Part shown: positions 1 to 64,000 of the stretch, in pieces | Layout of the letters: every line of letters begins with the position of its first letter | How positions within the stretch are numbered: the stretch's first letter is position 1 | From: Synechococcus sp. WH 7805 | GTDB lineage: Bacteria; Cyanobacteriota; Cyanobacteriia; PCC-6307; Cyanobiaceae | Reading direction: 5' to 3' | Length of the DNA: 64,000 nt | NCBI RefSeq assembly: GCF_000153285.1 | Contig: NZ_CH724168.1 | Coordinates: forward strand, 2,395,455 to 2,459,454 | The notes under the pieces: generated by a model | What the model saw: only the letters and a program-made list of their open reading frames with translations | Told to the model about the DNA's origin: nothing | The model's database searches: none | Position numbers and translations under genes: made by a program

Positions 1-513
1 GAAACCGTCTCTTTCGACGATGCATTCGGATCTGATGACTCCCTCGCAGTGTTGTCTCAGACTCAAACCTTTTACGGAAGTGATTGGGTGACCACTCGGA
101 CTGACAACATCACAGGCGATTCATTCCAAGTGATGATGCAGGAGGAAGAGAGGCTTAATGGCGGAGGTCATGTCACTGAATCAATTGGCTGGCTTGCAAT
201 TGAGCAGGGTAGTGCAACCGATGGAGACACCATCATTGAAGGTGGCGTAACAGCTGACAGGTTTACCCATAAATCTGCGACGCACTCCTTTGATACAAGC
301 TTTTCCTCCACGCCAACCTTGCTGACCAAACTTGATTCCTTTGATGGTAGAGATACAGCTAACTCAAGAATCCGATCAGTGAACGCCAATGGCTTTACAG
401 CCTTGATCGCCGAAGAACAGTCTCGCGATAGAGAGATTTATCACACTACAGAATCCATTTCATATCTTGCGTTAGGTGCGGACTCTGGATTCTTAACAGG
501 TGTAGCAATCTAA
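1..513 (+). CDS. C-terminal part of a secreted or surface repeat protein (truncated by window edge)
   Basis: The reading frame is open from base 1 and ends at TAA 511-513, so the N-terminus lies outside the window. The visible 170 residues hold about one and a half copies of a module with the pattern 'QTFYGSDWVTTR...FQVMMQEEE...ESIGWLAIE'. The second copy ends in 'TTESISYLALGAD'. Modules of this kind (Q-T-x-x-G-x-x-x-V-x-T-R, then E-x-I-G-Y/W-L-A) recur in large secreted or cell-surface proteins of marine bacteria. No enzyme motif is visible. T copy 1 follows 63 bases after the stop and may end the transcript. A secreted repeat protein is the best guess; the substrate or partner is unknown. 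Confidence 0.6.
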   Translation, partial: ETVSFDDAFGSDDSLAVLSQTQTFYGSDWVTTRTDNITGDSFQVMMQEEERLNGGGHVTESIGWLAIEQGSATDGDTIIEGGVTADRFTHKSATHSFDTSFSSTPTLLTKLDSFDGRDTANSRIRSVNANGFTALIAEEQSRDREIYHTTESISYLALGADSGFLTGVAI

Positions 514-575
514 AGATCAGAAGCTAATCACACCTTCATTCTCAGATTATGTAAGGAGCTTGATGCCTAGAACGA

Positions 576-680
576 GGGGCTGAAAGCCATACAAAACCCG
601 CAAGGGAAAAGCAGGGGGCGTAGGTGTCGCTATCGATCTCCCGGCAAAACATTCACCCCGCCAGCAACGGCGGGGTGAAT
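576..680 (+). repeat. T element, copy 1 (structured repeat with long perfect hairpin)
   Basis: First of five clear copies of a directly repeated segment. In order it holds GGCT-GA-AAGCC, CCC-GCAA-GGG, a GTGTCG...CGGCA hairpin with loop CTATCGATCTCC, and a hairpin ATTCACCCCGCC-AGCAAC-GGCGGGGTGAAT (651-680). In this copy the last hairpin is a perfect 12-bp stem but has no T-run after it, unlike the others. Sister copies lie near 2119, 9320, 11173 and 13394, all in the same orientation. Confidence 0.8.
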
Positions 681-683
681 GCT

Positions 684-925
684 ACTCATCCAGCACGCCA
701 TCGGTGCTCTGACCGATAGCGCCTCTACTGCTTGTTCTCCGCCAACCGTTGACGAATCTTCTGATCGATCAGATGACGCTCCTCCAGCTTCCGCTGTTGG
801 TATCCTTAGCAGGTCTTCTATCCCATTGACTTGTCATTGATCAGTCGGTTCAGGCGGTAGGTTCTCAGCAAGGAGGCAATCATCATGGCGCTGTCCAACC
901 TTCCAGGATCGTGATGAAAAATCAA
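684..925. other. No intact gene; two short minus-strand open stretches
   Basis: There is no convincing gene between T copy 1 and the membrane protein gene. The minus strand has two short open stretches in different frames: 818-886 (22 codons from ATG, starting MMIASLLRTYRLN) and about 725-803 (ending QRLAENKQ). They could be remains of one small frameshifted gene, or chance. Confidence 0.3.
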
Positions 926-1813
926 CTAACTGTTTGCTGCAGATAAATAACTTTTTTTCAAGTAAATAGTCAATGCGAAAATGGCTGAAGGTGGAACAAG
1001 GTAAAGAAGCCAAACCAGACTTGGATAATTAATAATAACCGGGCCCAGGTGAATAATTGCTACTGCGGTAATTGTGCCGCCTACCGTTGACATTATCCTG
1101 TAGGTATGCTTAACAACTCTTTCTGTCTTGGAAATATTTTTACCAAAAAAGCCGCGAATGTCGTCATATCCAAAATATCCGAGCAATGCGCTTTGCCCAG
1201 ACAAAAGCAGTCCAGCTGCAAATGGTGTTAATGGAAAACCAATATCTTGTACATTCATGGGATCTATGAAAACTGCAAAAGGAATTAAGGCGATACCAAA
1301 AATACTGCCTAAAATCGCAAAGACTCCTGAAACCAGGTCAAGGTCAAGCTTTGGCTGTGGGAACGCTGCCCATCTGTAACCTGTCAATGCTCCATATGAA
1401 CCCGAAGCAAGTACTGTAAAAAGTAAGGCGCTATTTTCATTGATCATGACTCGGGTAGAGTAAACGCCAGAAGGATTTTGTATTACTAGGTAGAGCAATA
1501 AAACTGCAGCAGAAAGAAGTGCCAAAAACACTAGAAGCACTCCAAGCTTGCCATAAATTCTATGTTTTTCTGCTCCCTTCTTTGTAGCGATTGCGCCAAT
1601 GGACAAAACCACAAATATGCATGCACTTAGAGCATGTATGTGTTCTGATATTTGAGATAGTTTCATGTATATTCCAGTGTCTACGCTTGATGGGACTTCT
1701 TGAAGAGGTGCTAAGATTAATCGAGTCCCTAAAATTACTAGGGCTAGTATTCCGATAACTGAGATCAGTCTGGTTAAGGAGCTTGATTTTGTTTTCTCTA
1801 TGATTTGATTCAT
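926..1813 (-). CDS. Multi-pass membrane protein, DUF2306-like
   Basis: Predicted 295-residue integral membrane protein with about eight hydrophobic segments. After the second segment it carries 'KGAEKHRIYGKLG', the type of short charged loop (KG-x-x-x-HR-x-x-G) seen in DUF2306-like membrane proteins of unknown function. The start chosen is ATG at 1813 (MNQIIEKTK). The frame stays open to 1906, and that upstream extension (MTMIYILF...) is also possible because no clear Shine-Dalgarno separates them. The gene runs opposite to the flanking T elements and is AT-rich compared with the core genes, which fits horizontally acquired cargo. Function is unknown. Confidence 0.65.
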   Translation of the reverse strand: MNQIIEKTKSSSLTRLISVIGILALVILGTRLILAPLQEVPSSVDTGIYMKLSQISEHIHALSACIFVVLSIGAIATKKGAEKHRIYGKLGVLLVFLALLSAAVLLLYLVIQNPSGVYSTRVMINENSALLFTVLASGSYGALTGYRWAAFPQPKLDLDLVSGVFAILGSIFGIALIPFAVFIDPMNVQDIGFPLTPFAAGLLLSGQSALLGYFGYDDIRGFFGKNISKTERVVKHTYRIMSTVGGTITAVAIIHLGPVIINYPSLVWLLYLVPPSAIFALTIYLKKSYLSAANS

Positions 1814-1906
1814 GGTTGCTTGGTTGTAATTTTTATGTTGACAAAATGCCATTGCTTCTATTGTTGTGTCAACTGAATTTATAAAAAGTATATAAATCAT
1901 GGTCAA

Positions 1907-2118
1907 GGTTTGGGCAATTATGATCTTGCCCTTTTTGAAAATTGATTGCTTTTGTAAGGAATGTCAATGTGATTCAGCTTCGCCAAGTCTCTGGGACGCC
2001 CTCTCGTGGCAGAAAACTTTTGGGATTTTTTCTATTGAAGAGTTTGTTTTGATAACCGCGATAACGCCCTATCTCCCTCCCCCCCCCCCCAATAACCTGG
2101 GAAGCCTGACGCCGTCCA
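1907..2118. other. Non-coding stretch with a 12-base C tract
   Basis: No credible gene is seen here. A run of twelve C (2079-2090) lies between the AT-rich upstream region of the membrane protein gene and T copy 2. The short open frame crossing it has proline-run composition and runs into the repeat, so it was not called. Confidence 0.4.
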
Positions 2119-2232
2119 GCGGGGCTGAGAGCCATACAAGGCACGAGTCCGGCGGGAAAAGCAGGGGGGGGTAGGTGTCGCTATCGATCTCCCGACAAAA
2201 CATTCACCCCGTCAGCAATGGCGGGGTTTTTT
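2119..2232 (+). repeat. T element, copy 2, ending in an intrinsic terminator
   Basis: Same order as copy 1: GGGCTGAGAGCC, then a GGTGTCG...CGACA hairpin with the invariant loop CTATCGATCTCC, then CCCCGTC-AGCAAT-GGCGGGG (2207-2226) followed by six T (2227-2232). The last part is a good rho-independent terminator on the plus strand. The upstream gene (926-1813) runs on the other strand, so this copy does not serve as the terminator of an adjacent plus-strand gene. Confidence 0.8.
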
Positions 2233-2245
2233 ATTGCTTGCAAGA

Positions 2246-2296
2246 GCGGGGAACACTCAAGGCAGTCACGTCGGACCGATGTCTCAAGACACCAGC
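2246..2296 (+). repeat. S element fragment (5' part only)
   Basis: The bases from AGCGGGGAACACTCAAGGCA to CTCAAGACACC match 2749-2799 with only a few changes. This is the leader and first codons (M-S-Q-D-T) of the small S-family gene. After that the match to the family is lost, so this is a truncated copy sitting directly behind T copy 2. Confidence 0.7.
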
Positions 2297-2444
2297 ACTG
2301 CCACACGATGGTGGGCTGCAACCTCAGGCAGAAGTAGTTGCAGCAAGGGCAGCACCTAAAGAAGCGATGCAAGCTCTGGGCACCGACCTAGCAAAAAGAA
2401 GTGGGCTGGGCTCCTGAGGCTGGCTAGGGAGCTCAGATCTCGAT

Positions 2445-2726
2445 ATGCAGACAGCGGCTCAGCCAGGCAAAAACCATCTGACAATCAACAGCCAACATCA
2501 AATGAACGTGGCGCGGTTTCTGCTCAGGGACGGGAACAAGGTTGGAGCTGAGGTTTCCCCAGAAGAGCTAGACGTCTTTACATACACAGATCAGAAGGGA
2601 CAGCAGATCCACGCATTAGCAACCGTCAAAGCCGAGAGGGAGTTTCTCAAGCAGGTGCCCTCGAAGCTTCTGCCCCTTTATGTACGCATGGAGCAAGCCC
2701 TAGCCAAGGCAGTTGGACGGAGCTGA
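2445..2726 (+). CDS. Hypothetical protein, 93 residues
   Basis: Open frame of 93 codons from ATG 2445 to TGA. Composition is mixed and soluble, with an amphipathic, charged C-terminal half ('EREFLKQVPSKLLPLYVRMEQALAK'-type helix). No family is recognised and no signal peptide is seen. It lies between the truncated S copy (2246-2296) and the full S copy (2749-2999). That position makes it cargo of the cassette array if it is real. The protein-like composition supports a real gene; nothing indicates a function. Confidence 0.45.
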   Translation: MQTAAQPGKNHLTINSQHQMNVARFLLRDGNKVGAEVSPEELDVFTYTDQKGQQIHALATVKAEREFLKQVPSKLLPLYVRMEQALAKAVGRS

Positions 2727-2780
2727 GCGCCTGAGGTTGGCTGAACAGCGGGGAACACTCAAGGCAGTCACGTTTGACCC

Positions 2781-2999
2781 ATGCCTCAAGACACCCGCAT
2801 TGCCCTGTACCTGATGGGGGAACTGATCTATGCCCTACGCGCCAATAACCCTGACCTCTTCAAGCGATGGCTGTCTGGTGGGGTACAAGACCTAGGGGAG
2901 CCAGTAGTGGAGGAACTGCTTCTGGACTGGCTTGACCCGTTCCTGACGGTGGAAGAACAGGACAGGCTGGTGGGTTGGCACCTGGGGGTAAGCCTCTGA
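2781..2999 (+). CDS. S-family small protein, intact copy (72 residues)
   Basis: The only S copy in the window that reads through. It encodes 72 residues beginning MPQDTRIALYLMGEL and ending 'DRLVGWHLGVSL'. Its middle, 'LLLDWLDPFLTVEEQDRL', matches the part that follows an in-frame TAG in copies at 7881 and 9474. The protein is acidic and probably helical, has no signal peptide, and belongs to no family I recognise. The 32-base leader before the ATG (2749-2780) is conserved with the fragment at 2246. A P palindrome begins at the stop codon. Conservation of frame among diverged copies suggests the protein was or is functional. Confidence 0.6.
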   Translation: MPQDTRIALYLMGELIYALRANNPDLFKRWLSGGVQDLGEPVVEELLLDWLDPFLTVEEQDRLVGWHLGVSL

Positions 3000-3060
3000 C
3001 CCAGTCGGGGGAGACAGATGGCTGAAATCGGGCGGATTTATCCCCCAGTTGGGGGATGTG
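3000..3060 (+). repeat. P palindromic repeat, copy 1
   Basis: About 60 bases bounded by CCCAGTCGGGGGAG and TCCCCCAGTTGGGGGATGTG, with a conserved middle GATGGCTGAAATCGGGCGGA. Each end is self-complementary, as in bacterial REP-type palindromes. Related copies lie at 5599, 6634 and 13482, with a diverged one at 9729. Confidence 0.75.
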
Positions 3061-3126
3061 TAAATCCTTGAGCCGCATGAAAGTGGCTTCGCCCACTTCA
3101 CTCACAGCGACTTAGCTGACTGAATC

Positions 3127-3909
3127 GTGACTTACGTAATTCCTGAAAATGAACAAGCAAACTTCAATAATCCATTCATATCGCTGCTACCTGATGAGCT
3201 TGATCGACAACTATTCGGATCTAATGACATCAATCTCGAAGGCAACGATCTCGACAATATTCTGATCGGCAACAACGGCAACAACGTTATTGATGGAGGT
3301 TTCGGTGACGACAGAATGGCCGGGGGTCGCGGCAATGATATATACTTTGTCATGGATAAGGGAGATAACGTCGTCGAACTCCCCAACGAAGGACTGGATC
3401 AGGTTGTTACAAGTAGAAGTAAATATAAACTTCCCCAAAATGTCGAGGGTCTTGCGTTTGACTTCATAGCATTTGACTCTGTCGGCATTGGCAATTCTTC
3501 TGACAACATACTCCTGGGAAATGACTTCAAAAATAAACTCAAAGGCGGAGGTGGTAATGACCTCCTTGTCGGACTTGGTGGAAAGGACAAACTAACCGGT
3601 GGAAAAGGGTTTGATGAGTTTAAATTCTTTTCAACTACCGATTCAGGCACTACTAAAAAAACACGTGATGTGATCACAGATTTCGACATTCAATTTGACT
3701 TCATTGATATCAGCTCTATTGATGCTGACCCTTTCACACCCGGAAATCAATCATTTGAATTCATCGGCTCTGAGCGATTCAGTGACATTGGTCAAGCACG
3801 CTTTTCCAACAATATCTTGAGTCTCAACATTGATGCGGATATTTTTTCTGAATTCGAAGTTTTAGTCAAAGGCGTTGACCAGTTGACACCTATCGATATA
3901 TTTCTCTGA
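3127..3909 (+). CDS. RTX-type calcium-binding secreted protein (260 residues)
   Basis: Residues about 35-75 and 130-160 carry glycine-aspartate nonapeptide repeats (NGNNVIDGGFGDDRMAGG; GGGGNDLLVGLGGKDKLTGG), which bind calcium in RTX proteins. The C-terminal 100 residues ('TDSGTTKKTRDVITDF...FIGSERFS...GQARFSNN') match the C-terminus of the LRR-RTX protein at 13680-15515 and resemble the serralysin-type C-terminal domain. RTX proteins normally leave the cell by type I secretion, led by an uncleaved C-terminal signal; no transporter gene lies in this window. There is no catalytic domain, so it may be a structural or adhesive protein. The frame of the decayed integrase begins at its stop codon. 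Confidence 0.8.
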   Translation: MTYVIPENEQANFNNPFISLLPDELDRQLFGSNDINLEGNDLDNILIGNNGNNVIDGGFGDDRMAGGRGNDIYFVMDKGDNVVELPNEGLDQVVTSRSKYKLPQNVEGLAFDFIAFDSVGIGNSSDNILLGNDFKNKLKGGGGNDLLVGLGGKDKLTGGKGFDEFKFFSTTDSGTTKKTRDVITDFDIQFDFIDISSIDADPFTPGNQSFEFIGSERFSDIGQARFSNNILSLNIDADIFSEFEVLVKGVDQLTPIDIFL

Positions 3910-4216
3910 GTTTAGAAAACCCTCTGCTGGCGAGGACTACGACAGCGACGCTGCCAAGAGCCAAACCGACATGTTCAACAAATGGCTCCAGAAGCGATGG
4001 AACGGAAGCACCAAGCTCTCGAACAAGAACGTTCGGCATAGCTGGTGCATCCGCTCGATCTTTGATCCGAAGTTCAGCGATGGACTAGCTGCAAGAGCAG
4101 CAGGTCACTCGCTGGCGCTCCACACCTCCACCTACGCCAACGCAATCGAGAAGCGCGACATGGAGGAGCAAGCCTTGCTGCTCAGAAGTACTTCCCGCAC
4201 AAAACAGGCGGAATAG
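3908..4216 (+). pseudogene. C-terminal remnant of a tyrosine recombinase (integrase)
   Basis: The frame from 3908 to TAG 4214-4216 reads as the last 100 residues of a tyrosine recombinase. It has 'NKNVRHSWCIRS' in the place of the H/K-x-x-R box and 'AGHSLALHTSTY', the GH-S box followed by a Tyr in the right spacing for the nucleophile. The catalytic N-terminal half (first Arg box) is missing and replaced by the end of the RTX gene. The layout resembles the C-terminus of the intact integrase at 24005-25267, but the sequence is diverged. It is a scar of an earlier integrated element. Confidence 0.7.
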
Positions 4217-4808
4217 TCAGCTCCTCAGTGTCATCACACTTGCTGGCTTCTTCAGCCAGTTGTGCCAACGCCACTGATTCTGCAGGGAGTGGAACGCTGC
4301 ATTCGCAGACATTCTCTTTTTTGCGAGGGAAGCGATTTCCAAGAAAAAAGGGCGGCAACTCCCAATCACGTGAAATCAGCTCCTCACCATCCGCATCTGG
4401 CCGAGCATTTTGGTGCTCCAGCTTGAGGTCAATAGCTTCCCCCCAACTGTTCCAAGGACGTTGATCATCCATGAAACGCTGGTCAGGGCAGGGGATCTTG
4501 AGGATGTCGGCGGCTCTGCACATATGGCGGAACCACCAACCAGACCAGTTCATCTCCATCACATGGTCAACGACTTCATCCGCAGTACAAACGCCAGTGG
4601 TGATGTGCCATGGCGCTGGCTTGGGATGAGCATGACGAGCGGATCTTTCTAGGAATGTCAAAAGACGTGGCAAGGCTGATTTGAAAAAAGCCCGCTTTCG
4701 CTTTGAGCAAGTCCCGTCAAGAGCGACGTCCTCTGTGACGGACCATGGGGTCCAATCCAGTTGACTCTCGTCTGTACCAATGCCATCAGAGAGAGGATTG
4801 CCTCCCAT
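4182..4808 (-). CDS. Hypothetical protein, 208 residues
   Basis: Soluble protein of 208 residues, rich in Trp and acidic residues ('MNWSGWWFRHMCRAADILKIP', 'QRPWNSWGEAIDLKLEHQ'). There are Cys pairs at 'CECSVPL' and a C-terminal 'LCGKYF'; no family is recognised. Its start ATG overlaps the stop of the gene at 4808-5242 in an ATGA arrangement, so the two are probably translated together. Its 3' end overlaps the integrase remnant by 35 bases on the other strand, consistent with a junction formed by insertion or deletion. Function is unknown. Confidence 0.55.
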   Translation of the reverse strand: MGGNPLSDGIGTDESQLDWTPWSVTEDVALDGTCSKRKRAFFKSALPRLLTFLERSARHAHPKPAPWHITTGVCTADEVVDHVMEMNWSGWWFRHMCRAADILKIPCPDQRFMDDQRPWNSWGEAIDLKLEHQNARPDADGEELISRDWELPPFFLGNRFPRKKENVCECSVPLPAESVALAQLAEEASKCDDTEELTIPPVLCGKYF

Positions 4809-5242
4809 CAGAATGAAAATGGCAGGTCAGTAGGCAAAGGCGAAAGACCTAAACGCTGACGCTCGGCATTGACGACTTGGCGACCTTCTTGAAGTAGCTT
4901 TCGCCCAGCTTGACGTCGCTTTGACCTGCACTCCTTACCGTCTTGAAAAGTCTGAGCATCCTTTAGGCATGCCTGTGTTGACTGGAGCAAAGCAAGCCTC
5001 TGGTCATGGCTACTGAGCAACCATTCGCGCCTCACTTGGAAGAGCTGCTGCTTTTGACTTTCAGTCAGCTTCGCTTCTTCTTGCAATCGTCGTTCTTGCA
5101 TTCGCTCTTGAATGCGGCGTTGCAGGAAGGATTGAGCTTGAGTCTCGCTCTGGTGCAGCGTGATTGCTGACAGAGCAACGCAAGGGATCAGCATGATGCT
5201 GCTCAAGCGAGCAGAACCGCTGGACCTCATTTTTTTGAGCAT
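4808..5242 (-). CDS. Exported helical protein, possibly LTxxQ/Spy-like (144 residues)
   Basis: The N-terminus has a positive start and a hydrophobic stretch ending near 'SETQAQS', a plausible signal peptide cleaved after A-Q-A. The mature part is almost entirely charged helix (FLQRRIQERMQERRLQEEA) followed by 'LTESQKQQLFQVRREWL'. That resembles the LTxxQ motif of periplasmic CpxP/Spy-type proteins, but only weakly. Two Cys in the second half could form a disulphide. It is the first gene of a two-gene unit with 4182-4808 (ATGA overlap). Confidence 0.55.
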   Translation of the reverse strand: MLKKMRSSGSARLSSIMLIPCVALSAITLHQSETQAQSFLQRRIQERMQERRLQEEAKLTESQKQQLFQVRREWLLSSHDQRLALLQSTQACLKDAQTFQDGKECRSKRRQAGRKLLQEGRQVVNAERQRLGLSPLPTDLPFSF

Positions 5243-5598
5243 GAGAAATCAATCCGCGTTTGAGGCGGTACGAAGGGTTCGAGTTAGTTCGAATGTCCGC
5301 AGACCCGCCTCAACGGGGATGTCTCTTTAGACCTCTGAAAAGTAGCACTGGGGTCAACCCCTTGGCGATTAGGTGAACACCAGATATGTTTTTTGTAGGT
5401 CGTCTTCGCACCACGATCTCCAGCGGTAGTGCCGTCTGGATCACGTTTGAACAGTCCGTGACTGTGAGTGAGGCAGGGTCCGTGGCCCGGTAGATGCGTC
5501 AGAAATCGTGAGCAGTCCGTGGCTGTTTGGCGCTCTGGAGCTAACTCCTGCTTCCAACGGAACTTGCTTTGGTCGTTGATGAGGACGATTGATCCTCA
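5243..5598. other. Non-coding gap, nothing recognised
   Basis: No coding frame with protein-like composition is seen on either strand between the exported helical protein and P copy 2. A short direct repeat (GAACAGTCCGTGACTGTGAG near 5451 and GAGCAGTCCGTGGCTGTTTG near 5510) is present. Confidence 0.35.
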
Positions 5599-5644
5599 CC
5601 CCACTTGAGGGAGACGACGAAAAATCCCTCAGTTGGGGGATGTG
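5599..5644 (+). repeat. P palindromic repeat, copy 2 (shortened)
   Basis: Runs from CCCCACTTGAGGGAGACGAC to TCCCTCAGTTGGGGGATGTG. The two palindromic ends of the P family are present, but the middle is about 15 bases shorter than in copies 1 and 4. It precedes the gene at 5720. Confidence 0.6.
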
Positions 5645-5719
5645 AAGGGTTGGGTGGTTCTGGAATGGTGGGAGCGGTCTTTGGCTCTTAGGAGCACCTA
5701 ACAAAACATCGCAACAATT

Positions 5720-6541
5720 ATGGATTTCACTAAACGTCAAATAATCATTGCGGGCAGTCTATCTCTAGCTGTAATTGGAACAGCAACTGTACTTTTCAAC
5801 ACGCCAGTTGTTAAAAAGACATTGGCTGGTAATGCGATTGATATCACCAATGATGTTGGGGAACGAGTTGTTGTTAAGTCGAAAACAATCCGAATTGATC
5901 CAGTTGAAAGCAAGGGTCGTCTTAAAATTCTTGCTGATAACATCCTTGATGATATGAAGTCATCAACCAAGCCTCTCGATCGTAACTCTGTGGAATCATG
6001 CGTTGACCTAGAGACAGCGGCTGAGGAGTTATCCGACTGGACACGTCTTGCGTCACGTTCGTATGCAAGTTCAACATCAAAAAGGTACGTCATAGAATAT
6101 CAACAGAAAGTTAACGATCTGACGCCTAAATGTGAAAGTGATGTTGAAAGCCTTAGAGCTGATCGTGAGAAACTAAAGATGAAATCAGATGAACTAAAAG
6201 ATATTGTTGATGCACGCAGCCGCAATGATGGTTGGAAAGACTACACACCAACCATTGCCTACAAGATTCTTTTGACTGATGTCAATGAGAAAAAGTCACT
6301 GACTAACCTGACTACTGTCTGCATGACGAAGCAAGCCGTAGATATTATGCCCGATTCGATGATTGATGATAATTATCCATATGCAAGACAATTCTATGGA
6401 AACCCTGACCAACTTGTCTTCGCTTCTAAGGGGACGATGGGGCTTGATATTGGACCTCTTGAGGACATTCGGAATGTGATTGCACAGAAGGCGTGTGAGA
6501 GCAAAGGCTTCCTAGGCGTCAATCCAGAACTGAAAGATTAA
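5720..6541 (+). CDS. Membrane-anchored hypothetical protein with coiled coil (273 residues)
   Basis: The N-terminal 'KRQIIIAGSLSLAVIGTATVLF' is a single hydrophobic segment acting as signal anchor or signal peptide. About residues 125-175 are strongly charged and helical (ESLRADREKLKMKSDELKDI), probably a coiled coil. Cys residues at about 95, 140, 205 and 264 may form disulphides if the domain is periplasmic. The gene is AT-rich compared with the core genes and lies between P copy 2 and a T-type terminator that begins about 60 bases after its stop. No family is recognised and the function is unknown. Confidence 0.6.
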   Translation: MDFTKRQIIIAGSLSLAVIGTATVLFNTPVVKKTLAGNAIDITNDVGERVVVKSKTIRIDPVESKGRLKILADNILDDMKSSTKPLDRNSVESCVDLETAAEELSDWTRLASRSYASSTSKRYVIEYQQKVNDLTPKCESDVESLRADREKLKMKSDELKDIVDARSRNDGWKDYTPTIAYKILLTDVNEKKSLTNLTTVCMTKQAVDIMPDSMIDDNYPYARQFYGNPDQLVFASKGTMGLDIGPLEDIRNVIAQKACESKGFLGVNPELKD

Positions 6542-6594
6542 CGAATGAGCAATGAATCACGACTTCGATACTTCCATGTAGGACCTGAGTTAGC

Positions 6595-6630
6595 ATTCAC
6601 CATCCCCGTCAGCAATGGCGGGATTTTTTA
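6595..6630 (+). terminator. T element copy 3, only the terminator part kept
   Basis: CCCCGTC-AGCAAT-GGCGGG (6604-6622) followed by A and six T. The hairpin and loop are identical to the end of T copy 2; the upstream T hairpins are absent. It follows the 5720-6541 gene and is joined almost directly to P copy 3, with no S segment between. Confidence 0.75.
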
Positions 6631-6633
6631 TTG

Positions 6634-6699
6634 CTCCCTTAGTTGGGGGAGGCAGACGGATGAAATCGGGTGGAGAAATCACCCAGTTGGGGGATGCGA
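6634..6699 (+). repeat. P palindromic repeat, copy 3
   Basis: From CTCCCTTAGTTGGGGGAGGC to CACCCAGTTGGGGGATGCG, with the conserved middle GATGAAATCGGGTGG. The ATG inside the end motif GGGGGATG (6694) may serve as the start of the following gene. Confidence 0.7.
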
Positions 6700-7752
6700 A
6701 ATTGCAAGCGCCTGCAGAGGATTAAAGAAATCGGTGTAGCTGCCTTGTTTCGTACTCTTGCTCGTCTTTTATTTGCTGACTCAGCATCTGAAAAAGCAGC
6801 GCCCGACAAGCGGCATGTCCGCATCCCCACGACCGCTCCCGACTTCGAGAAGTTGAAAGCGGAAGAGCGGCGGATGGACGGGGATGACCTTCCCTTCACC
6901 ATCACGACAACATGCGATGCGGCAAACCCGAGCAGCAGGAATAAGGCGTATCGGGAACACGTCGAATATGTCCTGTCGACTGAGGCTCTCTACGAACTCA
7001 CCCCTGAGGAGTACTTAGAGGGTTGGGAGCGTCAAGCAGAACTAGTCGTGTTGCCGCCTGACGAGTGGCGAATCAGCAGGCGCAGCAGAGGAGCCGTGGA
7101 GGTAGATGCGAACTGGAAGTTCACTTTCGCGGCGAAGAGCGAGGCAGATTGGCAGGTCTACCTCTACAGCGTCAAAGAGCATCCCGAGCTGTTGAAGGTC
7201 GGCATTGCGAAGGATGTGCTCAAGCGAAAGGAGAAGTACTACAGCCGCTGCCTGAAGAAATGGGTGATGCCACGGCGCGAGGCGATTCTTGTGGAGGAAC
7301 TCTTCAAGCACACCACCTACGGCCTGCACAGCACTGAGCCGCCCCGATGCAATGTCGGCAACATGCAGCGCGAAACGGTCTTGCCCGAAATCGAGGAGCT
7401 TTGGGGCGAGTACGAGGAATGCAGTGGATTCACCGAGGTTCGCAAAATCTCAAAAGACGCTGCAGTCGCGACCATTGAGCAAATCTTTCAGGACGTGCAC
7501 TGGAAGCTGAAGGTGGATGAGCTGCTTCTGAAGTACGGCATCACCACCTTTCACGGCTCACCGCCAGGAGCTTTCCGCAGTGAGATCGATGTGCCTCACC
7601 AGATGTGGCAGCTCCGGCCCCATGAAAATCAGATGGCAAGTGACTACAGCCACATTAGTGATGACGAAATCAGAGCCTGCTGTGAAGAGACCGCACAAGA
7701 AGACGAGCAAGAGGTCAGGAATAAATGCTGGCGCTCTGAGGATTGGGTTTAG
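6694..7752 (+). CDS. GIY-YIG-like domain protein (about 352 residues)
   Basis: Soluble protein with a central segment, about residues 153-205, reading 'WQVYLYSVKEHPELLKVGIA' followed by an R/K-rich helix. This matches the start of a GIY-YIG or T5orf172-type nuclease fold (Y-x-Y/L...K-V/I-G-x-A/S). The match is by pattern only, and the usual downstream Arg and Glu residues cannot be assigned with confidence. The frame is open from GTG 6670. ATG 6694, which lies in the end of P copy 3 just behind a G-run, is taken as start; a later start at ATG 6874 is possible. The C-terminus is acidic. It could be a stand-alone nuclease or a DNA-binding protein. Confidence 0.5.
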   Translation: MRNCKRLQRIKEIGVAALFRTLARLLFADSASEKAAPDKRHVRIPTTAPDFEKLKAEERRMDGDDLPFTITTTCDAANPSSRNKAYREHVEYVLSTEALYELTPEEYLEGWERQAELVVLPPDEWRISRRSRGAVEVDANWKFTFAAKSEADWQVYLYSVKEHPELLKVGIAKDVLKRKEKYYSRCLKKWVMPRREAILVEELFKHTTYGLHSTEPPRCNVGNMQRETVLPEIEELWGEYEECSGFTEVRKISKDAAVATIEQIFQDVHWKLKVDELLLKYGITTFHGSPPGAFRSEIDVPHQMWQLRPHENQMASDYSHISDDEIRACCEETAQEDEQEVRNKCWRSEDWV

Positions 7753-7847
7753 ACGACTCTGAAGCCGCTCTGCCCGATGGAGTAAGGCAGCACTCCTTCG
7801 CTTTGGTGAGTAACCAATGGTGCTGCGTACGCACAGATCAAGCGGCG

Positions 7848-8098
7848 GCGGGGAATGCTTTCAGCAGTTGCAGCTGGCTAATGCCCTTCAACACTCAGAT
7901 GACGCTTGCGCTGCTGCAGGAACTGCTCCTTGAGCTTCGTGCCAACGAGCCTGATGACTTCAAGGCTTGGCTGTCTCTAGGCATCGAACGGCTAGGAACG
8001 CCTGCTGTTATTTAGCTGCTGGTGGACTGGATGGACCCAATCCTCACGACAGACGAGGCGGACAGGCTGGTGGGTTGGCACTTGGGGGTAAGCCTCTA
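7848..8098 (+). repeat. 251-bp direct repeat, copy A
   Basis: Identical to 9441-9691 except for two transitions near the end (CACTTGGGGGTAAGC against CACCTGGGGGTGAGC). It contains the S-family leader and coding segment. The two copies bracket the gene at 8246-9292 with a period of 1593 bases. Confidence 0.95.
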
Positions 8099-8099
8099 A
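7881..8099 (+). pseudogene. S-family gene, copy interrupted by in-frame TAG
   Basis: The frame from ATG 7881 reads MPFNTQMTLALLQELLLEL to a TAG at 8013-8015 after 44 codons. It then continues in the same frame, 'LLVDWMDPILTTDEADRL...GWHLGVSL', to TAA 8097-8099. Alignment with the intact copy at 2781 puts the TAG where that copy has a Glu codon (G to T change). It could still make a 44-residue protein. No signal for stop-codon read-through is visible. Confidence 0.75.
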
Positions 8100-8245
8100 C
8101 CCAGTCATTGCAGTGCATTTGAACCTCTGTGATGAACATCACAGGCACCTTTGACTCAGATTATCGAGGGGACTAGTGACTCTGGAGATGGTGTGTGTAT
8201 CGGAGGGGGCGACCCCAGGCGACACTCACGAACCAACTCAAACAA

Positions 8246-9292
8246 ATGTCCTTCAAGAAAAACAGCCCAACACTCCCCAAAGTCACCACCTACCCAAAAG
8301 CTCCCACTGACAAACACACAGTTTCCGCGGAGCATCTAGCGGATCAGATAACCAACCATGACATCCTCACCAATCACAGTGTTGAAAAGCACTTAGCTGA
8401 AGTCAACTTTGATGATCACGGTCACTCCATCCTCAAAGAATCAGGACTGACTCGCGGTCACTCCATTCTTGAAACTTCCTTCGGAGACAAGTTGTCTAGC
8501 AGTGATTCAATTCTTGGCGGTGCAGGTAAGCACAAAGAACCACAATTTGGTGAAGAGGGTCTTCGCAGCGCTGTCGGATTTGCCAAGGGTATGGCTGGCA
8601 AAGGGGGCTCAGATTCCGGTTCTGGTCAAGAAATGACATTTACGCCGGAAGAGGGGGCTGCCCTTAATGCCGGATATGAAGCCGGATATGAAGAGGGAAA
8701 AAATGATTCTGGAGTAGATGCTTATACCGAAGGCTATCAAGACGGGCTAGCCAGAGGAGAGACTTCGGACAATGCTGAACAGAGCAATCAAAGCACTCCT
8801 GAAGATGCTAATAACGAATTGTGGGTGGATACCGCTTGCGGCGTGGGCTTAGTAGCGGTCAGTCCAAGTGTAATTGGTGGCATTGCAATCGTAGGAATTT
8901 GTGCAACGTATAAATTAGGTAAAACAGAAAAATGGTGGCGCCCAGGCCCTGATGACAACGGCGGCAGCGAAGGCGGTTTCATGACCTGGAAGCTGCAGGA
9001 TCAGCTCTCTAATGGCCTCCAAGATGTCAAAGATCCCATCACCAACCCTTACGACGAAAACCAAGGTGGCGGTGTCCTAACTGCATCCGATCTAGAAAAA
9101 ATGGAGTCCGATCTTCGCAAAGATCCCGCTACGAACTGGGGCGATGACACCTATGTCAACTTTGTGGGTTCTATTGAGATGAATGTTTTCGAGATAGCCC
9201 TCAATGATCCCAGCATCAACTGGGGCGACAACTCCACCACCACCGACAAAGTTATTGACACCATCTTTACCCCTGATCAGAATGTGTTTTGA
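8246..9292 (+). CDS. Hypothetical protein with glycine-rich hydrophobic segment (348 residues)
   Basis: ATG 8246 is used because upstream frame sequence (from 8195) looks non-coding. The N-terminal third is polar and His-rich, with repeated 'GHSIL' motifs (DDHGHSILKESGL, TRGHSILETSFG) and 'SDSILGG'. The middle has tandem 'GYEAGYEEGKN' and 'GYQDGLARGE' segments. About residues 210-235 form a hydrophobic glycine-containing stretch (CGVGLVAVSPSVIGGIAIVG) that could insert in a membrane. The C-terminal third has two similar blocks (ATNWGDDTYVNF... and SINWGDNSTTTDK). No family is recognised. It is enclosed by the two 251-bp repeats and followed by T copy 4. Confidence 0.6.
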   Translation: MSFKKNSPTLPKVTTYPKAPTDKHTVSAEHLADQITNHDILTNHSVEKHLAEVNFDDHGHSILKESGLTRGHSILETSFGDKLSSSDSILGGAGKHKEPQFGEEGLRSAVGFAKGMAGKGGSDSGSGQEMTFTPEEGAALNAGYEAGYEEGKNDSGVDAYTEGYQDGLARGETSDNAEQSNQSTPEDANNELWVDTACGVGLVAVSPSVIGGIAIVGICATYKLGKTEKWWRPGPDDNGGSEGGFMTWKLQDQLSNGLQDVKDPITNPYDENQGGGVLTASDLEKMESDLRKDPATNWGDDTYVNFVGSIEMNVFEIALNDPSINWGDNSTTTDKVIDTIFTPDQNVF

Positions 9293-9319
9293 TCCCATTG
9301 CCTGGGAGCCTGATGCTTA

Positions 9320-9427
9320 TGCGATGAGCTGAAAGCGATAAACGCTAACGAGCCAAAAGCATAAGGCGTGATTGTCGCTATCCATCTCCCGACAAAACAT
9401 TCACCCCGTCGCAAGGCAGGGTTTTTT
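9320..9427 (+). repeat. T element, copy 4
   Basis: GAGCTGAAAGC, then GATTGTCG...CGACAAAA with loop CTATCCATCTCC, then CCCCGTC-GCAA-GGCAGGG (9404-9421) and six T (9422-9427). The terminator stem has one mismatch and a shortened loop compared with copy 2. It begins 28 bases after the gene at 8246-9292 and probably ends its transcript. It is followed directly by an S copy and then a P-like segment, so this is the most complete T-S-P unit. Confidence 0.75.
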
Positions 9428-9440
9428 GTTGCCATCAATA

Positions 9441-9691
9441 GCGGGGAATGCTTTCAGCAGTTGCAGCTGGCTAATGCCCTTCAACACTCAGATGACGCTT
9501 GCGCTGCTGCAGGAACTGCTCCTTGAGCTTCGTGCCAACGAGCCTGATGACTTCAAGGCTTGGCTGTCTCTAGGCATCGAACGGCTAGGAACGCCTGCTG
9601 TTATTTAGCTGCTGGTGGACTGGATGGACCCAATCCTCACGACAGACGAGGCGGACAGGCTGGTGGGTTGGCACCTGGGGGTGAGCCTCTA
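9441..9691 (+). repeat. 251-bp direct repeat, copy B
   Basis: Partner of 7848-8098, two mismatches in 251 bases. Such near identity in a non-essential segment implies a recent duplication or ongoing gene conversion. Homologous recombination between the copies would excise a 1593-base circle carrying the 8246-9292 gene. Confidence 0.95.
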
Positions 9692-9692
9692 G
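9474..9692 (+). pseudogene. S-family gene, second copy with the same in-frame TAG
   Basis: Reads the same 44 codons as the copy at 7881 and stops at the same TAG (9606-9608); the C-terminal remainder stays open to TAG 9690-9692. The shared nonsense change shows the duplication happened after the mutation. Confidence 0.75.
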
Positions 9693-9728
9693 AACTTTTG
9701 GGTGATAAAAGAGGCTGCAATCGAGCAA

Positions 9729-9755
9729 ATAAATCCCCCGATTGAGGGAGGCGGC
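9729..9755 (+). repeat. Diverged P-like palindrome (copy 5)
   Basis: AAATCCCCCGATTGAGGGAGGCGGCC, preceded by GGCTGCAATCGAGC, resembles the P middle and one palindromic end. It lies between the S copy and the GIY-YIG gene, at the place where P is expected in a T-S-P unit. Confidence 0.4.
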
Positions 9756-9784
9756 CGTGCCTGGGCTGTTGCCAACCTTGATTT

Positions 9785-10405
9785 ATGACTGAAGGCATCG
9801 TTTACGTCCTCACGAATCCGGCCATGCCTGGCATCGTGAAAATTGGAAAGACCACCCGTGGCATGGGTGCTCGTCTCAACGAGCTGTACTCGACTGGAGT
9901 ACCACTGCCGTTTGAGTGCGCGTATGCCGCCAGGGTTGATGACGAGAGCAAGGTTGAGCGTGCGTTTCACCAGGCGTTCGGCCCGTATCGCATCAACCCA
10001 CGTCGGGAGTTTTTCGACATTGAGCCAGAGCAGGCGATTGCACTGCTGGAGCTAATGGCTCTTGAGGACATGACGCCTGCATTGCAGGAGGAAGCCAATC
10101 AGGTTGATGTTGAAGCCAAGGCTGGCGCTGAGAAGTTGAAGCGGTCACGTAGACCACCCATTAACTATCTGGAACTTGGAATACCTGTTGGCAGCACACT
10201 GCTCTACATCGGTGATGGTCAAACCACTTGCACTGTTGCTGATGGGCGCAAGGTGGAATTTCAAGGCGAAGTGATGTCAATTTCAAAATTGACGGCAGAC
10301 CTGCGAAACATTCCAGGAAGACCCATCAACGGACCTGCTTACTGGTCTTTTAACGGGCGCTTACTGGGTGATATCTACGAAGAGGCCTATAGCCAGGCTG
10401 ATTGA
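9785..10405 (+). CDS. GIY-YIG (T5orf172/Mug113-type) nuclease-like protein with C-terminal modified-base-reader-like domain
   Basis: Residues 4-90 form a GIY-YIG family domain of T5orf172/Mug113 type: 'GIVYVLTNPAMPGIVKIGKT' (Y-V-L...V-K-I-G), 'RLNELYSTGVPLPFE', then 'VERAFHQAF' and 'NPRREFFDIEPE'. Residues 125-200 ('GIPVGSTLLYIGDGQTTCTV', 'ISKLTADLRNI', 'GPAYWSFNGRLL') resemble the small C-terminal domain often joined to GIY-YIG or methyltransferase proteins (RAMA/DUF4357-like); that assignment is tentative. It is followed, 24 bases later, by an HNH endonuclease gene in the same direction. The pair may act on foreign or modified DNA. Confidence 0.7.
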   Translation: MTEGIVYVLTNPAMPGIVKIGKTTRGMGARLNELYSTGVPLPFECAYAARVDDESKVERAFHQAFGPYRINPRREFFDIEPEQAIALLELMALEDMTPALQEEANQVDVEAKAGAEKLKRSRRPPINYLELGIPVGSTLLYIGDGQTTCTVADGRKVEFQGEVMSISKLTADLRNIPGRPINGPAYWSFNGRLLGDIYEEAYSQAD

Positions 10406-10429
10406 TTGGTTCCTGAGACCATAACTGAA

Positions 10430-11167
10430 ATGTCTCTTATACAAAACCCGGATACGAAGCAGCAGTTTTATGAGTGGATGCTTGCTGAGGGCAGTCTTAC
10501 TGAAAAGAGCTGCAAGTCTTACTGCGGTGCGATTTCTACTATTTCCAGATGGGCAGTCGAGGAGAACGTCCTCGCAGGATCAATTTATGATGTCGTCGAT
10601 TTATCGGTTTTCCTAGAGGCAAAAGAGCTTGCATCTGGGACCAATGAATTCGTGGTTCGCAACATTAGAGGCAGAAAGATGTTTAGTAGCGCTCTGGATT
10701 GGTACGAAAAGTTTTTGAGGCACGCCTATGTTTTCGTGGGGGATGCTGAGTCCAGGGAAGTTGTGTTAACTACGTCCTCTCTGGCTTTGCGGGAGTCGAG
10801 GGTTGGGCAGGGTATTTTCCGCCGTCAGCTCAATGACTACTGGGGAAATATGTGCGCTGTCACTGGATACCTGGACACTGACGCTGAAAGCATCTTGATT
10901 GGCTCCCACATCAAACCATGGGCAAAAAGCTCAAATCATGAAAGACTTGATCCTTATAACGGGCTGCTGCTGACACCCAATTTGGACAAGTTGTTTGATA
11001 AGGGCTATGTGTCCTTTGCGAGTAATGGAGTAATACTGATATCAGGCTCGCTGGTATCACCAGATGTTTTAGGTTTGAGTGCTGATATGGCTATTAACGA
11101 GGATAAGTTCGATGGTCGGCATCAGGCTTATTTAGATTATCACCGTGCTGAATTATTCAAAGATTGA
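10430..11167 (+). CDS. HNH endonuclease, restriction-enzyme type (245 residues)
   Basis: The C-terminal half has the HNH layout of restriction-type endonucleases: 'FRRQLNDYWGNMCAVTGY', 'ESILIGSHIKPWAKS' (the H of HNH), 'ERLDPYNGLLLTPNLDKLFD' (the N and final residues), then 'GYVSF...GVILIS'. The N-terminal 110 residues ('SLTEKSCKSYCGAISTISRWA') resemble a helical DNA-binding domain similar to the SAM-like N-terminal domain of recombinases. ATG 10430 is preferred over TTG 10406, which immediately follows the upstream stop. No cognate methyltransferase is in the window, so it could be a modification-dependent or orphan nuclease. T copy 5 begins at its stop codon. Confidence 0.75.
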   Translation: MSLIQNPDTKQQFYEWMLAEGSLTEKSCKSYCGAISTISRWAVEENVLAGSIYDVVDLSVFLEAKELASGTNEFVVRNIRGRKMFSSALDWYEKFLRHAYVFVGDAESREVVLTTSSLALRESRVGQGIFRRQLNDYWGNMCAVTGYLDTDAESILIGSHIKPWAKSSNHERLDPYNGLLLTPNLDKLFDKGYVSFASNGVILISGSLVSPDVLGLSADMAINEDKFDGRHQAYLDYHRAELFKD

Positions 11168-11172
11168 CCCTT

Positions 11173-11253
11173 TGCACGGGAAAAGCAGGGGCGTGGTTGT
11201 CGCTATCGATCTCCCGACAAAATATTCACCCCGTCATTAATGGCGGGGTTTTT
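11173..11253 (+). repeat. T element, copy 5, terminator of the nuclease pair
   Basis: GCACGGGAAAAGCAGGGGCG, then GTTGTCG...CGACAA around loop CTATCGATCTCC, then CCCCGTC-ATTAAT-GGCGGGG (11229-11248) and five T. It starts within six bases of the HNH stop codon. Confidence 0.8.
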
Positions 11254-11330
11254 GTGTGCTTACAAAGCTTGGGGAGAGGGTGAAAACAAGACAATGTAAC
11301 TCGTAAACCATCCACCAACCAAGAGAGCCC

Positions 11331-11356
11331 AAAAAAATAGCCCGCAAAAGCAGGCT
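11331..11356 (-). terminator. Intrinsic terminator of the 11398-13014 gene
   Basis: On the minus strand: AGCCTGC-TTTT-GCGGGCT followed by ATTTTTTT. It lies 42 bases past the stop of the RTX-like gene. Confidence 0.75.
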
Positions 11357-11397
11357 TGGAAATAGAAACGATAGGAAGATAAAATTCCTAATTTGAA

Positions 11398-13014
11398 TCA
11401 AGCTAATTCAATCATATCGTTCTGATTTACAATATAGACAGAACCTTCTTGAAGAAGAAGCGATTGGTCATCAGCCAAGCCGGCAATGCGTTCAACACTC
11501 CTTAGATCCATCGAGACGCCATCGACGCGGGTAAGTATGTTGTTTTCAAACTCGTAGATCCCTGTCGTCAATTTAATAATATCTATGCCTCTTCCACCAT
11601 TGAAATTGCCTGTGCCAAAACCAAGGATAAAATCATTTCCACTACCTAATCTTGTAGTGCCATCGCCGCCGAAGTCACCATCGAGTGATTCGATGATATC
11701 ATCACCACCGCCTAGCTTGATCGTTCCAAAGTTAGTAATTCCCTGATTGCTTTCAATCCCATCAAAAGCAAATCCAGCAACTACATCATTACCCGCTCCA
11801 AGTTTAATCGTGCTGGATGAATCAAGGAGAATACCTGAATTAAAAAAGCCACCAACGGCTTCACCTTCGATTAGATTGTTACCACCCTTTGATTGAATTG
11901 TCGAATTTTCGAGCTCGATTCCACTTGTAACTGATCCTCCTTTTGAAATAGCTGCGCCAAGGACAAAGTCGTCACCATTTCCAAGCTTAAGAAGAGCCTG
12001 ATTATCGACGCTACCGATGCTGATGATACCGGACGTTATTTGTTCGCCAGCTGAAAACGCCTCACCAGTAACCCTATCAGAACCAGCACCTAACGAAATG
12101 TTTGAGAATGCATTACCGATACCACCAACTCTACCTCCAATAGCCTCCTCTGAATTATCGGCAAATGCAACACCTTCCATCACATCGTTACCACCTCCTG
12201 TGCTTATGACAGATCCGTCCCTATTAAGGATTCCAGCGATCTTGCCACCATCGAGTAAACCGGTCAAATCATCAGCAACGCCAAAGACAAAATCATTTCC
12301 CAAGCCTGTTGAAATAGTTGAGAAATCGTCATTCTCGATACCAGCGGCTTCATTAAGAGCGGCTGCTTGACCATCAATCAAATCATTACCTCTTCCTGTT
12401 TTAATAAGACCTCCTGAGATATTTTCAACTCCTTCAACATCAAAAGTGGCTACAGCATTACCGACAATGCGATCATTACCGTTGCCTGAGTCAATCAAGC
12501 CTCCAGGATTGAAGATACCTTTTACATTCTCTACACCTGAATCGGCACCGCTGATTAAATCAAGTTGGTCGCCGGTGGAGATCACGCCTGTGGGACCATT
12601 GCTGATGCCTCCAGTAGCTCCGATAACAAAGTCTTCGCCTCTATTAAAATCAATAAAACCGTCATTAAGGAATACTCCAGTAAGTAGATTGTCCCCAAAT
12701 CGATTATCATCAAAGATCACACCTTGGTTAAAAAGAACAGGTGCAATAAGTGTTCCATTCAATTCAAAATCCTCTCCTTCCTGAATAATGGTTAAAGGTG
12801 CAATTTCGATAGACCTTCCCGGAACAAAGGCTTCAAGAAGAAGACGTTCTGCTTGGCGTTCAATTTCTCCTGGTGCAGCAGGCTGACCATAAAGTTCTGC
12901 AGTAATATTACCGATAATCTCTAGAGCGTCTCCAGCAATGTCTGTGTTGAATTCGATTAAAGTTTCAAATACTTCATCAAGGTCGATGTTCATTGGGGAG
13001 TTTTCCACTGTCAT
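11398..13014 (-). CDS. Repeat-rich RTX/hemolysin-like calcium-binding protein (538 residues)
   Basis: After an 80-residue acidic N-terminus, the protein is built of about a dozen repeats of roughly 35 residues. Each has a 'GxGNDxVxG' calcium-binding-like turn (GSGNDFILGFG, GAGNDVVAGFA, GNGDDFVLGAA, GRGNDLIDGQA) separated by 'GIxNxGxI' segments. This gives a beta-roll or beta-helix appearance. It has no classical signal peptide, as is normal for proteins of type I secretion, but no transporter is encoded here. Low GC and the repeat structure fit a secreted structural or adhesive role. It lies between T copies 5 and 6 on the opposite strand, with its own terminator. Confidence 0.7.
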   Translation of the reverse strand: MTVENSPMNIDLDEVFETLIEFNTDIAGDALEIIGNITAELYGQPAAPGEIERQAERLLLEAFVPGRSIEIAPLTIIQEGEDFELNGTLIAPVLFNQGVIFDDNRFGDNLLTGVFLNDGFIDFNRGEDFVIGATGGISNGPTGVISTGDQLDLISGADSGVENVKGIFNPGGLIDSGNGNDRIVGNAVATFDVEGVENISGGLIKTGRGNDLIDGQAAALNEAAGIENDDFSTISTGLGNDFVFGVADDLTGLLDGGKIAGILNRDGSVISTGGGNDVMEGVAFADNSEEAIGGRVGGIGNAFSNISLGAGSDRVTGEAFSAGEQITSGIISIGSVDNQALLKLGNGDDFVLGAAISKGGSVTSGIELENSTIQSKGGNNLIEGEAVGGFFNSGILLDSSSTIKLGAGNDVVAGFAFDGIESNQGITNFGTIKLGGGDDIIESLDGDFGGDGTTRLGSGNDFILGFGTGNFNGGRGIDIIKLTTGIYEFENNILTRVDGVSMDLRSVERIAGLADDQSLLLQEGSVYIVNQNDMIELA

Positions 13015-13393
13015 TTTAAAAGCCGTGAATCTGAGGTGAAGTTGCGCACTGCGAGAATTAAAGTAATCAGGCTTGGGATATGAGGTTTCAGTGACTCAAA
13101 TCCGGCGCCTAGAAAGTGTATCAAGAATAAAGATGATTCGAGGTCATCAATATTAAGAAATTTTGCAAGGATTTTCGCTTTAGGCATGCTCGCATAATAC
13201 TTATGAAACAACTATGAATGACATCTGATTGCTGTGCTCCTACCGATACACTTTGAATTTTTAAACAACTCTTGAGCCCTAATTCGCCCTTTAGCATACA
13301 TTTTCCTTCTGACATTGCTCAGGACCGCTGCACGACAACTGTTTTGACTTTATAAAGGAACATATTTCTCTAGCTGTGAGCCATGTATGACTT
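13015..13393. other. Non-coding AT-rich stretch upstream of the RTX-like gene
   Basis: No protein-like frame is seen on either strand. This stretch holds the promoter region of the minus-strand RTX-like gene (not resolved) and leads into T copy 6. Two 60-65 codon frames here on the minus strand have no sign of being genes. Confidence 0.35.
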
Positions 13394-13475
13394 GCAAGGG
13401 GAAAGCAGGGGGCGTGGTTGTCGCTATCGATCTCCCGACAAAACATTCACCCCGTCAGCAATGACGGGGTTTTTT
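13394..13475 (+). repeat. T element, copy 6, ending in an intrinsic terminator
   Basis: GCAAGGGGAAAGCAGGGGGC, GTTGTCG...CGACAA around CTATCGATCTCC, then CCCCGTC-AGCAAT-GACGGGG (13450-13469) and six T. The terminator stem has T-A where copy 2 has T-G and copy 1 has C-G, so the stem is preserved by covariation. P copy 4 follows at once. Confidence 0.8.
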
Positions 13476-13481
13476 GCTGCT

Positions 13482-13544
13482 CCCCCAACTGGGGGAGGCA
13501 AATAGCTGCAAACGGGTGGGTTTATCCCTCAGTTGGGGGATGTG
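13482..13544 (+). repeat. P palindromic repeat, copy 4
   Basis: CCCCCAACTGGGGGAGGC at the left and ATCCCTCAGTTGGGGGATGTG-type sequence at the right, with middle AGCTGCAAACGGGTGGG. It is joined directly to T copy 6, with no S segment. Confidence 0.75.
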
Positions 13545-13679
13545 TAGATCCTCTAGTCAGCCGAAAGTAGCTCTGATCCCGGTTCTACCAGAACCACTGG
13601 AACAAAAGCAGCGCCAACAACTGCTGCCCCTTACCCAGAAGCCAACCTTTACCCGCAGATGATACTGCGCTGATTCAGT

Positions 13680-15515
13680 ATGACTATTTTGACTCGCGGA
13701 ATTGCTGAAGGCTTAATCCGCAGGCAAGGCCTAGACCTAATCATTCCCGATACCTACACAGAGATTGCACCATTTGCATTTAACAGTCAACCAATTAATA
13801 GTGTTGTAATTCCTGATAGCGTAACGGCAATTGGCGAAGCGGCATTTGAGTTTACTGATCTAACTCGGGTCACTCTTCCTCAAGGCCTTAAAGAGATATC
13901 AAGGGATGCTTTTGGCGTTACACGCTTGACAAGCGTAGATATTCCCGACAGCGTTGAGACAATCGGATTTCGCGCCTTTGCTGGTAGCCCTATTGTTGAT
14001 CTAAGGCTAAACAACGGCCTAAAATTGATTGATAACTCTGCCTTTCTTGCAACAAAAATTGAAACCTTAGTGATTCCAGATAGCGTAGAAACAATTGGCT
14101 TCAAAGCTTTTGCGGCGTTAGATTTGGACCCATCAAATAGAACTTTGAAAAGCCTTGATCTAGGCTCTGGTATTACAACCATCAATAGCAAGGCTTTTGA
14201 AAACCAACAATTAGGCGGTAATCTAAAGCTTCCTGATAGTCTTACTTCTATTGGTGGCGAAGCCTTTGGCAACAATGAACTGACCAGCATTGAAATTGGT
14301 TCAGGGCTGAAGGTTCTCGATGGTTTTTTGTTTAACAACCTTTCCAGTATTGATATTCCTAACACCGTGACTGTGGTTAGGGGCCTTGATGGCAATCAAC
14401 TCACCAGTATTGAAATCCCAGAATCAGTTACCGTTGTTAGTGGACTTTCCGATAATCAGTTGTCATCTGTTGTCATACCTAATAGCGTAACTGACATATG
14501 GAATGGTGCATTTGCGAACAACCAGTTGACTAATGTTGTTATCGGAAACTCGGTCGAAAGAATTGGTAGCGATGCTTTTAGAGGCAATCAGCTAACAAGT
14601 ATAGATATCCCCGGCAATGTAATTGACATAGGCAACTATGCATTTGCAGACAATCAATTGCAAGAGCTGAACCTTGATAGCTCCCTGTCATTTAACAACT
14701 TCATCAATCTTGGAGTATTCCAAAATAATCAGCTGTCAAGAGTAGTCATTCCTGAAGGCATTGAAGTCATCAAGGGAGGTGCTTTCAGTGGCAACTCGCT
14801 TACAAGCGCTGAATTTCCTGACAGTCTTGTACGCATCGAAGGTGGTGCATTTCAGGATAATAACTTCACAACAGTTGTTGTGCCTGATAACACCAGCTTG
14901 TCTGGTTTTGCGTTTGATTTAGATGTCGAGATATTTAGAGAGAGTTTTGCACCGGCAACAGTTGTCAAGGATGTCAACTACACACTACAGAGTAATGAAG
15001 ACAACCTGATCCTGACAGGTGTCGAACCCTTGAGAGGCAATGGCAATGAGTTCATCAACATTATCGAAGGTAATGCTGGTAACAACAAACTCAGAGGCTT
15101 CTTTGCTCCAGACATTCTCAAAGGGAATGATGGTCGTGACAAGATCAAAGGTGATGAAGGAGCTGACACTCTGATTGGTGGTGTCGGTGGGGACATCCTC
15201 ACTGGTGGCAGCGGCAGCGACAGCTTTGTCTACGAGACCATCACTGACTCAGGCGTCACACGAAAAACGCGTGACAAGATCACTGACTTCCAGGTCGGAG
15301 AGGACCTGATTGATCTCTCTCAGATCGATGCCAATCCAAACCTCTTTGGTGATCAAGCCTTTGAGTTCATCGGGGCTGCCAAGTTTTCGGAAGCTGGTCA
15401 AGCACGATTCAAGAACGGTTTACTCAGACTCAATGTTGATGATGACCGTCGGGCAGAGTTCCAAGTCAAGCTCAAAGGTGTGACTGAGCTGTTTGTTGAC
15501 TCACTGATTCTCTGA
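13680..15515 (+). CDS. BspA-type leucine-rich repeat protein with C-terminal RTX domain (611 residues)
   Basis: Residues about 25-420 are some 16 LRR_5 (BspA/Treponema-type) repeats of about 23 residues, with the pattern 'IPDSVTxIGxxAF...LTSVDIPDSV'. Repeats of this class are used by surface proteins for binding partners. Residues about 440-520 hold RTX nonapeptides (GNDGRDKIKGDEGADTLIGG). The last 90 residues ('TDSGVTRKTRDKITDFQVGE', 'FIGAAKFSEAGQARFKNG') match the C-terminus of the 3127-3909 protein and are the likely type I secretion region. There is no N-terminal signal peptide. It is probably an extracellular binding protein; the ligand is unknown. Confidence 0.8.
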   Translation: MTILTRGIAEGLIRRQGLDLIIPDTYTEIAPFAFNSQPINSVVIPDSVTAIGEAAFEFTDLTRVTLPQGLKEISRDAFGVTRLTSVDIPDSVETIGFRAFAGSPIVDLRLNNGLKLIDNSAFLATKIETLVIPDSVETIGFKAFAALDLDPSNRTLKSLDLGSGITTINSKAFENQQLGGNLKLPDSLTSIGGEAFGNNELTSIEIGSGLKVLDGFLFNNLSSIDIPNTVTVVRGLDGNQLTSIEIPESVTVVSGLSDNQLSSVVIPNSVTDIWNGAFANNQLTNVVIGNSVERIGSDAFRGNQLTSIDIPGNVIDIGNYAFADNQLQELNLDSSLSFNNFINLGVFQNNQLSRVVIPEGIEVIKGGAFSGNSLTSAEFPDSLVRIEGGAFQDNNFTTVVVPDNTSLSGFAFDLDVEIFRESFAPATVVKDVNYTLQSNEDNLILTGVEPLRGNGNEFINIIEGNAGNNKLRGFFAPDILKGNDGRDKIKGDEGADTLIGGVGGDILTGGSGSDSFVYETITDSGVTRKTRDKITDFQVGEDLIDLSQIDANPNLFGDQAFEFIGAAKFSEAGQARFKNGLLRLNVDDDRRAEFQVKLKGVTELFVDSLIL

Positions 15516-15526
15516 CTTTTCGCTGG

Positions 15527-15560
15527 GCATACCCGTCAGTAATGGCGAGGTTGTTTGTTG
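15527..15560 (+). repeat. Degenerate T terminator remnant (copy 7)
   Basis: CATACCCGTCAGTAATGGCGAGGTTGTTTG resembles the terminator end of T, but both the stem and the T-run are damaged. It lies just after the LRR-RTX gene and is followed by an S-family segment, as in copy 4. Confidence 0.55.
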
Positions 15561-15602
15561 CCATCAATAGCGGGGAGTGCTTTGAGCAGTTGCACCTGAC
15601 CA

Positions 15603-15719
15603 ATGACCTTGGACACACAGATGTCCCTGGCGCTGCTGCAACTACTCCTAGCGCTTCGCGCGAACGACCCTGAAGGCTTCAATGCTTGGCTTCATTGCCA
15701 TCCTGAGCGCAATAGCTAG
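15603..15719 (+). pseudogene. S-family gene, truncated copy (39 codons)
   Basis: MTLDTQMSLALLQLLLALRA, then 'NDPEGFNAWL', aligns with the copies at 7881 and 9474. It then diverges and stops at TAG 15717-15719, missing the 'DWLDP...GWHLGVSL' half. The leader GCCATCAATAGCGGGGA is shared with the copy at 9441. Confidence 0.65.
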
Positions 15720-15754
15720 GTGAGCCTTTCCCTGATGTTTATTTTACGACCCGC

Positions 15755-16114
15755 ATGATCAATCTCGGATTGCCCGCCCGCGCTCTTTTGGCAATGGGAG
15801 GTGTAGTGCTCATCTGGGGTAGCCCCGGTGAGATCGGCACCCGCAGCAAGGGGGCAGATAGCTGGGAAGATGAGACCAGTTTTGCGGCCCTTCAACTGCG
15901 TGCCCTCGGGGCTTTAAAGATGGGCGCAGGTCTGGGCCTGCTTGGTGCTTCTCTGGCCGGGGTATCCAATGAGCAGACCAAAAGTGCAGCTCACCGGCTG
16001 GCTGTAGAAGCAGCGGCCAAAACGGAGCCCAAGCCACAGCCACCTGCTTCAGCCCCCAAGGCCCCGCTGATGCCGCCGAATCTCCCGCCCCCGCCGGGTA
16101 GACCTAAAACTTGA
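15755..16114 (+). CDS. Hypothetical protein with proline-rich tail (119 residues)
   Basis: An N-terminal hydrophobic segment (ARALLAMGGVVLIWG) and a second one around residues 55-70 (MGAGLGLLGASLAGV) suggest membrane association. The last 35 residues are Pro/Ala/Lys-rich (PPNLPPPPGRPKT). No family is recognised. GC content is higher than in the cassette array. It overlaps the next frame by four bases (TTGA). Whether it belongs to the integrated element or to the array is unclear. Confidence 0.5.
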   Translation: MINLGLPARALLAMGGVVLIWGSPGEIGTRSKGADSWEDETSFAALQLRALGALKMGAGLGLLGASLAGVSNEQTKSAAHRLAVEAAAKTEPKPQPPASAPKAPLMPPNLPPPPGRPKT

Positions 16115-16323
16115 GCACTGCACACTCGTCAACGATCTACTTCAATGGCTATGTGTCAGCACCCGCTGCCCGGGCAGCCCTGAACCAACTGCTCGCCACC
16201 CTCCTCAGCCCCGCTCTGGCTGTTGATAACGAAAACCTCTCGGCTGAACCTGGGAGTCGCATCGACTTCTGCATCGAGCGGGTAAAGGTTGAAGCATCAA
16301 TGGGCACTGCTTTCGTTGCTTAG
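16111..16323 (+). CDS. Hypothetical small protein (70 residues), uncertain
   Basis: The frame opens at TTG 16111, overlapping the stop of the previous gene in a TTGA arrangement that suggests translational coupling. The product (TAHSSTIYFNGYVSAPAARA...) has balanced composition, but no ATG start and no recognised family. Confidence 0.3.
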   Translation: MSTAHSSTIYFNGYVSAPAARAALNQLLATLLSPALAVDNENLSAEPGSRIDFCIERVKVEASMGTAFVA

Positions 16324-16427
16324 TGCGCCCCGTATCGCTTCCTCGCCCTTTTGCAGCCCCTTAAACAGCACATTCGGCATCCGGCGCCTCCCGTTATGGC
16401 ACCAGCCCAATAGTCAAAATTGCAAGC

Positions 16428-16748
16428 TCATTGGTCTAGCTTTGCCAGCTTTATGGCCTGAGTTACTGCCGCGACAGCAGCACCCATCTGATTTGTGTCG
16501 TGAGCCTTCTTGATCAATGCATGTAGGACTTCCAAAAGCTCGGCGGTGTATTGAGGGCGTTCACGGTTGAAGACCTCATAGATCTGCCTTGATAGTTCGT
16601 GTAGGTAGGCGTCGCAAGTACGACTTGCAATACCCCAATGCTCCGCAGCGAAGACATAGCAGTCTGAAGTTGTTGCACCCTTTTGTTTCAGCTTGCGGAG
16701 TTCATTCACCCGCCTTTGCTTTTCGTCTTTGCCAATACGTGCTGCCAT
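16428..16748 (-). CDS. HTH protein resembling a phage small terminase subunit (106 residues)
   Basis: The N-terminal half 'KDEKQRRVNELRKLKQKGAT...YVFAAEHWGIASRTCDAYLH' has the layout of a helix-turn-helix like that of terminase small subunits (a helix, then 'W-G-I-A-S/T-x-R-T-x-x-x-Y'). The C-terminal half is helical and Ala-rich. Small terminases bind the packaging site of phage DNA. In satellites a private copy redirects packaging of the helper phage. It is the last gene of the minus-strand series, separated from the helicase gene by the repeat-rich gap 16784-17011. An HTH regulator is the main alternative. Confidence 0.45.
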   Translation of the reverse strand: MAARIGKDEKQRRVNELRKLKQKGATTSDCYVFAAEHWGIASRTCDAYLHELSRQIYEVFNRERPQYTAELLEVLHALIKKAHDTNQMGAAVAAVTQAIKLAKLDQ

Positions 16749-16783
16749 GACTCCATTCTGCTGCGTCTTTCAAGTTTGCAAAG

Positions 16784-17011
16784 GGGATGGAACAGGGGAA
16801 CAGGGTGAAACGCCCTATTTCACGCTCAGCCTTATAGGGCTGTATCTCTCTCTCTGTGTGTATGTAGTGAATACAGAGAGATATGACCTATAGAAGCTAA
16901 AGAAGATTTACCATGTTCCACCCTGTCCCAATTCTCTAAAAGCCTTGCTGTATCTACTGGGACAAGGTCTTTTCTTGATTCCCTGTCCCCGCTTGGTGCA
17001 CAAGGTTGTCC
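16784..17011. other. Candidate replication origin with GGGACAGGG-like iterons
   Basis: Non-coding stretch between the helicase and terminase-like genes. It holds repeats of one motif: GGAACAGGGG (16789-16798), GGGAACAGGGTG (16796-16807), CCACCCTGTCCC (16918-16929, inverted), GGGACAAGG (16959-16967), CCCTGTCCCC (16981-16990, inverted) and ACAAGGTTGTCC (17000-17011). An AT-rich part and an inverted repeat TCTCTCTGT...ACAGAGAGA (16849-16857 and 16873-16881) lie between. Iterons next to a primase-helicase gene are typical of plasmid and satellite origins; use as an origin is inferred. Confidence 0.45.
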
Positions 17012-17013
17012 TA

Positions 17014-19578
17014 TCAGTCATCGGTTGGCTTGGGGCGATGTTTCCGGAGCTCAAGAAGCCTGCCTTCGATTTGAGCTAACACTGTTTTGCTGATGAAGCC
17101 TGTGTCAGCGGTCTTCGAATCCCTATTCCATTGGAAGTGCAGGTCAGCCCGTTTCCACTTGGCAAGGGTGCTGTCCCAATCAACCCCGGACCGAAAGTCA
17201 TGCACATCGAACATGACGAGAGGAATAGTGTCAGTTGCTTCTCTGCGCCAAATTGTTTCGTCGACTGTGAAGCCAAAGAAGCGAGCGGTCAGCCAACGGT
17301 TGTTTGGGTCAACGCCGCGATCACGCGCCACTGATCGAGACAGCTGCCGTCGTGGTTGATGAAGGTGCGGCAGAGCCTTGCGAAGTTGTCCGATGAACCG
17401 CGCATCGGCTAGGGCCTTCTTGCCGGTGGCGTGACAGAACAGGCGGTAGGCATCAATGAGGTCAACCTGATCTGCTTCAACCGTCCCGTCAGTAGGGACA
17501 AGACAGTGGTCGATGAATTCAGAGAGAGAGTCCGTAGAGGCCGCGGCTTTGGCTTGAACGCGTTGGACTTCTTCGTCATCAGAACGCCCTTGAAGGATGT
17601 CGATGGCTTCTTTGCGGTCCATGGCCAGCGCCCATGAGGCAATGGCGCCAACTTCAGTGGCGAGGTCAGCTTCAAGGTCGCCGTCGTACAAGGACCGGTC
17701 CCGTTCGCCAGGGATGGTGGGGACTACGAATGCCCGCCGCATCCAGCCGGTGTTGCCGTCGTCATCAACGAACATCGGCATCTTGGTCATGGCCAGCACG
17801 AAGCGGCCAGCGAAATCCACGGTGACTTCTTCGGATTCAAAAAGCCGCCGTGCCGTGATCATGGACTGGTCAACGAGTTCGTAGAAGGCGCTGTACTTGG
17901 ACTGCTTGCCGATCAAGTCACCGAAGGTAATCAGGCGTTTCCCGAGTACGGATTGATAGATGGCTTCTTTGCCATCGAGTTGATCTAGCCGCGACAGCGC
18001 ACTGATGGCATGGGTTGGGAATAGCCTCCGGATCACGCCATTGACCAAGGCGCCTTTGCCGGAACCGGAAGCACCTTCAAGCACTAGGGCCTTCCCTGAC
18101 GGCATGGTCGGATCGACGATCATCCGCATCCCAGCGCGAAGCATTTGGTGATGAGCCTTGTCGTAGCTGGTCTGCAGCAGGTGATGGAAGGCGGGACCGA
18201 GCTGGCCGGTGCCGGGTGCGCAGTAATTCCCTTGGATGCAATAGGTGCAGCCGTGCTCTGGGGCATGGTCAAGCAGTTCACCGGTGGTGACATCAAGCAC
18301 GCCATTCGTGAAAGGGATTAGGTGTGGCGACCCATCAAGGCGCGGGTCATCAAGGCGAATCTGCAGGTAACCAGAGATTCGTTTGACGTTGTCGAGCGTG
18401 CTGAACCGAAAGCGGGGGATGTCCCGTTCGCTTTGAGGCGGCTCGTAATAACGCTCAAGGTCTTTGGACAGCCAATGCTTGACGTCATGGCCGGAACGGC
18501 GTTCCCAATGATGGAGTTCTTCTGTCCACCGCCAGAACTGCAGGTTGCGAGCGACCATCTGCCCGCCATTGACGGCGTTGAGATTGTGAATGACGCAGGC
18601 TTCCAAGGTGGTGGCGGAATCCACGGAATAAACGGGCTGACCGCTGCCTTGGCGTTCTCGTCTTGCGGACTCCCTTTCCGCCCTTGCAATTAATGCCTGC
18701 TTGCTGGCGAAGATCTTTTCGAGGTCACTTTTTTTGACCCCTGCCCGCTTGTAGATGACCTTGAACAGCGCACCGGCTTCACCGGTGGATAGACAACGAG
18801 CGGCAGTTTTGGCGAGTTGCTCTGCTGCCCTTGCCTTCAGCAGAGGCACTCGACCGGCTTCGGCATTTTTATTGGCTGCCCGCCATTGCTCATCAGTTGC
18901 ATTAGCCCAAATCTGCGCAAGGCGGAACAGGTAATCCTTGGCGCGGGCAACGCTGCCGATGACGTTCATGACGTCTTGCTGGCTGGCGTTATTGGAGAAA
19001 CAGAATTCAGTCAGGCCCCCCTTGGGATGGTCAGGCATCCATGGGAGATGGCCAATCTTCCGGTCTTGCTCCAGTCCGCAGGCCACAAGGATCCGCCATA
19101 CCTCCAAGACAAATGGAGTGTCGGGGTCAAGGATGTAAGGGACCCCCGGCAGCTGGCCTTCCATGCAGCGGAAGTACGACGGCGCTCCGATCGCACCGCA
19201 GGGGATTCCATGGCGAAGAAATGGCGCAGCACCGTCTTTCCATCCTTCGGTGATGGCTTGCGGCTCTTCCTCCGGCGGCACCCAAACGATTGGTTTGACG
19301 CCAACAGTCGGGAGGTACTTCGGCGCAGTTTTGCCATTAGGTCGCTTGATTTTCCCGTGACAACGCAGCTGGCCGTAGGTCTTGCCGTCACTGCTTCCGT
19401 AGGGAAAGAACAGACCTGTCGGGTGAATGATTCCGGTGTTTGACCGGCAACCGATACCGAGGTCTTCAGCTTCAGCGGCATCAACGGACCGCACGCCCGC
19501 TTCAACTGCCCAATCGATGTTCGCTTCAGTCCAACCTTCTGCGCGGAGGTGTTCGAGGTCATCAGAAATGATCGCCAT
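17014..19578 (-). CDS. Primase-helicase: N-terminal TOPRIM-like domain and SF3/D5-type helicase (854 residues)
   Basis: Residues about 40-140 resemble a DUF3854/TOPRIM-type domain ('QAITEGWKDGAAPFLRHGIP'). Residues about 320-450 match the D5/P4-type primase-associated region with the hallmark 'IPFTNGVLDVTTGEL'. Residues about 495-660 are a superfamily 3 helicase: Walker A 'EGASGSGKGA' at 501-510, 'LITFGDL' as Walker B-like, and 'VLAMTKMP' as the sensor segment. Proteins of this architecture start replication of plasmids, phages and satellites. The start ATG overlaps the stop of the upstream gene (ATGA). The gene is full length and appears intact. Confidence 0.85.
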   Translation of the reverse strand: MAIISDDLEHLRAEGWTEANIDWAVEAGVRSVDAAEAEDLGIGCRSNTGIIHPTGLFFPYGSSDGKTYGQLRCHGKIKRPNGKTAPKYLPTVGVKPIVWVPPEEEPQAITEGWKDGAAPFLRHGIPCGAIGAPSYFRCMEGQLPGVPYILDPDTPFVLEVWRILVACGLEQDRKIGHLPWMPDHPKGGLTEFCFSNNASQQDVMNVIGSVARAKDYLFRLAQIWANATDEQWRAANKNAEAGRVPLLKARAAEQLAKTAARCLSTGEAGALFKVIYKRAGVKKSDLEKIFASKQALIARAERESARRERQGSGQPVYSVDSATTLEACVIHNLNAVNGGQMVARNLQFWRWTEELHHWERRSGHDVKHWLSKDLERYYEPPQSERDIPRFRFSTLDNVKRISGYLQIRLDDPRLDGSPHLIPFTNGVLDVTTGELLDHAPEHGCTYCIQGNYCAPGTGQLGPAFHHLLQTSYDKAHHQMLRAGMRMIVDPTMPSGKALVLEGASGSGKGALVNGVIRRLFPTHAISALSRLDQLDGKEAIYQSVLGKRLITFGDLIGKQSKYSAFYELVDQSMITARRLFESEEVTVDFAGRFVLAMTKMPMFVDDDGNTGWMRRAFVVPTIPGERDRSLYDGDLEADLATEVGAIASWALAMDRKEAIDILQGRSDDEEVQRVQAKAAASTDSLSEFIDHCLVPTDGTVEADQVDLIDAYRLFCHATGKKALADARFIGQLRKALPHLHQPRRQLSRSVARDRGVDPNNRWLTARFFGFTVDETIWRREATDTIPLVMFDVHDFRSGVDWDSTLAKWKRADLHFQWNRDSKTADTGFISKTVLAQIEGRLLELRKHRPKPTDD

Positions 19579-19871
19579 CAGACCTCCATCGCGTTGACGA
19601 GCAGGCGTGCGATCAGATCAATGCAGAACCTTCTGGCGCTTTCTCCTCCTGCCAAGGCGCAGTCAAGGATCGTTCCGGTAACTGTGTGCGAGCCCTTGGC
19701 TGGCACTCTCTTCAGCTCAGGGAAATCCTTGCCAGCAATCTGCAACAGCTGCAGCAGTGAAAATCGTTCAGGGGTGAAGAAGGACCCTGCGGAGTGTTGA
19801 TACTCGACAAGTGCCAGCATGCTCTCCGCTCTTGCTTCAGCGGCCTGCCATTGAGTTTTGGGGTAATCCAT
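19578..19871 (-). CDS. Hypothetical protein, 97 residues
   Basis: Small soluble protein (MDYPKTQWQAAEARAESMLA...) with an amphipathic helix near the N-terminus and an Ala/Leu-rich C-terminal helix (RRFCIDLIARLLVNAMEV). Its stop overlaps the start of the primase-helicase, and its start overlaps the stop of the 76-residue gene upstream, so three genes are translationally coupled. No family is recognised; it may be an accessory to replication. Confidence 0.6.
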   Translation of the reverse strand: MDYPKTQWQAAEARAESMLALVEYQHSAGSFFTPERFSLLQLLQIAGKDFPELKRVPAKGSHTVTGTILDCALAGGESARRFCIDLIARLLVNAMEV

Positions 19872-20101
19872 CAGCTGTTGACCTCTTCCACAAGGGCCGA
19901 GAAATGCTCGGCTTGCATAAGCAGCTGGTCGATTGCTCTATGAACCCAAACCGGTGGGTTTTTGCTGTAACGCTGCTGCAGCAAACTGATGATTTGGTCA
20001 ATCAGTTCATTGCACTGCCGAACTTTGAAAGGGTCATCAGATGAGTGTTGCGGAATGTTTGCCGCAAGCCACTGATCCCCGTTAATGTTGGAGTAATCCA
20101 C
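19871..20101 (-). CDS. Hypothetical protein, 76 residues
   Basis: First gene of the coupled replication unit. The product is MDYSNINGDQWLAANIPQ..., with a helical C-terminal half (RAIDQLLMQAEHFSALVEE). Both this and the next protein begin M-D-Y, but they are otherwise unlike. No family is recognised. The 82-base gap to the ribbon-helix-helix gene upstream may hold a promoter. Confidence 0.55.
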   Translation of the reverse strand: MDYSNINGDQWLAANIPQHSSDDPFKVRQCNELIDQIISLLQQRYSKNPPVWVHRAIDQLLMQAEHFSALVEEVNS

Positions 20102-20183
20102 TCGAACTCAAAAGGGTTGGGGTAAGGCGAGCGGATAAGCCGAGCTTTCTCAGGGCCTGTGGCTAATCCGCTGTGTGCATTTG

Positions 20184-20360
20184 TTAGGCGCTGACTTCAG
20201 TCATTGCGCGTGACATCAGCTCGCGTGCTGCTTCAGCCATGGACCGGAAACCTTCAGCTCGCCGATAGTTTTCAAGGCGAACTTTGGTGCCTGCTGGCAT
20301 ACGAACGCAGAGCGATTCAAGTGCTTGTCTTTCTTCAATTTGAGAAGAAGTCGCTGGCAT
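20184..20360 (-). CDS. Ribbon-helix-helix type small DNA-binding protein (58 residues)
   Basis: Reads MPATSSQIEERQALESLCVR, then 'MPAGTKVRLENYRRAEGFRS' and 'MAEAARELMSRAMTEVSA', to TAA 20184-20186. The pattern (a beta strand 'CVRMPAG', helix 'KVRLENYRRAEG', turn, helix 'SMAEAARELMSRAM') fits the Arc/MetJ/CopG fold. An in-frame TGA three codons upstream fixes ATG 20360 as the only start. The gene lies between the terminator at 20540 and the replication unit, where a repressor or copy-control protein is expected. Confidence 0.7.
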   Translation of the reverse strand: MPATSSQIEERQALESLCVRMPAGTKVRLENYRRAEGFRSMAEAARELMSRAMTEVSA

Positions 20361-20539
20361 GGTTCATGTCGTTGTCGGGTGGACGTCATCAGCTTATGGA
20401 TTCATTTGCAAGAGAATCGCTAGGACTGTCCGCCGCGATTGCTGCGCCTTAAATGTTGCCCACCCCTGTCATCCGTCATAGCCCCCTGATACCCCCTTAA
20501 GAAATTCTGTAATCGCCTGATTCGGTTGGCTCAAGGCAT

Positions 20540-20565
20540 AAAAAAGCCCCGGCGTGGGCCAGGGC
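20540..20565 (-). terminator. Intrinsic terminator after the TOPRIM gene
   Basis: On the minus strand: GCCCTGG-CCCACG-CCGGGGC followed by six T. It lies 35 bases past the stop of the TOPRIM gene. Confidence 0.8.
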
Positions 20566-20600
20566 AGGGGCAATTAGAAAACGGTATCTAGGGATTGTAT

Positions 20601-21719
20601 TTATTCAGGCGAAGGTGGCAATGAAGCAACACCGTTGTTGACTGCCTGCTCCAATCGTCGTGGGTTGTACAACGCACCAACGGAATCAAACATCGCCAGC
20701 ATCCTGGTGATCGCATCAACGTGACCGGCGGCTTCGGTGCTGGCCCGTCTGTTCTCCTCACGCCACTGTTTATCACCAAAGTGGCATAACCATCTCCACA
20801 GCTCGTCACGGATCAATGCACGGGCAGCGGTTGGGCTGGCGATGATCGAGTTTGCTTCAACTTTCCGGGCTCCGTACTCACGCAGGTAGCTCTGTACGTA
20901 GGGGAAGTCATGGTGCTTGTGCTTTGGATCTGAAAGGTCTTCACCGCTGCTGGTCTCCAGCCCGTCGATCCACAGCAAACCGGCGTTGTCCACAAACTCG
21001 GCATTGAGCCCGAAGCGGATGATCCGACCGTCATCGGCCATTTCCTTCAGCTCGTATTCCCAGTCGAGAACCTTGGCCAGTGGCATCAAGTTTTCCAAGA
21101 TGGCGTCGGACATCCTCACGCCCATTGGATCCAAGTCACCGCAGAACAGGATCACCGGAATCAGGTGATGAGACTCTGCCCATTTGCATTCTTCGATAAG
21201 CGCCACCCTGCTGTTCACGTCGGCCTGCCCCTTGCTTGCAAACCGGCGCACAGCATGGGGCAACTCCGGTTCAAACAGCTTGATCAAGTCGCGCTTTTCG
21301 GTCCAGATGATCGGGAAGAACTCCTGATGCTTCCAGTAGCTGCTGGGCCAGTAACGCTTGGCGCGATCCAGTGAATCTCGCAGTTGGCGGTTGATGTATT
21401 CCCGTGGGGTTTCCTCCTCGTCGTGAGCATCGTGGCCAGACAAGGCACGGGTGGAATCAGCGCCGACCAGCTCAAAAGGGATCAACCCTTCCTTGCGACG
21501 ATCGGCCAGCCATTTGCCAGCCCAAGTGAAATCGCCTTTGGTGATGATGCCTTCGGACTCAAGGGCGTAAAGCCAAGATCGAGCTACAGGGGCGAAACCA
21601 AGACGACCAACGTATTGGCGCATCCATGCGACCACTTCACGCACATCGGCGTGGAACTGCAGTCTTCTGGCTTCACTGACCCTGCCGCTGCCCATCCGGG
21701 GCAATTCGGTGATGGTCAT
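20601..21719 (-). CDS. Spo11/TopoVI-A-like TOPRIM protein (372 residues)
   Basis: Residues about 25-95 look like a winged helix: 'FAPVARSWLYALESEG' followed by 'ADRRKEGLIPFELVGADSTR'. Tyr51 sits where Spo11/TopoVI-A proteins place the DNA-cleaving Tyr, though the surrounding match is weak. Residues about 135-215 form a TOPRIM domain of that family: 'IIWTEKRDLIKLF' (Glu141), 'FASKGQADVNSRVALIEE', then 'VILFCGDLDPMGVRMSDAI' (Asp195, Asp197). These give the E...D-x-D metal-binding set. No B subunit (GHKL ATPase) is present in the window. It could cut DNA, or be a binding or primase-like protein. Terminators lie on both sides, so it is a separate transcription unit. Confidence 0.6.
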   Translation of the reverse strand: MTITELPRMGSGRVSEARRLQFHADVREVVAWMRQYVGRLGFAPVARSWLYALESEGIITKGDFTWAGKWLADRRKEGLIPFELVGADSTRALSGHDAHDEEETPREYINRQLRDSLDRAKRYWPSSYWKHQEFFPIIWTEKRDLIKLFEPELPHAVRRFASKGQADVNSRVALIEECKWAESHHLIPVILFCGDLDPMGVRMSDAILENLMPLAKVLDWEYELKEMADDGRIIRFGLNAEFVDNAGLLWIDGLETSSGEDLSDPKHKHHDFPYVQSYLREYGARKVEANSIIASPTAARALIRDELWRWLCHFGDKQWREENRRASTEAAGHVDAITRMLAMFDSVGALYNPRRLEQAVNNGVASLPPSPE

Positions 21720-21762
21720 GAAAAACAGGATCTAGGGATTGTTTTCGGATCGGCTAAAAGAA

Positions 21763-21783
21763 AGCCCCCTATTGACGGGGGCT
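21763..21783 (-). terminator. Intrinsic terminator before the TOPRIM gene
   Basis: On the minus strand: AGCCCCC-GTCAATA-GGGGGCT followed by TTCTTTT. It lies 14 bases past the stop of the 86-residue gene and ends the early operon. Confidence 0.7.
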
Positions 21784-21796
21784 ATTTGCTGCAAAG

Positions 21797-22057
21797 TTAG
21801 AAGCCGAATTCTTCCTTTTCAGCTGGGGCTTGTTCAGTGGCCCCTGCATTCCCTTCGGCGATGGGCCATGCGACGTACATGACGTAATCCGGCTTGCTGT
21901 CGCTGTCGCCCTTGTATCCATTGGGAAAGATGGAATAGAGGGCGCCGTCCTTGTCGCTGCCACCCAAATAGGTTTTGGGTTCCTCGCTCTTGGTTTGGCG
22001 CTTCCAAAGACCGCAGACTTTTTGGCGATCGGTGTACTTCTTGGGGGAATCACTCAT
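21797..22057 (-). CDS. Hypothetical protein, 86 residues
   Basis: Has the form 'CGLWKRQTKSEEPKTYLGG...YSIFPNGYKGDSDSKPDYVMYVA' with an acidic tail ending EEFGF. Short proteins with this layout (K-x-x-G...I-x-x-F-x-N-x-x-K...P-D-Y) occur in phages. An acidic tail ending in an aromatic residue is also a feature of single-stranded-DNA-binding proteins, but no OB fold can be shown. It is the last gene before the terminator at 21763. Confidence 0.55.
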   Translation of the reverse strand: MSDSPKKYTDRQKVCGLWKRQTKSEEPKTYLGGSDKDGALYSIFPNGYKGDSDSKPDYVMYVAWPIAEGNAGATEQAPAEKEEFGF

Positions 22058-22112
22058 GGATCTAGAAAGTAGAAGTGAACAAAAAATGGGGACTTACAGG
22101 CTTTCGACGGAA

Positions 22113-22427
22113 TCAACCATCGGTCTGCTTCGCGTCGGAGTCTTTGAGCAACGGAGACCAGTGCTGTCTGTTGATCAGCTGGGCCTGCTTGACGGTGGCG
22201 TTGTGGACAGCCAACGCTTTCTTGCTGACATCAGTCAGCCACCCCAATGCGCGGGGCCAGTCTTCGTCAGCCACCAACTTTTCGTAGCTTTCAGAGTCAA
22301 ACCCTGAAAGGTCCTTCGCCTTAACTCCAACAAGTGCTGCCACTTTTGATTGGATAAGGCTGACGTCGGCGGGATTCGGTTTTTGCGTCAGAGTGATCGG
22401 TTCGGTTGGAACCTCAGGTTTCGGCAT
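22113..22427 (-). CDS. Hypothetical protein, 104 residues
   Basis: Soluble protein with a Pro/Thr-rich N-terminus (MPKPEVPTEPITLTQKPN) and a helical remainder. It starts three bases after the stop of the zinc-cluster gene, in the same operon. No family is recognised. Confidence 0.55.
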   Translation of the reverse strand: MPKPEVPTEPITLTQKPNPADVSLIQSKVAALVGVKAKDLSGFDSESYEKLVADEDWPRALGWLTDVSKKALAVHNATVKQAQLINRQHWSPLLKDSDAKQTDG

Positions 22428-22430
22428 AGG

Positions 22431-23060
22431 TCAAAAGGGCAAAGGGTCGGCTTCGATTTCGGCAATGGTTTCTTCGACACCAAGGAAGGTGTTGAGGATT
22501 GACAGGCATTCAGGCCCGACACCACGAACACGGGATTGATCGACGGTCAGCGCTTTCCCGCAGCACATGCAGTGAGTTGCGGCATCAACCGCAAACTCCC
22601 GAATGCCGGACGGGTCAGCGTTGAACCCCACGCAGGCCCTGGCGATCGCTTCGGCGTAAAGCACCGTGCGGGGCCAATCGGCCGATCCTGCTTTCCGGAA
22701 GAACTTGATGCTCATCCCGGTCAGCCCAATGCAAATCCCTTCAGGCGCGACGAAGAACACGGATGGTTTCCAGCCAAGGCGCTTGCCGTTGCTACGGCTG
22801 ATGCGTGCTTCGGCCCAGTTGCCATTGGGCTTCAGCATCCATGGCTCAAGGTTCACGTTGAGGCGAAACCCCATCCGCTTCTTGTCCTGCGGCAGTCGGC
22901 ACAGGCATTGATCAAGGACGGTCAAGTCACAACCAACAAGCAGCTGAACTTCTTTGAAATGCCCCCGGTGATCCAGCATCGGACCGGTAGGGGCGAAGAC
23001 GTCGAAGGTTCTGCCGTTTGAGACTTGTGTCCCAACCTGCTCGGCAAAGACTTCAGTCAT
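22431..23060 (-). CDS. Zinc-cluster protein with DUF6011-like motif (209 residues)
   Basis: The C-terminal part has 'HCMCCGKALTVDQSRVRGVG' followed by PEC. This is the C-x2-C...G-x-G-P-x-C arrangement of DUF6011-type zinc clusters common in phage and element proteins. The N-terminal 140 residues have no recognised family; they include 'PWMLKPNGNWAEARISRSNG' and 'FFVAPEGICIGLTGMSIKFF'. It lies in the minus-strand operon between two small orphan genes. The role is unknown; such proteins often bind nucleic acid. Confidence 0.6.
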   Translation of the reverse strand: MTEVFAEQVGTQVSNGRTFDVFAPTGPMLDHRGHFKEVQLLVGCDLTVLDQCLCRLPQDKKRMGFRLNVNLEPWMLKPNGNWAEARISRSNGKRLGWKPSVFFVAPEGICIGLTGMSIKFFRKAGSADWPRTVLYAEAIARACVGFNADPSGIREFAVDAATHCMCCGKALTVDQSRVRGVGPECLSILNTFLGVEETIAEIEADPLPF

Positions 23061-23072
23061 ATGTCAAGAAGA

Positions 23073-23312
23073 TCAGGAGTGAACGTTGATGCCGTCCGAA
23101 GCGATGGCCGCCAAGCTGTCATCGATGGTGTTGACGCGCATAAACAAAGCGTCGATTTCACTGGCAATCACAATCAGTGCTGCGGCGGTGCGATCGCCGT
23201 TCAGCAGTTGGCAGAGGTTGTTGATGTGGATCACATACATGAGGTCTGAATGTTCGACCTCGCGATGTGCTGCCCGTGTGATTTCAAGGGCTTCAGAGAC
23301 TGACTTCTTCAA
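23073..23312 (-). CDS. Hypothetical protein, 79 residues, TTG start
   Basis: The frame opens at TTG 23312 (KKSVSEALEITRAAHREVEH) and overlaps the end of the 52-residue gene upstream by four bases, which suggests coupling. The product is helical, with a conserved-looking 'INNLCQLLNGDRTAAALIVI' segment. No family is recognised. Confidence 0.5.
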   Translation of the reverse strand: MKKSVSEALEITRAAHREVEHSDLMYVIHINNLCQLLNGDRTAAALIVIASEIDALFMRVNTIDDSLAAIASDGINVHS

Positions 23313-23467
23313 GTGAATTGCCGATAAAAGGTTTCAACTGCTCGACTGCGCAGTTGTTTGGCATCGGGCCATCGCCCTTTGCAGGTTTCTTGCTCATGGA
23401 GTTCACGGATGATCTGGCGCATTGCCATCTCAGTCGCCGCACTCCCTGGCGTTAACGGGGCACGCAT
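23309..23467 (-). CDS. Hypothetical small protein, 52 residues
   Basis: ATG 23467 to TGA 23309-23311 reads MRAPLTPGSAATEMAMRQII, then 'RELHEQETCKGRWPDAKQLR' and 'SRAVETFYRQFT'. It fills the space between the excisionase-like gene (16-base overlap) and the 79-residue gene (overlap at the stop). The composition is protein-like and basic. It may be a small DNA-binding protein. Confidence 0.5.
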   Translation of the reverse strand: MRAPLTPGSAATEMAMRQIIRELHEQETCKGRWPDAKQLRSRAVETFYRQFT

Positions 23468-23706
23468 TGCTCACTAGTGCGAATGGACAGGGCCTGCTCC
23501 CAAGCACGCAACGTCAACTCCGGATCCCAAACCAAGGCTTTTGATTCAGGAGACTTCCGACGAAAGTGAATCCCCGGTTCAAGAAAGCGTGCGACCTTCT
23601 TGCGGCGGTTTTCGTGAAAGTCTGTCCGGCGACGAAATAACGTCTTGGAATTATTCAGGCCAAGAAGCTTCAGCACGTCCGCAGTGGACGCAGTGAAATT
23701 GGACAT
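23452..23706 (-). CDS. Excisionase-like DNA-binding protein (84 residues)
   Basis: The start ATG 23706 (MSNFTASTADVLKLLGLNNS) is preferred over an upstream extension to 23802 whose composition is poor. The product 'STADVLKLLGLNNSKTLFRR' followed by 'FLEPGIHFRRKSPESKALVW' and 'DPELTLRAWEQAL' matches a winged-helix/MerR-like domain: recognition helix, then a K-x-P-x-x-x-x-L-V/I-W-D wing. Small proteins of this kind lie beside integrases and act as excisionases or regulators. About 300 bases separate it from the integrase gene upstream. Confidence 0.6.
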   Translation of the reverse strand: MSNFTASTADVLKLLGLNNSKTLFRRRTDFHENRRKKVARFLEPGIHFRRKSPESKALVWDPELTLRAWEQALSIRTSEQCVPR

Positions 23707-23881
23707 CGAATGTTTGACGGTTCTGCTTATGTCTTCCCACAGGGAAGCACCACGCGACAAAGCAGATTGGTCACAGTCGAGGACACCCGCCGGCACAGCC
23801 ACACATCAACCAGTCCCGAAGGATTTGAGTTGAAGGACGGTTCAATCTCGACAGATTCAAACTAAGCAAGGTGTCCGCCCC

Positions 23882-23914
23882 GACAAGGTGCTGACAAGGT
23901 GCTAACCGGACAAG
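23882..23914 (+). promoter_or_regulatory. Three tandem GACAAG motifs between integrase and excisionase-like gene
   Basis: GACAAGG at 23882-23888 and 23893-23899 (within two copies of GACAAGGTGCT), and GGACAAG at 23908-23914. The same motif lies upstream of the integrase and beside the candidate origin. It is probably a binding site for an element-encoded protein. Confidence 0.5.
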
Positions 23915-24004
23915 TTCAGGTAATTCGACGAAATTCGCCTTATTTAGTCCCCGAAACTGCCAAATCTTGCTGTTTCCCTAGGGTCGCAGGTCCATCTGGG
24001 GGCC

Positions 24005-25267
24005 TCAGCTCCCCCCGTTCATGGCCTCGAATGCTCTTGCCGTCGCTTCGTCGCTGCTGGTCAGGTAGTAAGCGTTATGGGTCAGGTCGCTGTGGCCCAT
24101 CGCATTGGAGACCAGTGCTGATGGCACGTTGCGAGCGTGACAGCGGACTGAGTAGCTGTTCCGGAAGGAGTACGGGCGCAGCCATTTCCCTTCAGCTTCT
24201 GCTTTAGCTGCCAGTCGCTTCCATACCGAATTCCGACCAAGGAACTGATTGATGTCGGCAGCGCCGCGCTTCATTGATGGAAAAGGCATCAGCCCTGCCT
24301 TGAATGCTGCTGTCAGGTCTCCGCAGATGTCATTGCCTTCTTCGTCCTTGGAAGGGCATGGAAAAAGGAAGCGTGGCTCGGTTTCGGTCTTCTTCGTCTT
24401 TCCGCCGCAGGCTTTGCGGTAGTTGCAGAACAGCTGCTCTGCACCGGTGGCCGGATTGACGCGGACTTCAAGCTTCAGTACCTCAATAGGGCGCAGGCCA
24501 TAGGTATCCATCAGCAGCAGGACGTTTTTCCAAAGGGGACCCTTGCTGTTTTCAACGGACACCAGCAGCTCCACCACCTCGGCATCGCTCAGGGCCTTGA
24601 CCGGGCGCTCTGCGCTCTTGGGTTTGCCGCTGCCCTTCAACTTCAGCTTCAGTGAGTCGCGGAGCATCCATGCGGGATCCAGCCCTTCGTGGTCCACGCC
24701 GTAGGTCAGCATCCGCACTACAGCATCAACGCACTGCTGACGAGCACGGGCCTTGTCGGTCCACCCCCCGGCTTCGATGGTGGCGTCAATCAGCTTGTAA
24801 GCACCGCTGGGGGCGTCCTTCCCTGTCAGTAGCTCGATGGCCTGCCCGCAGTACCGCTTGTCGCCCTCCATCGTCTTAGTGCTGACCTTGGTGCCGTTGC
24901 GCTCGCGGTCTCGGTAGTAGGCCAGCTTGATGGCTCTCCAATTGATGCCGGTGATCGGATTAACGGTGCCCGCTTCATCGGTCGCGGCTTCCTTGGGGTG
25001 GAGCTGTGCCCACGCCTCATCAAGGGTGGCTCCGTTTTCGACTGCTTGATACAGGTCTGACAGCAGGGTTGAAACGGGACCAATGCAACCGATCTCCCAT
25101 TGATGCCCCAGCGTCTTGGTCCAGCTGTCCTTGCCGCCAACACCTTGGCGAACACGAAGGCGGACCTTGCTGCCGGATTTGACGACGGACCATCCGCGGG
25201 GGACCCCCTTTTCTTTGATGGCCGCTTTCAGTGTTTGGGACCAATCGGTGGTGAGCGTCTTAGCCAT
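24005..25267 (-). CDS. int: Tyrosine recombinase (integrase) of the tRNA-Arg element (420 residues)
   Basis: Full-length tyrosine recombinase. The C-terminal catalytic domain has 'DTYGLRPIEVLKLEV' (first catalytic Arg), 'RPYSFRNSYSVRCHA' (second Arg box, with Tyr in place of the usual His of H-x-L-R), and 'AMGHSDLTHNAYYLTSSDE' (GH box and the Tyr nucleophile). ATG 25267 is taken as start; the frame is open to 25399, but that part overlaps the GGACAAG sites and the terminator. It lies next to the 3' end of tRNA-Arg, its likely integration target. It would insert and, with the excisionase-like protein, excise the element. Confidence 0.9.
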   Translation of the reverse strand: MAKTLTTDWSQTLKAAIKEKGVPRGWSVVKSGSKVRLRVRQGVGGKDSWTKTLGHQWEIGCIGPVSTLLSDLYQAVENGATLDEAWAQLHPKEAATDEAGTVNPITGINWRAIKLAYYRDRERNGTKVSTKTMEGDKRYCGQAIELLTGKDAPSGAYKLIDATIEAGGWTDKARARQQCVDAVVRMLTYGVDHEGLDPAWMLRDSLKLKLKGSGKPKSAERPVKALSDAEVVELLVSVENSKGPLWKNVLLLMDTYGLRPIEVLKLEVRVNPATGAEQLFCNYRKACGGKTKKTETEPRFLFPCPSKDEEGNDICGDLTAAFKAGLMPFPSMKRGAADINQFLGRNSVWKRLAAKAEAEGKWLRPYSFRNSYSVRCHARNVPSALVSNAMGHSDLTHNAYYLTSSDEATARAFEAMNGGS

Positions 25268-25284
25268 ATGGAGTAACTGCTTTG

Positions 25285-25343
25285 CTTGTCCACTACACGT
25301 TACCACCAAAAGTGGACAAGGAGTGGACAAATGGGTCTTGTCC
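25285..25343. promoter_or_regulatory. Four GTGGACAAG motifs upstream of the integrase (possible arm-type sites)
   Basis: CTTGTCCAC (25285-25293, inverted), GTGGACAAG (25312-25320), GTGGACAA (25323-25330) and CTTGTCC (25337-25343, inverted) lie between the integrase start and the tRNA. Their position suggests integrase arm-binding sites that could also autoregulate int. Confidence 0.55.
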
Positions 25344-25355
25344 GCTTGCGCAGGT

Positions 25356-25389
25356 AAAAAACAAGGGCTCCCGGCAAAGCCGAGAACCC
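25356..25389 (-). terminator. Intrinsic terminator downstream of tRNA-Arg
   Basis: On the minus strand: GGGTTCTCGGC-TTT-GCCGGGAGCCC (11-bp stem with two G-T pairs), then TTGTTTTTT. It lies 25 bases after the tRNA and would stop tRNA transcription from entering the integrase gene. Confidence 0.8.
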
Positions 25390-25413
25390 TGTCGCTCACT
25401 AGGTTTTTTCTGA

Positions 25414-25487
25414 CGCCCCCTGATGGATTCGAACCATCGACCGACTGCTTAGAAGGCAGTTGCTCTATCCAGCTGAGCTAAGGGAGC
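25414..25487 (-). tRNA. tRNA-Arg (anticodon UCU)
   Basis: On the minus strand the 74 bases fold as a cloverleaf: acceptor GCTCCCT with AGGGGGC (one U-G pair), D arm GCTC-AGCTGGATA-GAGC, anticodon arm ACTGC-CTTCTAA-GCAGT with anticodon TCT, variable loop CGGTC, T arm GATGG-TTCGAAT-CCATC, and discriminator G. CCA is not encoded. The 3' end faces the integrated element. Confidence 0.95.
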
Positions 25488-25555
25488 TCGCGGGATCATT
25501 CTGACAGCCGATCCCGACCCTGCCGCCTAATGTTGAGGGCTGTGCAGAGTAGGTA

Positions 25556-26296
25556 ATGGCTCCTGGTCGGCTCACCGACAGTCAGAAGCAGGAGCTTCTG
25601 ACCCGCTATCGCCAAGGCGAGAGCAGCGCAGCTCTCGCTGACGCCTTTGGCTGCAGTGCCAATACGGTGAGCCGTACGGTGCGTTCTCTGCTCTCGGCTG
25701 AGGAATACAGCGACCTCAAGGCCTCCAGGGCTCGCGGTTCAGCGGTGAAGCCCGAGCCGGTGTCCTCCGAGCCGGTGGAGTCGGATGTCGTTGCAGCGCA
25801 GGCCACCGATGAGCCCGTTGATGACAGTGCGTCTGCGCTGGCTCTGGATGACGCTGATGATTTCGGCGCGGATGAACCTGACGATTTCTCTGAGGAGGAG
25901 CCTTCGGGGGCGTTTGCTGGTGGTGAGGAGTTCCACGAAGTGGCTGTACTTCCGCTCGATCTCCCCCAGGTGAATACCCAGCAGTTGCACTGCCTCCCGT
26001 TCGAGGCCGGAGTGCTCCCAGACAGTGTGTACATGCTGGTGGACAAGACCGTTGAGCTGGATCCCCGGCCGCTCAGTGAGTTTCCTGAGTTGGGAGTGGC
26101 GGGTCCTGATGAGCTGGATCACCAGGCGCTTTGCCTGTTCACAAGCCCGCGCACGGCGAAACGCCAATGCGGCCGCAGCCAGCGTGTGATCAAGGTGCCC
26201 GATACCCAGGTCTTCGCTATCACCACCAGCTACCTCGTGGCCCGCGGCATCACCCGGCTGCTTGTTGAAGGTTCGCTTTACGCCCTCGACGCCTGA
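25556..26296 (+). CDS. HTH-domain protein with acidic linker (246 residues)
   Basis: Residues 1-50 are a helix-turn-helix of the type found in transposase and regulator N-termini ('LTDSQKQELLTRYRQGESSA' then 'ALADAFGCSANTVSRTVRSL'). Residues 60-120 are a low-complexity acidic linker (DDADDFGADEPDDFSEEEP). The C-terminal 110 residues form a compact domain ('RTAKRQCGRSQRVIKVPDTQ', 'VARGITRLLVEGSLYALDA'). There is no transposase catalytic domain. It lies immediately behind the tRNA, outside the element, and has core-like GC. It is probably a conserved regulator of cyanobacteria; the target is unknown. Confidence 0.65.
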   Translation: MAPGRLTDSQKQELLTRYRQGESSAALADAFGCSANTVSRTVRSLLSAEEYSDLKASRARGSAVKPEPVSSEPVESDVVAAQATDEPVDDSASALALDDADDFGADEPDDFSEEEPSGAFAGGEEFHEVAVLPLDLPQVNTQQLHCLPFEAGVLPDSVYMLVDKTVELDPRPLSEFPELGVAGPDELDHQALCLFTSPRTAKRQCGRSQRVIKVPDTQVFAITTSYLVARGITRLLVEGSLYALDA

Positions 26297-26297
26297 A

Positions 26298-26540
26298 TCA
26301 GCGCCGCGATTCCGGCATCAGCAGGGCCGTGAGGCTGCCACCACCGATCAACCCCAGCACAGCGCTGACTCCCACCACGAAACCCGCAGGGAGTGGTGCG
26401 CTGGTTCCAACGCCGAGATTCAGCCGATACCGATCGCTGAGATTCTGGGCACCAAGGCAGAGCACCACCAGGAGGGCCACACCACCGCCCATGGTGATCA
26501 GCAACAGACGCAGGCGCATCAGCATGGCGCCGACAACCAT
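26298..26540 (-). CDS. Small membrane protein, two transmembrane segments (80 residues)
   Basis: The frame extends upstream to 26588 inside rsmI; ATG 26540 (MVVGAMLMRLRLLLITMGGG) avoids most of that overlap and is chosen. There are two hydrophobic segments, 'LLLITMGGGVALLVVLCLG' and 'GFVVGVSAVLGLIGGGSLTA'. It follows rsmI closely on the same strand. The family is unknown. Confidence 0.6.
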   Translation of the reverse strand: MVVGAMLMRLRLLLITMGGGVALLVVLCLGAQNLSDRYRLNLGVGTSAPLPAGFVVGVSAVLGLIGGGSLTALLMPESRR

Positions 26541-26550
26541 CAATGCTTCG

Positions 26551-27429
26551 TCAGTTTGCCTGGTTTTCTGCCTCATGCAGCAGCGCATAAAGATCCCTGC
26601 GGCTGCGTCCGCTGGTTTGCGCTAGCTCCCTGGCCGCCTCGCTGGGCTTGAGGCCTTGGGCAATCAACCGGCGCAGCTCGTCGAAACAGCGCTCGTCGCT
26701 GAGCACTCTCGTCTCAGGTGCACTTGCGCCTCCGAGCACCAACGTGAACTCTCCTTGGGGGGCGTGCCGTTCGAAATGAGCTAGGGCCGCTTGCACCGTG
26801 GCTCCAACCTGTTCTTCATGCCGTTTGGTGAGCTCCCGTCCCACCTGCAGCGGCCTGTCGCCGCCGCAGTGATCAGCAAGCTCCTTCAGCAGTTTGAGCA
26901 GGCGATGGGGGGCCTCGTACAGCACCGTGGTGCGCTCTTCCGCAGCGATGGCTACAAGGCGCTCGCTGCGCTCCTTGCCCCTGGCGGGAAGGAACCCCTC
27001 GAAGCAGAAGCGACCGCTGGGGAGGCCACTGCTCACCAGGGCGGTGGTGACAGCACAGGGGCCAGGGATGCAGATCACGGCATGCCCGGCTTGTCGAGCC
27101 GCCTTCACCAGCTCTTCCCCTGGGTCACTGATGCCCGGCAGGCCGGCATCGCTGATCACGGCAACGCTGCGGCCATCCCCCAGTTCCTCCAGGAGCTGGG
27201 GGATGCGGGTATGGGTGTTGTGCTGATGAAAGCTGCAACGCCTGGCCTGGGATCCCAGGCTGGTGAGCAGCTGGCCGCTGTGGCGGGTGTCTTCACAGGC
27301 GATGGTGTCCACCGCGATCAGCAGAGCCCGGGCGCGCGGGGAGAGGTCCCCGAGGTTTCCGATCGGGGTGCCGACGACGTAGAGCACTCCGGCGTCCGGT
27401 TCGGCGCGCTGCTTCACAATGGTCCCCAC
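26551..27429 (-). CDS. rsmI: 16S rRNA (cytidine-1402-2'-O)-methyltransferase RsmI
   Basis: 292 residues, the usual length for RsmI. The N-terminus has 'GVLYVVGTPIGNLGDLSPRA' (the G-T-P-I-G-N-L-x-D signature) and 'DTIACEDTRHSGQLL'; the middle has 'VAVISDAGLPGISDPGEELV', as in SAM-dependent tetrapyrrole-methylase-fold enzymes. The enzyme methylates the ribose of C1402 in the decoding centre of 16S rRNA. The gene diverges from cysQ, with 12 bases between the start codons, so the two promoters must overlap with each other's coding regions or leaders. Confidence 0.92.
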   Translation of the reverse strand: MGTIVKQRAEPDAGVLYVVGTPIGNLGDLSPRARALLIAVDTIACEDTRHSGQLLTSLGSQARRCSFHQHNTHTRIPQLLEELGDGRSVAVISDAGLPGISDPGEELVKAARQAGHAVICIPGPCAVTTALVSSGLPSGRFCFEGFLPARGKERSERLVAIAAEERTTVLYEAPHRLLKLLKELADHCGGDRPLQVGRELTKRHEEQVGATVQAALAHFERHAPQGEFTLVLGGASAPETRVLSDERCFDELRRLIAQGLKPSEAARELAQTSGRSRRDLYALLHEAENQAN

Positions 27430-27441
27430 CCAACCCTCTCC

Positions 27442-28353
27442 ATGATGCCGACCGTCCCAAGCCTTCCAGCCGGTATTAATCAGGAGCAGCTTCTTGAAGC
27501 GCTACGTCCGCTCTGCTGGGGTGCTGCTGACATCCTCAGGGCCTATGCCCGTGGTGAGCAGCCCCCCCATGGCTTTGCTCGGGCGTTGAGTGTGGACGAT
27601 GGCGGGGAAGGGCCGGTGTCTGCAGCTGATCTGGCGGTGAATCAATGGCTGCTGGATGGGTTACGTGCTGCATTCCCGGATGCCGGCTGGACTCTGCTCA
27701 GCGAGGAGACCGCGAAGGAACAGCTGACCGAGGGCAAGCCCCTGGCCGCCGAGTGGCTCTGGATCCTCGATCCCCTTGATGGAACCAAGGATTTTCTGCA
27801 AGGCACCGGCGAATACGCCGTTCATCTGGCGCTGGTGCAGGGGGAGCGCCCCGCGTTGGGGGTGGTGCTGCTGCCGGAGGCCGACGAGCTCTGGTTCGGA
27901 GTTGTAGGCCAGGGCAGCTGGTGCGAGAACCGTGCAGCTGAGCGCAGCCCCGTGCGCTTCAGTGAGCGCACATCTGACCTGGTGCTGGTGGCGAGCCGCA
28001 GCCATCGGGATGATCGCCTCGAACGCTTAATCGCGGCGTTGCCCCTCGGAGGCTCCATGGCCGTCGGCAGCGTGGGCTGCAAAGTTGCCACCATCCTGCG
28101 CGGGGAGGCTGATGTGTACATCTCTCTCTCTGGAAAGAGTGCTCCGAAAGACTGGGACATGGCGGCTCCGGAAGCGGTGCTGCTAGCTGCCGGTGGGGCC
28201 TTCACGCACGCCGATGGCCAGCCTCTTGCTTACAACACGGGTGATGTGCGTCAGGCCGGTTGCCTGATCGCCAGCCATGGAAAAGCCCATACCACCCTTG
28301 AAGAACAGGCGGCACGGGCGATGGCTGAGATTGATCCAGGTTTTTCTCTGTGA
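27442..28353 (+). CDS. cysQ: 3'(2'),5'-bisphosphate nucleotidase / inositol-phosphatase family (CysQ-like)
   Basis: 303 residues from ATG 27442. It has the metal-site motifs of the family: 'LLSEE' (about residue 93), 'WILDPLDGTKDFLQGTGEYA' (D-P-L-D-G-T) and 'KDWDMAAPEAVLLAAGG' (W-D-x-A-A-x-x). CysQ removes the 3'-phosphate from adenosine 3',5'-bisphosphate made during sulfate assimilation. An inositol monophosphatase role cannot be excluded from sequence. The open frame continues upstream to 26791, but that part is antisense to rsmI and is not coding. It converges with pnp, 12 bases apart. Confidence 0.85.
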   Translation: MMPTVPSLPAGINQEQLLEALRPLCWGAADILRAYARGEQPPHGFARALSVDDGGEGPVSAADLAVNQWLLDGLRAAFPDAGWTLLSEETAKEQLTEGKPLAAEWLWILDPLDGTKDFLQGTGEYAVHLALVQGERPALGVVLLPEADELWFGVVGQGSWCENRAAERSPVRFSERTSDLVLVASRSHRDDRLERLIAALPLGGSMAVGSVGCKVATILRGEADVYISLSGKSAPKDWDMAAPEAVLLAAGGAFTHADGQPLAYNTGDVRQAGCLIASHGKAHTTLEEQAARAMAEIDPGFSL

Positions 28354-28365
28354 CCCTGAGCTCCC

Positions 28366-30531
28366 TCAGGAGAGCGGTGCCACTGGCGTCGGAACTGGCG
28401 CGGGTTCGGTGCCCTCTCCATTCTGGGGAACACCACGCAGGGTGAGATTGATGCGACCGCGGTTGTCGATCTCGCGCACGCGCACGGTGACCTCGTCGCC
28501 CACTTTCACCACATCCTCCACCTTCTCCACTCGGGCCTCGGAAAGCTGGGAGATGTGAATCATCCCTTCCTTGCCGGGAAGGATTTCCACAAAGGCGCCG
28601 ATCGGAATGATCCGTGTGATCGCTCCGCTGAACACTTCTCCCTCATTCACCTTGCGGGTGAGTCCTTCGATGATCTTCTGGGCTTCGTCAGCGGCAGCTC
28701 CGTCATGGGAGGCGATGGTCACGATGCCGCTGTCTTCGATATCGATCTTGGTGTTCGTGCGCTCGGTGATGCCCTTGATGGTGCGGCCTCCGGGGCCGAT
28801 CACAGTGCCGATCAGCTCTGGGTCGATCCGGAAGCTCAGCAGCCTTGGAGCATGAGGTGAGAGTCCGTCGCGAGGCGTGTCAATCGCCTCCATCATTTTT
28901 TCGAGGATGTGCAGGCGTGCGGGTCTGGCCTTGTTAATGGCTTCGGCAATGGTGTTCATCGCCAAGCCGGTGATCTTCATATCCATCTGCAGAGCCGTGA
29001 TGCCCTTGTCGGTGCCAGCCACCTTGAAATCCATATCGCCGAGGAAATCCTCGATGCCTTGAATGTCAGTGAGGATGCGCACTTCATCGCCTTCCTTGAT
29101 CAGGCCCATGGCTGCCCCACTGACAGGCGCCTTCAGAGGAACGCCCGCATCCATGAGGGCCAAGGTGCTGCCACAGACGGAGCCCATGGAGGTGGAGCCG
29201 TTGGAACTGAGCACCTCGCTCACCACCCGCACCACATAGGGGAAGGTGTCCTTGGCAGGAAGGACAGGGATGATGGCCCGCTCAGCCAGCGCTCCATGGC
29301 CGATCTCCCGACGTCCTGGTGAGCGCATCGGCTTGGTCTCACCGACGGAGTAAGGAGGGAAGTTGTAGTGGTGGAGATAGGTCTTTTCTGTATTGGGGTT
29401 CAGATCATCCATCTCCTGGGCATCGCTGGGGGTGCCCAGGGTGGCTGTGGAGAGAACTTGGGTCAGGCCGCGCTGGAAGAGGCCGGATCCATGCACGCGC
29501 TTGGGAAGCACACCAGCTGCAGCACTGATTGGGCGCACTTCGTCGAGGGTGCGGCCATCCACGCGCTTGCCGTCCTTGACGATCTGTTGGCGCATCAGTT
29601 TCTTGGTGAGAGCCTTGAAGCTGGTGGGCAGCGCCTTGCTGTTGGATGAGACCAACTGGCGAACGGGGTCGGTGTCCTTCAGTCCTTCAATGGCTTCCGC
29701 CGTGTTGCTGCGGATGGCATCCAGTTTGCTGTCGCGGTCGGCTTTGCTCTGTGCAAATTGGCCCAGCACCTCACCGATGGACTTGCTGCAAGCTTTTTCG
29801 AGGTACAGCGGCAACGTGGTGTCTGCATCAGGTGCTTCGGGTTTCACCTGCTCAATCCCGGCATCTTTGAGGATTGATTCCTGGGCCTTGATCAGTTCGC
29901 AAACGGCTTCATAACCGAAGTCGATTGCTTCGATCACGTCCTGCTCAGGGAGCTGATTGGCACCCGCCTCCACCATCACGATGCCCTCTGGCGTGCCGGC
30001 AACCACCAGGTCCAGATCCCCCCGTTCGATTTCGCGGTAACTCGGATTCAGCACAAAGTCGTCGCCCAGCAGGCCAACGCGCACGGCGGCCATCGGCCCA
30101 TAGAACGGAATTCCGGCCAGCAGGGTGGCCATGGATGCTCCTGTCACCGACAACACGTCGGCAGGGACGCGCTCATCGAGGGACATGCAGGTCGCCACGA
30201 TCTGCAGATCGTCCCGCAACCAACTGGGGAACAGGGGCCGCATCGGCCGATCGATCAGTCGGCTGATCAGCGTGGCCCGCTCCGGTGGCCGACCTTCACG
30301 GCGCATGAAGCTGCCGGGGATGCGACCGGCGGCATACAGCCTTTCCTCGTAATCACAGATCAGGGGAAGGAAGTCGATGCCTTCTCGTCCTGAAGATCGG
30401 GTGGCGGTGACCAACACCGAGGTGTCTCCACACTCGATCATCACGGATCCGCCGGCTTGAGGGGCATACCGCCCCGTTGTCAGTCGAATCTCCCGACCGT
30501 CGAAGGAGATTGACTGTGTCTGACCTTGCAC
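28366..30531 (-). CDS. pnp: Polyribonucleotide nucleotidyltransferase (PNPase)
   Basis: 721 residues, the usual length. Two RNase PH domains (about 10-145 and 325-465, with '[14 protein letters not shown]' and '[20 protein letters not shown]') are joined by a helical linker. A KH domain follows ('[20 protein letters not shown]') and then an S1 domain ('[20 protein letters not shown]'). It degrades RNA from the 3' end with phosphate and can add tails; it normally works as a trimer. The C-terminus is a short Pro-rich tail. It appears intact. Confidence 0.97.
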
Positions 30532-30634
30532 TTGTGCTTATGTCTTTCTGTCAAGACTGATTCTGACATTCAGCAGGATCAAGCCGTCAAATCATCCGGT
30601 TGGACGATCACTTTTAGCTTTTCTGCTGATAGTC

Positions 30635-30660
30635 AAAAAAAAGAGGTGATTTCTCACCTC
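30635..30660 (-). terminator. Intrinsic terminator of rpsN
   Basis: On the minus strand: GAGGTGA-GAAA-TCACCTC followed by eight T, about 38 bases past the rpsN stop. It separates rpsN from pnp. Confidence 0.85.
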
Positions 30661-30697
30661 CGGGATTCTTGAAGTGTGGCGTTGCCCCCTGGGGAGA

Positions 30698-31000
30698 TCA
30701 CCAGCTGGATTTCACCACCCCAGGGAGCTCCCCTTTGTGGGCGCGCTCACGAAGCTGGTTGCGGCAGAGCCCGAAATCGCGGTACACACCACGGGGTTTG
30801 CCGGTGGCCCAGCAACGATTCCTCATCCGGGAGGGCGCACTGTTCCGTGGCAGGGCCTGGATCTTCCGATGGATTTCCAGGCGCTCCATGGGATCCTTCG
30901 CTGCATCGAAGGCGGCCATCAGGGCCGACCGCTTAGCGGCGAAGCGCTCAACCATCTTCTTGCGCTTCGCATCGCGAGCGATCATCGACTTTTTGGCCAT
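30698..31000 (-). CDS. rpsN: 30S ribosomal protein S14
   Basis: 100 residues, the long (zinc-free) S14 form: '[20 protein letters not shown]', '[20 protein letters not shown]' and '[20 protein letters not shown]'. It binds 16S rRNA in the head of the small subunit. It stands alone, away from the main ribosomal protein cluster, as is usual in cyanobacteria. Its own terminator follows. Confidence 0.97.
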
Positions 31001-31043
31001 GCAGCGGTCGGAAAAGAGCAGTTCAATCTGTGACTTTAACGCC

Positions 31044-32129
31044 TCACTGGCCCATCAATTGACGCACCACAGAAAGCTGGCTGGTGTCACGCACGATCAG
31101 CAGAACGCTCAGCCCCAGCACCAGCAGCAGGCTGGACTGCATCACAGCCAGTTGGAATCGCTCCGGCAGCGGCCGTCCGCGCACACCTTCAATCAAGAGG
31201 AACACAAGCTGTCCGCCATCGAGCAAGGGAAGTGGCAAGGCGTTCAGCACTCCCAGATTGATCGAGATCAGGGCGAGGAATAGAGCCAGTCCGGATCCTC
31301 CCTGGCTGGAGAGCTGAGCCCCCATCTCCACAATCTTCACAGGGCCGGATACCTGTTGGGCCGTGCTGCCGAAATCGGTGAGGAGACCGGCGTATCCGGC
31401 CACCGTCCGGCTGAACAGACCCGCAAACTGGCTGCTGCCCGCGCTGAGCGCCTCCAAGGGAGAACGCACAGGGCGGGTGGCTCCGACCATCGCCACCTGA
31501 AGCTGGGCTCCGATCCGACCGGTGCCGTTCTGATCATCGGGTGTGAGGCGGAGCATCCGAACCGCCTCAGCGTGCTGGACCTCCAGCTCAAGCGTTTGTC
31601 CGGGGCTGCGGCGGATGGGGTCGACTGCGGCCCGTACCGCTGGATCGCCGCTGCCGAGTGGTTTGGAATCGATGGAGAGAATGCGATCCCCTGGCTTGAG
31701 CCCGGCCCGATCGGCTGGAGCTCCGTCCTGCACGGTCATCACCACCACGCCAGGGGCTGGATCACCGGGAACACCGGTAGCGGCTGTATGCCCCACCAGC
31801 ACCAGCCAGGCCAGCAGCAAATTCGCCAGCACCCCGGCACTGATCACCAGAACTCTCTGGGGGATCGGACGGTTGCGCAGCAAATCCGGATCGTCCAAAG
31901 GAATGGATTGATCGTTGTCGTCGTCGTCCGGAAACGACACGAAGCCGCCAAGAGGCAGTAGCCGCAGGGCGTAGGTGATGCCATTGCGCTCGGTTTTCAG
32001 CACCGCAGGGCCGAAGCCCACTGAGAAGCCATTGACGCGGATGCCTTGCAGACGGGCCGCCAGAAAATGACCCGCCTCATGAATCACGATCAGCAGCCCC
32101 AGAGCGAGCAGTGAGGCCAGAACGTTCAT
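31044..32129 (-). CDS. rseP: Site-2-type intramembrane zinc metalloprotease RseP
   Basis: 361 residues. The zinc site 'HEAGH' (residues 17-21) lies in the first membrane segment, a PDZ domain covers about 115-195 ('[20 protein letters not shown]'), and the second zinc motif '[20 protein letters not shown]' (N-x-L-P...L-D-G-G) comes near the C-terminus. Proteases of this family cut membrane-bound substrates such as anti-sigma factors. The substrate in this organism is unknown. It lies 19 bases downstream of serS, in the same direction, so they probably share a transcript. Confidence 0.93.
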
Positions 32130-32148
32130 GAGGATTCACGCAGTTGGA

Positions 32149-33426
32149 TCATTCTGGCTGGAGGCGATCAGAACCGAAGTAGGGAATGAGCGCCTGAGGC
32201 AAGAGAACGCTGCCGTCGGCCTGTTGACCGTTTTCGAGCAGGGCGGCCATGGTGCGGCCGATGGCCAGGCCACTGCCATTGAGGGTGTGCACGAGGCGGG
32301 TGGCCTTGCCGTCCTTGGTGCGGATGGACGAGCGTCGTGCCTGGAAATCACCGCAGACGCTGCAGCTGGAAATCTCTCGGTAGGCGCCGGCTCCCGCCAG
32401 CCACACTTCAAGGTCGTAGGTGCGCGCTGCGGAGAATCCCAGATCTCCAGTGCACAGTTCCAGCACGCGGTAAGGCAGCTCAAGCGCTTGCAGAACCGCT
32501 TCGGCATCCGCGGTGATGGCCGCATGCGCCTCGTGGGCATGGTCGGGGTGCACAAACCAGTAGAGCTCAACCTTGTTGAACTGATGCAGTCGAATCAGTC
32601 CCCGGGTATCTCGGCCATAGCTGCCAGCTTCCCGCCGGAAACACGGGCTGTAGGCCACGTAGCGCAGGGGTAGTTGATCCGCCGGAATGATCTCATCACG
32701 ATGAAGTGAGGTCAGAGGCACCTCCGCCGTGGGAGTGAGCCAGAGATCGTCATCTGCGCAACGGAAGCTTTCCTCGGCGAATTTGGGCAGCTGTCCTGAA
32801 CCGGTGAGACTGGCGCTGTTCACGAGCACCGGAGGTAGCACTTCGCGGTAGCCCTTGCCGGTGTGGAGGTCCAGCATGAAATTGATCAGGGCCCTCTCGA
32901 GGCGTGCTCCCTGACCAAACAGGGTCACAAAGCGGCTCTGGGCGATGCGCACCGAGCGCTCACTGTCGAGGAGCCCAAGGCGATCAGCGATCGCCCAATG
33001 CTCTTCAAGCCCTTCCTGCCTGCGTGGGTCACCCCAGGCGCGGATCTCGATGTTGTCGTTTTCATCCCGGCCGTCTGGACAGTCGGGTGAGGGGAGATTG
33101 GGGAAGGTAAGCAGCTGGCTCTTCAGATCGGCGGCCAGTTGGCGTTCCTCATCTTCCAGAACGGCCACTCTCTGTTTGATGGCATTGCCCTGCTGACGGA
33201 GTTCAGCCACCTCATCGCCTTTCGGATCAGCCCCTGCCTTGATCTTGAGGCCAACTTCTTTGCCCACCCGGTTGCCTTCCGCCTGCAGGCCGCTCCGTTG
33301 CTCCTCGAGGTCGCGCTGCTGTTGGGCGAGGGCTTGAAGGCTGTTTAGATCAACCGTCAAGCCGCGGCGAGCAAGCTCCCTGGCCATCAGCTCAGGGTTC
33401 TCTCGCACCAGACGCTGATCGAGCAC
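32149..33426 (-). CDS. serS: Seryl-tRNA synthetase
   Basis: 425 residues, the standard length. The N-terminal 110 residues are the long antiparallel coiled-coil arm that binds tRNA-Ser (QQRDLEEQRSGLQAEGNRVG). The class II catalytic core has motif 2 'SPCFRREAGSYGRDTRGLIR' and motif 3 'LNGSGLAIGRTMAALLENGQ', with 'TAEVPLTSLH' for serine binding. It charges tRNA-Ser (and tRNA-Sec where present). It appears intact. Confidence 0.97.
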   Translation of the reverse strand: MLDQRLVRENPELMARELARRGLTVDLNSLQALAQQQRDLEEQRSGLQAEGNRVGKEVGLKIKAGADPKGDEVAELRQQGNAIKQRVAVLEDEERQLAADLKSQLLTFPNLPSPDCPDGRDENDNIEIRAWGDPRRQEGLEEHWAIADRLGLLDSERSVRIAQSRFVTLFGQGARLERALINFMLDLHTGKGYREVLPPVLVNSASLTGSGQLPKFAEESFRCADDDLWLTPTAEVPLTSLHRDEIIPADQLPLRYVAYSPCFRREAGSYGRDTRGLIRLHQFNKVELYWFVHPDHAHEAHAAITADAEAVLQALELPYRVLELCTGDLGFSAARTYDLEVWLAGAGAYREISSCSVCGDFQARRSSIRTKDGKATRLVHTLNGSGLAIGRTMAALLENGQQADGSVLLPQALIPYFGSDRLQPE

Positions 33427-33485
33427 AGGGATTTCAGTGGCGGCGCCGGCAGCCTAAGCGTCCGCCTCCAAGGGCTTCTGCCGAC

Positions 33486-33647
33486 TCAGAGAACCTGGCC
33501 GACCATCACGGCTGCGACTCCAGAAAACAGGGTGATGCCCAGGGCTGTGATCGGATTCTGGCCTTGAACCACAGCAACGGTGGTGATCACTCCAGCGCCA
33601 AGACAGGCGGCTGCAAGCTGGGTGGTGAGTTCAGTGGATCGGTTCAC
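33486..33647 (-). CDS. Small hydrophobic membrane protein (53 residues), GTG start
   Basis: GTG 33647 to TGA 33486 reads (V)NRSTELTTQLAAACLGAG, then 'VITTVAVVQGQNPITALGIT' and 'LFSGVAAVMVGQVL'. It has two hydrophobic segments. An in-frame TAG lies nine codons upstream, and no ATG is available. It fills the gap between ycf46 and serS on the same strand. The composition is that of real small membrane proteins of picocyanobacteria, but the function is unknown. Confidence 0.5.
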   Translation of the reverse strand: MNRSTELTTQLAAACLGAGVITTVAVVQGQNPITALGITLFSGVAAVMVGQVL

Positions 33648-33719
33648 GGCCAGACTTTCTGTAGTGCTGGCAACCTAAGGAGGTCGTTCCGAGTCGTCCT
33701 GGCGACAGCGGTGGATTCG

Positions 33720-35219
33720 TTACGGGGCGTCAGGGTTCGTTACGCGCCGCAATGAAGCGGGTCTGGCTCGGCCTGCACTGGCCCATTGCTTCAGGGCTTC
33801 CAGTTGTTCCCGGGCGGTGCGCGCCAGAGGGACCAACTGGGATGCGGCCTTGATCAGGTCGCTTTCATTCAGTTCCCGGCGTTCAGCGAAGGCGAGGTGC
33901 ATCGCTTCGATCACCACCTGCTCCAGTTCGGCGCCGGAATAGCTCTCGGTTCGGTCCACCACGGTGGACAGGGGCAGATCGAGTTGCGGGCGTCTGCGTT
34001 GGAGATGAAGGGTGAGGATGCCGCAGCGCTCGTCTCTGGATGGCAAGTCCAGAAGAAAGATCTCGTCAAAGCGCCCCTTGCGCAGCAGTTCGGGTGGCAG
34101 TCGCTCCACACCGTTGGCCGTGGCCACGACAAATACGGCGGAGCGCTTCTCCGCCATCCAGGTGAGCACCGTGGCCAGAACCCTCTGACTGGTTCCGCCA
34201 TCGCTGCCGCCGACCTGGCCGAAGCCCTTGTCGATTTCGTCTATCCACAGCACGCAGGGCGCCATGGCCTCAGCGCGCAGGATCATGTCGCGCGTTCGCG
34301 CCTCGCTGGCTCCTACGAGCCCGGAGAACAGGCGGCCTACATCCAATCGCAGCAGAGGCATCGACCAGCTGTGGGCAATGGCTCGGGCGGTGAGTGATTT
34401 CCCGGTTCCCTGAGGACCGACCAGCAGCACGCCGCGCGGCAAGGGCAGGCCGAAACGGCGGGCCTCGTCGCTGAAGGCGCGATGGCGCTGATCAAGCCAG
34501 TGCTTCAGGGTCTCCAGTCCGCCAATATCCGCGGGGGTGGCATCGGTGCGACAGAACTCCAGCACTTCGCTGCGTGCCAGTGACAGGCGTTTCTCTTCGA
34601 GCACATCGGCCAGATCGTCGAGGCTGAGGCGGCCGCGCTGCGCCAGGGCCTTTGCGGCCACATGTCTCACTCTGGCTTCACTCAGCCCGCAGCAGGCATG
34701 GGTGAGTTCTTCCAGCACCTCCTCCTCGAGGGCGGATCCACTGGCTCTGGCGATGTTGCTCAGAAGGATCCGTAATTCCTCCTCGCGAGGGAGGGGCAGA
34801 TCCAGAAGCGTGAGGGCTTCGTCGAGGTCGGCAGGGGGCGTCCACTGGCCGCAGCTCAGGATCAGGGTGTGGGGGGTGGACCTCAACTCACCGGCCAGAT
34901 TGCGCAGCATCCGAGCGATGCCTGGGTCATCGCAAAACCGATGCACATCCTTGAGCAGGAGCAGGGTGGGATCGTTGCTTGAACGTTCTTTCAACCACTG
35001 CAGAACGGCCATTGGCTGCCGCGCTCCCAACCGTTCCTGCCCCAGGGCACCACTGAGACCACTCACGAAATCCCATCGCGCCAGCAAGCGGTCGCCCAGG
35101 CGTTGACTGGCTTGGGTCAGGAGGGCTTCAACCCTCTCCTCCTCATGGCTTCGGATCCAGATCAGTGGCGTTCCTGATCGGATCAGGAGATCCAGCTGCC
35201 GGCTCCATGATTCAGTCAT
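33720..35219 (-). CDS. ycf46: AAA+ ATPase, Ycf46-like (499 residues)
   Basis: ATG 35219 ([20 protein letters not shown]) is used; the frame extends upstream into the neighbouring gene and is unlikely to be coding there. The N-terminal half is a degenerate P-loop-like region ('PTLLLLKDVHRFCDDPGIAR'). The C-terminal half is a full AAA domain: Walker A 'VGPQGTGKSLTARAIAHSW', Walker B 'CVLWIDEIDKGF', and the second region of homology 'LPPELLRKGRFDEIFLLDLP'. Ycf46 proteins are conserved in cyanobacteria and red-algal plastids and have been linked to inorganic carbon use; the molecular role is not settled. Confidence 0.85.
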   Translation of the reverse strand: MTESWSRQLDLLIRSGTPLIWIRSHEEERVEALLTQASQRLGDRLLARWDFVSGLSGALGQERLGARQPMAVLQWLKERSSNDPTLLLLKDVHRFCDDPGIARMLRNLAGELRSTPHTLILSCGQWTPPADLDEALTLLDLPLPREEELRILLSNIARASGSALEEEVLEELTHACCGLSEARVRHVAAKALAQRGRLSLDDLADVLEEKRLSLARSEVLEFCRTDATPADIGGLETLKHWLDQRHRAFSDEARRFGLPLPRGVLLVGPQGTGKSLTARAIAHSWSMPLLRLDVGRLFSGLVGASEARTRDMILRAEAMAPCVLWIDEIDKGFGQVGGSDGGTSQRVLATVLTWMAEKRSAVFVVATANGVERLPPELLRKGRFDEIFLLDLPSRDERCGILTLHLQRRRPQLDLPLSTVVDRTESYSGAELEQVVIEAMHLAFAERRELNESDLIKAASQLVPLARTAREQLEALKQWASAGRARPASLRRVTNPDAP

Positions 35220-35766
35220 GCTGTCGGTCCGGGGTTGACTCCATGGAAGCCTGAAGATCCCGCAAAGCCTGCCAGCGAGGATCCTTGAAAGATGTCGTTG
35301 CGCTTGGCGGTGCTGCTGCGCTGGGCTGCACCGGTGGTCCAGGGCAGTGATCGCCACAGCGATTGACTACTGACATCTGCAGGCTTAGTTGTTCGAACAC
35401 CCAGCGTTCGGGTTCGAAACATCCCCTAGGGTCCAGGCTTTCCATCAGTCCTTCAGCGCTATCAGAGTTGTGATCGGCATCTCCGATGGTCGCCTCCGAT
35501 GGCTCAGCGCCAAGCCAGATCAATTCGCGAGTGTTAACCGTGAGTTGCTGGTTGAAGTTTCCCAGGCACCGATCACAGCACACACAGATGATGGTTTGGA
35601 GAGACCCCTCCACCTCAAGAACGTTGCCGCGGTGTTCTGCGCATACGCGTCCCCGAATTGGAGTGAGGCTTGAGAGTTCATCGTGGATGCCATCGACATC
35701 CCACTCCCTGGGCTGACCCAGGGCGAGAAGCTCTTTCAAGGCCACCGGCTCCAGGCCGGGAATCAT
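35212..35766 (-). CDS. YceD/DUF177 family protein (184 residues)
   Basis: The central part '[20 protein letters not shown]' followed by '[20 protein letters not shown]' carries the paired Cys (C-x2-C-x3-C) of DUF177/YceD, linked elsewhere to accumulation of 23S rRNA. The C-terminal half has further Cys ('[10 protein letters not shown]') and a short helix '[16 protein letters not shown]', the usual D-P-R-W-x-x-L ending in cyanobacterial members. It overlaps the yidC stop (4 bases) upstream and the ycf46 start (8 bases) downstream. Confidence 0.8.
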
Positions 35767-36911
35767 TTGTTCCCGCCCTTGGGTTCGAACGGCAGGCGGC
35801 CGGCTTGGGATCCGCCACCGGCTGTTGCTGTGGCCGGGGTCTGAGCCTGCTTCATCTGGTCATCCAAAATCGCCTGCAGATTGTCGGGAAGTGTCTCTCG
35901 GGTGAGCAGGAAGGTCTGAAGGGCCTGAAAAATATTGGCGATCACCATATAAAGCAGAACGCCGGCTGGTAAGGGGAAGAACAGAAACATGCCTGTGATC
36001 ATCACGGGCGTGATCTTGTTGGCTGTGGCTTGCTGTGGGTTGGCTGGCATTCCCATGCCGGACAGCAGCTGAGAAATAAACAGGCTCAAGCCGAAGGCTC
36101 CCACGAGGATGGCGATGTCCCAGTTGATGGCTCCCTCGGTGTAGAAGCCGACCTGACCCAGGGCTTTGATGAACAGGAAGCCGCTGCGCGCTGCGAGGCC
36201 TGGAATTTTGCCTTCAACCGTGGCATCCCCTGGAGTCAAGGCCGAGATGGTTCCGTCGTCGGAGACGGACACGATGGTCTCCCCTTTGGTCACCGACCAA
36301 TTGGGAAGGAACGATTGGCCGTTTTCGACATCGCTGAGAACCTTGCTGAAGGCTTCACCGTTCTTGGTTTGAAGCTGAATCTGAACGCTCTCTCCTGTTC
36401 CGATTTTTGTGCCGCCAGGAAGACTTGCGATCACCGGGACGTGATCGGTTTCGGTGACGAAGATCGAATGACTGGCGCTGTTGAAGGGTTTTGGCTCGAC
36501 CGCTGCGATCTGCTCGCCAGGCAGCACTTTGAGGTTGATGGTGTAGGGGACATCAGCGAACGGTGAACCCCGCAGCGTGGCGAACAGGGCGAAGAGAATT
36601 GGCATCTGCACAAGCAGTGGCAGACATCCGGCCAAAGGGCTGCCGAATTCCTTCATCAGTTTTCCCAACTCTTCCTGCTGCTTCTGTGGGTTGCTAGCAA
36701 AACGAGCTTTGATCTCCGCCTGGCGTTTTTGCATCACCGGCTGGGCGATGCGCATCCGTCGGGCGCTGCGAATGGATCCTGCACTGAGCGGGAACAGAGC
36801 CAGTCGGATGACAACCGTCAGCGCCACGATGGCCAGTCCGTAACTCGGTACCAGTCCATAGAAGAAATCCAGGATCGGCAGCAGCAGATTGTCGGAGATG
36901 TACCCGATCAC
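35763..36911 (-). CDS. yidC: Membrane protein insertase YidC/Oxa1 family
   Basis: 382 residues with about five membrane segments. It has the YidC core '[20 protein letters not shown]' followed by '[23 protein letters not shown]', with the family's P-L-x-x-Q-M-P-I in transmembrane segment 3. A 170-residue lumenal or periplasmic domain is inserted between segments, as in cyanobacterial YidC. The tail is Gly-rich and basic. It inserts membrane proteins, including thylakoid ones, alone or with Sec. It lies in the order rpmH-rnpA-PH protein-yidC, conserved in cyanobacteria. Confidence 0.93.
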
Positions 36912-36986
36912 GATGGCGTTCCGCGGTGTGGTGAAAGGTGATGCCAGTGTGCAACAGCGTCGCCGCTTTTGCGGTGCTGCCGGGCT

Positions 36987-37418
36987 TCAGGCAGCGAACC
37001 CCTTGCTGGTGGAGTCGTTGAGACCTGCAGCTGTGGGCTGGCTTGCATCGGGACGGACTGTGATCCGTTCCAGGATGAATGTCTCCACTTCACGGAATCG
37101 GGGCAGCGACCGCATCTCGAGCCTGGATCCGTCGTTGAGCACCAGCACCATGTCTCCCCAGGCTCCGAATCCCCTGGGCACGCATCGCACTTCACGAATC
37201 TGGCTATACACCACCTGACTGCGGTCACGTCCCATCCAGCCCCCGCTGACGGAGACGCGACGACTGGTGATGTTGAAGCGGAGCCAGAGGGCTCTCACCA
37301 CAGCACCGATCGTGAAAGGAAGTCCGATGAGGGTGAAGCCAAGCAGAAGGTTGACGATCAGGTCTCCCTTGGCGGGACCTCCTTCGTAAAAGGTGTCTTC
37401 CTGTACGGATTTGGTCAT
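36987..37418 (-). CDS. Bacterial PH-domain membrane protein (143 residues)
   Basis: A hydrophobic hairpin near the N-terminus ('LIVNLLLGFTLIGLPFTIGA') is followed by a bacterial PH-type domain ('YSQIREVRCVPRGFGAWGDM', 'VLVLNDGSRLEMRSLPRF'). Such DUF304-like proteins sit between rnpA and yidC in cyanobacteria. The role is unknown; an assembly factor for the membrane is plausible from context. Its start overlaps the rnpA stop by four bases. Confidence 0.8.
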   Translation of the reverse strand: MTKSVQEDTFYEGGPAKGDLIVNLLLGFTLIGLPFTIGAVVRALWLRFNITSRRVSVSGGWMGRDRSQVVYSQIREVRCVPRGFGAWGDMVLVLNDGSRLEMRSLPRFREVETFILERITVRPDASQPTAAGLNDSTSKGFAA

Positions 37419-37810
37419 GGCTGGAGCCCCGCCTGTTCAAGCAATCTGTCGCATTCTTCCAGCAAGTTGGCCTCACCTGCGTCAGCACCGGGTCGAAGAC
37501 TGATCAGCAGCCAGCACTGACCATGCTCGGGGCGTGCCTCGAAGCGAGTCCTGAGGTGGTCATGCAGCAGCCGCCTGAGACGATTGCGCACCACCGCCCG
37601 CTTGTGAACCTTGCCACTGATCACGACGGCAATCCGGCAGCTCTTGGGCTGACCCAATTCAGAAACTCCAACTGTGTCGCGACGCAGCAGCTTTGGATTG
37701 GATGACGCCTTGCGCAGCACCATCAAGGTGCCGTGAAAACGCTTGCCACGCCTGTGCAAGTGATCAAAACAGCGATGGCCGCGTAAACGCATGGAAGCGG
37801 GCAGAACCAT
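37415..37810 (-). CDS. rnpA: Ribonuclease P protein component
   Basis: 131 residues (or 125 from the second ATG at 37792, MRLRGHRCF). It has the RnpA signature 'KVHKRAVVRNRLRRLLHDHL' (R-N-x-x-K/R-R-x-x-R) and the N-terminal 'FDHLHRRGKRFHGTLMVLR'. It binds the RNase P RNA and 5' leaders of pre-tRNA. It is next to rpmH, as in nearly all bacteria. Confidence 0.92.
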   Translation of the reverse strand: MVLPASMRLRGHRCFDHLHRRGKRFHGTLMVLRKASSNPKLLRRDTVGVSELGQPKSCRIAVVISGKVHKRAVVRNRLRRLLHDHLRTRFEARPEHGQCWLLISLRPGADAGEANLLEECDRLLEQAGLQP

Positions 37811-37834
37811 CGCTGGGGATGTGCTGGAACCGGA

Positions 37835-37972
37835 TCAAACAGACAGACGACTGCGACCCCGCTTGCGGCGGGTGCGAATCACCCGCCGACCGGTGTGCGA
37901 ACGCATGCGCACTCGGAATCCTGAGACACGCTTGCGCTTGCGGCTGGTACCACCGAGGGTTCGCTTGGTCAT
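37835..37972 (-). CDS. rpmH: 50S ribosomal protein L34
   Basis: 45 residues: '[20 protein letters not shown]' then '[20 protein letters not shown]' and 'SRLSV'. It has the highly basic L34 pattern with T-L-x-G-T and F-R-x-R-M-x-x-x-x-G-R. It lies 24 bases upstream of rnpA, in the same operon. Confidence 0.96.
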
Positions 37973-38026
37973 GAATCTGTTCCGGCGTCCGGCTTTTTCT
38001 CAAGGGGAGAGTTTATCAGGGCAGGC

Positions 38027-38617
38027 TCAATCAATATCGATCACCCAGCTTCCGAGGTAGCCGGATACTGGAACATCGCCAGGTGCCTGGGCCAGCGCAT
38101 TGAACTGATACATGCCCTGTGAGTTGGGATTGAAGATTTTCATCAACACCGCGTAGGTGCCTCCAGTGGGGATCGGGGTATCAGGAAACACTTCGATCGC
38201 GGTCTGCTTCTCATTGACTTCGAAAACGGCCGGCAGCACCTCCTCGCAACGGCTGCGGGAGAGAACACCCCCCAATTTCATCTTGCAGAGGGAGAGATTC
38301 TTGGGCTTGATCCGGGCATTGAAATAGCTCGGAACCGAAATGCTCAACTTGAGGATGGCGGTTTTGCGGTCCTTTGGCCTCAGAATGAAGAAGTATTCGG
38401 CACGCTCGCGTTGTGCCGTACTGCTCTGCACGTAATAAAGCTTCCTGTAATCCTTCCCTCCATCCCAACGGAATTCCAGCAGTGCCGGAGTGTTCTGAGC
38501 CCGCACGGCCTGGGGCGCTGTTGTAGGCAGTAGTGCTGCCGTGCCGATGGATCCTGCAACCAGTGCAGCGGTCAGACCGGCACGGCGGCGTGTGAGTCGG
38601 AAGGCGTTTTGGGTCAT
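38027..38617 (-). CDS. DUF2808 secreted protein (196 residues)
   Basis: The N-terminal 'RRRAGLTAALVAGSIGTAAL' up to 'AVRAQN' is a signal peptide, probably cut after A-V-R-A. The mature part (FRWDGGKDYRKLYYVQSSTA, 'AEYFFILRPKDRKTAILKLS', 'PIPTGGTYAVLMKIFNPNSQ') matches the cyanobacterial DUF2808 family of periplasmic or lumenal proteins of unknown function. Two Cys ('SLCKMKLGG', 'SRCEEVLP') could form a disulphide. It is the first gene upstream of rpmH on this strand, with a 54-base gap. Confidence 0.85.
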   Translation of the reverse strand: MTQNAFRLTRRRAGLTAALVAGSIGTAALLPTTAPQAVRAQNTPALLEFRWDGGKDYRKLYYVQSSTAQRERAEYFFILRPKDRKTAILKLSISVPSYFNARIKPKNLSLCKMKLGGVLSRSRCEEVLPAVFEVNEKQTAIEVFPDTPIPTGGTYAVLMKIFNPNSQGMYQFNALAQAPGDVPVSGYLGSWVIDID

Positions 38618-38716
38618 GAAACTCGGAATGCTTAAAGCAATGTGGCCATTGGACGTATGTGAATTGTCCTGAGAATTATCGGTCTGTTGGTTCTTCGAGG
38701 GTCGGCCTATCAGGTG

Positions 38717-39112
38717 TCAGCTGTGACCGGATCTATCTGGCCGGAGGCGTGAGGCGCCCCGCAGATAGGGGTGATGCACGGGCCTGTCTCCGGGTAGCCA
38801 TGCGTGGGCCAGCAGCCGGATGCAGCGGGCGAGGTCTCCATGAACAGCCATCTGCTGCACATCCAGCAAGGCCACATCTCCCCATCCTTCCCGGTGCCGA
38901 GCTGTTGCAGCAGGAAAACAGGCATCGAGATCGGTCGTCACGGAGAAGGTCACAGACACGAGTTGATTCGGTTGCAGCTGGTTCTGCTCCATCAGGGCAT
39001 CGACCAGTTCCGATACGGCGTCCCTGATGGAGGCTGCGGTGTTGTCAGAGCTGGTCGTGGCTCCACGCAGGCCACGCAGCTGCAGGGGGAGGGTCATGGC
39101 CGGTGCATCCAC
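38717..39112 (-). CDS. aroH: Chorismate mutase, AroH type
   Basis: 131 residues with the AroH-type core: 'LRGLRGATTSSDNTAASIRD' (R-G-A-T), 'LVSVTFSVTTDLDACFPAAT' (F-S-x-T-x-D-L), and 'CIRLLAHAWLPG' (C-I-R-x-L). It converts chorismate to prephenate for Phe and Tyr synthesis, as a trimer. The C-terminus is longer than in Bacillus AroH and ends in a basic, His-rich tail. It overlaps the sppA stop by 19 bases. Confidence 0.88.
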   Translation of the reverse strand: MDAPAMTLPLQLRGLRGATTSSDNTAASIRDAVSELVDALMEQNQLQPNQLVSVTFSVTTDLDACFPAATARHREGWGDVALLDVQQMAVHGDLARCIRLLAHAWLPGDRPVHHPYLRGASRLRPDRSGHS

Positions 39113-39906
39113 AGGAGTTGACCGCTCAGTTCCAGTTCTGTGTTGAGCCGTTGGTGCATCGCGCTGAGCAATGAGGAGCCTGGTAGCCCCTGGAGCAGGC
39201 TCTTGCGGGGCTTCCCGAGAGTCACGGGTCTGCAGCGCTCCTCATCCAGATCCGCCAGTCGGGCCGCCAGAACCCTGGCGTGTTCTTCATCGCCGAGTTC
39301 ATCCACCAAGCCAAGGTCCTTGGCCTGGGCACCGCTGAACACCCGGCCGTCGGCAAAGGCTCGGACGGCATCGGGCTCGAGTCCGCGACCTTCAGCGACG
39401 GCATCGACGAATTGGCTGTAGCTGCTGTCGATCAGATCCTGTAGCAGCTGCCGCTCCTCAGGACTGAGGGCTCGATCCGGGGAGAGGATGTCTTTGTAGG
39501 TCCCGCTTTTTACGGTTTCGAAGCGGATCCCAATCTTGTCAAGAAGCTCTGAGAGATTGTTGCCGCGAAGGATCACGCCGATCGATCCGGTAATGGTGCC
39601 GGGATTGGCAACGATCGTTTCGGCTGCGACGCCGACGTACACCCCGCCAGAGGCGGAGATGTTGCCGAAACTGGCGACCACCCGGCAGCCTTTCTCGCGC
39701 AGTCTCAGCAAGGCGGCATGAATCTCCTGACTGTCACCGACGGTGCCTCCAGGGCTGTCGATGCGCAGCAGCAAGGCTGGAAATTCACGCTCCTGCACTT
39801 CGCGAAGCGCCTTGAGAACTCGCCGGCGGGTGGACCCGCTGATAGCCCCTTCGATGGCGATTCTCGCCATGCGACGTCTGGATTTCCGGCGCCACGGCCA
39901 CACCAT
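39094..39906 (-). CDS. sppA: Signal peptide peptidase SppA (short, protease IV family)
   Basis: 270 residues, the short single-domain SppA form. 'ALLLRIDSPGGTVGDSQEIH' and 'VVASFGNISASGGVYVGVAA' hold the serine nucleophile (S-G-G), and 'KSGTYKDILSPDRALSPEER' holds the general-base Lys. There is no clear membrane anchor beyond a basic N-terminus. It digests signal peptides left in the membrane and, in cyanobacteria, has been tied to thylakoid protein turnover. It is upstream of aroH, overlapping. Confidence 0.9.
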   Translation of the reverse strand: MVWPWRRKSRRRMARIAIEGAISGSTRRRVLKALREVQEREFPALLLRIDSPGGTVGDSQEIHAALLRLREKGCRVVASFGNISASGGVYVGVAAETIVANPGTITGSIGVILRGNNLSELLDKIGIRFETVKSGTYKDILSPDRALSPEERQLLQDLIDSSYSQFVDAVAEGRGLEPDAVRAFADGRVFSGAQAKDLGLVDELGDEEHARVLAARLADLDEERCRPVTLGKPRKSLLQGLPGSSLLSAMHQRLNTELELSGQLLWMHRP

Positions 39907-39959
39907 GACTCTCCGTTCAACTGGCCGGATCTTAAAAAGGACCCTGTCGGCCCGATTTC

Positions 39960-40922
39960 ATGTCCTCCCTGCAGCGCGGGCTGTTGATGGTTCTTCCCTT
40001 CGCTTTGTGGGGAACGGCCATGGCTGCGATGGCTCCCTTGGTTCATTCCGGCGGGCCAGTACTGGTGGCCTGTCTCAGGCTTCTTCCTGCTGGCGCTGTT
40101 CTGCTGGTTGCGGTTCCAAGGCTCGGTCGTTCCTTGCGGATCGACCCCGGCGATCGCGGCTGGTTTGTGTTGTTCACCCTCGTGGACGCCTTCTTGTTTC
40201 AGATCTTTCTCGCTAAAGGAATCGAAGGAACCGGTGCAGGGCTCGGGTCGGTGTTGATTGATTCCCAGCCGTTGATCGTTGCGCTTCTGGCGCGATGGCT
40301 GTTCGAAGAATCGATCAATCCATTCGGTTGGCTCGGTCTGGCGCTTGGTCTGGCAGGAATCGTTTGCCTTGGCGTTCCCGCCCCCTTGCTGAACCACTGG
40401 TGGTTGGAGGCTGATCTCTCTTCATGGGAGTCCGGATGGCAGTCCGGGACCGGATGGATGTTGTTAGCGGCCCTCACCATGGCCTTTGGAACGGTGATCA
40501 GTCGCTTTGCCTGCCGGCGCAGTGATCCAGTGGCGGTGACCGGGTGGCACATGCTCTTTGGGGGTATTCCCCTGCTGATCTGGCATGGGCTGGATCCGGC
40601 AACCTCCATTCTCCCGCCCTGGACTGGCCTGGACTGGGCGCAGATGGCCTATGCCTCAATTCTTGGCAGTGCGTTGGCCTATGGCCTGTTCTTCTGGTTC
40701 GCCAATCGTGAGGATCTCACTGGCTTCACCACCCTGGGTTTTCTCACCCCTGTGTTCGCGCTCGTTTCAGGGGGTGTGCTTCTCGGCGAACGCCTGGCTG
40801 GCTTGCAATGGCTCGCCGTCTTGCTCGTGTTGGCGTCGGTCCTGTTGGTCAGTCAGCGGCAGAAGCTCTGGGATCCATTGCTGCGCACGGCTTCTTCCCA
40901 GCCTGGAGACATGAAGGCATGA
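39960..40922 (+). CDS. EamA/DMT-family transporter (320 residues)
   Basis: About ten hydrophobic segments in two repeated halves, the layout of the drug/metabolite transporter superfamily ('GTAMAAMAPLVHSGGPVLVA', 'GLGLALGLAGIVCLGVP', 'FTTLGFLTPVFALVSGGVLL'). The substrate cannot be read from sequence. It shares four bases (ATGA) with the following glycosyltransferase gene, so the three genes 39960-43866 form one coupled unit. Confidence 0.88.
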   Translation: MSSLQRGLLMVLPFALWGTAMAAMAPLVHSGGPVLVACLRLLPAGAVLLVAVPRLGRSLRIDPGDRGWFVLFTLVDAFLFQIFLAKGIEGTGAGLGSVLIDSQPLIVALLARWLFEESINPFGWLGLALGLAGIVCLGVPAPLLNHWWLEADLSSWESGWQSGTGWMLLAALTMAFGTVISRFACRRSDPVAVTGWHMLFGGIPLLIWHGLDPATSILPPWTGLDWAQMAYASILGSALAYGLFFWFANREDLTGFTTLGFLTPVFALVSGGVLLGERLAGLQWLAVLLVLASVLLVSQRQKLWDPLLRTASSQPGDMKA

Positions 40923-42022
40923 CGGAGCGTCCCTTGAATCTGGTGCTGGTTAGCACGCCGATTGGTCAGCTTGGCAGTGGTCGGGGAGGGGGTGTCGAGC
41001 TCACGCTCGGATCGGTGATGCGCGGCCTGGTGGGCCGCGGCCACCAGCTCTCTCTCGTGGCACCGGAGGGATCGAGGTCGCCGGTGATTGCTGACACGGT
41101 GAAGCTCCATCCGTGCCAAGGAGTGGATCAGCCGAGCTGGCAGCATGCCGACCGTGGGGCCCCGATGCAGATTCCCGATAACGGGGTGCTCCCCCGCCTT
41201 TGGGAGCGCGCCCTGGACCTGGGCTGTCAGGCCGATGCCGTGATCAATTTCGGTTACGACTGGCTTCCGCTATGGCTGACGCCCCATGCCCCCGCGGCCT
41301 TGTTTCATCTGGTGAGCATGGGGTCGGTCTCGCAGGTGATGGATCGCGCTGTGGCTGCGGTAGCCCGTTGGGATCAGAGCCGGCTGGCCTTTCATACTCG
41401 CCGTCAGGCCCAGGATTTCGACCTGATGGCCCCGCCTGAGGTGGTGGGCAATGGCTTCGATCTCTCGAACTATGCGCTTCAGCTCGGAACATCGGGTCCC
41501 TTGGGATGGGCCGGTCGGGTCGCTCCGGAAAAGGGTCTGGAGGATGCGGCGGCAGCGGCTGCGGCCCTTGGAGAAACGCTGCGGGTCTGGGGCCTGGTGG
41601 AAGACCAGGCCTATGCCCAAAGGGTGGAGGCGGATGTGCCTCATGGCACGATCGAGTGGTGCGGGTTCAAGCCCACGGCCGCGCTTCAAAGGGAACTGGG
41701 GGCATGCCGGGCGCTGCTCAACACCCCCAAGTGGAATGAGGCCTACGGGAATGTGGTCGTGGAGGCTCTGGCCTGTGGCGTGCCAGTGGTGGCTTACGAC
41801 CGCGGAGGTCCTGGGGAGATCGTTCAAGACGGAGTCACAGGCTGGCTCGTCCCCCCCGATGACCGCGACGCCCTGAGTCGAGCCACGCAGCGTGTTGGTG
41901 CGATCGATCGACGGGCTTGCCGCGAATGGGCTGAACAGTGGGCGAGCCAGGAGGGTTTGGCCATCCGCGTGGAGACCTGGATCCGCCGGGGGTTGTCCCG
42001 GATGGATGGCACGATCGTCTGA
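40919..42022 (+). CDS. Glycosyltransferase, GT4-like (367 residues)
   Basis: ATG 40919 overlaps the transporter stop (ATGA). The N-terminus has 'LGSGRGGGVELTLGSVMRGL', the glycine-rich loop of GT-B enzymes. The C-terminal domain has 'LGWAGRVAPEKGLEDAAAAA' (G-R-x-x-x-E-K-G), 'EAYGNVVVEALACGVPVVAY' and 'GGPGEIVQDGVTGWLVPPDD', typical of GT4 family nucleotide-sugar transferases. The acceptor is unknown; a cell-envelope glycan or glycolipid is likely, given the GT39-type partner. Confidence 0.88.
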   Translation: MTERPLNLVLVSTPIGQLGSGRGGGVELTLGSVMRGLVGRGHQLSLVAPEGSRSPVIADTVKLHPCQGVDQPSWQHADRGAPMQIPDNGVLPRLWERALDLGCQADAVINFGYDWLPLWLTPHAPAALFHLVSMGSVSQVMDRAVAAVARWDQSRLAFHTRRQAQDFDLMAPPEVVGNGFDLSNYALQLGTSGPLGWAGRVAPEKGLEDAAAAAAALGETLRVWGLVEDQAYAQRVEADVPHGTIEWCGFKPTAALQRELGACRALLNTPKWNEAYGNVVVEALACGVPVVAYDRGGPGEIVQDGVTGWLVPPDDRDALSRATQRVGAIDRRACREWAEQWASQEGLAIRVETWIRRGLSRMDGTIV

Positions 42023-43866
42023 TGACAGGGGATCGACCTGACACGACTGAGCTCACGCCGCTGGTGCGGCGTAGGGGGCTCTGGTGCATTTTCGTGCTGG
42101 CTGTGGTGATCTTCACCTGGCAGCTGGGAAGCACTGGATTGGTGGATGAAACGCCACCTCTGTTCGCTGCATCAGGCAGGGCGATGGCGGAAACCGGCGA
42201 CTGGTTGACGCCCCGGGTGAATGGTCTGCCTCGCTTCGACAAGCCGCCTTTGGTGTATTGGCTGATGGGGCTGAGCTACAGCCTTCCGGGGTCAGCGTCA
42301 TGGGATCCACTTGGCACCTGGGCCGCGCGCCTGCCTTCGGCCCTGGCGTCGATGGCCTCCATGCTGATGCTCGGTGACACGTTGCTTCGCTACCCCTTGG
42401 CTGGGGATGCCCACCCTCGACGGACGGCGGTGGCTGGAGCGCTGGCCTTCGCCCTCTCCCCTCTGGTGCTGATCTGGAGCCGCACCGCAGTGAGCGACGC
42501 CCTGCTGAGCGGCACCCTGAGTCTCAGCCTGCTCTGCCAATGGCGTTGCTACGCGAGTGGATCCACGCGGCGCTGGTGGTTGGCCTGGGTACTGCTGGCC
42601 CTTGCGGTGCTCACCAAGGGGCCCGTGGCGGTTGTGCTCACCGGAATCACCCTGAGCCTCTATGCCCTGATCCGCAGGGATCTCTTCGGTCTGTGGCGGC
42701 TCCTTCGCCCCATCCGCGGCTTGCTTATCACTGCTGTGCTCAGCTTGCCCTGGTATTTGGCCGAGCTGGTGGTGGAGGGCCAGCCGTTTTGGGACAGCTT
42801 CTTTGGATATCACAACCTCCAACGCCTCACCAGCGTGGTGAATGATCACCTCCAGCCCTGGTGGTTCTTCGGACCGGTGCTTGTGGTGGCATCTCTGCCG
42901 TTCACGCCGCTGCTGCTGTTGGGTCTTGCACGCTGCTTGGCCGCGTTTCGGGGCAAGGGATCGCGTCTGCAGCTCCCAGCCCAGCAGAGCCTTCGCGATT
43001 TCGCTGGTTGCTGGGTGTTCTCGTTGCTGATTCTGTTCACCCTGGCGGCAACCAAACTTCCCAGTTACTGGTTGCCGGCCACCCCAGCCGCTGCCCTGTT
43101 AATCGCTCTGACGGCCCAGGCTCCCTCGTGCAAGCGACGTCCACTGCTTCTGTGGATGTGGAGCTTCACCTTGCTGCTCACCGCTGTGCTTGCGGCTGGT
43201 CTCTGGGTGTCTCCCCTCTGGATTCCCCTGATTCAGGACCCGGAGATGCCCACACTCCCTGCTGAGCTTTTGGCCAGTGGTTTGGTGTTTCGGGCTGCTG
43301 TCTGCTTCACCGCGGCGGCCTTGCTTGGCCTGCTCACCTTGGTGCGCACACTGGATGGTCGCCTGCTTGCGGTCCAGGGACCTCTGGTGGCATTTCAGCT
43401 CGTTGCGCTCCTGCCGATGATCGAACTCGGAGACCGGGTCCGGCAGCTTCCCGTCAGGCAGGTGGCTGGAACGGTGGTGAGCCAGCGGCGACCCGGGGAA
43501 CCCCTCGCGATGATCGGCGTTCTCAAACCCTCACTGCACTTCTACACACGCCAGGTCGTTCTCTACGACGGCAAGTCGAAGTCGGCACTGGTCAATTTGG
43601 CGGATCGACTCAGCCGTGAGCAGCGGCAGGGATTTCAAGGCATCCCCCTCAGCGATCCCGGCAGCTCGGACACGGTGCTTGTGGTGATCGATGAGCGCAC
43701 TGCTGCGCGTGAGCACTGGCAGGGGCTGGCTCCTGATGTGCTGGGCCGGACAGGCATCTATGCCCTATGGCGTGTGGATCGCAGCCGTCTCGAACAGCGG
43801 GCTGCAACCCTGCAGGCCCAGGGTGTTGATCTCACCTGGCGGGATCCGAGGCCAGAGCGTTATTGA
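42022..43866 (+). CDS. ArnT/PMT-type membrane glycosyltransferase, GT39/83-like (614 residues)
   Basis: ATG 42022 overlaps the previous stop (TGATG). The N-terminal 'STGLVDETPPLFAASGRAMA' and 'TPRVNGLPRFDKPPLVYWLM' are the lumenal/periplasmic loop with the D-E and K-P-P motif typical of ArnT-like transferases. About twelve membrane segments follow, then a soluble C-terminal domain ('PLAMIGVLKPSLHFYTRQVV'). These enzymes move a sugar from a polyprenyl carrier to lipid A, protein or glycan. The acceptor here is not known. Confidence 0.85.
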   Translation: MTGDRPDTTELTPLVRRRGLWCIFVLAVVIFTWQLGSTGLVDETPPLFAASGRAMAETGDWLTPRVNGLPRFDKPPLVYWLMGLSYSLPGSASWDPLGTWAARLPSALASMASMLMLGDTLLRYPLAGDAHPRRTAVAGALAFALSPLVLIWSRTAVSDALLSGTLSLSLLCQWRCYASGSTRRWWLAWVLLALAVLTKGPVAVVLTGITLSLYALIRRDLFGLWRLLRPIRGLLITAVLSLPWYLAELVVEGQPFWDSFFGYHNLQRLTSVVNDHLQPWWFFGPVLVVASLPFTPLLLLGLARCLAAFRGKGSRLQLPAQQSLRDFAGCWVFSLLILFTLAATKLPSYWLPATPAAALLIALTAQAPSCKRRPLLLWMWSFTLLLTAVLAAGLWVSPLWIPLIQDPEMPTLPAELLASGLVFRAAVCFTAAALLGLLTLVRTLDGRLLAVQGPLVAFQLVALLPMIELGDRVRQLPVRQVAGTVVSQRRPGEPLAMIGVLKPSLHFYTRQVVLYDGKSKSALVNLADRLSREQRQGFQGIPLSDPGSSDTVLVVIDERTAAREHWQGLAPDVLGRTGIYALWRVDRSRLEQRAATLQAQGVDLTWRDPRPERY

Positions 43867-43868
43867 TG

Positions 43869-44402
43869 TCAGCCGTTGGCCGCCTCCGAGCCCAAGTCAG
43901 CACTTCTGCAGAAGCTGCAGTGGCCCCAGTAGGCCATTTCTCCCGTCGGAGCCGGTGATCCGCAGCGCGGGCAGGTCGCCATTCCATGCACATCCGTCCG
44001 GCTGGGATGGCGGTTCCATTCGTCGAGAGGGTCCCCTGGATCGGACCGTCGGGCCGTGTGGTGCTGAAGGATGCGAAGGTCGCGAACGGGGTGACCGGCG
44101 GCACGGATCGCGGCGAGTAGTTGAAGCTTGCTGTAGAGCAGAGCCTGGCGCCACTGAGGATGGCTGGCACCAACGCTGAGCACCCCTTGTCTGAGGGTCA
44201 GGGGCCGGCAATGTTCAGCCAGGGACGGTCCTGCCAGTTTCGGCCAGTCCTGCCACAGGGCTGCCATTGAACCGTCCTGACGCCATTGCTGGTTCAGTCG
44301 GTCCAGGCATCCCCTGATCGACTGTGCCGGTTCGGGAGGCGCCGGCATCAAGAGTTCACCCTTGCCGAAGCGACGTCTCTGTGATTTCGGAGCCCTTCCC
44401 AT
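43869..44402 (-). CDS. DUF721 protein with C-terminal zinc ribbon (177 residues)
   Basis: Residues about 30-115 match DUF721 ('MAALWQDWPKLAGPSLAEHC', 'LTLRQGVLSVGASHPQWRQA', 'LRDLRILQHH'-type end). The last 45 residues have 'CPRCGSPAPTGEMAYWGHCS' followed by FCR, a C-x2-C...C-x2-C zinc ribbon. DUF721 proteins are widespread, related to DciA, and DciA-type members help load the replicative helicase; whether this one does is inference. It converges with the glycosyltransferase operon. Confidence 0.8.
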   Translation of the reverse strand: MGRAPKSQRRRFGKGELLMPAPPEPAQSIRGCLDRLNQQWRQDGSMAALWQDWPKLAGPSLAEHCRPLTLRQGVLSVGASHPQWRQALLYSKLQLLAAIRAAGHPVRDLRILQHHTARRSDPGDPLDEWNRHPSRTDVHGMATCPRCGSPAPTGEMAYWGHCSFCRSADLGSEAANG

Positions 44403-44485
44403 GTTCGATCAGGGATCAATCCCGTGACGATAGGGAGGACAGGTGGCCCCTCTCGCTAGCCTTTGATGGCTGCTTGCCCTGATCC

Positions 44486-45253
44486 ATGGGTTTCTTTGAT
44501 CGGCTGAGTCGTCTGGTTCGCGCGAACGCCAACGCTGCAGTCAGCAGCATGGAAGACCCCGTCAAGATCCTCGATCAGTCGGTTGCTGACATGCAGTCTG
44601 ATCTGGTGAAGCTGCGCCAGGCGGTCGCCATGGCCATTGCCAGCCAGAAGCGTTTGCGCAATCAGGCCGATCAGGCCGAGACCCAGTCACGCACTTGGTA
44701 TGAGCGTGCCGAACTGGCTTTGAAGAAGAACGAGGAGGATCTGGCCAGGGAAGCCCTGACCCGGCGTAAGACCTTTCAGGAAACCGCCACATCCCTCAGT
44801 AACCAGGTGAAGGCGCAGGAGGCCCAGGTGGAGACCCTCAAGAAGAGCCTTGTGGCTCTCGAGGGAAAAATCGCCGAGGCGCGCACGAAGAAAGACATGC
44901 TGAAGGCCCGAGCTCAGGCGGCCCAGGCACAGCAGCAGCTGCAGAGCGCTGTTAACGGCATGGGGACCAACTCCGCCATGGCCGCTTTTGAGCGGATGGA
45001 GGACAAGGTTCAGTCCATGGAGGCCTCCAGTCAGGCAGCGGCCGAGTTGGCCGGAGCCGACCTTGAAAGTCAGTTCGCTGCTCTGGAAAGTGGAAGCGAT
45101 GTGGATGATGAACTGGCCTCCCTGCGGCAACAGCTTCAGGGTGGACCTGAGGCCGTGGCCCTTCCGCAGGCCGATGACAAGGTGCAGCCCGTGAAAGTCG
45201 CCGAGGTGGATCAGGATCTCGAGGAACTTCGGCGTTCCATCGACAAGCTCTGA
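44486..45253 (+). CDS. PspA/IM30 (Vipp1) family membrane-remodelling protein (255 residues)
   Basis: Starts MGFFDRLSRLVRANANAAVS, the amphipathic helix typical of PspA/IM30. It continues as one long coiled coil (DPVKILDQSVADMQSDLVKL...KAQEAQVETLKKSLVALEGK). A short C-terminal extension (DQDLEELRRSIDKL) is like the extra helix of IM30/Vipp1. These proteins coat and repair the cytoplasmic and thylakoid membranes as ESCRT-III-like polymers. PspA and IM30 cannot be told apart with certainty here. Confidence 0.9.
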   Translation: MGFFDRLSRLVRANANAAVSSMEDPVKILDQSVADMQSDLVKLRQAVAMAIASQKRLRNQADQAETQSRTWYERAELALKKNEEDLAREALTRRKTFQETATSLSNQVKAQEAQVETLKKSLVALEGKIAEARTKKDMLKARAQAAQAQQQLQSAVNGMGTNSAMAAFERMEDKVQSMEASSQAAAELAGADLESQFAALESGSDVDDELASLRQQLQGGPEAVALPQADDKVQPVKVAEVDQDLEELRRSIDKL

Positions 45254-45308
45254 ACCTCCTCTAGAGCCTCTCCCGTCCATAGGATCAGACTTCCTTCGTC
45301 GTCTTGCT

Positions 45309-45635
45309 GTGTCAGCTGCTGTTTCCGACTTCACCGATGCCGGTTTTGATCAGGACGTCCTGAAGGCATCCGGAACAGTTCTTGTGGATTTCTGGGCACC
45401 CTGGTGCGGTCCCTGCCGGCTGATGGTTCCTCTGATGGACTGGGCGGCCGAAACCTATTCAGGGCGTCTGCAGGTGGGAAAGCTTGAAGTGGATGGCAAT
45501 CCCGCAACCCGCGATGCCTACCAGGTGCAGGGAATTCCAACGTTGATCCTCTTCCGCGATGGTGGGGAAATTGGTCGTCACGAGGGGGCCATCGCCCGTC
45601 CTCAGTTGCAGGCTTTCCTGGATGCTCACCTCTGA
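45309..45635 (+). CDS. Thioredoxin-fold protein with CGPC active site (108 residues)
   Basis: GTG 45309 start. It has 'VLVDFWAPWCGPCRLMVPLM' with Cys33 and Cys36, followed by 'YQVQGIPTLILFRDGGEIGR' with the cis-Pro. These are the classic thioredoxin features. It reduces disulphides in target proteins. It overlaps the next gene (aminotransferase) by 14 bases, so the two are translated together. Confidence 0.92.
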   Translation: MSAAVSDFTDAGFDQDVLKASGTVLVDFWAPWCGPCRLMVPLMDWAAETYSGRLQVGKLEVDGNPATRDAYQVQGIPTLILFRDGGEIGRHEGAIARPQLQAFLDAHL

Positions 45636-46815
45636 ACGCCTGGCCCGGCTGGGCAGTGGTGTTTTCGACCGGAATGATCGCCGCAAAGCGCACTACTGCC
45701 TTGGGAGTCGTCATCCCCAGCAGCCGCTGATTGATCTTTCGCTCGGGTCAACCGATCTAGCCCCACCTGCGGAGGTGATCGCGGCCATGGCTGGTGCGCT
45801 TCAAGATCCCATCAGTTCGTCCTACTGCCTGCATGCCGGAACCGAAGCGTTCCGCCATGCAGCGGCCGCTTGGTGTGAGCGTCGCTTCGGTGTGGCGGTT
45901 GATGCTGAAACCGAAGTTCTGCTGTTGGTGGGTTCCCAAGAGGGGACTGCCCATCTGCCGATGGCCGTTTTGGATCCTGGTGAGAGCGCCTTGATCCTTG
46001 ACCCCTCCTATCCCTCCCATCGCGGCGGTCTCGAACTGGCGGATGCCTCGATCCACACGCTGCCGCTTCGCGCCGAAACGGGATGGGCTCCCGACTTTTC
46101 CAGTCTGACGACCGAGCAGTGGAGGCAACTGCGCCTGATGGTTCTGGGGTTCCCCCACAACCCAACCGCCTGTACAGGGGAACAGGCATGGCTCGATGAA
46201 GCAATGGAGCACTGCCATCGCCATGATCTCGTACTGGCGCATGACAACCCTTACGTTGATCTCGCTCTGGAGGGAGAGGCGCCCGCTCTCTTGCGCTGTC
46301 CCCAATGGAAAGAGCGGGGAATCGAGTTCTTCTCCCTCTCCAAGGGCTGGTGCCTGGGGGGATTCCGTCTGGCCTTCGCCGTGGGGGCAGCACCCCTGAT
46401 CAGTGCTCTCCGTCAGCTCAAGGGCGTTGTGGATTTCAATCAGTGCCGTGCTCTTCAGCAGGGGGCGGTGCTGGCGCTAGATCGCTTCGCTCACTGGCCT
46501 GCATCCCTGCGTCCTGTTTATCGGGATCGCAGGGATCGCATGCTGCGTTCCCTGGAGCGAATCGGCTGGTCGGTGCCCCAGCCCTCCATGGCCCTGTACC
46601 TATGGATGCCTCTGCCGTCCTGGGCCCGCTCCAGGGGCTGGAGTGATGAACAGCTGGCCGCCGAAGTGCTCGAACATTGCGGGGTGGCGCTCACTCCCGG
46701 TTCTGGCTTTGGAACAGCTGGAGCAGGATGGTTGCGACTGGCCTTGGTGCGCCCTTCGATCGAGCTTGAGTCTGCTGTGGATCGTCTCGCACCCTGGTGG
46801 GCGCTCCAGAGCTGA
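45622..46815 (+). CDS. Class I PLP-dependent aminotransferase (397 residues)
   Basis: ATG 45622 (MLTSERLARLGSGVFDRNDR) overlaps the thioredoxin stop. It has 'LIDLSLGSTDLAPPAEVIAA' (the N-terminal D-L-x-x-G), 'LGFPHNPTACTGEQAWLDEA' (N-P-T for the Asn), 'LAHDNPYVDLALEG' (D-N-x-Y) and 'FFSLSKGWCLGGFRLAFAVG' (Ser-x-Ser-Lys, the PLP lysine). It is related to LL-diaminopimelate and aspartate aminotransferases. The substrate is not determined; LL-DAP aminotransferase-like activity is one option. Confidence 0.88.
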   Translation: MLTSERLARLGSGVFDRNDRRKAHYCLGSRHPQQPLIDLSLGSTDLAPPAEVIAAMAGALQDPISSSYCLHAGTEAFRHAAAAWCERRFGVAVDAETEVLLLVGSQEGTAHLPMAVLDPGESALILDPSYPSHRGGLELADASIHTLPLRAETGWAPDFSSLTTEQWRQLRLMVLGFPHNPTACTGEQAWLDEAMEHCHRHDLVLAHDNPYVDLALEGEAPALLRCPQWKERGIEFFSLSKGWCLGGFRLAFAVGAAPLISALRQLKGVVDFNQCRALQQGAVLALDRFAHWPASLRPVYRDRRDRMLRSLERIGWSVPQPSMALYLWMPLPSWARSRGWSDEQLAAEVLEHCGVALTPGSGFGTAGAGWLRLALVRPSIELESAVDRLAPWWALQS

Positions 46816-47585
46816 TGCGTCCGGTCGCCAGGGGAGCTGCACGTGTTCTCAGGGATCTGCGTCGTTGCGGCGGCACCCATTGGAGACTGCGGCAATTGCC
46901 GGTTTGCACCAGTACGGAAACCGAGCTGGTGCGTTGGTTGCAGAGCCACCCATGGAGTGGTGATCAACCGCGTGCTGTGTTCTCCTCCCATCAGACCCAG
47001 AGTCATGGCCAGCACGGACGTGTGTGGTTGGCGCCGCGGGGCGGCGTCTGGCTCAGTGCGGCCCTGCCCTGGCCCCATCCGATCAGTGCCACGGGGTTGT
47101 TCGGTCTGGTTGTGGCGCTTGCGCTGACGGAACAACTCGAATCCCAGGCTCTGCCGGTGCGGATTAAGTGGCCGAATGACCTGTTGGTGCACTCCAGGAA
47201 ACTGGCGGGAATTCTGCCCACGTTGGTGTTTCGTGGGAGCCAGGTCCGACAAGCCCGTGTCGGCGTTGGGCTCAATGTGTGCAATGCCGTTCCCTCCGGG
47301 GCCATCGCGTTGAAGCAGCTCCTGCCGCGCAGTCGCTGCCGGCTGGGGTTCTGGCAAGGCGCCGTTCTTCAAGCCCTGGACCGGTCAACGGATCTTGCTC
47401 ATGACCCTGCTTATGTGGTGCGTGAAGTGGAACGTCGGCTCTGGAGTCATCACGTGCGTGACCCCAGCAGTGGGGACAGTTGGCAGGTGCGAGGGCTGGG
47501 TCTTGATGGACGTCTTTTGCTCAGTCAGGGCACCCAGACCTGCAGCTGGACCCGGTGGGGTGACAGCAACGACAGGAGTGTCTAA
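46815..47585 (+). CDS. birA: Biotin--[acetyl-CoA-carboxylase] ligase
   Basis: ATG 46815 overlaps the aminotransferase stop by one base (TGATG). It has 'SSHQTQSHGQHGRVWLAPRG' (G-R-x-W/G region), 'PVRIKWPNDLLVHSRKLAGI' (K-W-P-N-D-L and K-x-x-G-I-L) and 'QARVGVGLNVCNAVPSGAIA' (G-x-G-x-N). There is no N-terminal DNA-binding domain, so it is a ligase without repressor role. It attaches biotin to the carboxyl carrier protein of acetyl-CoA carboxylase. Confidence 0.9.
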   Translation: MRPVARGAARVLRDLRRCGGTHWRLRQLPVCTSTETELVRWLQSHPWSGDQPRAVFSSHQTQSHGQHGRVWLAPRGGVWLSAALPWPHPISATGLFGLVVALALTEQLESQALPVRIKWPNDLLVHSRKLAGILPTLVFRGSQVRQARVGVGLNVCNAVPSGAIALKQLLPRSRCRLGFWQGAVLQALDRSTDLAHDPAYVVREVERRLWSHHVRDPSSGDSWQVRGLGLDGRLLLSQGTQTCSWTRWGDSNDRSV

Positions 47586-47615
47586 CCTCTCGCACGATGA
47601 GATCGCTTCGATCTG

Positions 47616-48584
47616 TTGGTACTTCGCTGGCTTGCTGCACCGATTCTTCTAACGCTGCCGTTGGCTCCCTCGCCCAACGGCGCTTTTGAGAGCACAGGGA
47701 CGTTTGATCATTCTCTTGAATCCCTTGAGAAGAACCGGGTCATTACCCCTGCTGAGCGCAAACAGCTGGAGACCGGAGACGTCACCCGCCCGGCTGAAGC
47801 CCCTGCGTTTGAGCAGGCTTGCCGTTCGGGTGCTCTGTCTCAGCAGGAATGTCGCAACGGTGTGGCTCTACGCGGTCGTAACCAACGGCGTGAAACCCGC
47901 GTGGTGTTGAACGGCAGGGATGAAATCCTGACCGGCCTGTCCAGGCGAAGTGTGGATGGACGTCCGCTCCCGCCCATTTCCGTTCCGGTTTCAGCTCTTC
48001 TTGCCGGCTCAACGGGAGGATTCCGCCTCGAATCGGTTTTCGCGGTCTCTCCCCGTCCGGCGTCGATCCCCGGAAATGGCAACCGACAGCTGCTGTTCCC
48101 AATCATCGGATCAGCCATCACCACCAGTGGGTTCGGTTGGCGCATCCATCCAATTGTGGGTCAGTGGCTGATGCATGCAGGCAAGGATTTTGCTGCTCCG
48201 GAAGGGACGCCGGTTGTAGCAGCCCTGTCTGGAACTGTTCTGAGCAGTGGCCTCGCCGGTGGTTATGGCATCGCTGTTGAGCTCGACCATGGAGATCCAC
48301 CAAGACGGACGCTCTATGGACACCTCTCCGAGATTTATGTGAAAGCGGGACAGACCGTGCGACAGGGCGAGGTGATCGGGCGTGTCGGCAGCACGGGCCT
48401 GAGTACTGGGCCCCATCTTCACTTTGAGCTCCGTCGCCCTGAGGACGACGGATGGGTCGCTACCGATCCCGGCGATCTCGATCTCAATCCACTCACTGCA
48501 TCAGGTGCCGATGCGGTGTCCATGCTGGTCGGCCAGCTGATGAACAGTCTCGAACGGCCTGACTCCTCATCATCAGGAGCCTGA
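47616..48584 (+). CDS. M23-family peptidoglycan endopeptidase, secreted (322 residues)
   Basis: TTG 47616 start followed by a hydrophobic signal region (RWLAAPILLTLPLAP); no ATG is in frame after the upstream stop. The C-terminal LytM/M23 domain has 'HPIVGQWLMHAGKDFAAPEG' (H-x-x-x-D zinc ligands), 'LYGHLSEIYVKAGQTVRQGE' and 'TGPHLHFEL' (H-x-H). It cuts peptide cross-links of peptidoglycan or regulates such cuts. It converges with the response regulator, and the ends overlap by 12 bases. Confidence 0.88.
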   Translation: MVLRWLAAPILLTLPLAPSPNGAFESTGTFDHSLESLEKNRVITPAERKQLETGDVTRPAEAPAFEQACRSGALSQQECRNGVALRGRNQRRETRVVLNGRDEILTGLSRRSVDGRPLPPISVPVSALLAGSTGGFRLESVFAVSPRPASIPGNGNRQLLFPIIGSAITTSGFGWRIHPIVGQWLMHAGKDFAAPEGTPVVAALSGTVLSSGLAGGYGIAVELDHGDPPRRTLYGHLSEIYVKAGQTVRQGEVIGRVGSTGLSTGPHLHFELRRPEDDGWVATDPGDLDLNPLTASGADAVSMLVGQLMNSLERPDSSSSGA

Positions 48585-49313
48585 GTCTTGGATCTCCTCT
48601 CTGAGGATGAATCCCACCCCTCGCACAGTGTGAATCAGTGTTGGAAGGTCTTTGGACTCCAGCTTCTGTCTCAGATAGCGGATATAAACATCGAGAAGAT
48701 TGTCGTCCCCATAGAAGTTTTCCCCCCAGACCCCACGCATGATGTCGGCGCGCGTCAGCACCTTGCCCTGGCCGCGCATCAGGAAATTCAGCAGTTCGTA
48801 TTCCTTGACCGAGAGCTGAATCAATCGATCACCACGGGACACATCCCTGGTGCTTGTATTCATGCTGAGATTCCCCACTTTGAGGGTTTCCGGCTGGGGT
48901 CCGTCACCGTTGATCGCCGAGAACGTGATGGCTCGGCGTTGCATGGCCCGCAACCTGGCCATCAGTTCTTCAATAGAAAAAGGCTTGATTAAGTAGTCAT
49001 CCACGCCTGCATCCAAGGCGGTGACCCGATCGGAAATGTCGTCATGCCCGGTGAGCATCAGGATTGGTGTTGTGACACCACTGCTACGAATTCTTTGGCA
49101 AATATCAATGCCACTGAAATCAGGCAGATTCCAATCCAAAACAATCAAATCAGGGCCAGGCGTCTCCCGGGCATGGAAGAGACCTGAGGCCCCATCAGCG
49201 GCCACGATTACGTCATACCCTTCCACTTCCAGTTCCATTTTCAGAAGATCCGTCAAACGGGCCTCGTCATCCACCAGAAGGATGCGGATGGATGGAGCTG
49301 CAGGGGCTCCCAT
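48573..49313 (-). CDS. OmpR-family response regulator (246 residues)
   Basis: The receiver domain has 'ILLVDDEARL' (D15, D16), the phospho-acceptor Asp60 in 'LIVLDWNLPDFSGIDICQRI', and 'LIKPFSIEELMARLRAMQRR'. The C-terminal winged helix has 'LSVKEYELLNFLMRGQGKVL' and 'LDVYIRYLRQKLESKDLPTL'. It binds DNA as a dimer when phosphorylated. The histidine kinase partner is not in the window. It resembles cyanobacterial regulators of the NblR/RppA/RpaB group; which one cannot be told. Confidence 0.9.
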   Translation of the reverse strand: MGAPAAPSIRILLVDDEARLTDLLKMELEVEGYDVIVAADGASGLFHARETPGPDLIVLDWNLPDFSGIDICQRIRSSGVTTPILMLTGHDDISDRVTALDAGVDDYLIKPFSIEELMARLRAMQRRAITFSAINGDGPQPETLKVGNLSMNTSTRDVSRGDRLIQLSVKEYELLNFLMRGQGKVLTRADIMRGVWGENFYGDDNLLDVYIRYLRQKLESKDLPTLIHTVRGVGFILREEIQDSGS

Positions 49314-49343
49314 GAGAACGTTCCTGATTAACGAACACCTTAA

Positions 49344-50081
49344 TCAGAGGTGTTTTGAAGGGCTCGGATTCTCGGCTGGGATCTCCCAGCGTTCCACCTG
49401 TCCATCGCGGAAATGAGCCACGCGCTCTGCGCGGGCGGCCACGTCGTCTTCATGGGTCACCAGAACCACTGTGATCCCCTGACGATGGAGACTGTCAAAC
49501 AGATTGAGGACGTCGTCCGTCGTGCGCGAGTCCAGGGCTCCTGTCGGCTCATCCGCGAGCAAAAGCGCCGGTTGATTGATGATTGCCCGTGCGATGGCCA
49601 CCCGCTGCTGCTGACCTCCAGACAATTGATTCGGTCTGTTCTCGAGTCGATCCCCCAGCCCAACCCGCTCCAGGGCCGCACGGGCGCGGTCTCTCCGCTC
49701 ATGCACCTCAATGCCGGCATAGATCATCGGCAGCATCACATTCTCCAAGGCCGAGGCATGGGGGAGAAGGTGGAACTGCTGGAACACGAACCCCAGCTCT
49801 TGGTTGCGTAGATCGGCAAGCGCATCATCATCAAGCAGCTCAACGGCATTGCCGTTGAGGCGGTAGGACCCGCTGGTGGGGCGATCCAAGCAGCCAAGGA
49901 TATTCATCGCGGTGCTCTTGCCGGATCCGCTGGCACCCATCACAGCCAAGTAGTCACCCTGAAGCACTGTGAGATCCAGCCCATCCAATGCTCTGACCTG
50001 GGTGTCGCCTGAGCCGTACACCTTGCTGACGGCTTTCAATTCAGCGACCGGCCGGCGTTCGGACGGGATGGTGTCAGCCAA
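49344..50081 (-). CDS. ABC transporter ATP-binding protein, MacB/LolD (DevA)-like
   Basis: 245 residues with Walker A '[20 protein letters not shown]', Q-loop '[20 protein letters not shown]', signature '[20 protein letters not shown]', Walker B '[12 protein letters not shown]' and '[20 protein letters not shown]'. It belongs to the MacB/LolD/DevA class, which powers export or lipoprotein release. The membrane partner is not here. It overlaps the end of ndhB by 8 bases on the same strand. Confidence 0.92.
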
Positions 50082-51645
50082 GGGGGGTTCCGTTCACACT
50101 GGCGATTGCTTGTTGCAGCAGGGGCGTGCCGGCCACAGCATCACTCGCCCACTGGAAGAGAGGGTTGGAGAGAATTCCGCCCACTGCTGTCACAACAACG
50201 CACGCCAAGAGAGCGACTCGCAAAGGGGGAAGGCCAAGGGTGGACCACTGCACGGGTGGGTAGGCCTTGACGGCGTCAGAGGCTTCCTGAGGCTCTTTCA
50301 CCACCATCATCTTGATCACACCGATGTAGTAATAAATCGAGATGACCGACGTGATCAGACCGACGACGACCAGCAGATACTGGTGATCAGCCCAGCCTGC
50401 GAAGAAGAGATAGATCTTTCCGAAGAAGCCGAGCATCGGAGGAATTCCCCCGAGGGAAAGCAGGCAGAGACTGAGCCCAAGCGTGATGAGTGGATCTTTC
50501 TGGTAAAGCCCCGCGTAATCAGCGATCCGATCGCTTCCTGTGCGGATCGAGAACAGGATGATGCAGGCGAAGGCGCCAAGGTTCATGAACAGATAGGCCG
50601 CCGTGTAGAGAACCATGGCTGCGAAGCCATCCTCGGTTCCGCACACCAGGCCGATCATCACGAATCCGGCTTGACCGATGGAGCTGTAAGCCAGCATCCG
50701 TTTCATTGACGTTTGGGCCAGCGCGACCACATTCCCCAGGGTCATGCTCAGCACGGCCAGCACGGTGAATAGCAACTTCCACTGGGTGTCGAAGCTTCCG
50801 AAACACCCCACAAGAAGTCTCAGGGCAAGGGCGAAACCGGCAGCCTTGGAGCCCACGGAGAGAAAGGCGACCACAGGGGTTGGCGAGCCTTCATACACAT
50901 CAGGTGTCCACTGGTGGAAGGGAACGGCAGCGATCTTGAACGCCACCGTGGCCAGCACAAACACCAGCGCCAGGGCAGCCAGCGGGGTAGGGCTGGTGAG
51001 GAGAGCCTCTCCGATTGCCTCAAGACTTGTGGAACCGCTGAGGCCGTAAAGCAGTGAGGATCCATACAGAAAGACGGCGGCCGCAGCCGATCCCACCAAC
51101 AGATATTTCAGAGCGGCCTCGGAACTGCGCGCATCGCGCTTCATGTAGCCGGAAAGGAGATAGCTCGCGACAGATAGGGTTTCCAGTGACACGAACACGC
51201 TCACCAGGTCGGTCGCTCCGCAGAGGAGCATCCCTCCAAGGGTTGCCGCGAGAAGGATGGCTGCGTATTCACCGACGGGGGTTCCTCCCTGTTCGGCGTA
51301 CCGCCAGCTGATCATGAGAGACAGCAGGGTGGAGAGCGCCACAACAGCCCTGAAGGCGATCGCTAAGTGGTCCGGCAGGAAAGCGCCGAGGAACGAGGAT
51401 TCAAGGGGGGCATTCCACTGAAGCGCCAGCAGCAGAAGAGCTGTCCCTAAACCCGCATAGCAAATGGGGGGAACCCAGCGCGAGGAGGTCTTCTCTCCGG
51501 CCAGATCCACCAGAAGGGTGGCCAGCATGGCGAGCAGAACAGCACCCTCCGGTGCGACAGCACTGGCATTCAGTGAGAGGTTGAGCAGCTCCCCAGGAGC
51601 TGCCAATGCCGTAGTGGACAGAAGCAGAGCACCCATCTCGGGCAT
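50074..51645 (-). CDS. ndhB: NAD(P)H-quinone oxidoreductase subunit 2 (NdhB)
   Basis: Start ATG 51645 ([20 protein letters not shown]); the frame is open to 51666. It is a protein of about 520 residues with 14 membrane segments, the NdhB/NuoN fold. It has '[20 protein letters not shown]' and '[20 protein letters not shown]' (F-H-x-W-x-P-D-x-Y-x-G), the signature of antiporter-like subunits. It is part of the NDH-1 complex for respiration, cyclic electron flow and CO2 uptake. It diverges from topA, with 129 bases between the starts. Confidence 0.95.
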
Positions 51646-51774
51646 GGTGCGCGCAGGGCAGAGCAATAGGGGGGACTGTAGCGGCGATGCTGATCAGGCT
51701 TGAGAAGCAAGGGCAATTCGCTGCAGCCGGAGCGGCGGTGCGATAAAGAAGGGGTCGGAGATTTCTGCCCGCCT

Positions 51775-54492
51775 GTGGCGCACACCCTGGTCATTGTTGA
51801 GAGCCCTACCAAGGCCCGAACCATCCGTGGTTTTCTTCCCAAGGCCTTTCGGGTTGAGGCGTCCATGGGCCATGTGCGTGACCTGCCGAACAATGCCAGC
51901 GAGATACCAGCGGCTCACAAAGGGCAGAAATGGGCCAATCTCGGTGTGAACACCGACGCCGACTTCGAGCCGCTGTACGTGGTGCCGAAGGACAAGAAGA
52001 AGATTGTTAAGGAGCTCAAGGATGCGCTGAAAGGTGCTGATCAGCTTCTGCTGGCGACTGATGAGGATCGCGAAGGAGAAAGCATCAGCTGGCACCTCCT
52101 CCAGCTTCTGGCCCCCAAAGTCCCCGTGAAGAGGATGGTCTTCCACGAGATCACGAAGGAGGCGATCGGGCGGGCTCTGGATCAGACCCGGGAGCTTGAT
52201 ATGGAGCTCGTGCATGCGCAGGAGACCCGCCGAATTCTCGACCGATTGGTGGGCTACACCCTCTCCCCGCTGTTGTGGAAGAAGGTGGCCTGGGGGTTGT
52301 CCGCCGGCCGGGTTCAATCGGTGGCTGTGCGTCTGCTCGTCCAGCGGGAACGGGCCCGACGGGCGTTCCGAAGCGGGAGCTACTGGGACCTCAAGGCCGC
52401 GTTAGAGAAAGCTGGTACTCGCTTTGAAGCCAAGCTCACCCATCTTGAGGGGCAACGCATTGCCACTGGCAATGATTTCGATGAAAGCACCGGCGGCCTG
52501 AAAGAAGGAAGCAAGGTGCGTCTCCTCAGCGAGGAGGATGCCCGAAACCTCTCCGCCGCTGTTGAGGCCGCGGACTGGAGCGTCACGGCCGTGGAGGAGA
52601 AACCCACGGTGCGCCGTCCCGTTCCGCCCTTCACCACCAGCACGCTCCAGCAGGAATCAAACCGGAAGTTGCGGCTGTCGGCACGGGAGACCATGCGTTG
52701 CGCTCAGGGGCTTTATGAGCGGGGCTTCATCACCTACATGCGAACGGATTCGGTGCACCTGTCGGATCAGGCCATCAGCGCAGCACGAAGCTGTGTGGAA
52801 TCCCGCTACGGCAAGGAGTATCTGAGCAAGTCCGTGCGTCAGTTCAGCACCAAGTCCCGCAACGCCCAGGAAGCCCATGAGGCGATCCGCCCTGCCGGCG
52901 AGAGTTTCCGGGCTCCCCAAGACACTGGTCTGGACGGGAGGGATCTGGCCCTTTACGAACTGATCTGGAAGCGCACCGTGGCCAGTCAGATGGCTGAGGC
53001 CCGTTTGACCATGCTCTCCGTGGATCTCAGCGCTGTAAATGCCGTGTTCAGAGCCAGCGGCAAGCGCATCGATTTCCCGGGATTTTTCCGTGCCTATGTG
53101 GAGGGTAGTGATGATCCGGATGCAGCTCTGGAAGGCCAGGAGGTGCTGCTTCCCTCGCTGAGCGTTGGTGACGCACCGTCACTGAAGGACGTTGAAGCGC
53201 TCGGACACCAGACCCAGCCACCGGCGCGGTTCAGCGAAGCGTCCCTGGTGAAGATGCTGGAGAAGGAAGGCATCGGCCGTCCGTCCACCTATGCCTCGAT
53301 CATTGGCACGATCGTGGATCGTGGTTACGCCACGCTTCTGAACAACTCCCTCACCCCCAGCTTCACAGCATTTGCTGTGACATCGCTCCTCGAGGAGCAT
53401 TTCCCTGATCTGGTGGATCCGGGGTTCACGGCCCGGATGGAGAACACACTCGATGAGATCTCGCATGGGACCGTGCAGTGGCTTCCCTACCTCGAAGGGT
53501 TTTACAAAGGCGACAAAGGGCTTGAATCCCAGGTTCATCAACGCGAAGGCGATATCGATCCCGGTGCCTCCCGAACCATTGATCTCGAAGGCTTGCCTTG
53601 TGTGGTGCGGATCGGACGTTTCGGTGCCTACCTGGAGTCGAAACGCGTTGGGGAGGATGGCGAGGAGGAACTGATCAAGGCCACCCTGCCGAGGGAAATC
53701 ACCCCGGCTGATCTTGATCACGATCAGGCGGAACTGATCTTGAAGCAGAAGGCTGATGGACCGGAAGCCCTGGGTGAAGATCCCGAAACCGGTGACCTTG
53801 TCTATCTGCTGTTTGGGCAGTACGGCCCTTACGTGCAGCGAGGGCAGGTGAGTGATGAGAATCCGAAGCCCAAGCGTGCTTCTTTGCCCAAAGGCGTCAA
53901 ACCTGAGGATCTCAGTCTTGATGATGCTCTGGGGTTGCTGCGTTTGCCGCGTTTGCTCGGTGAGCACCCCGATGGCGGCAAGGTTCAGGCCGGTTTGGGG
54001 CGATTCGGTCCCTACGTGGTTTGGGATAAGGGCAAGGGAGAGAAGGACTACCGCTCTCTGAAGGGCGATGACGATGTCCTGTCGGTAGGGCTGACCCGCG
54101 CCATGGAACTGCTGGCGATGCCCAAGCGGGGACGGGGCGGCCGCACAGCCCTCAAGGACCTGGGGAAACCCGATGGCAGCGAGGAGACCATTCAGGTGTA
54201 CGACGGTCCTTACGGCCTGTATGTGAAGCAGGGCAAGGTCAATGCATCCCTTCCCGAGGGCAAGGGCGCGGAGGACATCACCCTGGAGGAAGCTTTGGAG
54301 CTGCTGGCTGCGAAGGCCTCAACGAAAAAATCCAGCAGCCGCAAATCCGCTGCCACCAAAAAGCCGGCGGCGAAGAAACCCGCTGCCAAAAAACCAGCTG
54401 CCAAGCCAGCTGCGAAAAAGCCACCGGCCACCACCAAGTCGGGACGCCTCCGGGCCAGTGCGGTGCGGGTGATCCGGCCTGGTGATTCCTGA
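51775..54492 (+). CDS. topA: DNA topoisomerase I
   Basis: GTG 51775 ([20 protein letters not shown]) is the start; the upstream frame to 51700 is non-coding. 905 residues: TOPRIM domain with '[20 protein letters not shown]' (D-x-D-x-E), the catalytic Tyr in '[18 protein letters not shown]', and '[20 protein letters not shown]'. Three to four C-terminal repeats of the cyanobacterial type ('[20 protein letters not shown]', '[12 protein letters not shown]') follow. The tail is an [10 protein letters not shown]-type Lys/Ala stretch. It relaxes negative supercoils. The 3' end overlaps the next start by one base. Confidence 0.95.
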
Positions 54493-54989
54493 TGTCCGTG
54501 AGGCTGCTTCCCGGTGTTCTGCTGGCTCTGATGCTCCTGCAGGCCTGTGATGGCACGCCGTTGGGTCAACGGCTCTCAGACAGTTTTGACGGCCCATCGG
54601 CTCAGCCCTCTTCAGAGGACGCACCGCAGTCGGTTCAGGTCAAAGCGGAGCCAGTGGAGGAGGCGCCAGTCGAGAAGGGTCCAGTGAAGAACGATCCAGT
54701 GAAGGTTGAGGCCGTGAAGGCCAAGACCGGAGAGATCACGACCAACCCTCAGCCATCCACTCCTGAAGACGTTGAGACCAAGGCCGATCTCCCTCGCGCC
54801 ATGACTAGACGCACGCTGCCGTATCGCATCACCATCCGCCTGTCGTCGGCTGATCCAGCGGCACCTGCGGAGGGGGTCACCGACGCTCTGCGCAAGGCCG
54901 GAATTGGCTTTGAGGTGGAAACCATTGAGAAAATCTCCAGGGCACAGTCGGCTGTGCCGATGGATGAACAACCGACTCCGTCGCCCTGA
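54492..54989 (+). CDS. Putative lipoprotein (165 residues)
   Basis: The N-terminus '[20 protein letters not shown]' has a lipobox L-L-Q-A-C with Cys19. The middle is low complexity with 'EEAPVEKGPVKNDPVKVEAV' Pro/Val/Lys repeats. The C-terminal 50 residues form a small domain ('LPYRITIRLSSADPAAPAEG', 'VTDALRKAGIGFEVETIEK'). It is part of the topA-lipoprotein-DUF2232-UPF0284 unit with one-base overlaps. Function is unknown. Confidence 0.75.
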   Translation: MSVRLLPGVLLALMLLQACDGTPLGQRLSDSFDGPSAQPSSEDAPQSVQVKAEPVEEAPVEKGPVKNDPVKVEAVKAKTGEITTNPQPSTPEDVETKADLPRAMTRRTLPYRITIRLSSADPAAPAEGVTDALRKAGIGFEVETIEKISRAQSAVPMDEQPTPSP

Positions 54990-55633
54990 TGCCACCAGCT
55001 CTCAGCCATCGACAGGCTCTGCGCATGATGGAGTGCTCGTACCTGGCGGCCGCCGCAGCTCTGATCTGGCTCGCGCTTTACTACCTCCCGGTGGGTGGTT
55101 CACTCTTTCGGCTGGCTCTTCCACTTCCCCTCGCCCTGCTGACGGTGCGTCGGGGGAGCCGTGCGGGGCTTGAAGGGCTGGCGGTGTCGATCCTCTTGCT
55201 GATGGCCTTGATGGGGCCTGTGCGGGGCCCCTTAATGCTCTTCCCCTACGGCTTGCTGTCGCTCTGGCTGGGCTGGTGCTGGCAGCATCGGCAGAGCTGG
55301 TGGATCAGTTGGGGCTTCGGCTTGGTGATCGGAGCAGCAGGGTTTCTGGTGAGGGTCGTGGCCCTCTCCTTGCTGGTGGGTGAGAACCTCTGGGTGGTGA
55401 TCACCCGAGCCGGTGCCGGACTGCTCGATCGCTTGCTTGAGCTGCTTCAGCTTCCGCTCGCGCCGGATCTTCTTTTGGTGCAGGTCATGGCCCTCGTCCT
55501 GGTTGTGATTCAGCAGCTGATCTACGTGCTGGCCCTCCATGCCTTGGCCTATTGGATCTTCCCCAGGCTGCAGGCGCCGGTTCCTGAGCCTCCGCGTCTT
55601 CTGAATGGTCTGGTTGCCCTCGATCCCCTCTGA
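54989..55633 (+). CDS. DUF2232 multi-pass membrane protein (214 residues)
   Basis: Six or seven hydrophobic segments, with 'ALRMMECSYLAAAAALIWLA', 'LPLALLTVRRGSRAGLEGLA' and 'PYGLLSLWLGWCWQHRQSWW'. This matches cyanobacterial DUF2232 membrane proteins, related to substrate-binding subunits of ECF-type transporters by shape. The position directly before a CobT-like gene would fit a cobalamin or cofactor link, but that is inference. ATG 54989 overlaps the previous stop by one base. Confidence 0.8.
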   Translation: MPPALSHRQALRMMECSYLAAAAALIWLALYYLPVGGSLFRLALPLPLALLTVRRGSRAGLEGLAVSILLLMALMGPVRGPLMLFPYGLLSLWLGWCWQHRQSWWISWGFGLVIGAAGFLVRVVALSLLVGENLWVVITRAGAGLLDRLLELLQLPLAPDLLLVQVMALVLVVIQQLIYVLALHALAYWIFPRLQAPVPEPPRLLNGLVALDPL

Positions 55634-56810
55634 TCTCAATCTCCCGTCCGGCTGTCGACGGCTGACAGGGACGTCTTCGGGAGCCGGAGGGACAGCCCTG
55701 CTCAACCGCTGGCAATCCCCGGAGTTGTCCACCCCGGATTGTTTGCTGGTGCTCGCTTCCACGCGCTCTGCCGAGGTTCAGGGCATCTCCGCTGCTGGAT
55801 GCACGGCAGCAGCCCGTCGCACCACGGCCCTCGCGGATGCTGAGCTGCTGATTCATGGTCCTGGCGTGCCTCCCCGCTGGCCGCTGCCCCCTCTCCCTGC
55901 AGGCGTGTCACCGGCACTGATCAGCAGGGTCGTCGCCGAGACGATCCCACTCAATCTTCAGGTGGCAGCCCTTGGGCTGCCGATCGAGCCTCCTTTTCCC
56001 CATCTGCGTTTCGAAGCCCCATCCCATGGGCCTGCGCACTGCCTGAGCGGTGGCGCCGCGATGGATCCCGAGCGGGCTGGACAGCTGATCCGACGGGGGA
56101 AACGGATGGGCCGCCGCCTGCGCAGGCCTTTGGTTCTGGCGGAATGCGTGCCCGGAGGGACCACGACGGCGTTGGCGGTGCTCACGGGCCTTGGCCTTCC
56201 CGTGGCCCAACTCGTGAGTGGTAGTGCACTGCATCCACCGATGGAGCTCAAGCAAGCGCTTGTCGCTGAGGGGCTGTCTGCGATCCAGCCCGTCACGACG
56301 GATCCGGAGGTGCTGCTGGCGGCGGTCGGTGATCCGTTTCAGGCGCTCACGATGGGCGTCCTGCTGGGGGCGGTGGAGTCGGATCAGCCGATTCTTTTGG
56401 CCGGTGGCAGCCAGATGGTGGCGGTGCTGGCTCTTGCACTGGCAGCGCTCCCCCCCTGCCAGCAGCAGAGTCTCTGCAACAGGGTGATGCTTGGGACCAC
56501 GGCATGGCTGGCGGCCGAATCGCTGGAGTCAGCGATCGGTCCCTCATCCCTCGAAGCCCTGCTGCTTCGCCTTGAACACCACTTCGGCGTTGCGTTGGAG
56601 GCGTATGCAGCGGGGTTGCGTTTCTTGCACAGTCGCCATCAACAATTGCGCGACTTTGAATCAGGTCATGTGAAGGAAGGCGTGGGTGCCGGTGGTCTGG
56701 CCCTGTTGGCCGCCTTGCGTGGTGTGGACCATGGCACCCTGCTGCAGGGATGTGACGACGCGATGGATCGGTTGCTGCAGGCCACGGGCCTGCGTCCGCC
56801 CGCCCCGTAG
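55605..56810 (+). CDS. UPF0284/CobT-like phosphoribosyltransferase-family protein (401 residues)
   Basis: A long protein of the UPF0284 (TIGR00303) family, related to nicotinate-nucleotide--dimethylbenzimidazole phosphoribosyltransferase (CobT): 'LVLAECVPGGTTTALAVLTG', 'LAGGSQMVAVLALALAALPP', 'VKEGVGAGGLALLA' (the E-G-x-G-A-G-G). The exact substrate in cyanobacteria is not settled; a role in the lower ligand of pseudocobalamin is plausible. It overlaps the end of the DUF2232 gene by 29 bases. Confidence 0.85.
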   Translation: MVWLPSIPSDLNLPSGCRRLTGTSSGAGGTALLNRWQSPELSTPDCLLVLASTRSAEVQGISAAGCTAAARRTTALADAELLIHGPGVPPRWPLPPLPAGVSPALISRVVAETIPLNLQVAALGLPIEPPFPHLRFEAPSHGPAHCLSGGAAMDPERAGQLIRRGKRMGRRLRRPLVLAECVPGGTTTALAVLTGLGLPVAQLVSGSALHPPMELKQALVAEGLSAIQPVTTDPEVLLAAVGDPFQALTMGVLLGAVESDQPILLAGGSQMVAVLALALAALPPCQQQSLCNRVMLGTTAWLAAESLESAIGPSSLEALLLRLEHHFGVALEAYAAGLRFLHSRHQQLRDFESGHVKEGVGAGGLALLAALRGVDHGTLLQGCDDAMDRLLQATGLRPPAP

Positions 56811-56819
56811 GTTCGGGTC

Positions 56820-57830
56820 ATGAAGGCTGCCACTTCCTCCATGCCACTCCTGCGTCGTAGGACGCTGTTGCAGATCGGTGCCCTCGGTGTGGCGGCAGGC
56901 CTGGCGGGGTGCGCTCAGGGGGTGATTAAGCCAACGCTCCGTGCCCCCGAAGACATCCTGCCTTCGCTGTGGCGTCGCCAGCTCCCTGCTCCTTGGCGGT
57001 TCGAACCCCTCAGCGGATCGACGCCGTTCCAGAGCCCCTGGACCAAGCCCACGGATCTCCTGGCTCTGGCGGATGGCTGGTTGTCGTCTCTGACCCCAGA
57101 TCAGCTCCAGTCGGTGGCCGCTCCTGCGCTGGCAGCCAGGCTTGGAGCGCTCGGCCAGCGTTTTCTCACTGAGGCTCCGTCGGCTTGGAGTTCCAAACTT
57201 CTCCCCGTGGGCTTCAGTCCCTATGTGTTGCTGTTTCGCCAGGAGGGCCGTGCACGTCCGGCGGCGGATGCGGGCTGGATGACCTTGTTGGATCCTGCCC
57301 TCAAGGGCAAGGTGCTGCTGCCGGCTAGCCCGCGCCTGCTGATGTCCCTGGCGGATCACATGGACGCTCCGGATGGGCTCAGCCGTCTCAGGCAGGCAGC
57401 CATCAGCTTTGATGATCGCTATGGCCTCAATTGGCTCTTGCAGGGCGACGCTCGGGTGGCCGTGCTGCCCCTCCAGCGCTGCATGCAGGCTCTGAAGCGG
57501 GACCCTCGGCTGACCGCCGTGTTGCCAGAGAGTGGAGCTCCTTTGCATTGGACACTGCTGGCCCGTCCTGCGGGGACGGCCGAACCCCTGCCTCAGGCCT
57601 GGGTTTCCGAGGCCTGGAGACCTCCATTGCTCGCGCGCCTCCTGGCTCAGGGCTGGATTCCGCCTCTTCCTCGCGAGGAGCTGCTGGAAGCAGGCGGTCG
57701 AGTTCCAACTGATCTGCGCACTCTCGTGCTTCCCGCCCAGGAGGTCTGGATGCGCAGCTGGACCCTCTATCCAGCTTCTGAAGACGAGGTTCGCCGTCTG
57801 CAGCAACGATGGAGATCGTCAGCCCCATAG
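56820..57830 (+). CDS. Periplasmic substrate-binding lipoprotein, polyamine-transport-like (336 residues)
   Basis: The N-terminus 'LRRRTLLQIGALGVAAGLAG' followed by Cys is a twin-Arg-like signal with a lipobox (L-A-G-C). The rest ('GFSPYVLLFRQEGRARPAAD', 'LLDPALKGKVLLPASPRLLM', 'LLQGDARVAVLPLQRCMQAL') matches type 2 periplasmic binding proteins of the PotD/spermidine class, but short. No permease or ATPase partner is adjacent. It converges with the aldo/keto reductase gene; the two ends overlap by 12 bases. Confidence 0.75.
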   Translation: MKAATSSMPLLRRRTLLQIGALGVAAGLAGCAQGVIKPTLRAPEDILPSLWRRQLPAPWRFEPLSGSTPFQSPWTKPTDLLALADGWLSSLTPDQLQSVAAPALAARLGALGQRFLTEAPSAWSSKLLPVGFSPYVLLFRQEGRARPAADAGWMTLLDPALKGKVLLPASPRLLMSLADHMDAPDGLSRLRQAAISFDDRYGLNWLLQGDARVAVLPLQRCMQALKRDPRLTAVLPESGAPLHWTLLARPAGTAEPLPQAWVSEAWRPPLLARLLAQGWIPPLPREELLEAGGRVPTDLRTLVLPAQEVWMRSWTLYPASEDEVRRLQQRWRSSAP

Positions 57831-58976
57831 GCGCCGCCTTGGCGCTGCGGCAAGCCTGCGGTGAGTGTCATCCAGCAGATCGGGGATCGGCAAGTGATTG
57901 GGACAGCGGGGCAGGCAGTCCCCGCAGTGTGCGCAGGCATCGGCATTCACTGTTTCCCACCAGTGCCCCGCGCGTCCAATCAGGTTGTATCGCTCCTCTG
58001 CGAATTCCTTGAGATCGTGGCCGAGGGCCAGATTGCGCAATCGCAGCAGCTCGGGAATTGGGACTTCGCTGGGACAGGGCAGGCAGGCACGGCATTGGCC
58101 GCAGAACTCCACTCCCACCCGTTCGCGTCTCAGCGCTTCCAGGCGGGCAAGAACCTTCGTTTCCTGCTCCATCAGGGGGCCGTCTTGGTTGGCCAGGGCA
58201 GCGGCCAGGCTCAAGTCGGTGGGTGTCTCCGCTCCCACCGTGAGTGTGCTCACCCCTGCGGCCAGCAGAAAGCGGTAAGCCAGCGCGAGGGGAGCGAAGG
58301 GAGCGCAGTCGCTGACCAGTTGATCACTCGGTGCCTGCAGTCGACCGCCCTTGTCTGCCGGGGAGATAGCGAGCACACCCATCTGCTGGCCCAAAGCGTC
58401 CTCAGCCAAGGAGATGCGCTGCGGATCCAGGAGGTGGAGGTGAAGGCCGCAGAACCGGAAGCGGCCGCTGTTGATCGCCTGCTGGATCAGTGCATTGGAT
58501 CCATGACTGGTGAATCCCACCTGTCCGACCTTGCCGCTGGTCAGTGCCCAGTCGATCAGCTGTGCTCCGTCACCGATCAGGGCCCAGTGGAGATGCTCCT
58601 CCCGGTTGATGCCATGGATCGCCAGGTTCTCCATCCTGGGGCGATCCAAGCGTTCCAGGCTGGCATCAAGAGCGCGACGGGCTTGGTCCAGGGTCTGGCC
58701 AGGCAACAGTTTGCTGGTGATGACCCAGTCGCCTTCCGCAGGACCAGTTCCCTCCTGATCCAGCTGCCTCAGCGCTTGTCCCAGAAAGGTTTCAGCCGGA
58801 CCGTAGGCCGGTGCTGTTTCCACGTGGTTGATGCCAGCGTCGCGGGCGCTTCGCAGCACGGACAGCATCTGGTCTTTTGATTGCAGCGCTCGCATGGTGC
58901 CGAGCGTGAACAGGCTCACAGCTGGGCCGTCGCCGAAGGCGCGCCGCCTTGTCATTGGCGCGGGTGCCTTGCTCAA
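57819..58976 (-). CDS. Aldo/keto reductase with C-terminal 4Fe-4S ferredoxin domain (385 residues)
   Basis: Residues 1-270 are an aldo/keto reductase barrel ('DAGINHVETAPAYGPAETFL' with the D-x-A-x-x-Y-G-x-A-E motif). The C-terminal 110 residues hold a Cys cluster 'CGQCRACLPCPSEVPIPELL' and a second one, 'DACAHCGDCLPRCPNHLPIP' (C-x2-C-x2-C-x3-C-P), for iron-sulfur binding. The substrate is unknown. The start overlaps the bifunctional nuclease stop by four bases (ATGA). Confidence 0.88.
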   Translation of the reverse strand: MSKAPAPMTRRRAFGDGPAVSLFTLGTMRALQSKDQMLSVLRSARDAGINHVETAPAYGPAETFLGQALRQLDQEGTGPAEGDWVITSKLLPGQTLDQARRALDASLERLDRPRMENLAIHGINREEHLHWALIGDGAQLIDWALTSGKVGQVGFTSHGSNALIQQAINSGRFRFCGLHLHLLDPQRISLAEDALGQQMGVLAISPADKGGRLQAPSDQLVSDCAPFAPLALAYRFLLAAGVSTLTVGAETPTDLSLAAALANQDGPLMEQETKVLARLEALRRERVGVEFCGQCRACLPCPSEVPIPELLRLRNLALGHDLKEFAEERYNLIGRAGHWWETVNADACAHCGDCLPRCPNHLPIPDLLDDTHRRLAAAPRRRLWG

Positions 58977-59554
58977 ACGTTCGGTGAATCGTTCGTTGCA
59001 TCGTTGGGATCCGCCGAGTCCCGGCTTTCCAGGTGGCGCACCAGCGCGGCGGGGCTGACTTGATCCAGAAACCGGCGGAATTCATCCTGATCCTCTGCGT
59101 CGGCTTCGGCATCCACAGCGATTGAGGCCTCAGCGACCACCTCCTCCAGCATCCAGATGCTGCTGCCGGTGCGGATCGCCAGGGCGATGGCGTCGCTCGG
59201 GCGGGCATCGATCTCCGCCAGGCACTCCTCCTCTGATTCCGACTCGGTTGCCTCCCGCGCAGCGGGCTGATCCTCGTCCTGCTCGTGCCTGAGCCGCAGC
59301 ACAGCACGGAACGTGCTGTCTTCAATGGCGTGGATGATCACCCGCTCCAGCTGCAGACCTCCTGCCTCAAGCAGGGCCGCCATGAGGTCATGGCTGAGGG
59401 GCCGGGGCTGGGGCGTTCCGTTCAGCCCCGCCATGATGTTGTGGGCTTGGGCCTGATCGATCCAGATCGGTACTTGTCGGCGCCTGGACGGGTCGCGCAA
59501 CAGCACGATCGGACTTCTGCTGCTGGCATCGAGGGCGATGCCAGCCACACTCAT
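58973..59554 (-). CDS. Bifunctional nuclease (BFN/DUF151) family protein (193 residues)
   Basis: ATG 59554 (MSVAGIALDASSRSPIVLLR) is chosen; the frame extends far upstream but runs antisense to ribE there. 'SPIVLLRDPSRRRQVPIWID' and 'EIDARPSDAIALAIRTGSSI' (the A-R-P-S-D-A-I-A-L-A signature) define the DUF151/BFN family, some members of which cut DNA and RNA. A short acidic insert (ATESESEEE) lies in the loop. The gene diverges from ribE. Confidence 0.88.
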   Translation of the reverse strand: MSVAGIALDASSRSPIVLLRDPSRRRQVPIWIDQAQAHNIMAGLNGTPQPRPLSHDLMAALLEAGGLQLERVIIHAIEDSTFRAVLRLRHEQDEDQPAAREATESESEEECLAEIDARPSDAIALAIRTGSSIWMLEEVVAEASIAVDAEADAEDQDEFRRFLDQVSPAALVRHLESRDSADPNDATNDSPNV

Positions 59555-59620
59555 CTCCACCACGGACGGCTCCGCCGCTGCATCGATTATGACCAGGGAT
59601 GAGGGCACTGAATGGAACCG

Positions 59621-60268
59621 ATGTTCACGGGGTTGGTGCAAGCGGTCGGACGGGTGGAACGCCGGGGCCGGGGACTGCTCGTCGAGGGCTGTGCCCCGTT
59701 CGCTCCGCTTCAGCTCGGCGACAGCGTTGCCGTCGATGGGGTGTGTCTCACTGTGGCATCGCTGGTGGGTGATGGGTTCCTGGCCGATGTGAGCGAGGAG
59801 ACCTTGCAAAGGACCTCACTGGGTCGCAAGGCCTCCAGGGGAGGGGCTGTCAATCTCGAGCCCGCTCTGCGACTCTCGGACCGACTCGGAGGTCATCTCG
59901 TGAGTGGTCACGTGGATGGAACGGGCGAGGTGGTCTCGATTGAGGCGCTTCCCCAGTCCTGGACGGTGGAATTGCGCTGGAACAATTCCCATTTCGGCCG
60001 CTACATCTGCGATAAGGCCAGCGTTGCCGTCAACGGCATCAGCCTCACCGTGGCCGGGAGCAGCGACCAAGGCACACGGTTCTGGGTTGCTGTGATTCCC
60101 CACACCTGGTCGGTCACCGCACTCAGGGATCTTGAGGTTGGAGACGATGTCAATCTTGAGATCGATCTGTTGGCGCGTTACACCGAACGGCTTCTCGCTG
60201 CCGGTGATAGAGGAGAGCCCTCTGGGGAGCTCAGTGCTGACTGGCTCTCAGCCCATGGCTGGGGCTGA
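59621..60268 (+). CDS. ribE: Riboflavin synthase alpha chain
   Basis: The start MFTGLVQAVG (59621) matches the family start; an ATG nine bases earlier is also in frame. It has two lumazine-binding repeats: 'DSVAVDGVCLTVASLVGDGF', then 'ASVAVNGISLTVAGSSDQGT', and 'GHLVSGHVDGTGEV' (H-x-V-S-G-H-V-D-G). It converts two 6,7-dimethyl-8-ribityllumazine to riboflavin as a trimer. It is intact. Confidence 0.94.
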   Translation: MFTGLVQAVGRVERRGRGLLVEGCAPFAPLQLGDSVAVDGVCLTVASLVGDGFLADVSEETLQRTSLGRKASRGGAVNLEPALRLSDRLGGHLVSGHVDGTGEVVSIEALPQSWTVELRWNNSHFGRYICDKASVAVNGISLTVAGSSDQGTRFWVAVIPHTWSVTALRDLEVGDDVNLEIDLLARYTERLLAAGDRGEPSGELSADWLSAHGWG

Positions 60269-60341
60269 GATTCGATCACAAATCCTGGCGAGAAACGTGC
60301 GAGCTCAATACCTTGCGAAAGTTGTTCCTGATGAACCTTTC

Positions 60342-60932
60342 ATGAGCTCTGAGGACCGCTCCGGTTCCCTTGGAACCTTCAAGACCTTTGCGATTGCCGA
60401 AGGAATCCTGCTGATTGTTCTCGGCATCCTTGCCCTGGTGTTTCCTGTCATCGCTTCGGTTTGGACCACCGTGGTGATCGCCGTTCTGTTCCTGGTCGGT
60501 GGCTTGGTGGGTTGGATTAGCAACCTGGCCCGTTCCGGACGCATGGGCCGTTGGATCTGTTTCTGGCGTCTTGTGGTGTCAACCCTGTTCCTCGTGGCCG
60601 GCGTTTCGATGATCAGCAACTTTGGTGATACTGCTGATGCTCTTCAGCAGGTTGCTGCCTTCGCTCTGGCGATCGGCATCGTCTTTTTGGTGGAGGGCGT
60701 CGTGGCCTTCTTCAGCGGGTTGGCCCATGCCAACCGTTCTGGAGCCGGCTGGGCTATCGCCAATGGTGTGATCACTTTCATCCTTGGAATGCTGATCGTG
60801 ACCTTGAAGTTCTGGGGATTGCTCTGGGTCCTCGGAACATTGGTGGGAATCAGCTTCCTCTTCAGCGGACTTGAGCTGATTGTGTTCAGCAGCTCAATGC
60901 ACGACGATCAAAATCCTCCTGCTGCGACCTGA
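60342..60932 (+). CDS. HdeD/DUF308-family membrane protein (196 residues)
   Basis: ATG 60342 (MSSEDRSGSLGTFKTFAIAE) is used; the frame extends upstream into ribE. Six membrane segments, including 'AEGILLIVLGILALVFPVIA' and 'GVITFILGMLIVTLKFWGLL', match the HdeD/DUF308 family of acid-stress-related membrane proteins. The role in cyanobacteria is unknown. Confidence 0.82.
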   Translation: MSSEDRSGSLGTFKTFAIAEGILLIVLGILALVFPVIASVWTTVVIAVLFLVGGLVGWISNLARSGRMGRWICFWRLVVSTLFLVAGVSMISNFGDTADALQQVAAFALAIGIVFLVEGVVAFFSGLAHANRSGAGWAIANGVITFILGMLIVTLKFWGLLWVLGTLVGISFLFSGLELIVFSSSMHDDQNPPAAT

Positions 60933-60994
60933 TCGAAGGTCGATCGCCCTTCAATCGCAAGGAACCGGCAGATCACTGAATCTGTCGGTTTGAT

Positions 60995-61390
60995 TCAACT
61001 CTCAATGTCGTCGAGAGAACATTCTGAGTCGTGCATTGGATTCAGAACGATGGTGCCGGAATCGGAGTTGAGTTCGATTTTGAATTCCTGCCCTGGGGTG
61101 AGTCCTAATCGGCGTGTGTATGCATGCCCAATGAGCAGGTTTCCATTGCCATGAACCCGCGTTCGGAAGTCAGCTTGCCGGCCACGTGTCCCGCCGGTGC
61201 TGGGTGAGCTGGAGGGAAGTTTGTAACCCTTGGCTTCAACCAGAGCGCGATAGAAGCTTTTGCGCAGCACGCGCCCACTGGGGCCGACGTAACCGCATCC
61301 CCGAGCAATTTCATCTTCAGGCCGGTTGCTAAGAGCGCGGGCCTTAGAGAGCAATTCGTCCCCTACCAACATCTCAATTAAGAGAGACAT
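60995..61390 (-). CDS. AbrB-family transcriptional regulator (cyAbrB type), 131 residues
   Basis: ATG 61390 (MSLLIEMLVGDELLSKARAL). The N-terminal 65 residues ('EDEIARGCGYVGPSGRVLRK', 'SFYRALVEAKG') are the conserved cyAbrB-specific region. The C-terminal 60 ('LLIGHAYTRRLGLTPGQEFK', 'IELNSDSGTIVLNPM') are the AbrB-like DNA-binding fold, unusual in being at the C-terminus. These are global regulators of carbon and nitrogen balance in cyanobacteria. Confidence 0.88.
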   Translation of the reverse strand: MSLLIEMLVGDELLSKARALSNRPEDEIARGCGYVGPSGRVLRKSFYRALVEAKGYKLPSSSPSTGGTRGRQADFRTRVHGNGNLLIGHAYTRRLGLTPGQEFKIELNSDSGTIVLNPMHDSECSLDDIES

Positions 61391-61467
61391 ATCAATTCTG
61401 ACTTCAGATGGCCCTGTGGGCAAGGAATTGGGCAGAAACCAATGCAAGCTGAACCGGTGAAGCTGCG

Positions 61468-62070
61468 TCAGATGAGATAGAGAATGACGAACAGAACCAC
61501 CCAGATGCCATCGACGAAATGCCAGTAGAGCTCAGCGGCTTCCAGGGGAAAGTGATTGGTGGCGCTCACTCTCCCTGAAGGAGTCCGGCACTGCCACCAG
61601 ACAATCAGGATCATCAGTGCTCCCAGGGTCACATGCAGGCCGTGGAATCCAGTCAGGGCGTAAAACGTGCTGGCGTAGAGATTGTCAGCAAGTCCGAAGG
61701 GCAGCGTGAAGTACTCCACCATCTGACTGACGAGAAAAGCGAGAGCAAGCCCTGCTGTACCAAGTAACCAGTAACGGCAACGTTCGTTGAGACCTTTGCG
61801 AAGATTCACTCCTGCGCGATGAAACGTGGCACTGCTCACGAGGAGCAGGATGGTATTCAAGATGGGCAGGGGCAGTTCGAGTTCATACACGGCTCCAGGC
61901 ATCAGGGGGTTGACGGCCTTGAACGTGAGGTATGCGGCGAAGAAGCCGGCGAACGTCATGGCATCGGCCACTAGGAATGTGGCGAGTCCGAACATGCGAT
62001 GGTCGGGATGCTCCTCCTCGTGATGTTCGATCTGTTCTTTGATCTGGTCTTGTGGTGTCAAAGACGTCAT
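61468..62070 (-). CDS. ctaE: Cytochrome c oxidase subunit III
   Basis: 200 residues, a five-helix form typical of bacterial small subunit III. It has 'DHRMFGLATFLVADAMTFAG' and 'ALTGFHGLHVTLGALMILIV' (G-x-H-x-x-H-V-x-x-G), and 'LEAAELYWHFVDGIWVVLFV' (the Y-W-H-F-V-D-x-V/I-W signature). It overlaps the ctaD stop by four bases and ends the ctaCDE operon. Confidence 0.95.
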   Translation of the reverse strand: MTSLTPQDQIKEQIEHHEEEHPDHRMFGLATFLVADAMTFAGFFAAYLTFKAVNPLMPGAVYELELPLPILNTILLLVSSATFHRAGVNLRKGLNERCRYWLLGTAGLALAFLVSQMVEYFTLPFGLADNLYASTFYALTGFHGLHVTLGALMILIVWWQCRTPSGRVSATNHFPLEAAELYWHFVDGIWVVLFVILYLI

Positions 62071-63737
62071 TGTCCATTCCTCCAGAGATCACTCCCACTC
62101 ACGGAACGAAGGTCGATTTCATCCTCAGGAGTGCCGTAGGCGTAGGGATTGGCGACCAGCGGCGGCTCTCCTTTCCAGTTCTCCACCGGTGGCGGAGAGG
62201 TGGTGAGCCATTCGGGTGTGAGGGCATTCCAGGGGTTGTCGCCAGCAATGGCACCCTGGCTGGCGCTGGCGATCACGTTCCAGAGAAAGGGGAGTGTGCT
62301 GATGGCCATCAACAAGGCACCCACACTGCTGAATTGGTTGATCAGCTGGAACTGAGGGTCGTATTCCGCGACCCGGCGGGGCATGCCGTTCAGTCCGAGC
62401 CAGTGTTGCGGAGCGAAGCAAAGGTTGAACCCAACAAATGTGATCAGGAAGTGAAACCGCCCGAGATGTTCATTCATCAGCCGCCCTGTCACCTTCGGGT
62501 ACCAGTGGTAGATCGACGCGAAAATCACAAACACCGAGCCTCCGTAGACGATGTAGTGGAAATGAGCAACAACAAAGTAGGTGTCATGGACATGCACATC
62601 GAAAGGCACTTGGGCCAGTGCCACGCCGGTGATGCCGCCGAGGACGAAATTGACGATGAAGCCGCAGGAAAACAGCACGGCGCTGTTGAGGCTGATCTTT
62701 CCTCCCCAGAGGGTGGCAAGCCAATTGAAGAATTTAATTCCTGTGGGAACGGCGATGAAGGCCGTGGCAATCGTGAAAAACAGACGCATCCAGGGAGGTG
62801 TTCCGCTGGTGAACATGTGGTGGGCCCAAACTACTAAACCCAACCCCACAATTGCCATGATCGAATACACCATGGTGGTGTAGCCGAACAGGGGTTTTCG
62901 GCAATGGATTGGGAGAATTTCACTCACCAGGCCAAAGGCTGGAAGCACCATGATGTAGACCGCTGGATGGGAATAAAACCAGAACAAGTGTTGATACACC
63001 ACAACATTGCCGCCCAATCCTGGATTAAAAAATCCGGTGTGAGCCACGATGTCGAAACTGAGCATGATCAACGTTCCAGCCAGCACAGGTGTGGACAGCA
63101 CGACCAAAATGCTGGTCCCAAGCATGGCCCAGCAATACATCGGTAATTGCATCAATTTCAATCCTGGCCGGCGTAGCTTCAGAATCGTGGCAATGAAATT
63201 GATGCCTCCAAAAATGGAACTCCCTCCGAGTAACAACACACTCAGGATCCAGATGATCTGGCCACTCGCTGGTGTCGTGAGGCTGAGTGGTGGGTAAGCC
63301 GTCCACCCGGACTGAGCCGCCCCTGTGATGAAGTAACTGCTGATCAGGAGCAGGCCTGCTGGAGGGATCAGCCAGAAAGCCACAGCATTGAGTCTGGGGA
63401 ACGCCATATCACGTGCGCCCACATAGAAGGGAATCAGATAGTTTCCGAAAGCACCATTCACCACCGGCACGATCCAAAGAAAGATCATCACCGTGCCATG
63501 CAAAGTGAGCACTTGGTTATACACATCCCGGGGCATGAAATCCGAGATGGGGCTGACCAGTTCTGTACGGATCGCACCTGCCAAAGCTCCACCGATTAAA
63601 TAGAAGGCAAATCCGCAGACCATGTACTGCAGTCCGATGACCTTGTGGTCAACACTGAAGCTCAGGTATCGCAACCAGCCCGTTGGTTGCAGGGACTGTG
63701 GAGTCGGTGGTGATTGTTGGGGAACAGTGAGTGTCAT
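62067..63737 (-). CDS. ctaD: Cytochrome c oxidase subunit I
   Basis: 556 residues, twelve membrane helices. It has the heme-copper oxidase motifs 'QHLFWFYSHPAVYIMVLPAF' (W-F-x-x-H-P-E/A-V-Y), 'VWAHHMFTSGTPPWMRLFFT' (A-H-H-M) for CuB, and 'DTYFVVAHFHYIVYGGSVFV' (H-F-H-Y) for the hemes. It has Ala where mitochondrial enzymes have Glu (HPAVY rather than HPEVY). It carries out oxygen reduction and proton pumping. It overlaps both neighbours. Confidence 0.96.
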   Translation of the reverse strand: MTLTVPQQSPPTPQSLQPTGWLRYLSFSVDHKVIGLQYMVCGFAFYLIGGALAGAIRTELVSPISDFMPRDVYNQVLTLHGTVMIFLWIVPVVNGAFGNYLIPFYVGARDMAFPRLNAVAFWLIPPAGLLLISSYFITGAAQSGWTAYPPLSLTTPASGQIIWILSVLLLGGSSIFGGINFIATILKLRRPGLKLMQLPMYCWAMLGTSILVVLSTPVLAGTLIMLSFDIVAHTGFFNPGLGGNVVVYQHLFWFYSHPAVYIMVLPAFGLVSEILPIHCRKPLFGYTTMVYSIMAIVGLGLVVWAHHMFTSGTPPWMRLFFTIATAFIAVPTGIKFFNWLATLWGGKISLNSAVLFSCGFIVNFVLGGITGVALAQVPFDVHVHDTYFVVAHFHYIVYGGSVFVIFASIYHWYPKVTGRLMNEHLGRFHFLITFVGFNLCFAPQHWLGLNGMPRRVAEYDPQFQLINQFSSVGALLMAISTLPFLWNVIASASQGAIAGDNPWNALTPEWLTTSPPPVENWKGEPPLVANPYAYGTPEDEIDLRSVSGSDLWRNGQ

Positions 63738-64000
63738 GCCTCTTGCACTGGGGGTTTACGGTTCGCCTGAAGCCAGGTGTTGAAATCGTCAGGGCTTTCG
63801 ACCACAACGGTTGAGCGCATGCCTCCGTGGTACGGACCACAGAGCTCGGCGCAGACGATGGGGTAGCGCCCCGGTCGAGTTGGAGTGAAATCCAGCAGCG
63901 TCGGTTGTCCTGGGATCACATCCTGTTTGAGACGAAATTCGGGTACCCAGAACGCATGAATGACATCTTTTGCTTCCATGCGAAGAGTTACCGGGCGACC
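63734..64000 (-). CDS. ctaC: Cytochrome c oxidase subunit II, C-terminal part (cut by window edge)
   Basis: The frame is open to the window end, so the gene starts outside. The visible 88 residues hold 'KDVIHAFWVPEFRLKQDVIP' and the CuA ligands in 'YPIVCAELCGPYHGGMRSTV' (C-x-E-x-C-G-x-x-H-x-x-M). The stop overlaps the ctaD start by four bases. It accepts electrons from cytochrome c. Confidence 0.95.
   Translation of the reverse strand, partial: GRPVTLRMEAKDVIHAFWVPEFRLKQDVIPGQPTLLDFTPTRPGRYPIVCAELCGPYHGGMRSTVVVESPDDFNTWLQANRKPPVQEA

Follow-up and report, generated by a model that had tools for sequence, protein, structure and literature searches.

A Mini-A-type relative of Topo VI-A/Spo11 encoded in a satellite-like tRNA-Arg island of Synechococcus sp. 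WH 7805

In three sources that describe them (PMC8185306; PMC7614492; PMC11302465), the Mini-A proteins, a name credited to Takahashi et al. (2020), are truncated homologues of Topo VI-A that occur in viruses and mobile elements, and no archaeal Topo VIII or Mini-A has been characterised, according to the first of these, a review (PMC8185306). More is known of the A subunit of Topo VI itself. The active site of Methanosarcina mazei Top6A comprises R102, Y106, E202, D254, D256 and E342, the tyrosine acts on the Toprim domain of the partner subunit after a domain pivot, and the substitution E342Q renders Top6 cleavage-prone (PMC13040014).

The window considered here, the whole 64-kb stretch of Synechococcus sp. 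WH 7805 DNA that was analysed, contains a gene (Table 1) whose product very probably belongs to the same class, as a Topo VI-A/Spo11 relative lacking a B subunit, judging from its sequence relationships. The protein is matched by PHROG 6247, 'DNA topoisomerase' (phrog_6247, E = 2.1e-28), and tblastn searches with it recover, among plasmids, the archaeal LC711081, annotated 'Topo mini-A' (33.7% identity, E = 2e-38), and a second annotated match, LC711082 ('Topo Mini-A'), and, among phages, Chryseobacterium phage MA9V-3 (34% identity, E = 6e-41) and five Cellulophaga phages (31% identity, 83% coverage). In the curated HMM libraries it has neither a Pfam or NCBIfam match above cut-off nor a PADLOC family; the Pfam models TP6A_N and TOP6A-Spo11_Toprim do not match it, and they match only two of 48 Mini-A relatives, at best with 1.5e-4. 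Direct sequence and profile searches of the PDB with Mini-A found nothing. The relatives collected in a 63-sequence alignment occur in phages, plasmids, archaea and bacteria, the phages holding the gene among replication genes, for example adjoining polymerase genes. The class recognised in a preliminary description of this DNA already has a name and members on record in phages, plasmids and archaeal elements; what the window offers is a new member of a known family, with an informative context, a cyanobacterial satellite. The reading frame, for which that description gave no strand, is real and lies on the minus strand, and its dN/dS is 0.07-0.11 against two orthologues, 84-85% identical, in two other genomes. 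Two composite proteins were met with among related loci: in a Dehalococcoidia MAG (L101:8136-9206) a primase/polymerase-like N-terminus precedes the C-terminal half of a Mini-A, either a fusion or an assembly artefact, and a Nitrospiraceae MAG (L114:8609-10795) encodes a Topo VIII-type fusion of GHKL-like and Mini-A-like parts.

Table 1. Coordinates of the Mini-A gene, its predicted active-site codons, nearby signals and the host island (window positions, except for the second att copy)
Feature	Position	Strand	Remarks
Mini-A gene (B-less Topo VI-A/Spo11-like, 372 aa)	20601..21719	minus	ATG start
Tyr51 codon, predicted catalytic nucleophile, R47-x-x-x-Y51 motif	21567..21569	minus	counterpart of M. 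mazei Top6A R102/Y106
Glu141 codon ('TEK'), predicted metal-site residue	21297..21299	minus	corresponds to Top6A E202
Asp195-x-Asp197 codons ('GDLDPMG'), Toprim DxD	21129..21137	minus	correspond to Top6A D254/D256
Glu288 codon, predicted 'electrostatic clasp' counterpart of Top6A E342	20856..20858	minus	61/63 E, 2 Q
Terminator-like hairpin upstream of Mini-A	21763..21783	minus	
Terminator-like hairpin downstream of Mini-A	20546..20565	minus	
24-nt repeat, copy 1, just before Mini-A start codon	21722..21745	minus	conserved upstream in L182
24-nt repeat, copy 2, abutting Mini-A stop codon	20578..20601	minus	88% identical; may be chance
att repeat, 50 bp, exact	25410..25459		overlaps 3' half of tRNA-Arg
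att repeat, second copy	G000:C2:2392245-2392294		3.2 kb outside the window, to its left
tRNA-Arg(tct), integration target	25414..25487	minus	
Tyrosine-recombinase integrase	24005..25399	minus	adjoins tRNA-Arg(tct); start codon may be internal
Small DNA-binding/Xis-like ORF	23452..23802	minus	resembles that of L125/L141
DUF6011 protein of the element	22431..23060	minus	
P4-type primase-helicase (D5_N)	17014..19578	minus	
TerS-like protein, phrog_34910, 106 aa	16428..16748	minus	cyanophage homologue directly upstream of TerL and portal

The residues singled out in the preliminary description (Tyr51, Glu141 and Asp195-x-Asp197) are where it placed them, and they belong to a set of eight (R47, Y51, R75, E141, D195, D197, P198 and G200) that is identical in 63 of the 63 relatives and likewise unvarying across an earlier 48-sequence alignment. 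Position 288 is glutamate in 61 of the relatives and glutamine in the other two. Predicted counterparts are present for all six Top6A active-site residues, in the form of R47, Y51, E141, D195, D197 and E288, the equivalence of E288 with E342 being likely on the basis of its position and of the alignment of typical Mini-As. The R-x-x-x-Y spacing is equal in Mini-A and M. mazei Top6A, and the Glu-to-DxD spacing is 54 versus 52; profile alignment with true Topo VI-A pairs the Toprim glutamate with glutamate and DxD with DxD (E = 2.7e-5). For distant, more typical Mini-As the alignment to true Topo VI-A extends through both domains, over 247 columns that include R-x-x-x-Y (probability 95.5, E = 1.4e-8), and the profile of the N-terminal domain sets R47/Y51 on the R/Y pair of Topo VI-A in a weak match (probability 6.5). 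The glutamine at the expected clasp position is found in two related satellite Mini-As (L139:9600-10484 and L186:9473-10387), which are possibly naturally hyperactive cutters.

The AlphaFold2 model of Mini-A has a pLDDT of 89.9. The best structural neighbours of its Toprim half are Topo VI-A proteins (1d3y, Z 10.0, rmsd 4.0 over 155; 2zbk, 9.9; 9o0g, 9.7), with JetD/MksG ranking next (8b7f, Z 8.8; 7til, Z 8.7) and Spo11 (8urq) at Z 8.0, on a scale on which gaps below 1 are ties, values of 7-8 are common and fold alone separates these families poorly. The Toprims of primase (DnaG, Z 7.0), RNase M5 and type IA topoisomerase score below Topo VI-A (10.0), so that the better match to primase, named at the outset as an observation that would speak against the Spo11 assignment, did not appear; the OLD family is not among the listed structural matches, an absence that excludes nothing. 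What separates Mini-A from MksG is the tyrosine of the N-terminal domain, because MksG has none at the equivalent position (PMC10123090). A search of predicted viral structures with the whole model brought up no match with an E-value below 0.001. Modelled alone, the N-terminal domain is a three-helix bundle (pLDDT 88) in which no wing is seen, and a structural search with it returned unrelated weak matches only; of the winged-helix-like N-terminus with a catalytic tyrosine that had been proposed, the tyrosine is upheld at the sequence level by the conservation of R47/Y51 (63/63), and the wing is not apparent in this model. The distance from Tyr51 to the acidic residues within a monomer, proposed as a test, is an unfair one, since the Top6A tyrosine works on the Toprim of the partner (PMC13040014). 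Kinship with Spo11/Topo VI-A itself is borne out by the phrog_6247 match, the Toprim fold and profile matches and the invariant residues.

Residence in a mobile element, also proposed earlier, agrees with what surrounds the gene: a 28.7-kb tRNA-Arg island with an exact 50-bp repeat at its borders, the second copy of which was not found inside the window. Along the minus strand the order in the island is integrase, Xis-like ORF, small ORFs, Mini-A, primase-helicase and the phrog_34910 protein. The last of these has a homologue in Prochlorococcus phage MED4-184 (26.5%, E = 6e-7) that directly precedes TerL (phrog_2, E = 1.2e-39), followed by the portal, and it is therefore identified as TerS by homology and position. 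That the island is a satellite is well supported by these comparisons, with integrase, att, P4-type primase-helicase and a cyanophage-type small terminase; no capsid match was found among the island ORFs scanned, the cargo ORFs in 1-16 kb having been read by eye only. The lack of a B subunit holds genome-wide, with neither the Topo VI-B transducer (PF09239) nor classical Topo VI-A (PF04406) in the genome, and among the ORFs of the element there is no GHKL/B-subunit ORF, fused to Mini-A or separate, and none resembling SMC. Viral contigs, queried with Mini-A and two TerL proteins, yielded no close relative. Read by eye, the cargo appears to include RTX-type repeat and leucine-rich-repeat surface proteins (window 3127-3909, 11398-13014 and 13680-15515), and a GIY-YIG-like protein (9785-10405) is closely similar to a protein from a different genus, where it belongs to a TerL-bearing element (L196:6115-6726). 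Dispersed repeats of ~100-250 bp (families D1-D4) lie between the cargo genes in window 1-17000, with similar copies in islands of two other genomes (G006 and G018). The same genome holds a second, decayed satellite (G000:C2:182764-183671), whose stop-broken TerL is 79% identical to that of L141.

The gene was said to be flanked by terminators, and two minus-strand hairpins (Table 1) fit this; the region has 13 such terminator-like hairpins in total, near the shuffled mean of 10.7. The 24-nt direct repeat at the two ends of the ORF scores only slightly above the region's background of two-copy repeats, and could be a promoter or operator, a cassette border or chance.

Matches to the Mini-A profile, fragments included, are found in 13 of 300 family genomes. 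Among 12 examined genes, ten have an integrase within ~10 kb, at tRNA-Arg(tct), tRNA-Arg(cct), tRNA-Thr(cgt) and tRNA-Ala(ggc), and in part at sites where no tRNA is visible; an eleventh is situated near tRNA-Pro, together with TerS and TerL. TerL is within 6 kb in four of the 12, and one of the genes (L140), interrupted by an in-frame stop, is possibly defective. A tRNA-Arg and copies of att enclose an isolated Mini-A gene in L123 and likewise an additional, stop-containing fragment in L124. In a quick tree the cyanobacterial Mini-As form about four groups, at least two of them forced apart by well-supported branches, suggesting repeated acquisition of Mini-A by satellite-type elements. Neither Mini-A nor Topo VIII is present in most TerL-bearing elements, and type IIB function is an option, not a necessity, for satellites. 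Nif11/prochlorosin-type leader peptides occur beside or behind several satellites (L123; L140, 15948-17092; L183, 18007-18351; L194, 247-519).

The most telling comparison is presented by a single tRNA-Thr(cgt) site, occupied in four genomes by elements with 96-98% identical integrases, and concerns the slot defined as the interval between integrase/Xis and the replication genes. The slot holds a Mini-A of the window type in L125, a distant Mini-A in L141 and, beside a 98% identical integrase in L194, an 834-aa Topo VIII (8337-10838), in which a Topo VI-B-like part (residues 5-453, E = 5e-9) is joined to a Spo11-type Toprim (E = 1e-6); in L193, with a 97% identical integrase, no type IIB enzyme was recognised in it. 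The Synechococcus satellite that carries the L194 Topo VIII also has TerS and TerL, and copies of this Topo VIII, 59-63% identical, are present in two other genomes (G149 and G195). A satellite TerL lies within 9 kb of Topo VIII in three of three strong family matches. Mainly because Topo VIII fills the same slot, Mini-A is proposed to do a type IIB topoisomerase-like job for its own element. A broader proposal can be offered only tentatively, as somewhat short of an even chance: that terminase-carrying picocyanobacterial satellites have a dedicated type IIB slot, filled interchangeably by distant Mini-As or Topo VIII, and that Mini-A would act there on its own and without ATP as a double-strand DNA gate on which replication or packaging of the satellite depends.

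For the protein of the window, the reading that we consider reasonably probable from the sequence comparisons is that of the satellite's type IIB gate, a homodimer that would use Tyr51 to cut the DNA of its own element in the course of replication or segregation. Mini-A would be a homodimeric DNA-cleaving core of the Topo VI/Spo11 kind with no ATPase subunit. In the manner of Top6A, Tyr51 from one protomer would attack DNA at the Mg2+ site (E141, D195, D197) in the Toprim of the other. The product would be a protein-linked double-strand break that could be resealed, made in the element's DNA as it replicates or segregates, and the task may be untangling, relaxing or resolving intermediates ahead of packaging. 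Against this reading count the wingless N-domain model with its lack of structural matches, the weak profile match of that domain to Topo VI-A, the absence of a recognised type IIB enzyme from L193 and from most TerL-bearing elements and, as regards packaging, the lack of close relatives in the viral contigs. Lacking an ATPase, Mini-A would pass strands passively or not at all, and 'topoisomerase' may overstate what Mini-A is, since efficient strand passage is unlikely without one; an ATP-free gate is nevertheless not unreasonable, as one Topo VIII relaxes DNA without ATP (PMC7614492). Of the roles first suggested for the protein, the one in the element's own replication is thus favoured by the exchange with Topo VIII, and nothing positive speaks for an attack on the helper phage.

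The same absence from the genome of an ATPase for strand passage would also suit a Spo11-like or terminase-like enzyme making a programmed break that is not resealed, either starting recombination-dependent replication or readying the element's DNA for packaging. Kinship with Spo11 (8urq, Z 8.0), the frequent presence of TerS/TerL and primase genes next to Mini-A and the two satellite Mini-As with glutamine at the clasp, as in the cleavage-prone Top6 mutant, all point in this direction; however, exchange with a fused Topo VIII that bears a GHKL ATPase points to gating and not to one-way breakage, and the Mini-A of the window retains its clasp glutamate, so that we regard a dedicated breaker as unlikely. 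Less probable still, and quite doubtful in our estimation, is a nuclease directed against foreign DNA, attacking the host, the helper phage or a competing phage in the manner of the Toprim nucleases of Wadjet/MksG or Gabija. Its case is made by JetD/MksG being the next-best folds after Topo VI-A and by Mini-A forming its own transcription unit between hairpins, yet the tyrosine missing from MksG is invariant in Mini-A, phage Mini-As stand among replication genes, and PADLOC has no match for Mini-A, the TerS-like protein or DUF6011, that for the primase being marginal. A relic that has lost catalysis and now serves as a regulator or structural DNA binder is very improbable: the repeat preceding the start codon may serve as an operator and remnants are known (the L124 fragment with a stop, for example), but all six active-site counterparts are kept and dN/dS is ~0.1.

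We rate the significance of this Mini-A and its context as moderate to good on account of the natural exchange with Topo VIII, in which near-identical integrases at one tRNA site accompany a slot with two Mini-A lineages, Topo VIII or neither. The swap opens the way to asking what function is left to a Spo11-like core that has no ATPase, which also bears on the possible origin of Spo11 from a topoisomerase, and, with Mini-A residing here in a compact element of a culturable bacterial type, the role of Mini-As could be tested there. The literature on tycheposons, satellites and Mini-A within reach of our search, which did not extend to the founding Mini-A and tycheposon papers, was not found to describe Mini-A in this context.

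Compared with the Mini-As already described (LC711081, LC711082), the protein has in common the combination of a Toprim and an N-terminal tyrosine domain in one short protein that is encoded by a mobile element and has no B subunit. The clade of the window differs in having R-G/S-W-x-Y where many other Mini-As have R-Q-x-Y-Y, in an extra stretch around residues 247-282 and in its host, a cyanobacterial TerS-bearing integrative satellite. With Topo VI-A/Spo11 it shares R-x-x-x-Y, the glutamate, DxD and the clasp glutamate, as well as the best fold for the Toprim half, whereas Topo VI has a B subunit and the Mini-A of the window has no such partner. Topo VIII, the fused B-A type IIB enzyme of plasmids and integrated elements, has the A-type catalytic module in common with Mini-A and, unlike it, a GHKL ATPase and transducer. 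JetD/MksG of Wadjet/MksBEFG share the Toprim fold (Z 8.7-8.8), but MksG, without the N-domain tyrosine (PMC10123090), works with an SMC complex, and no SMC is seen in the window element. Finally, the island shares with TerS-bearing phage satellites and tycheposons the tRNA site, tyrosine recombinase, own replication gene, TerS and cargo, and elements of its type differ from those in the recurrent presence of a type IIB topoisomerase-like gene.
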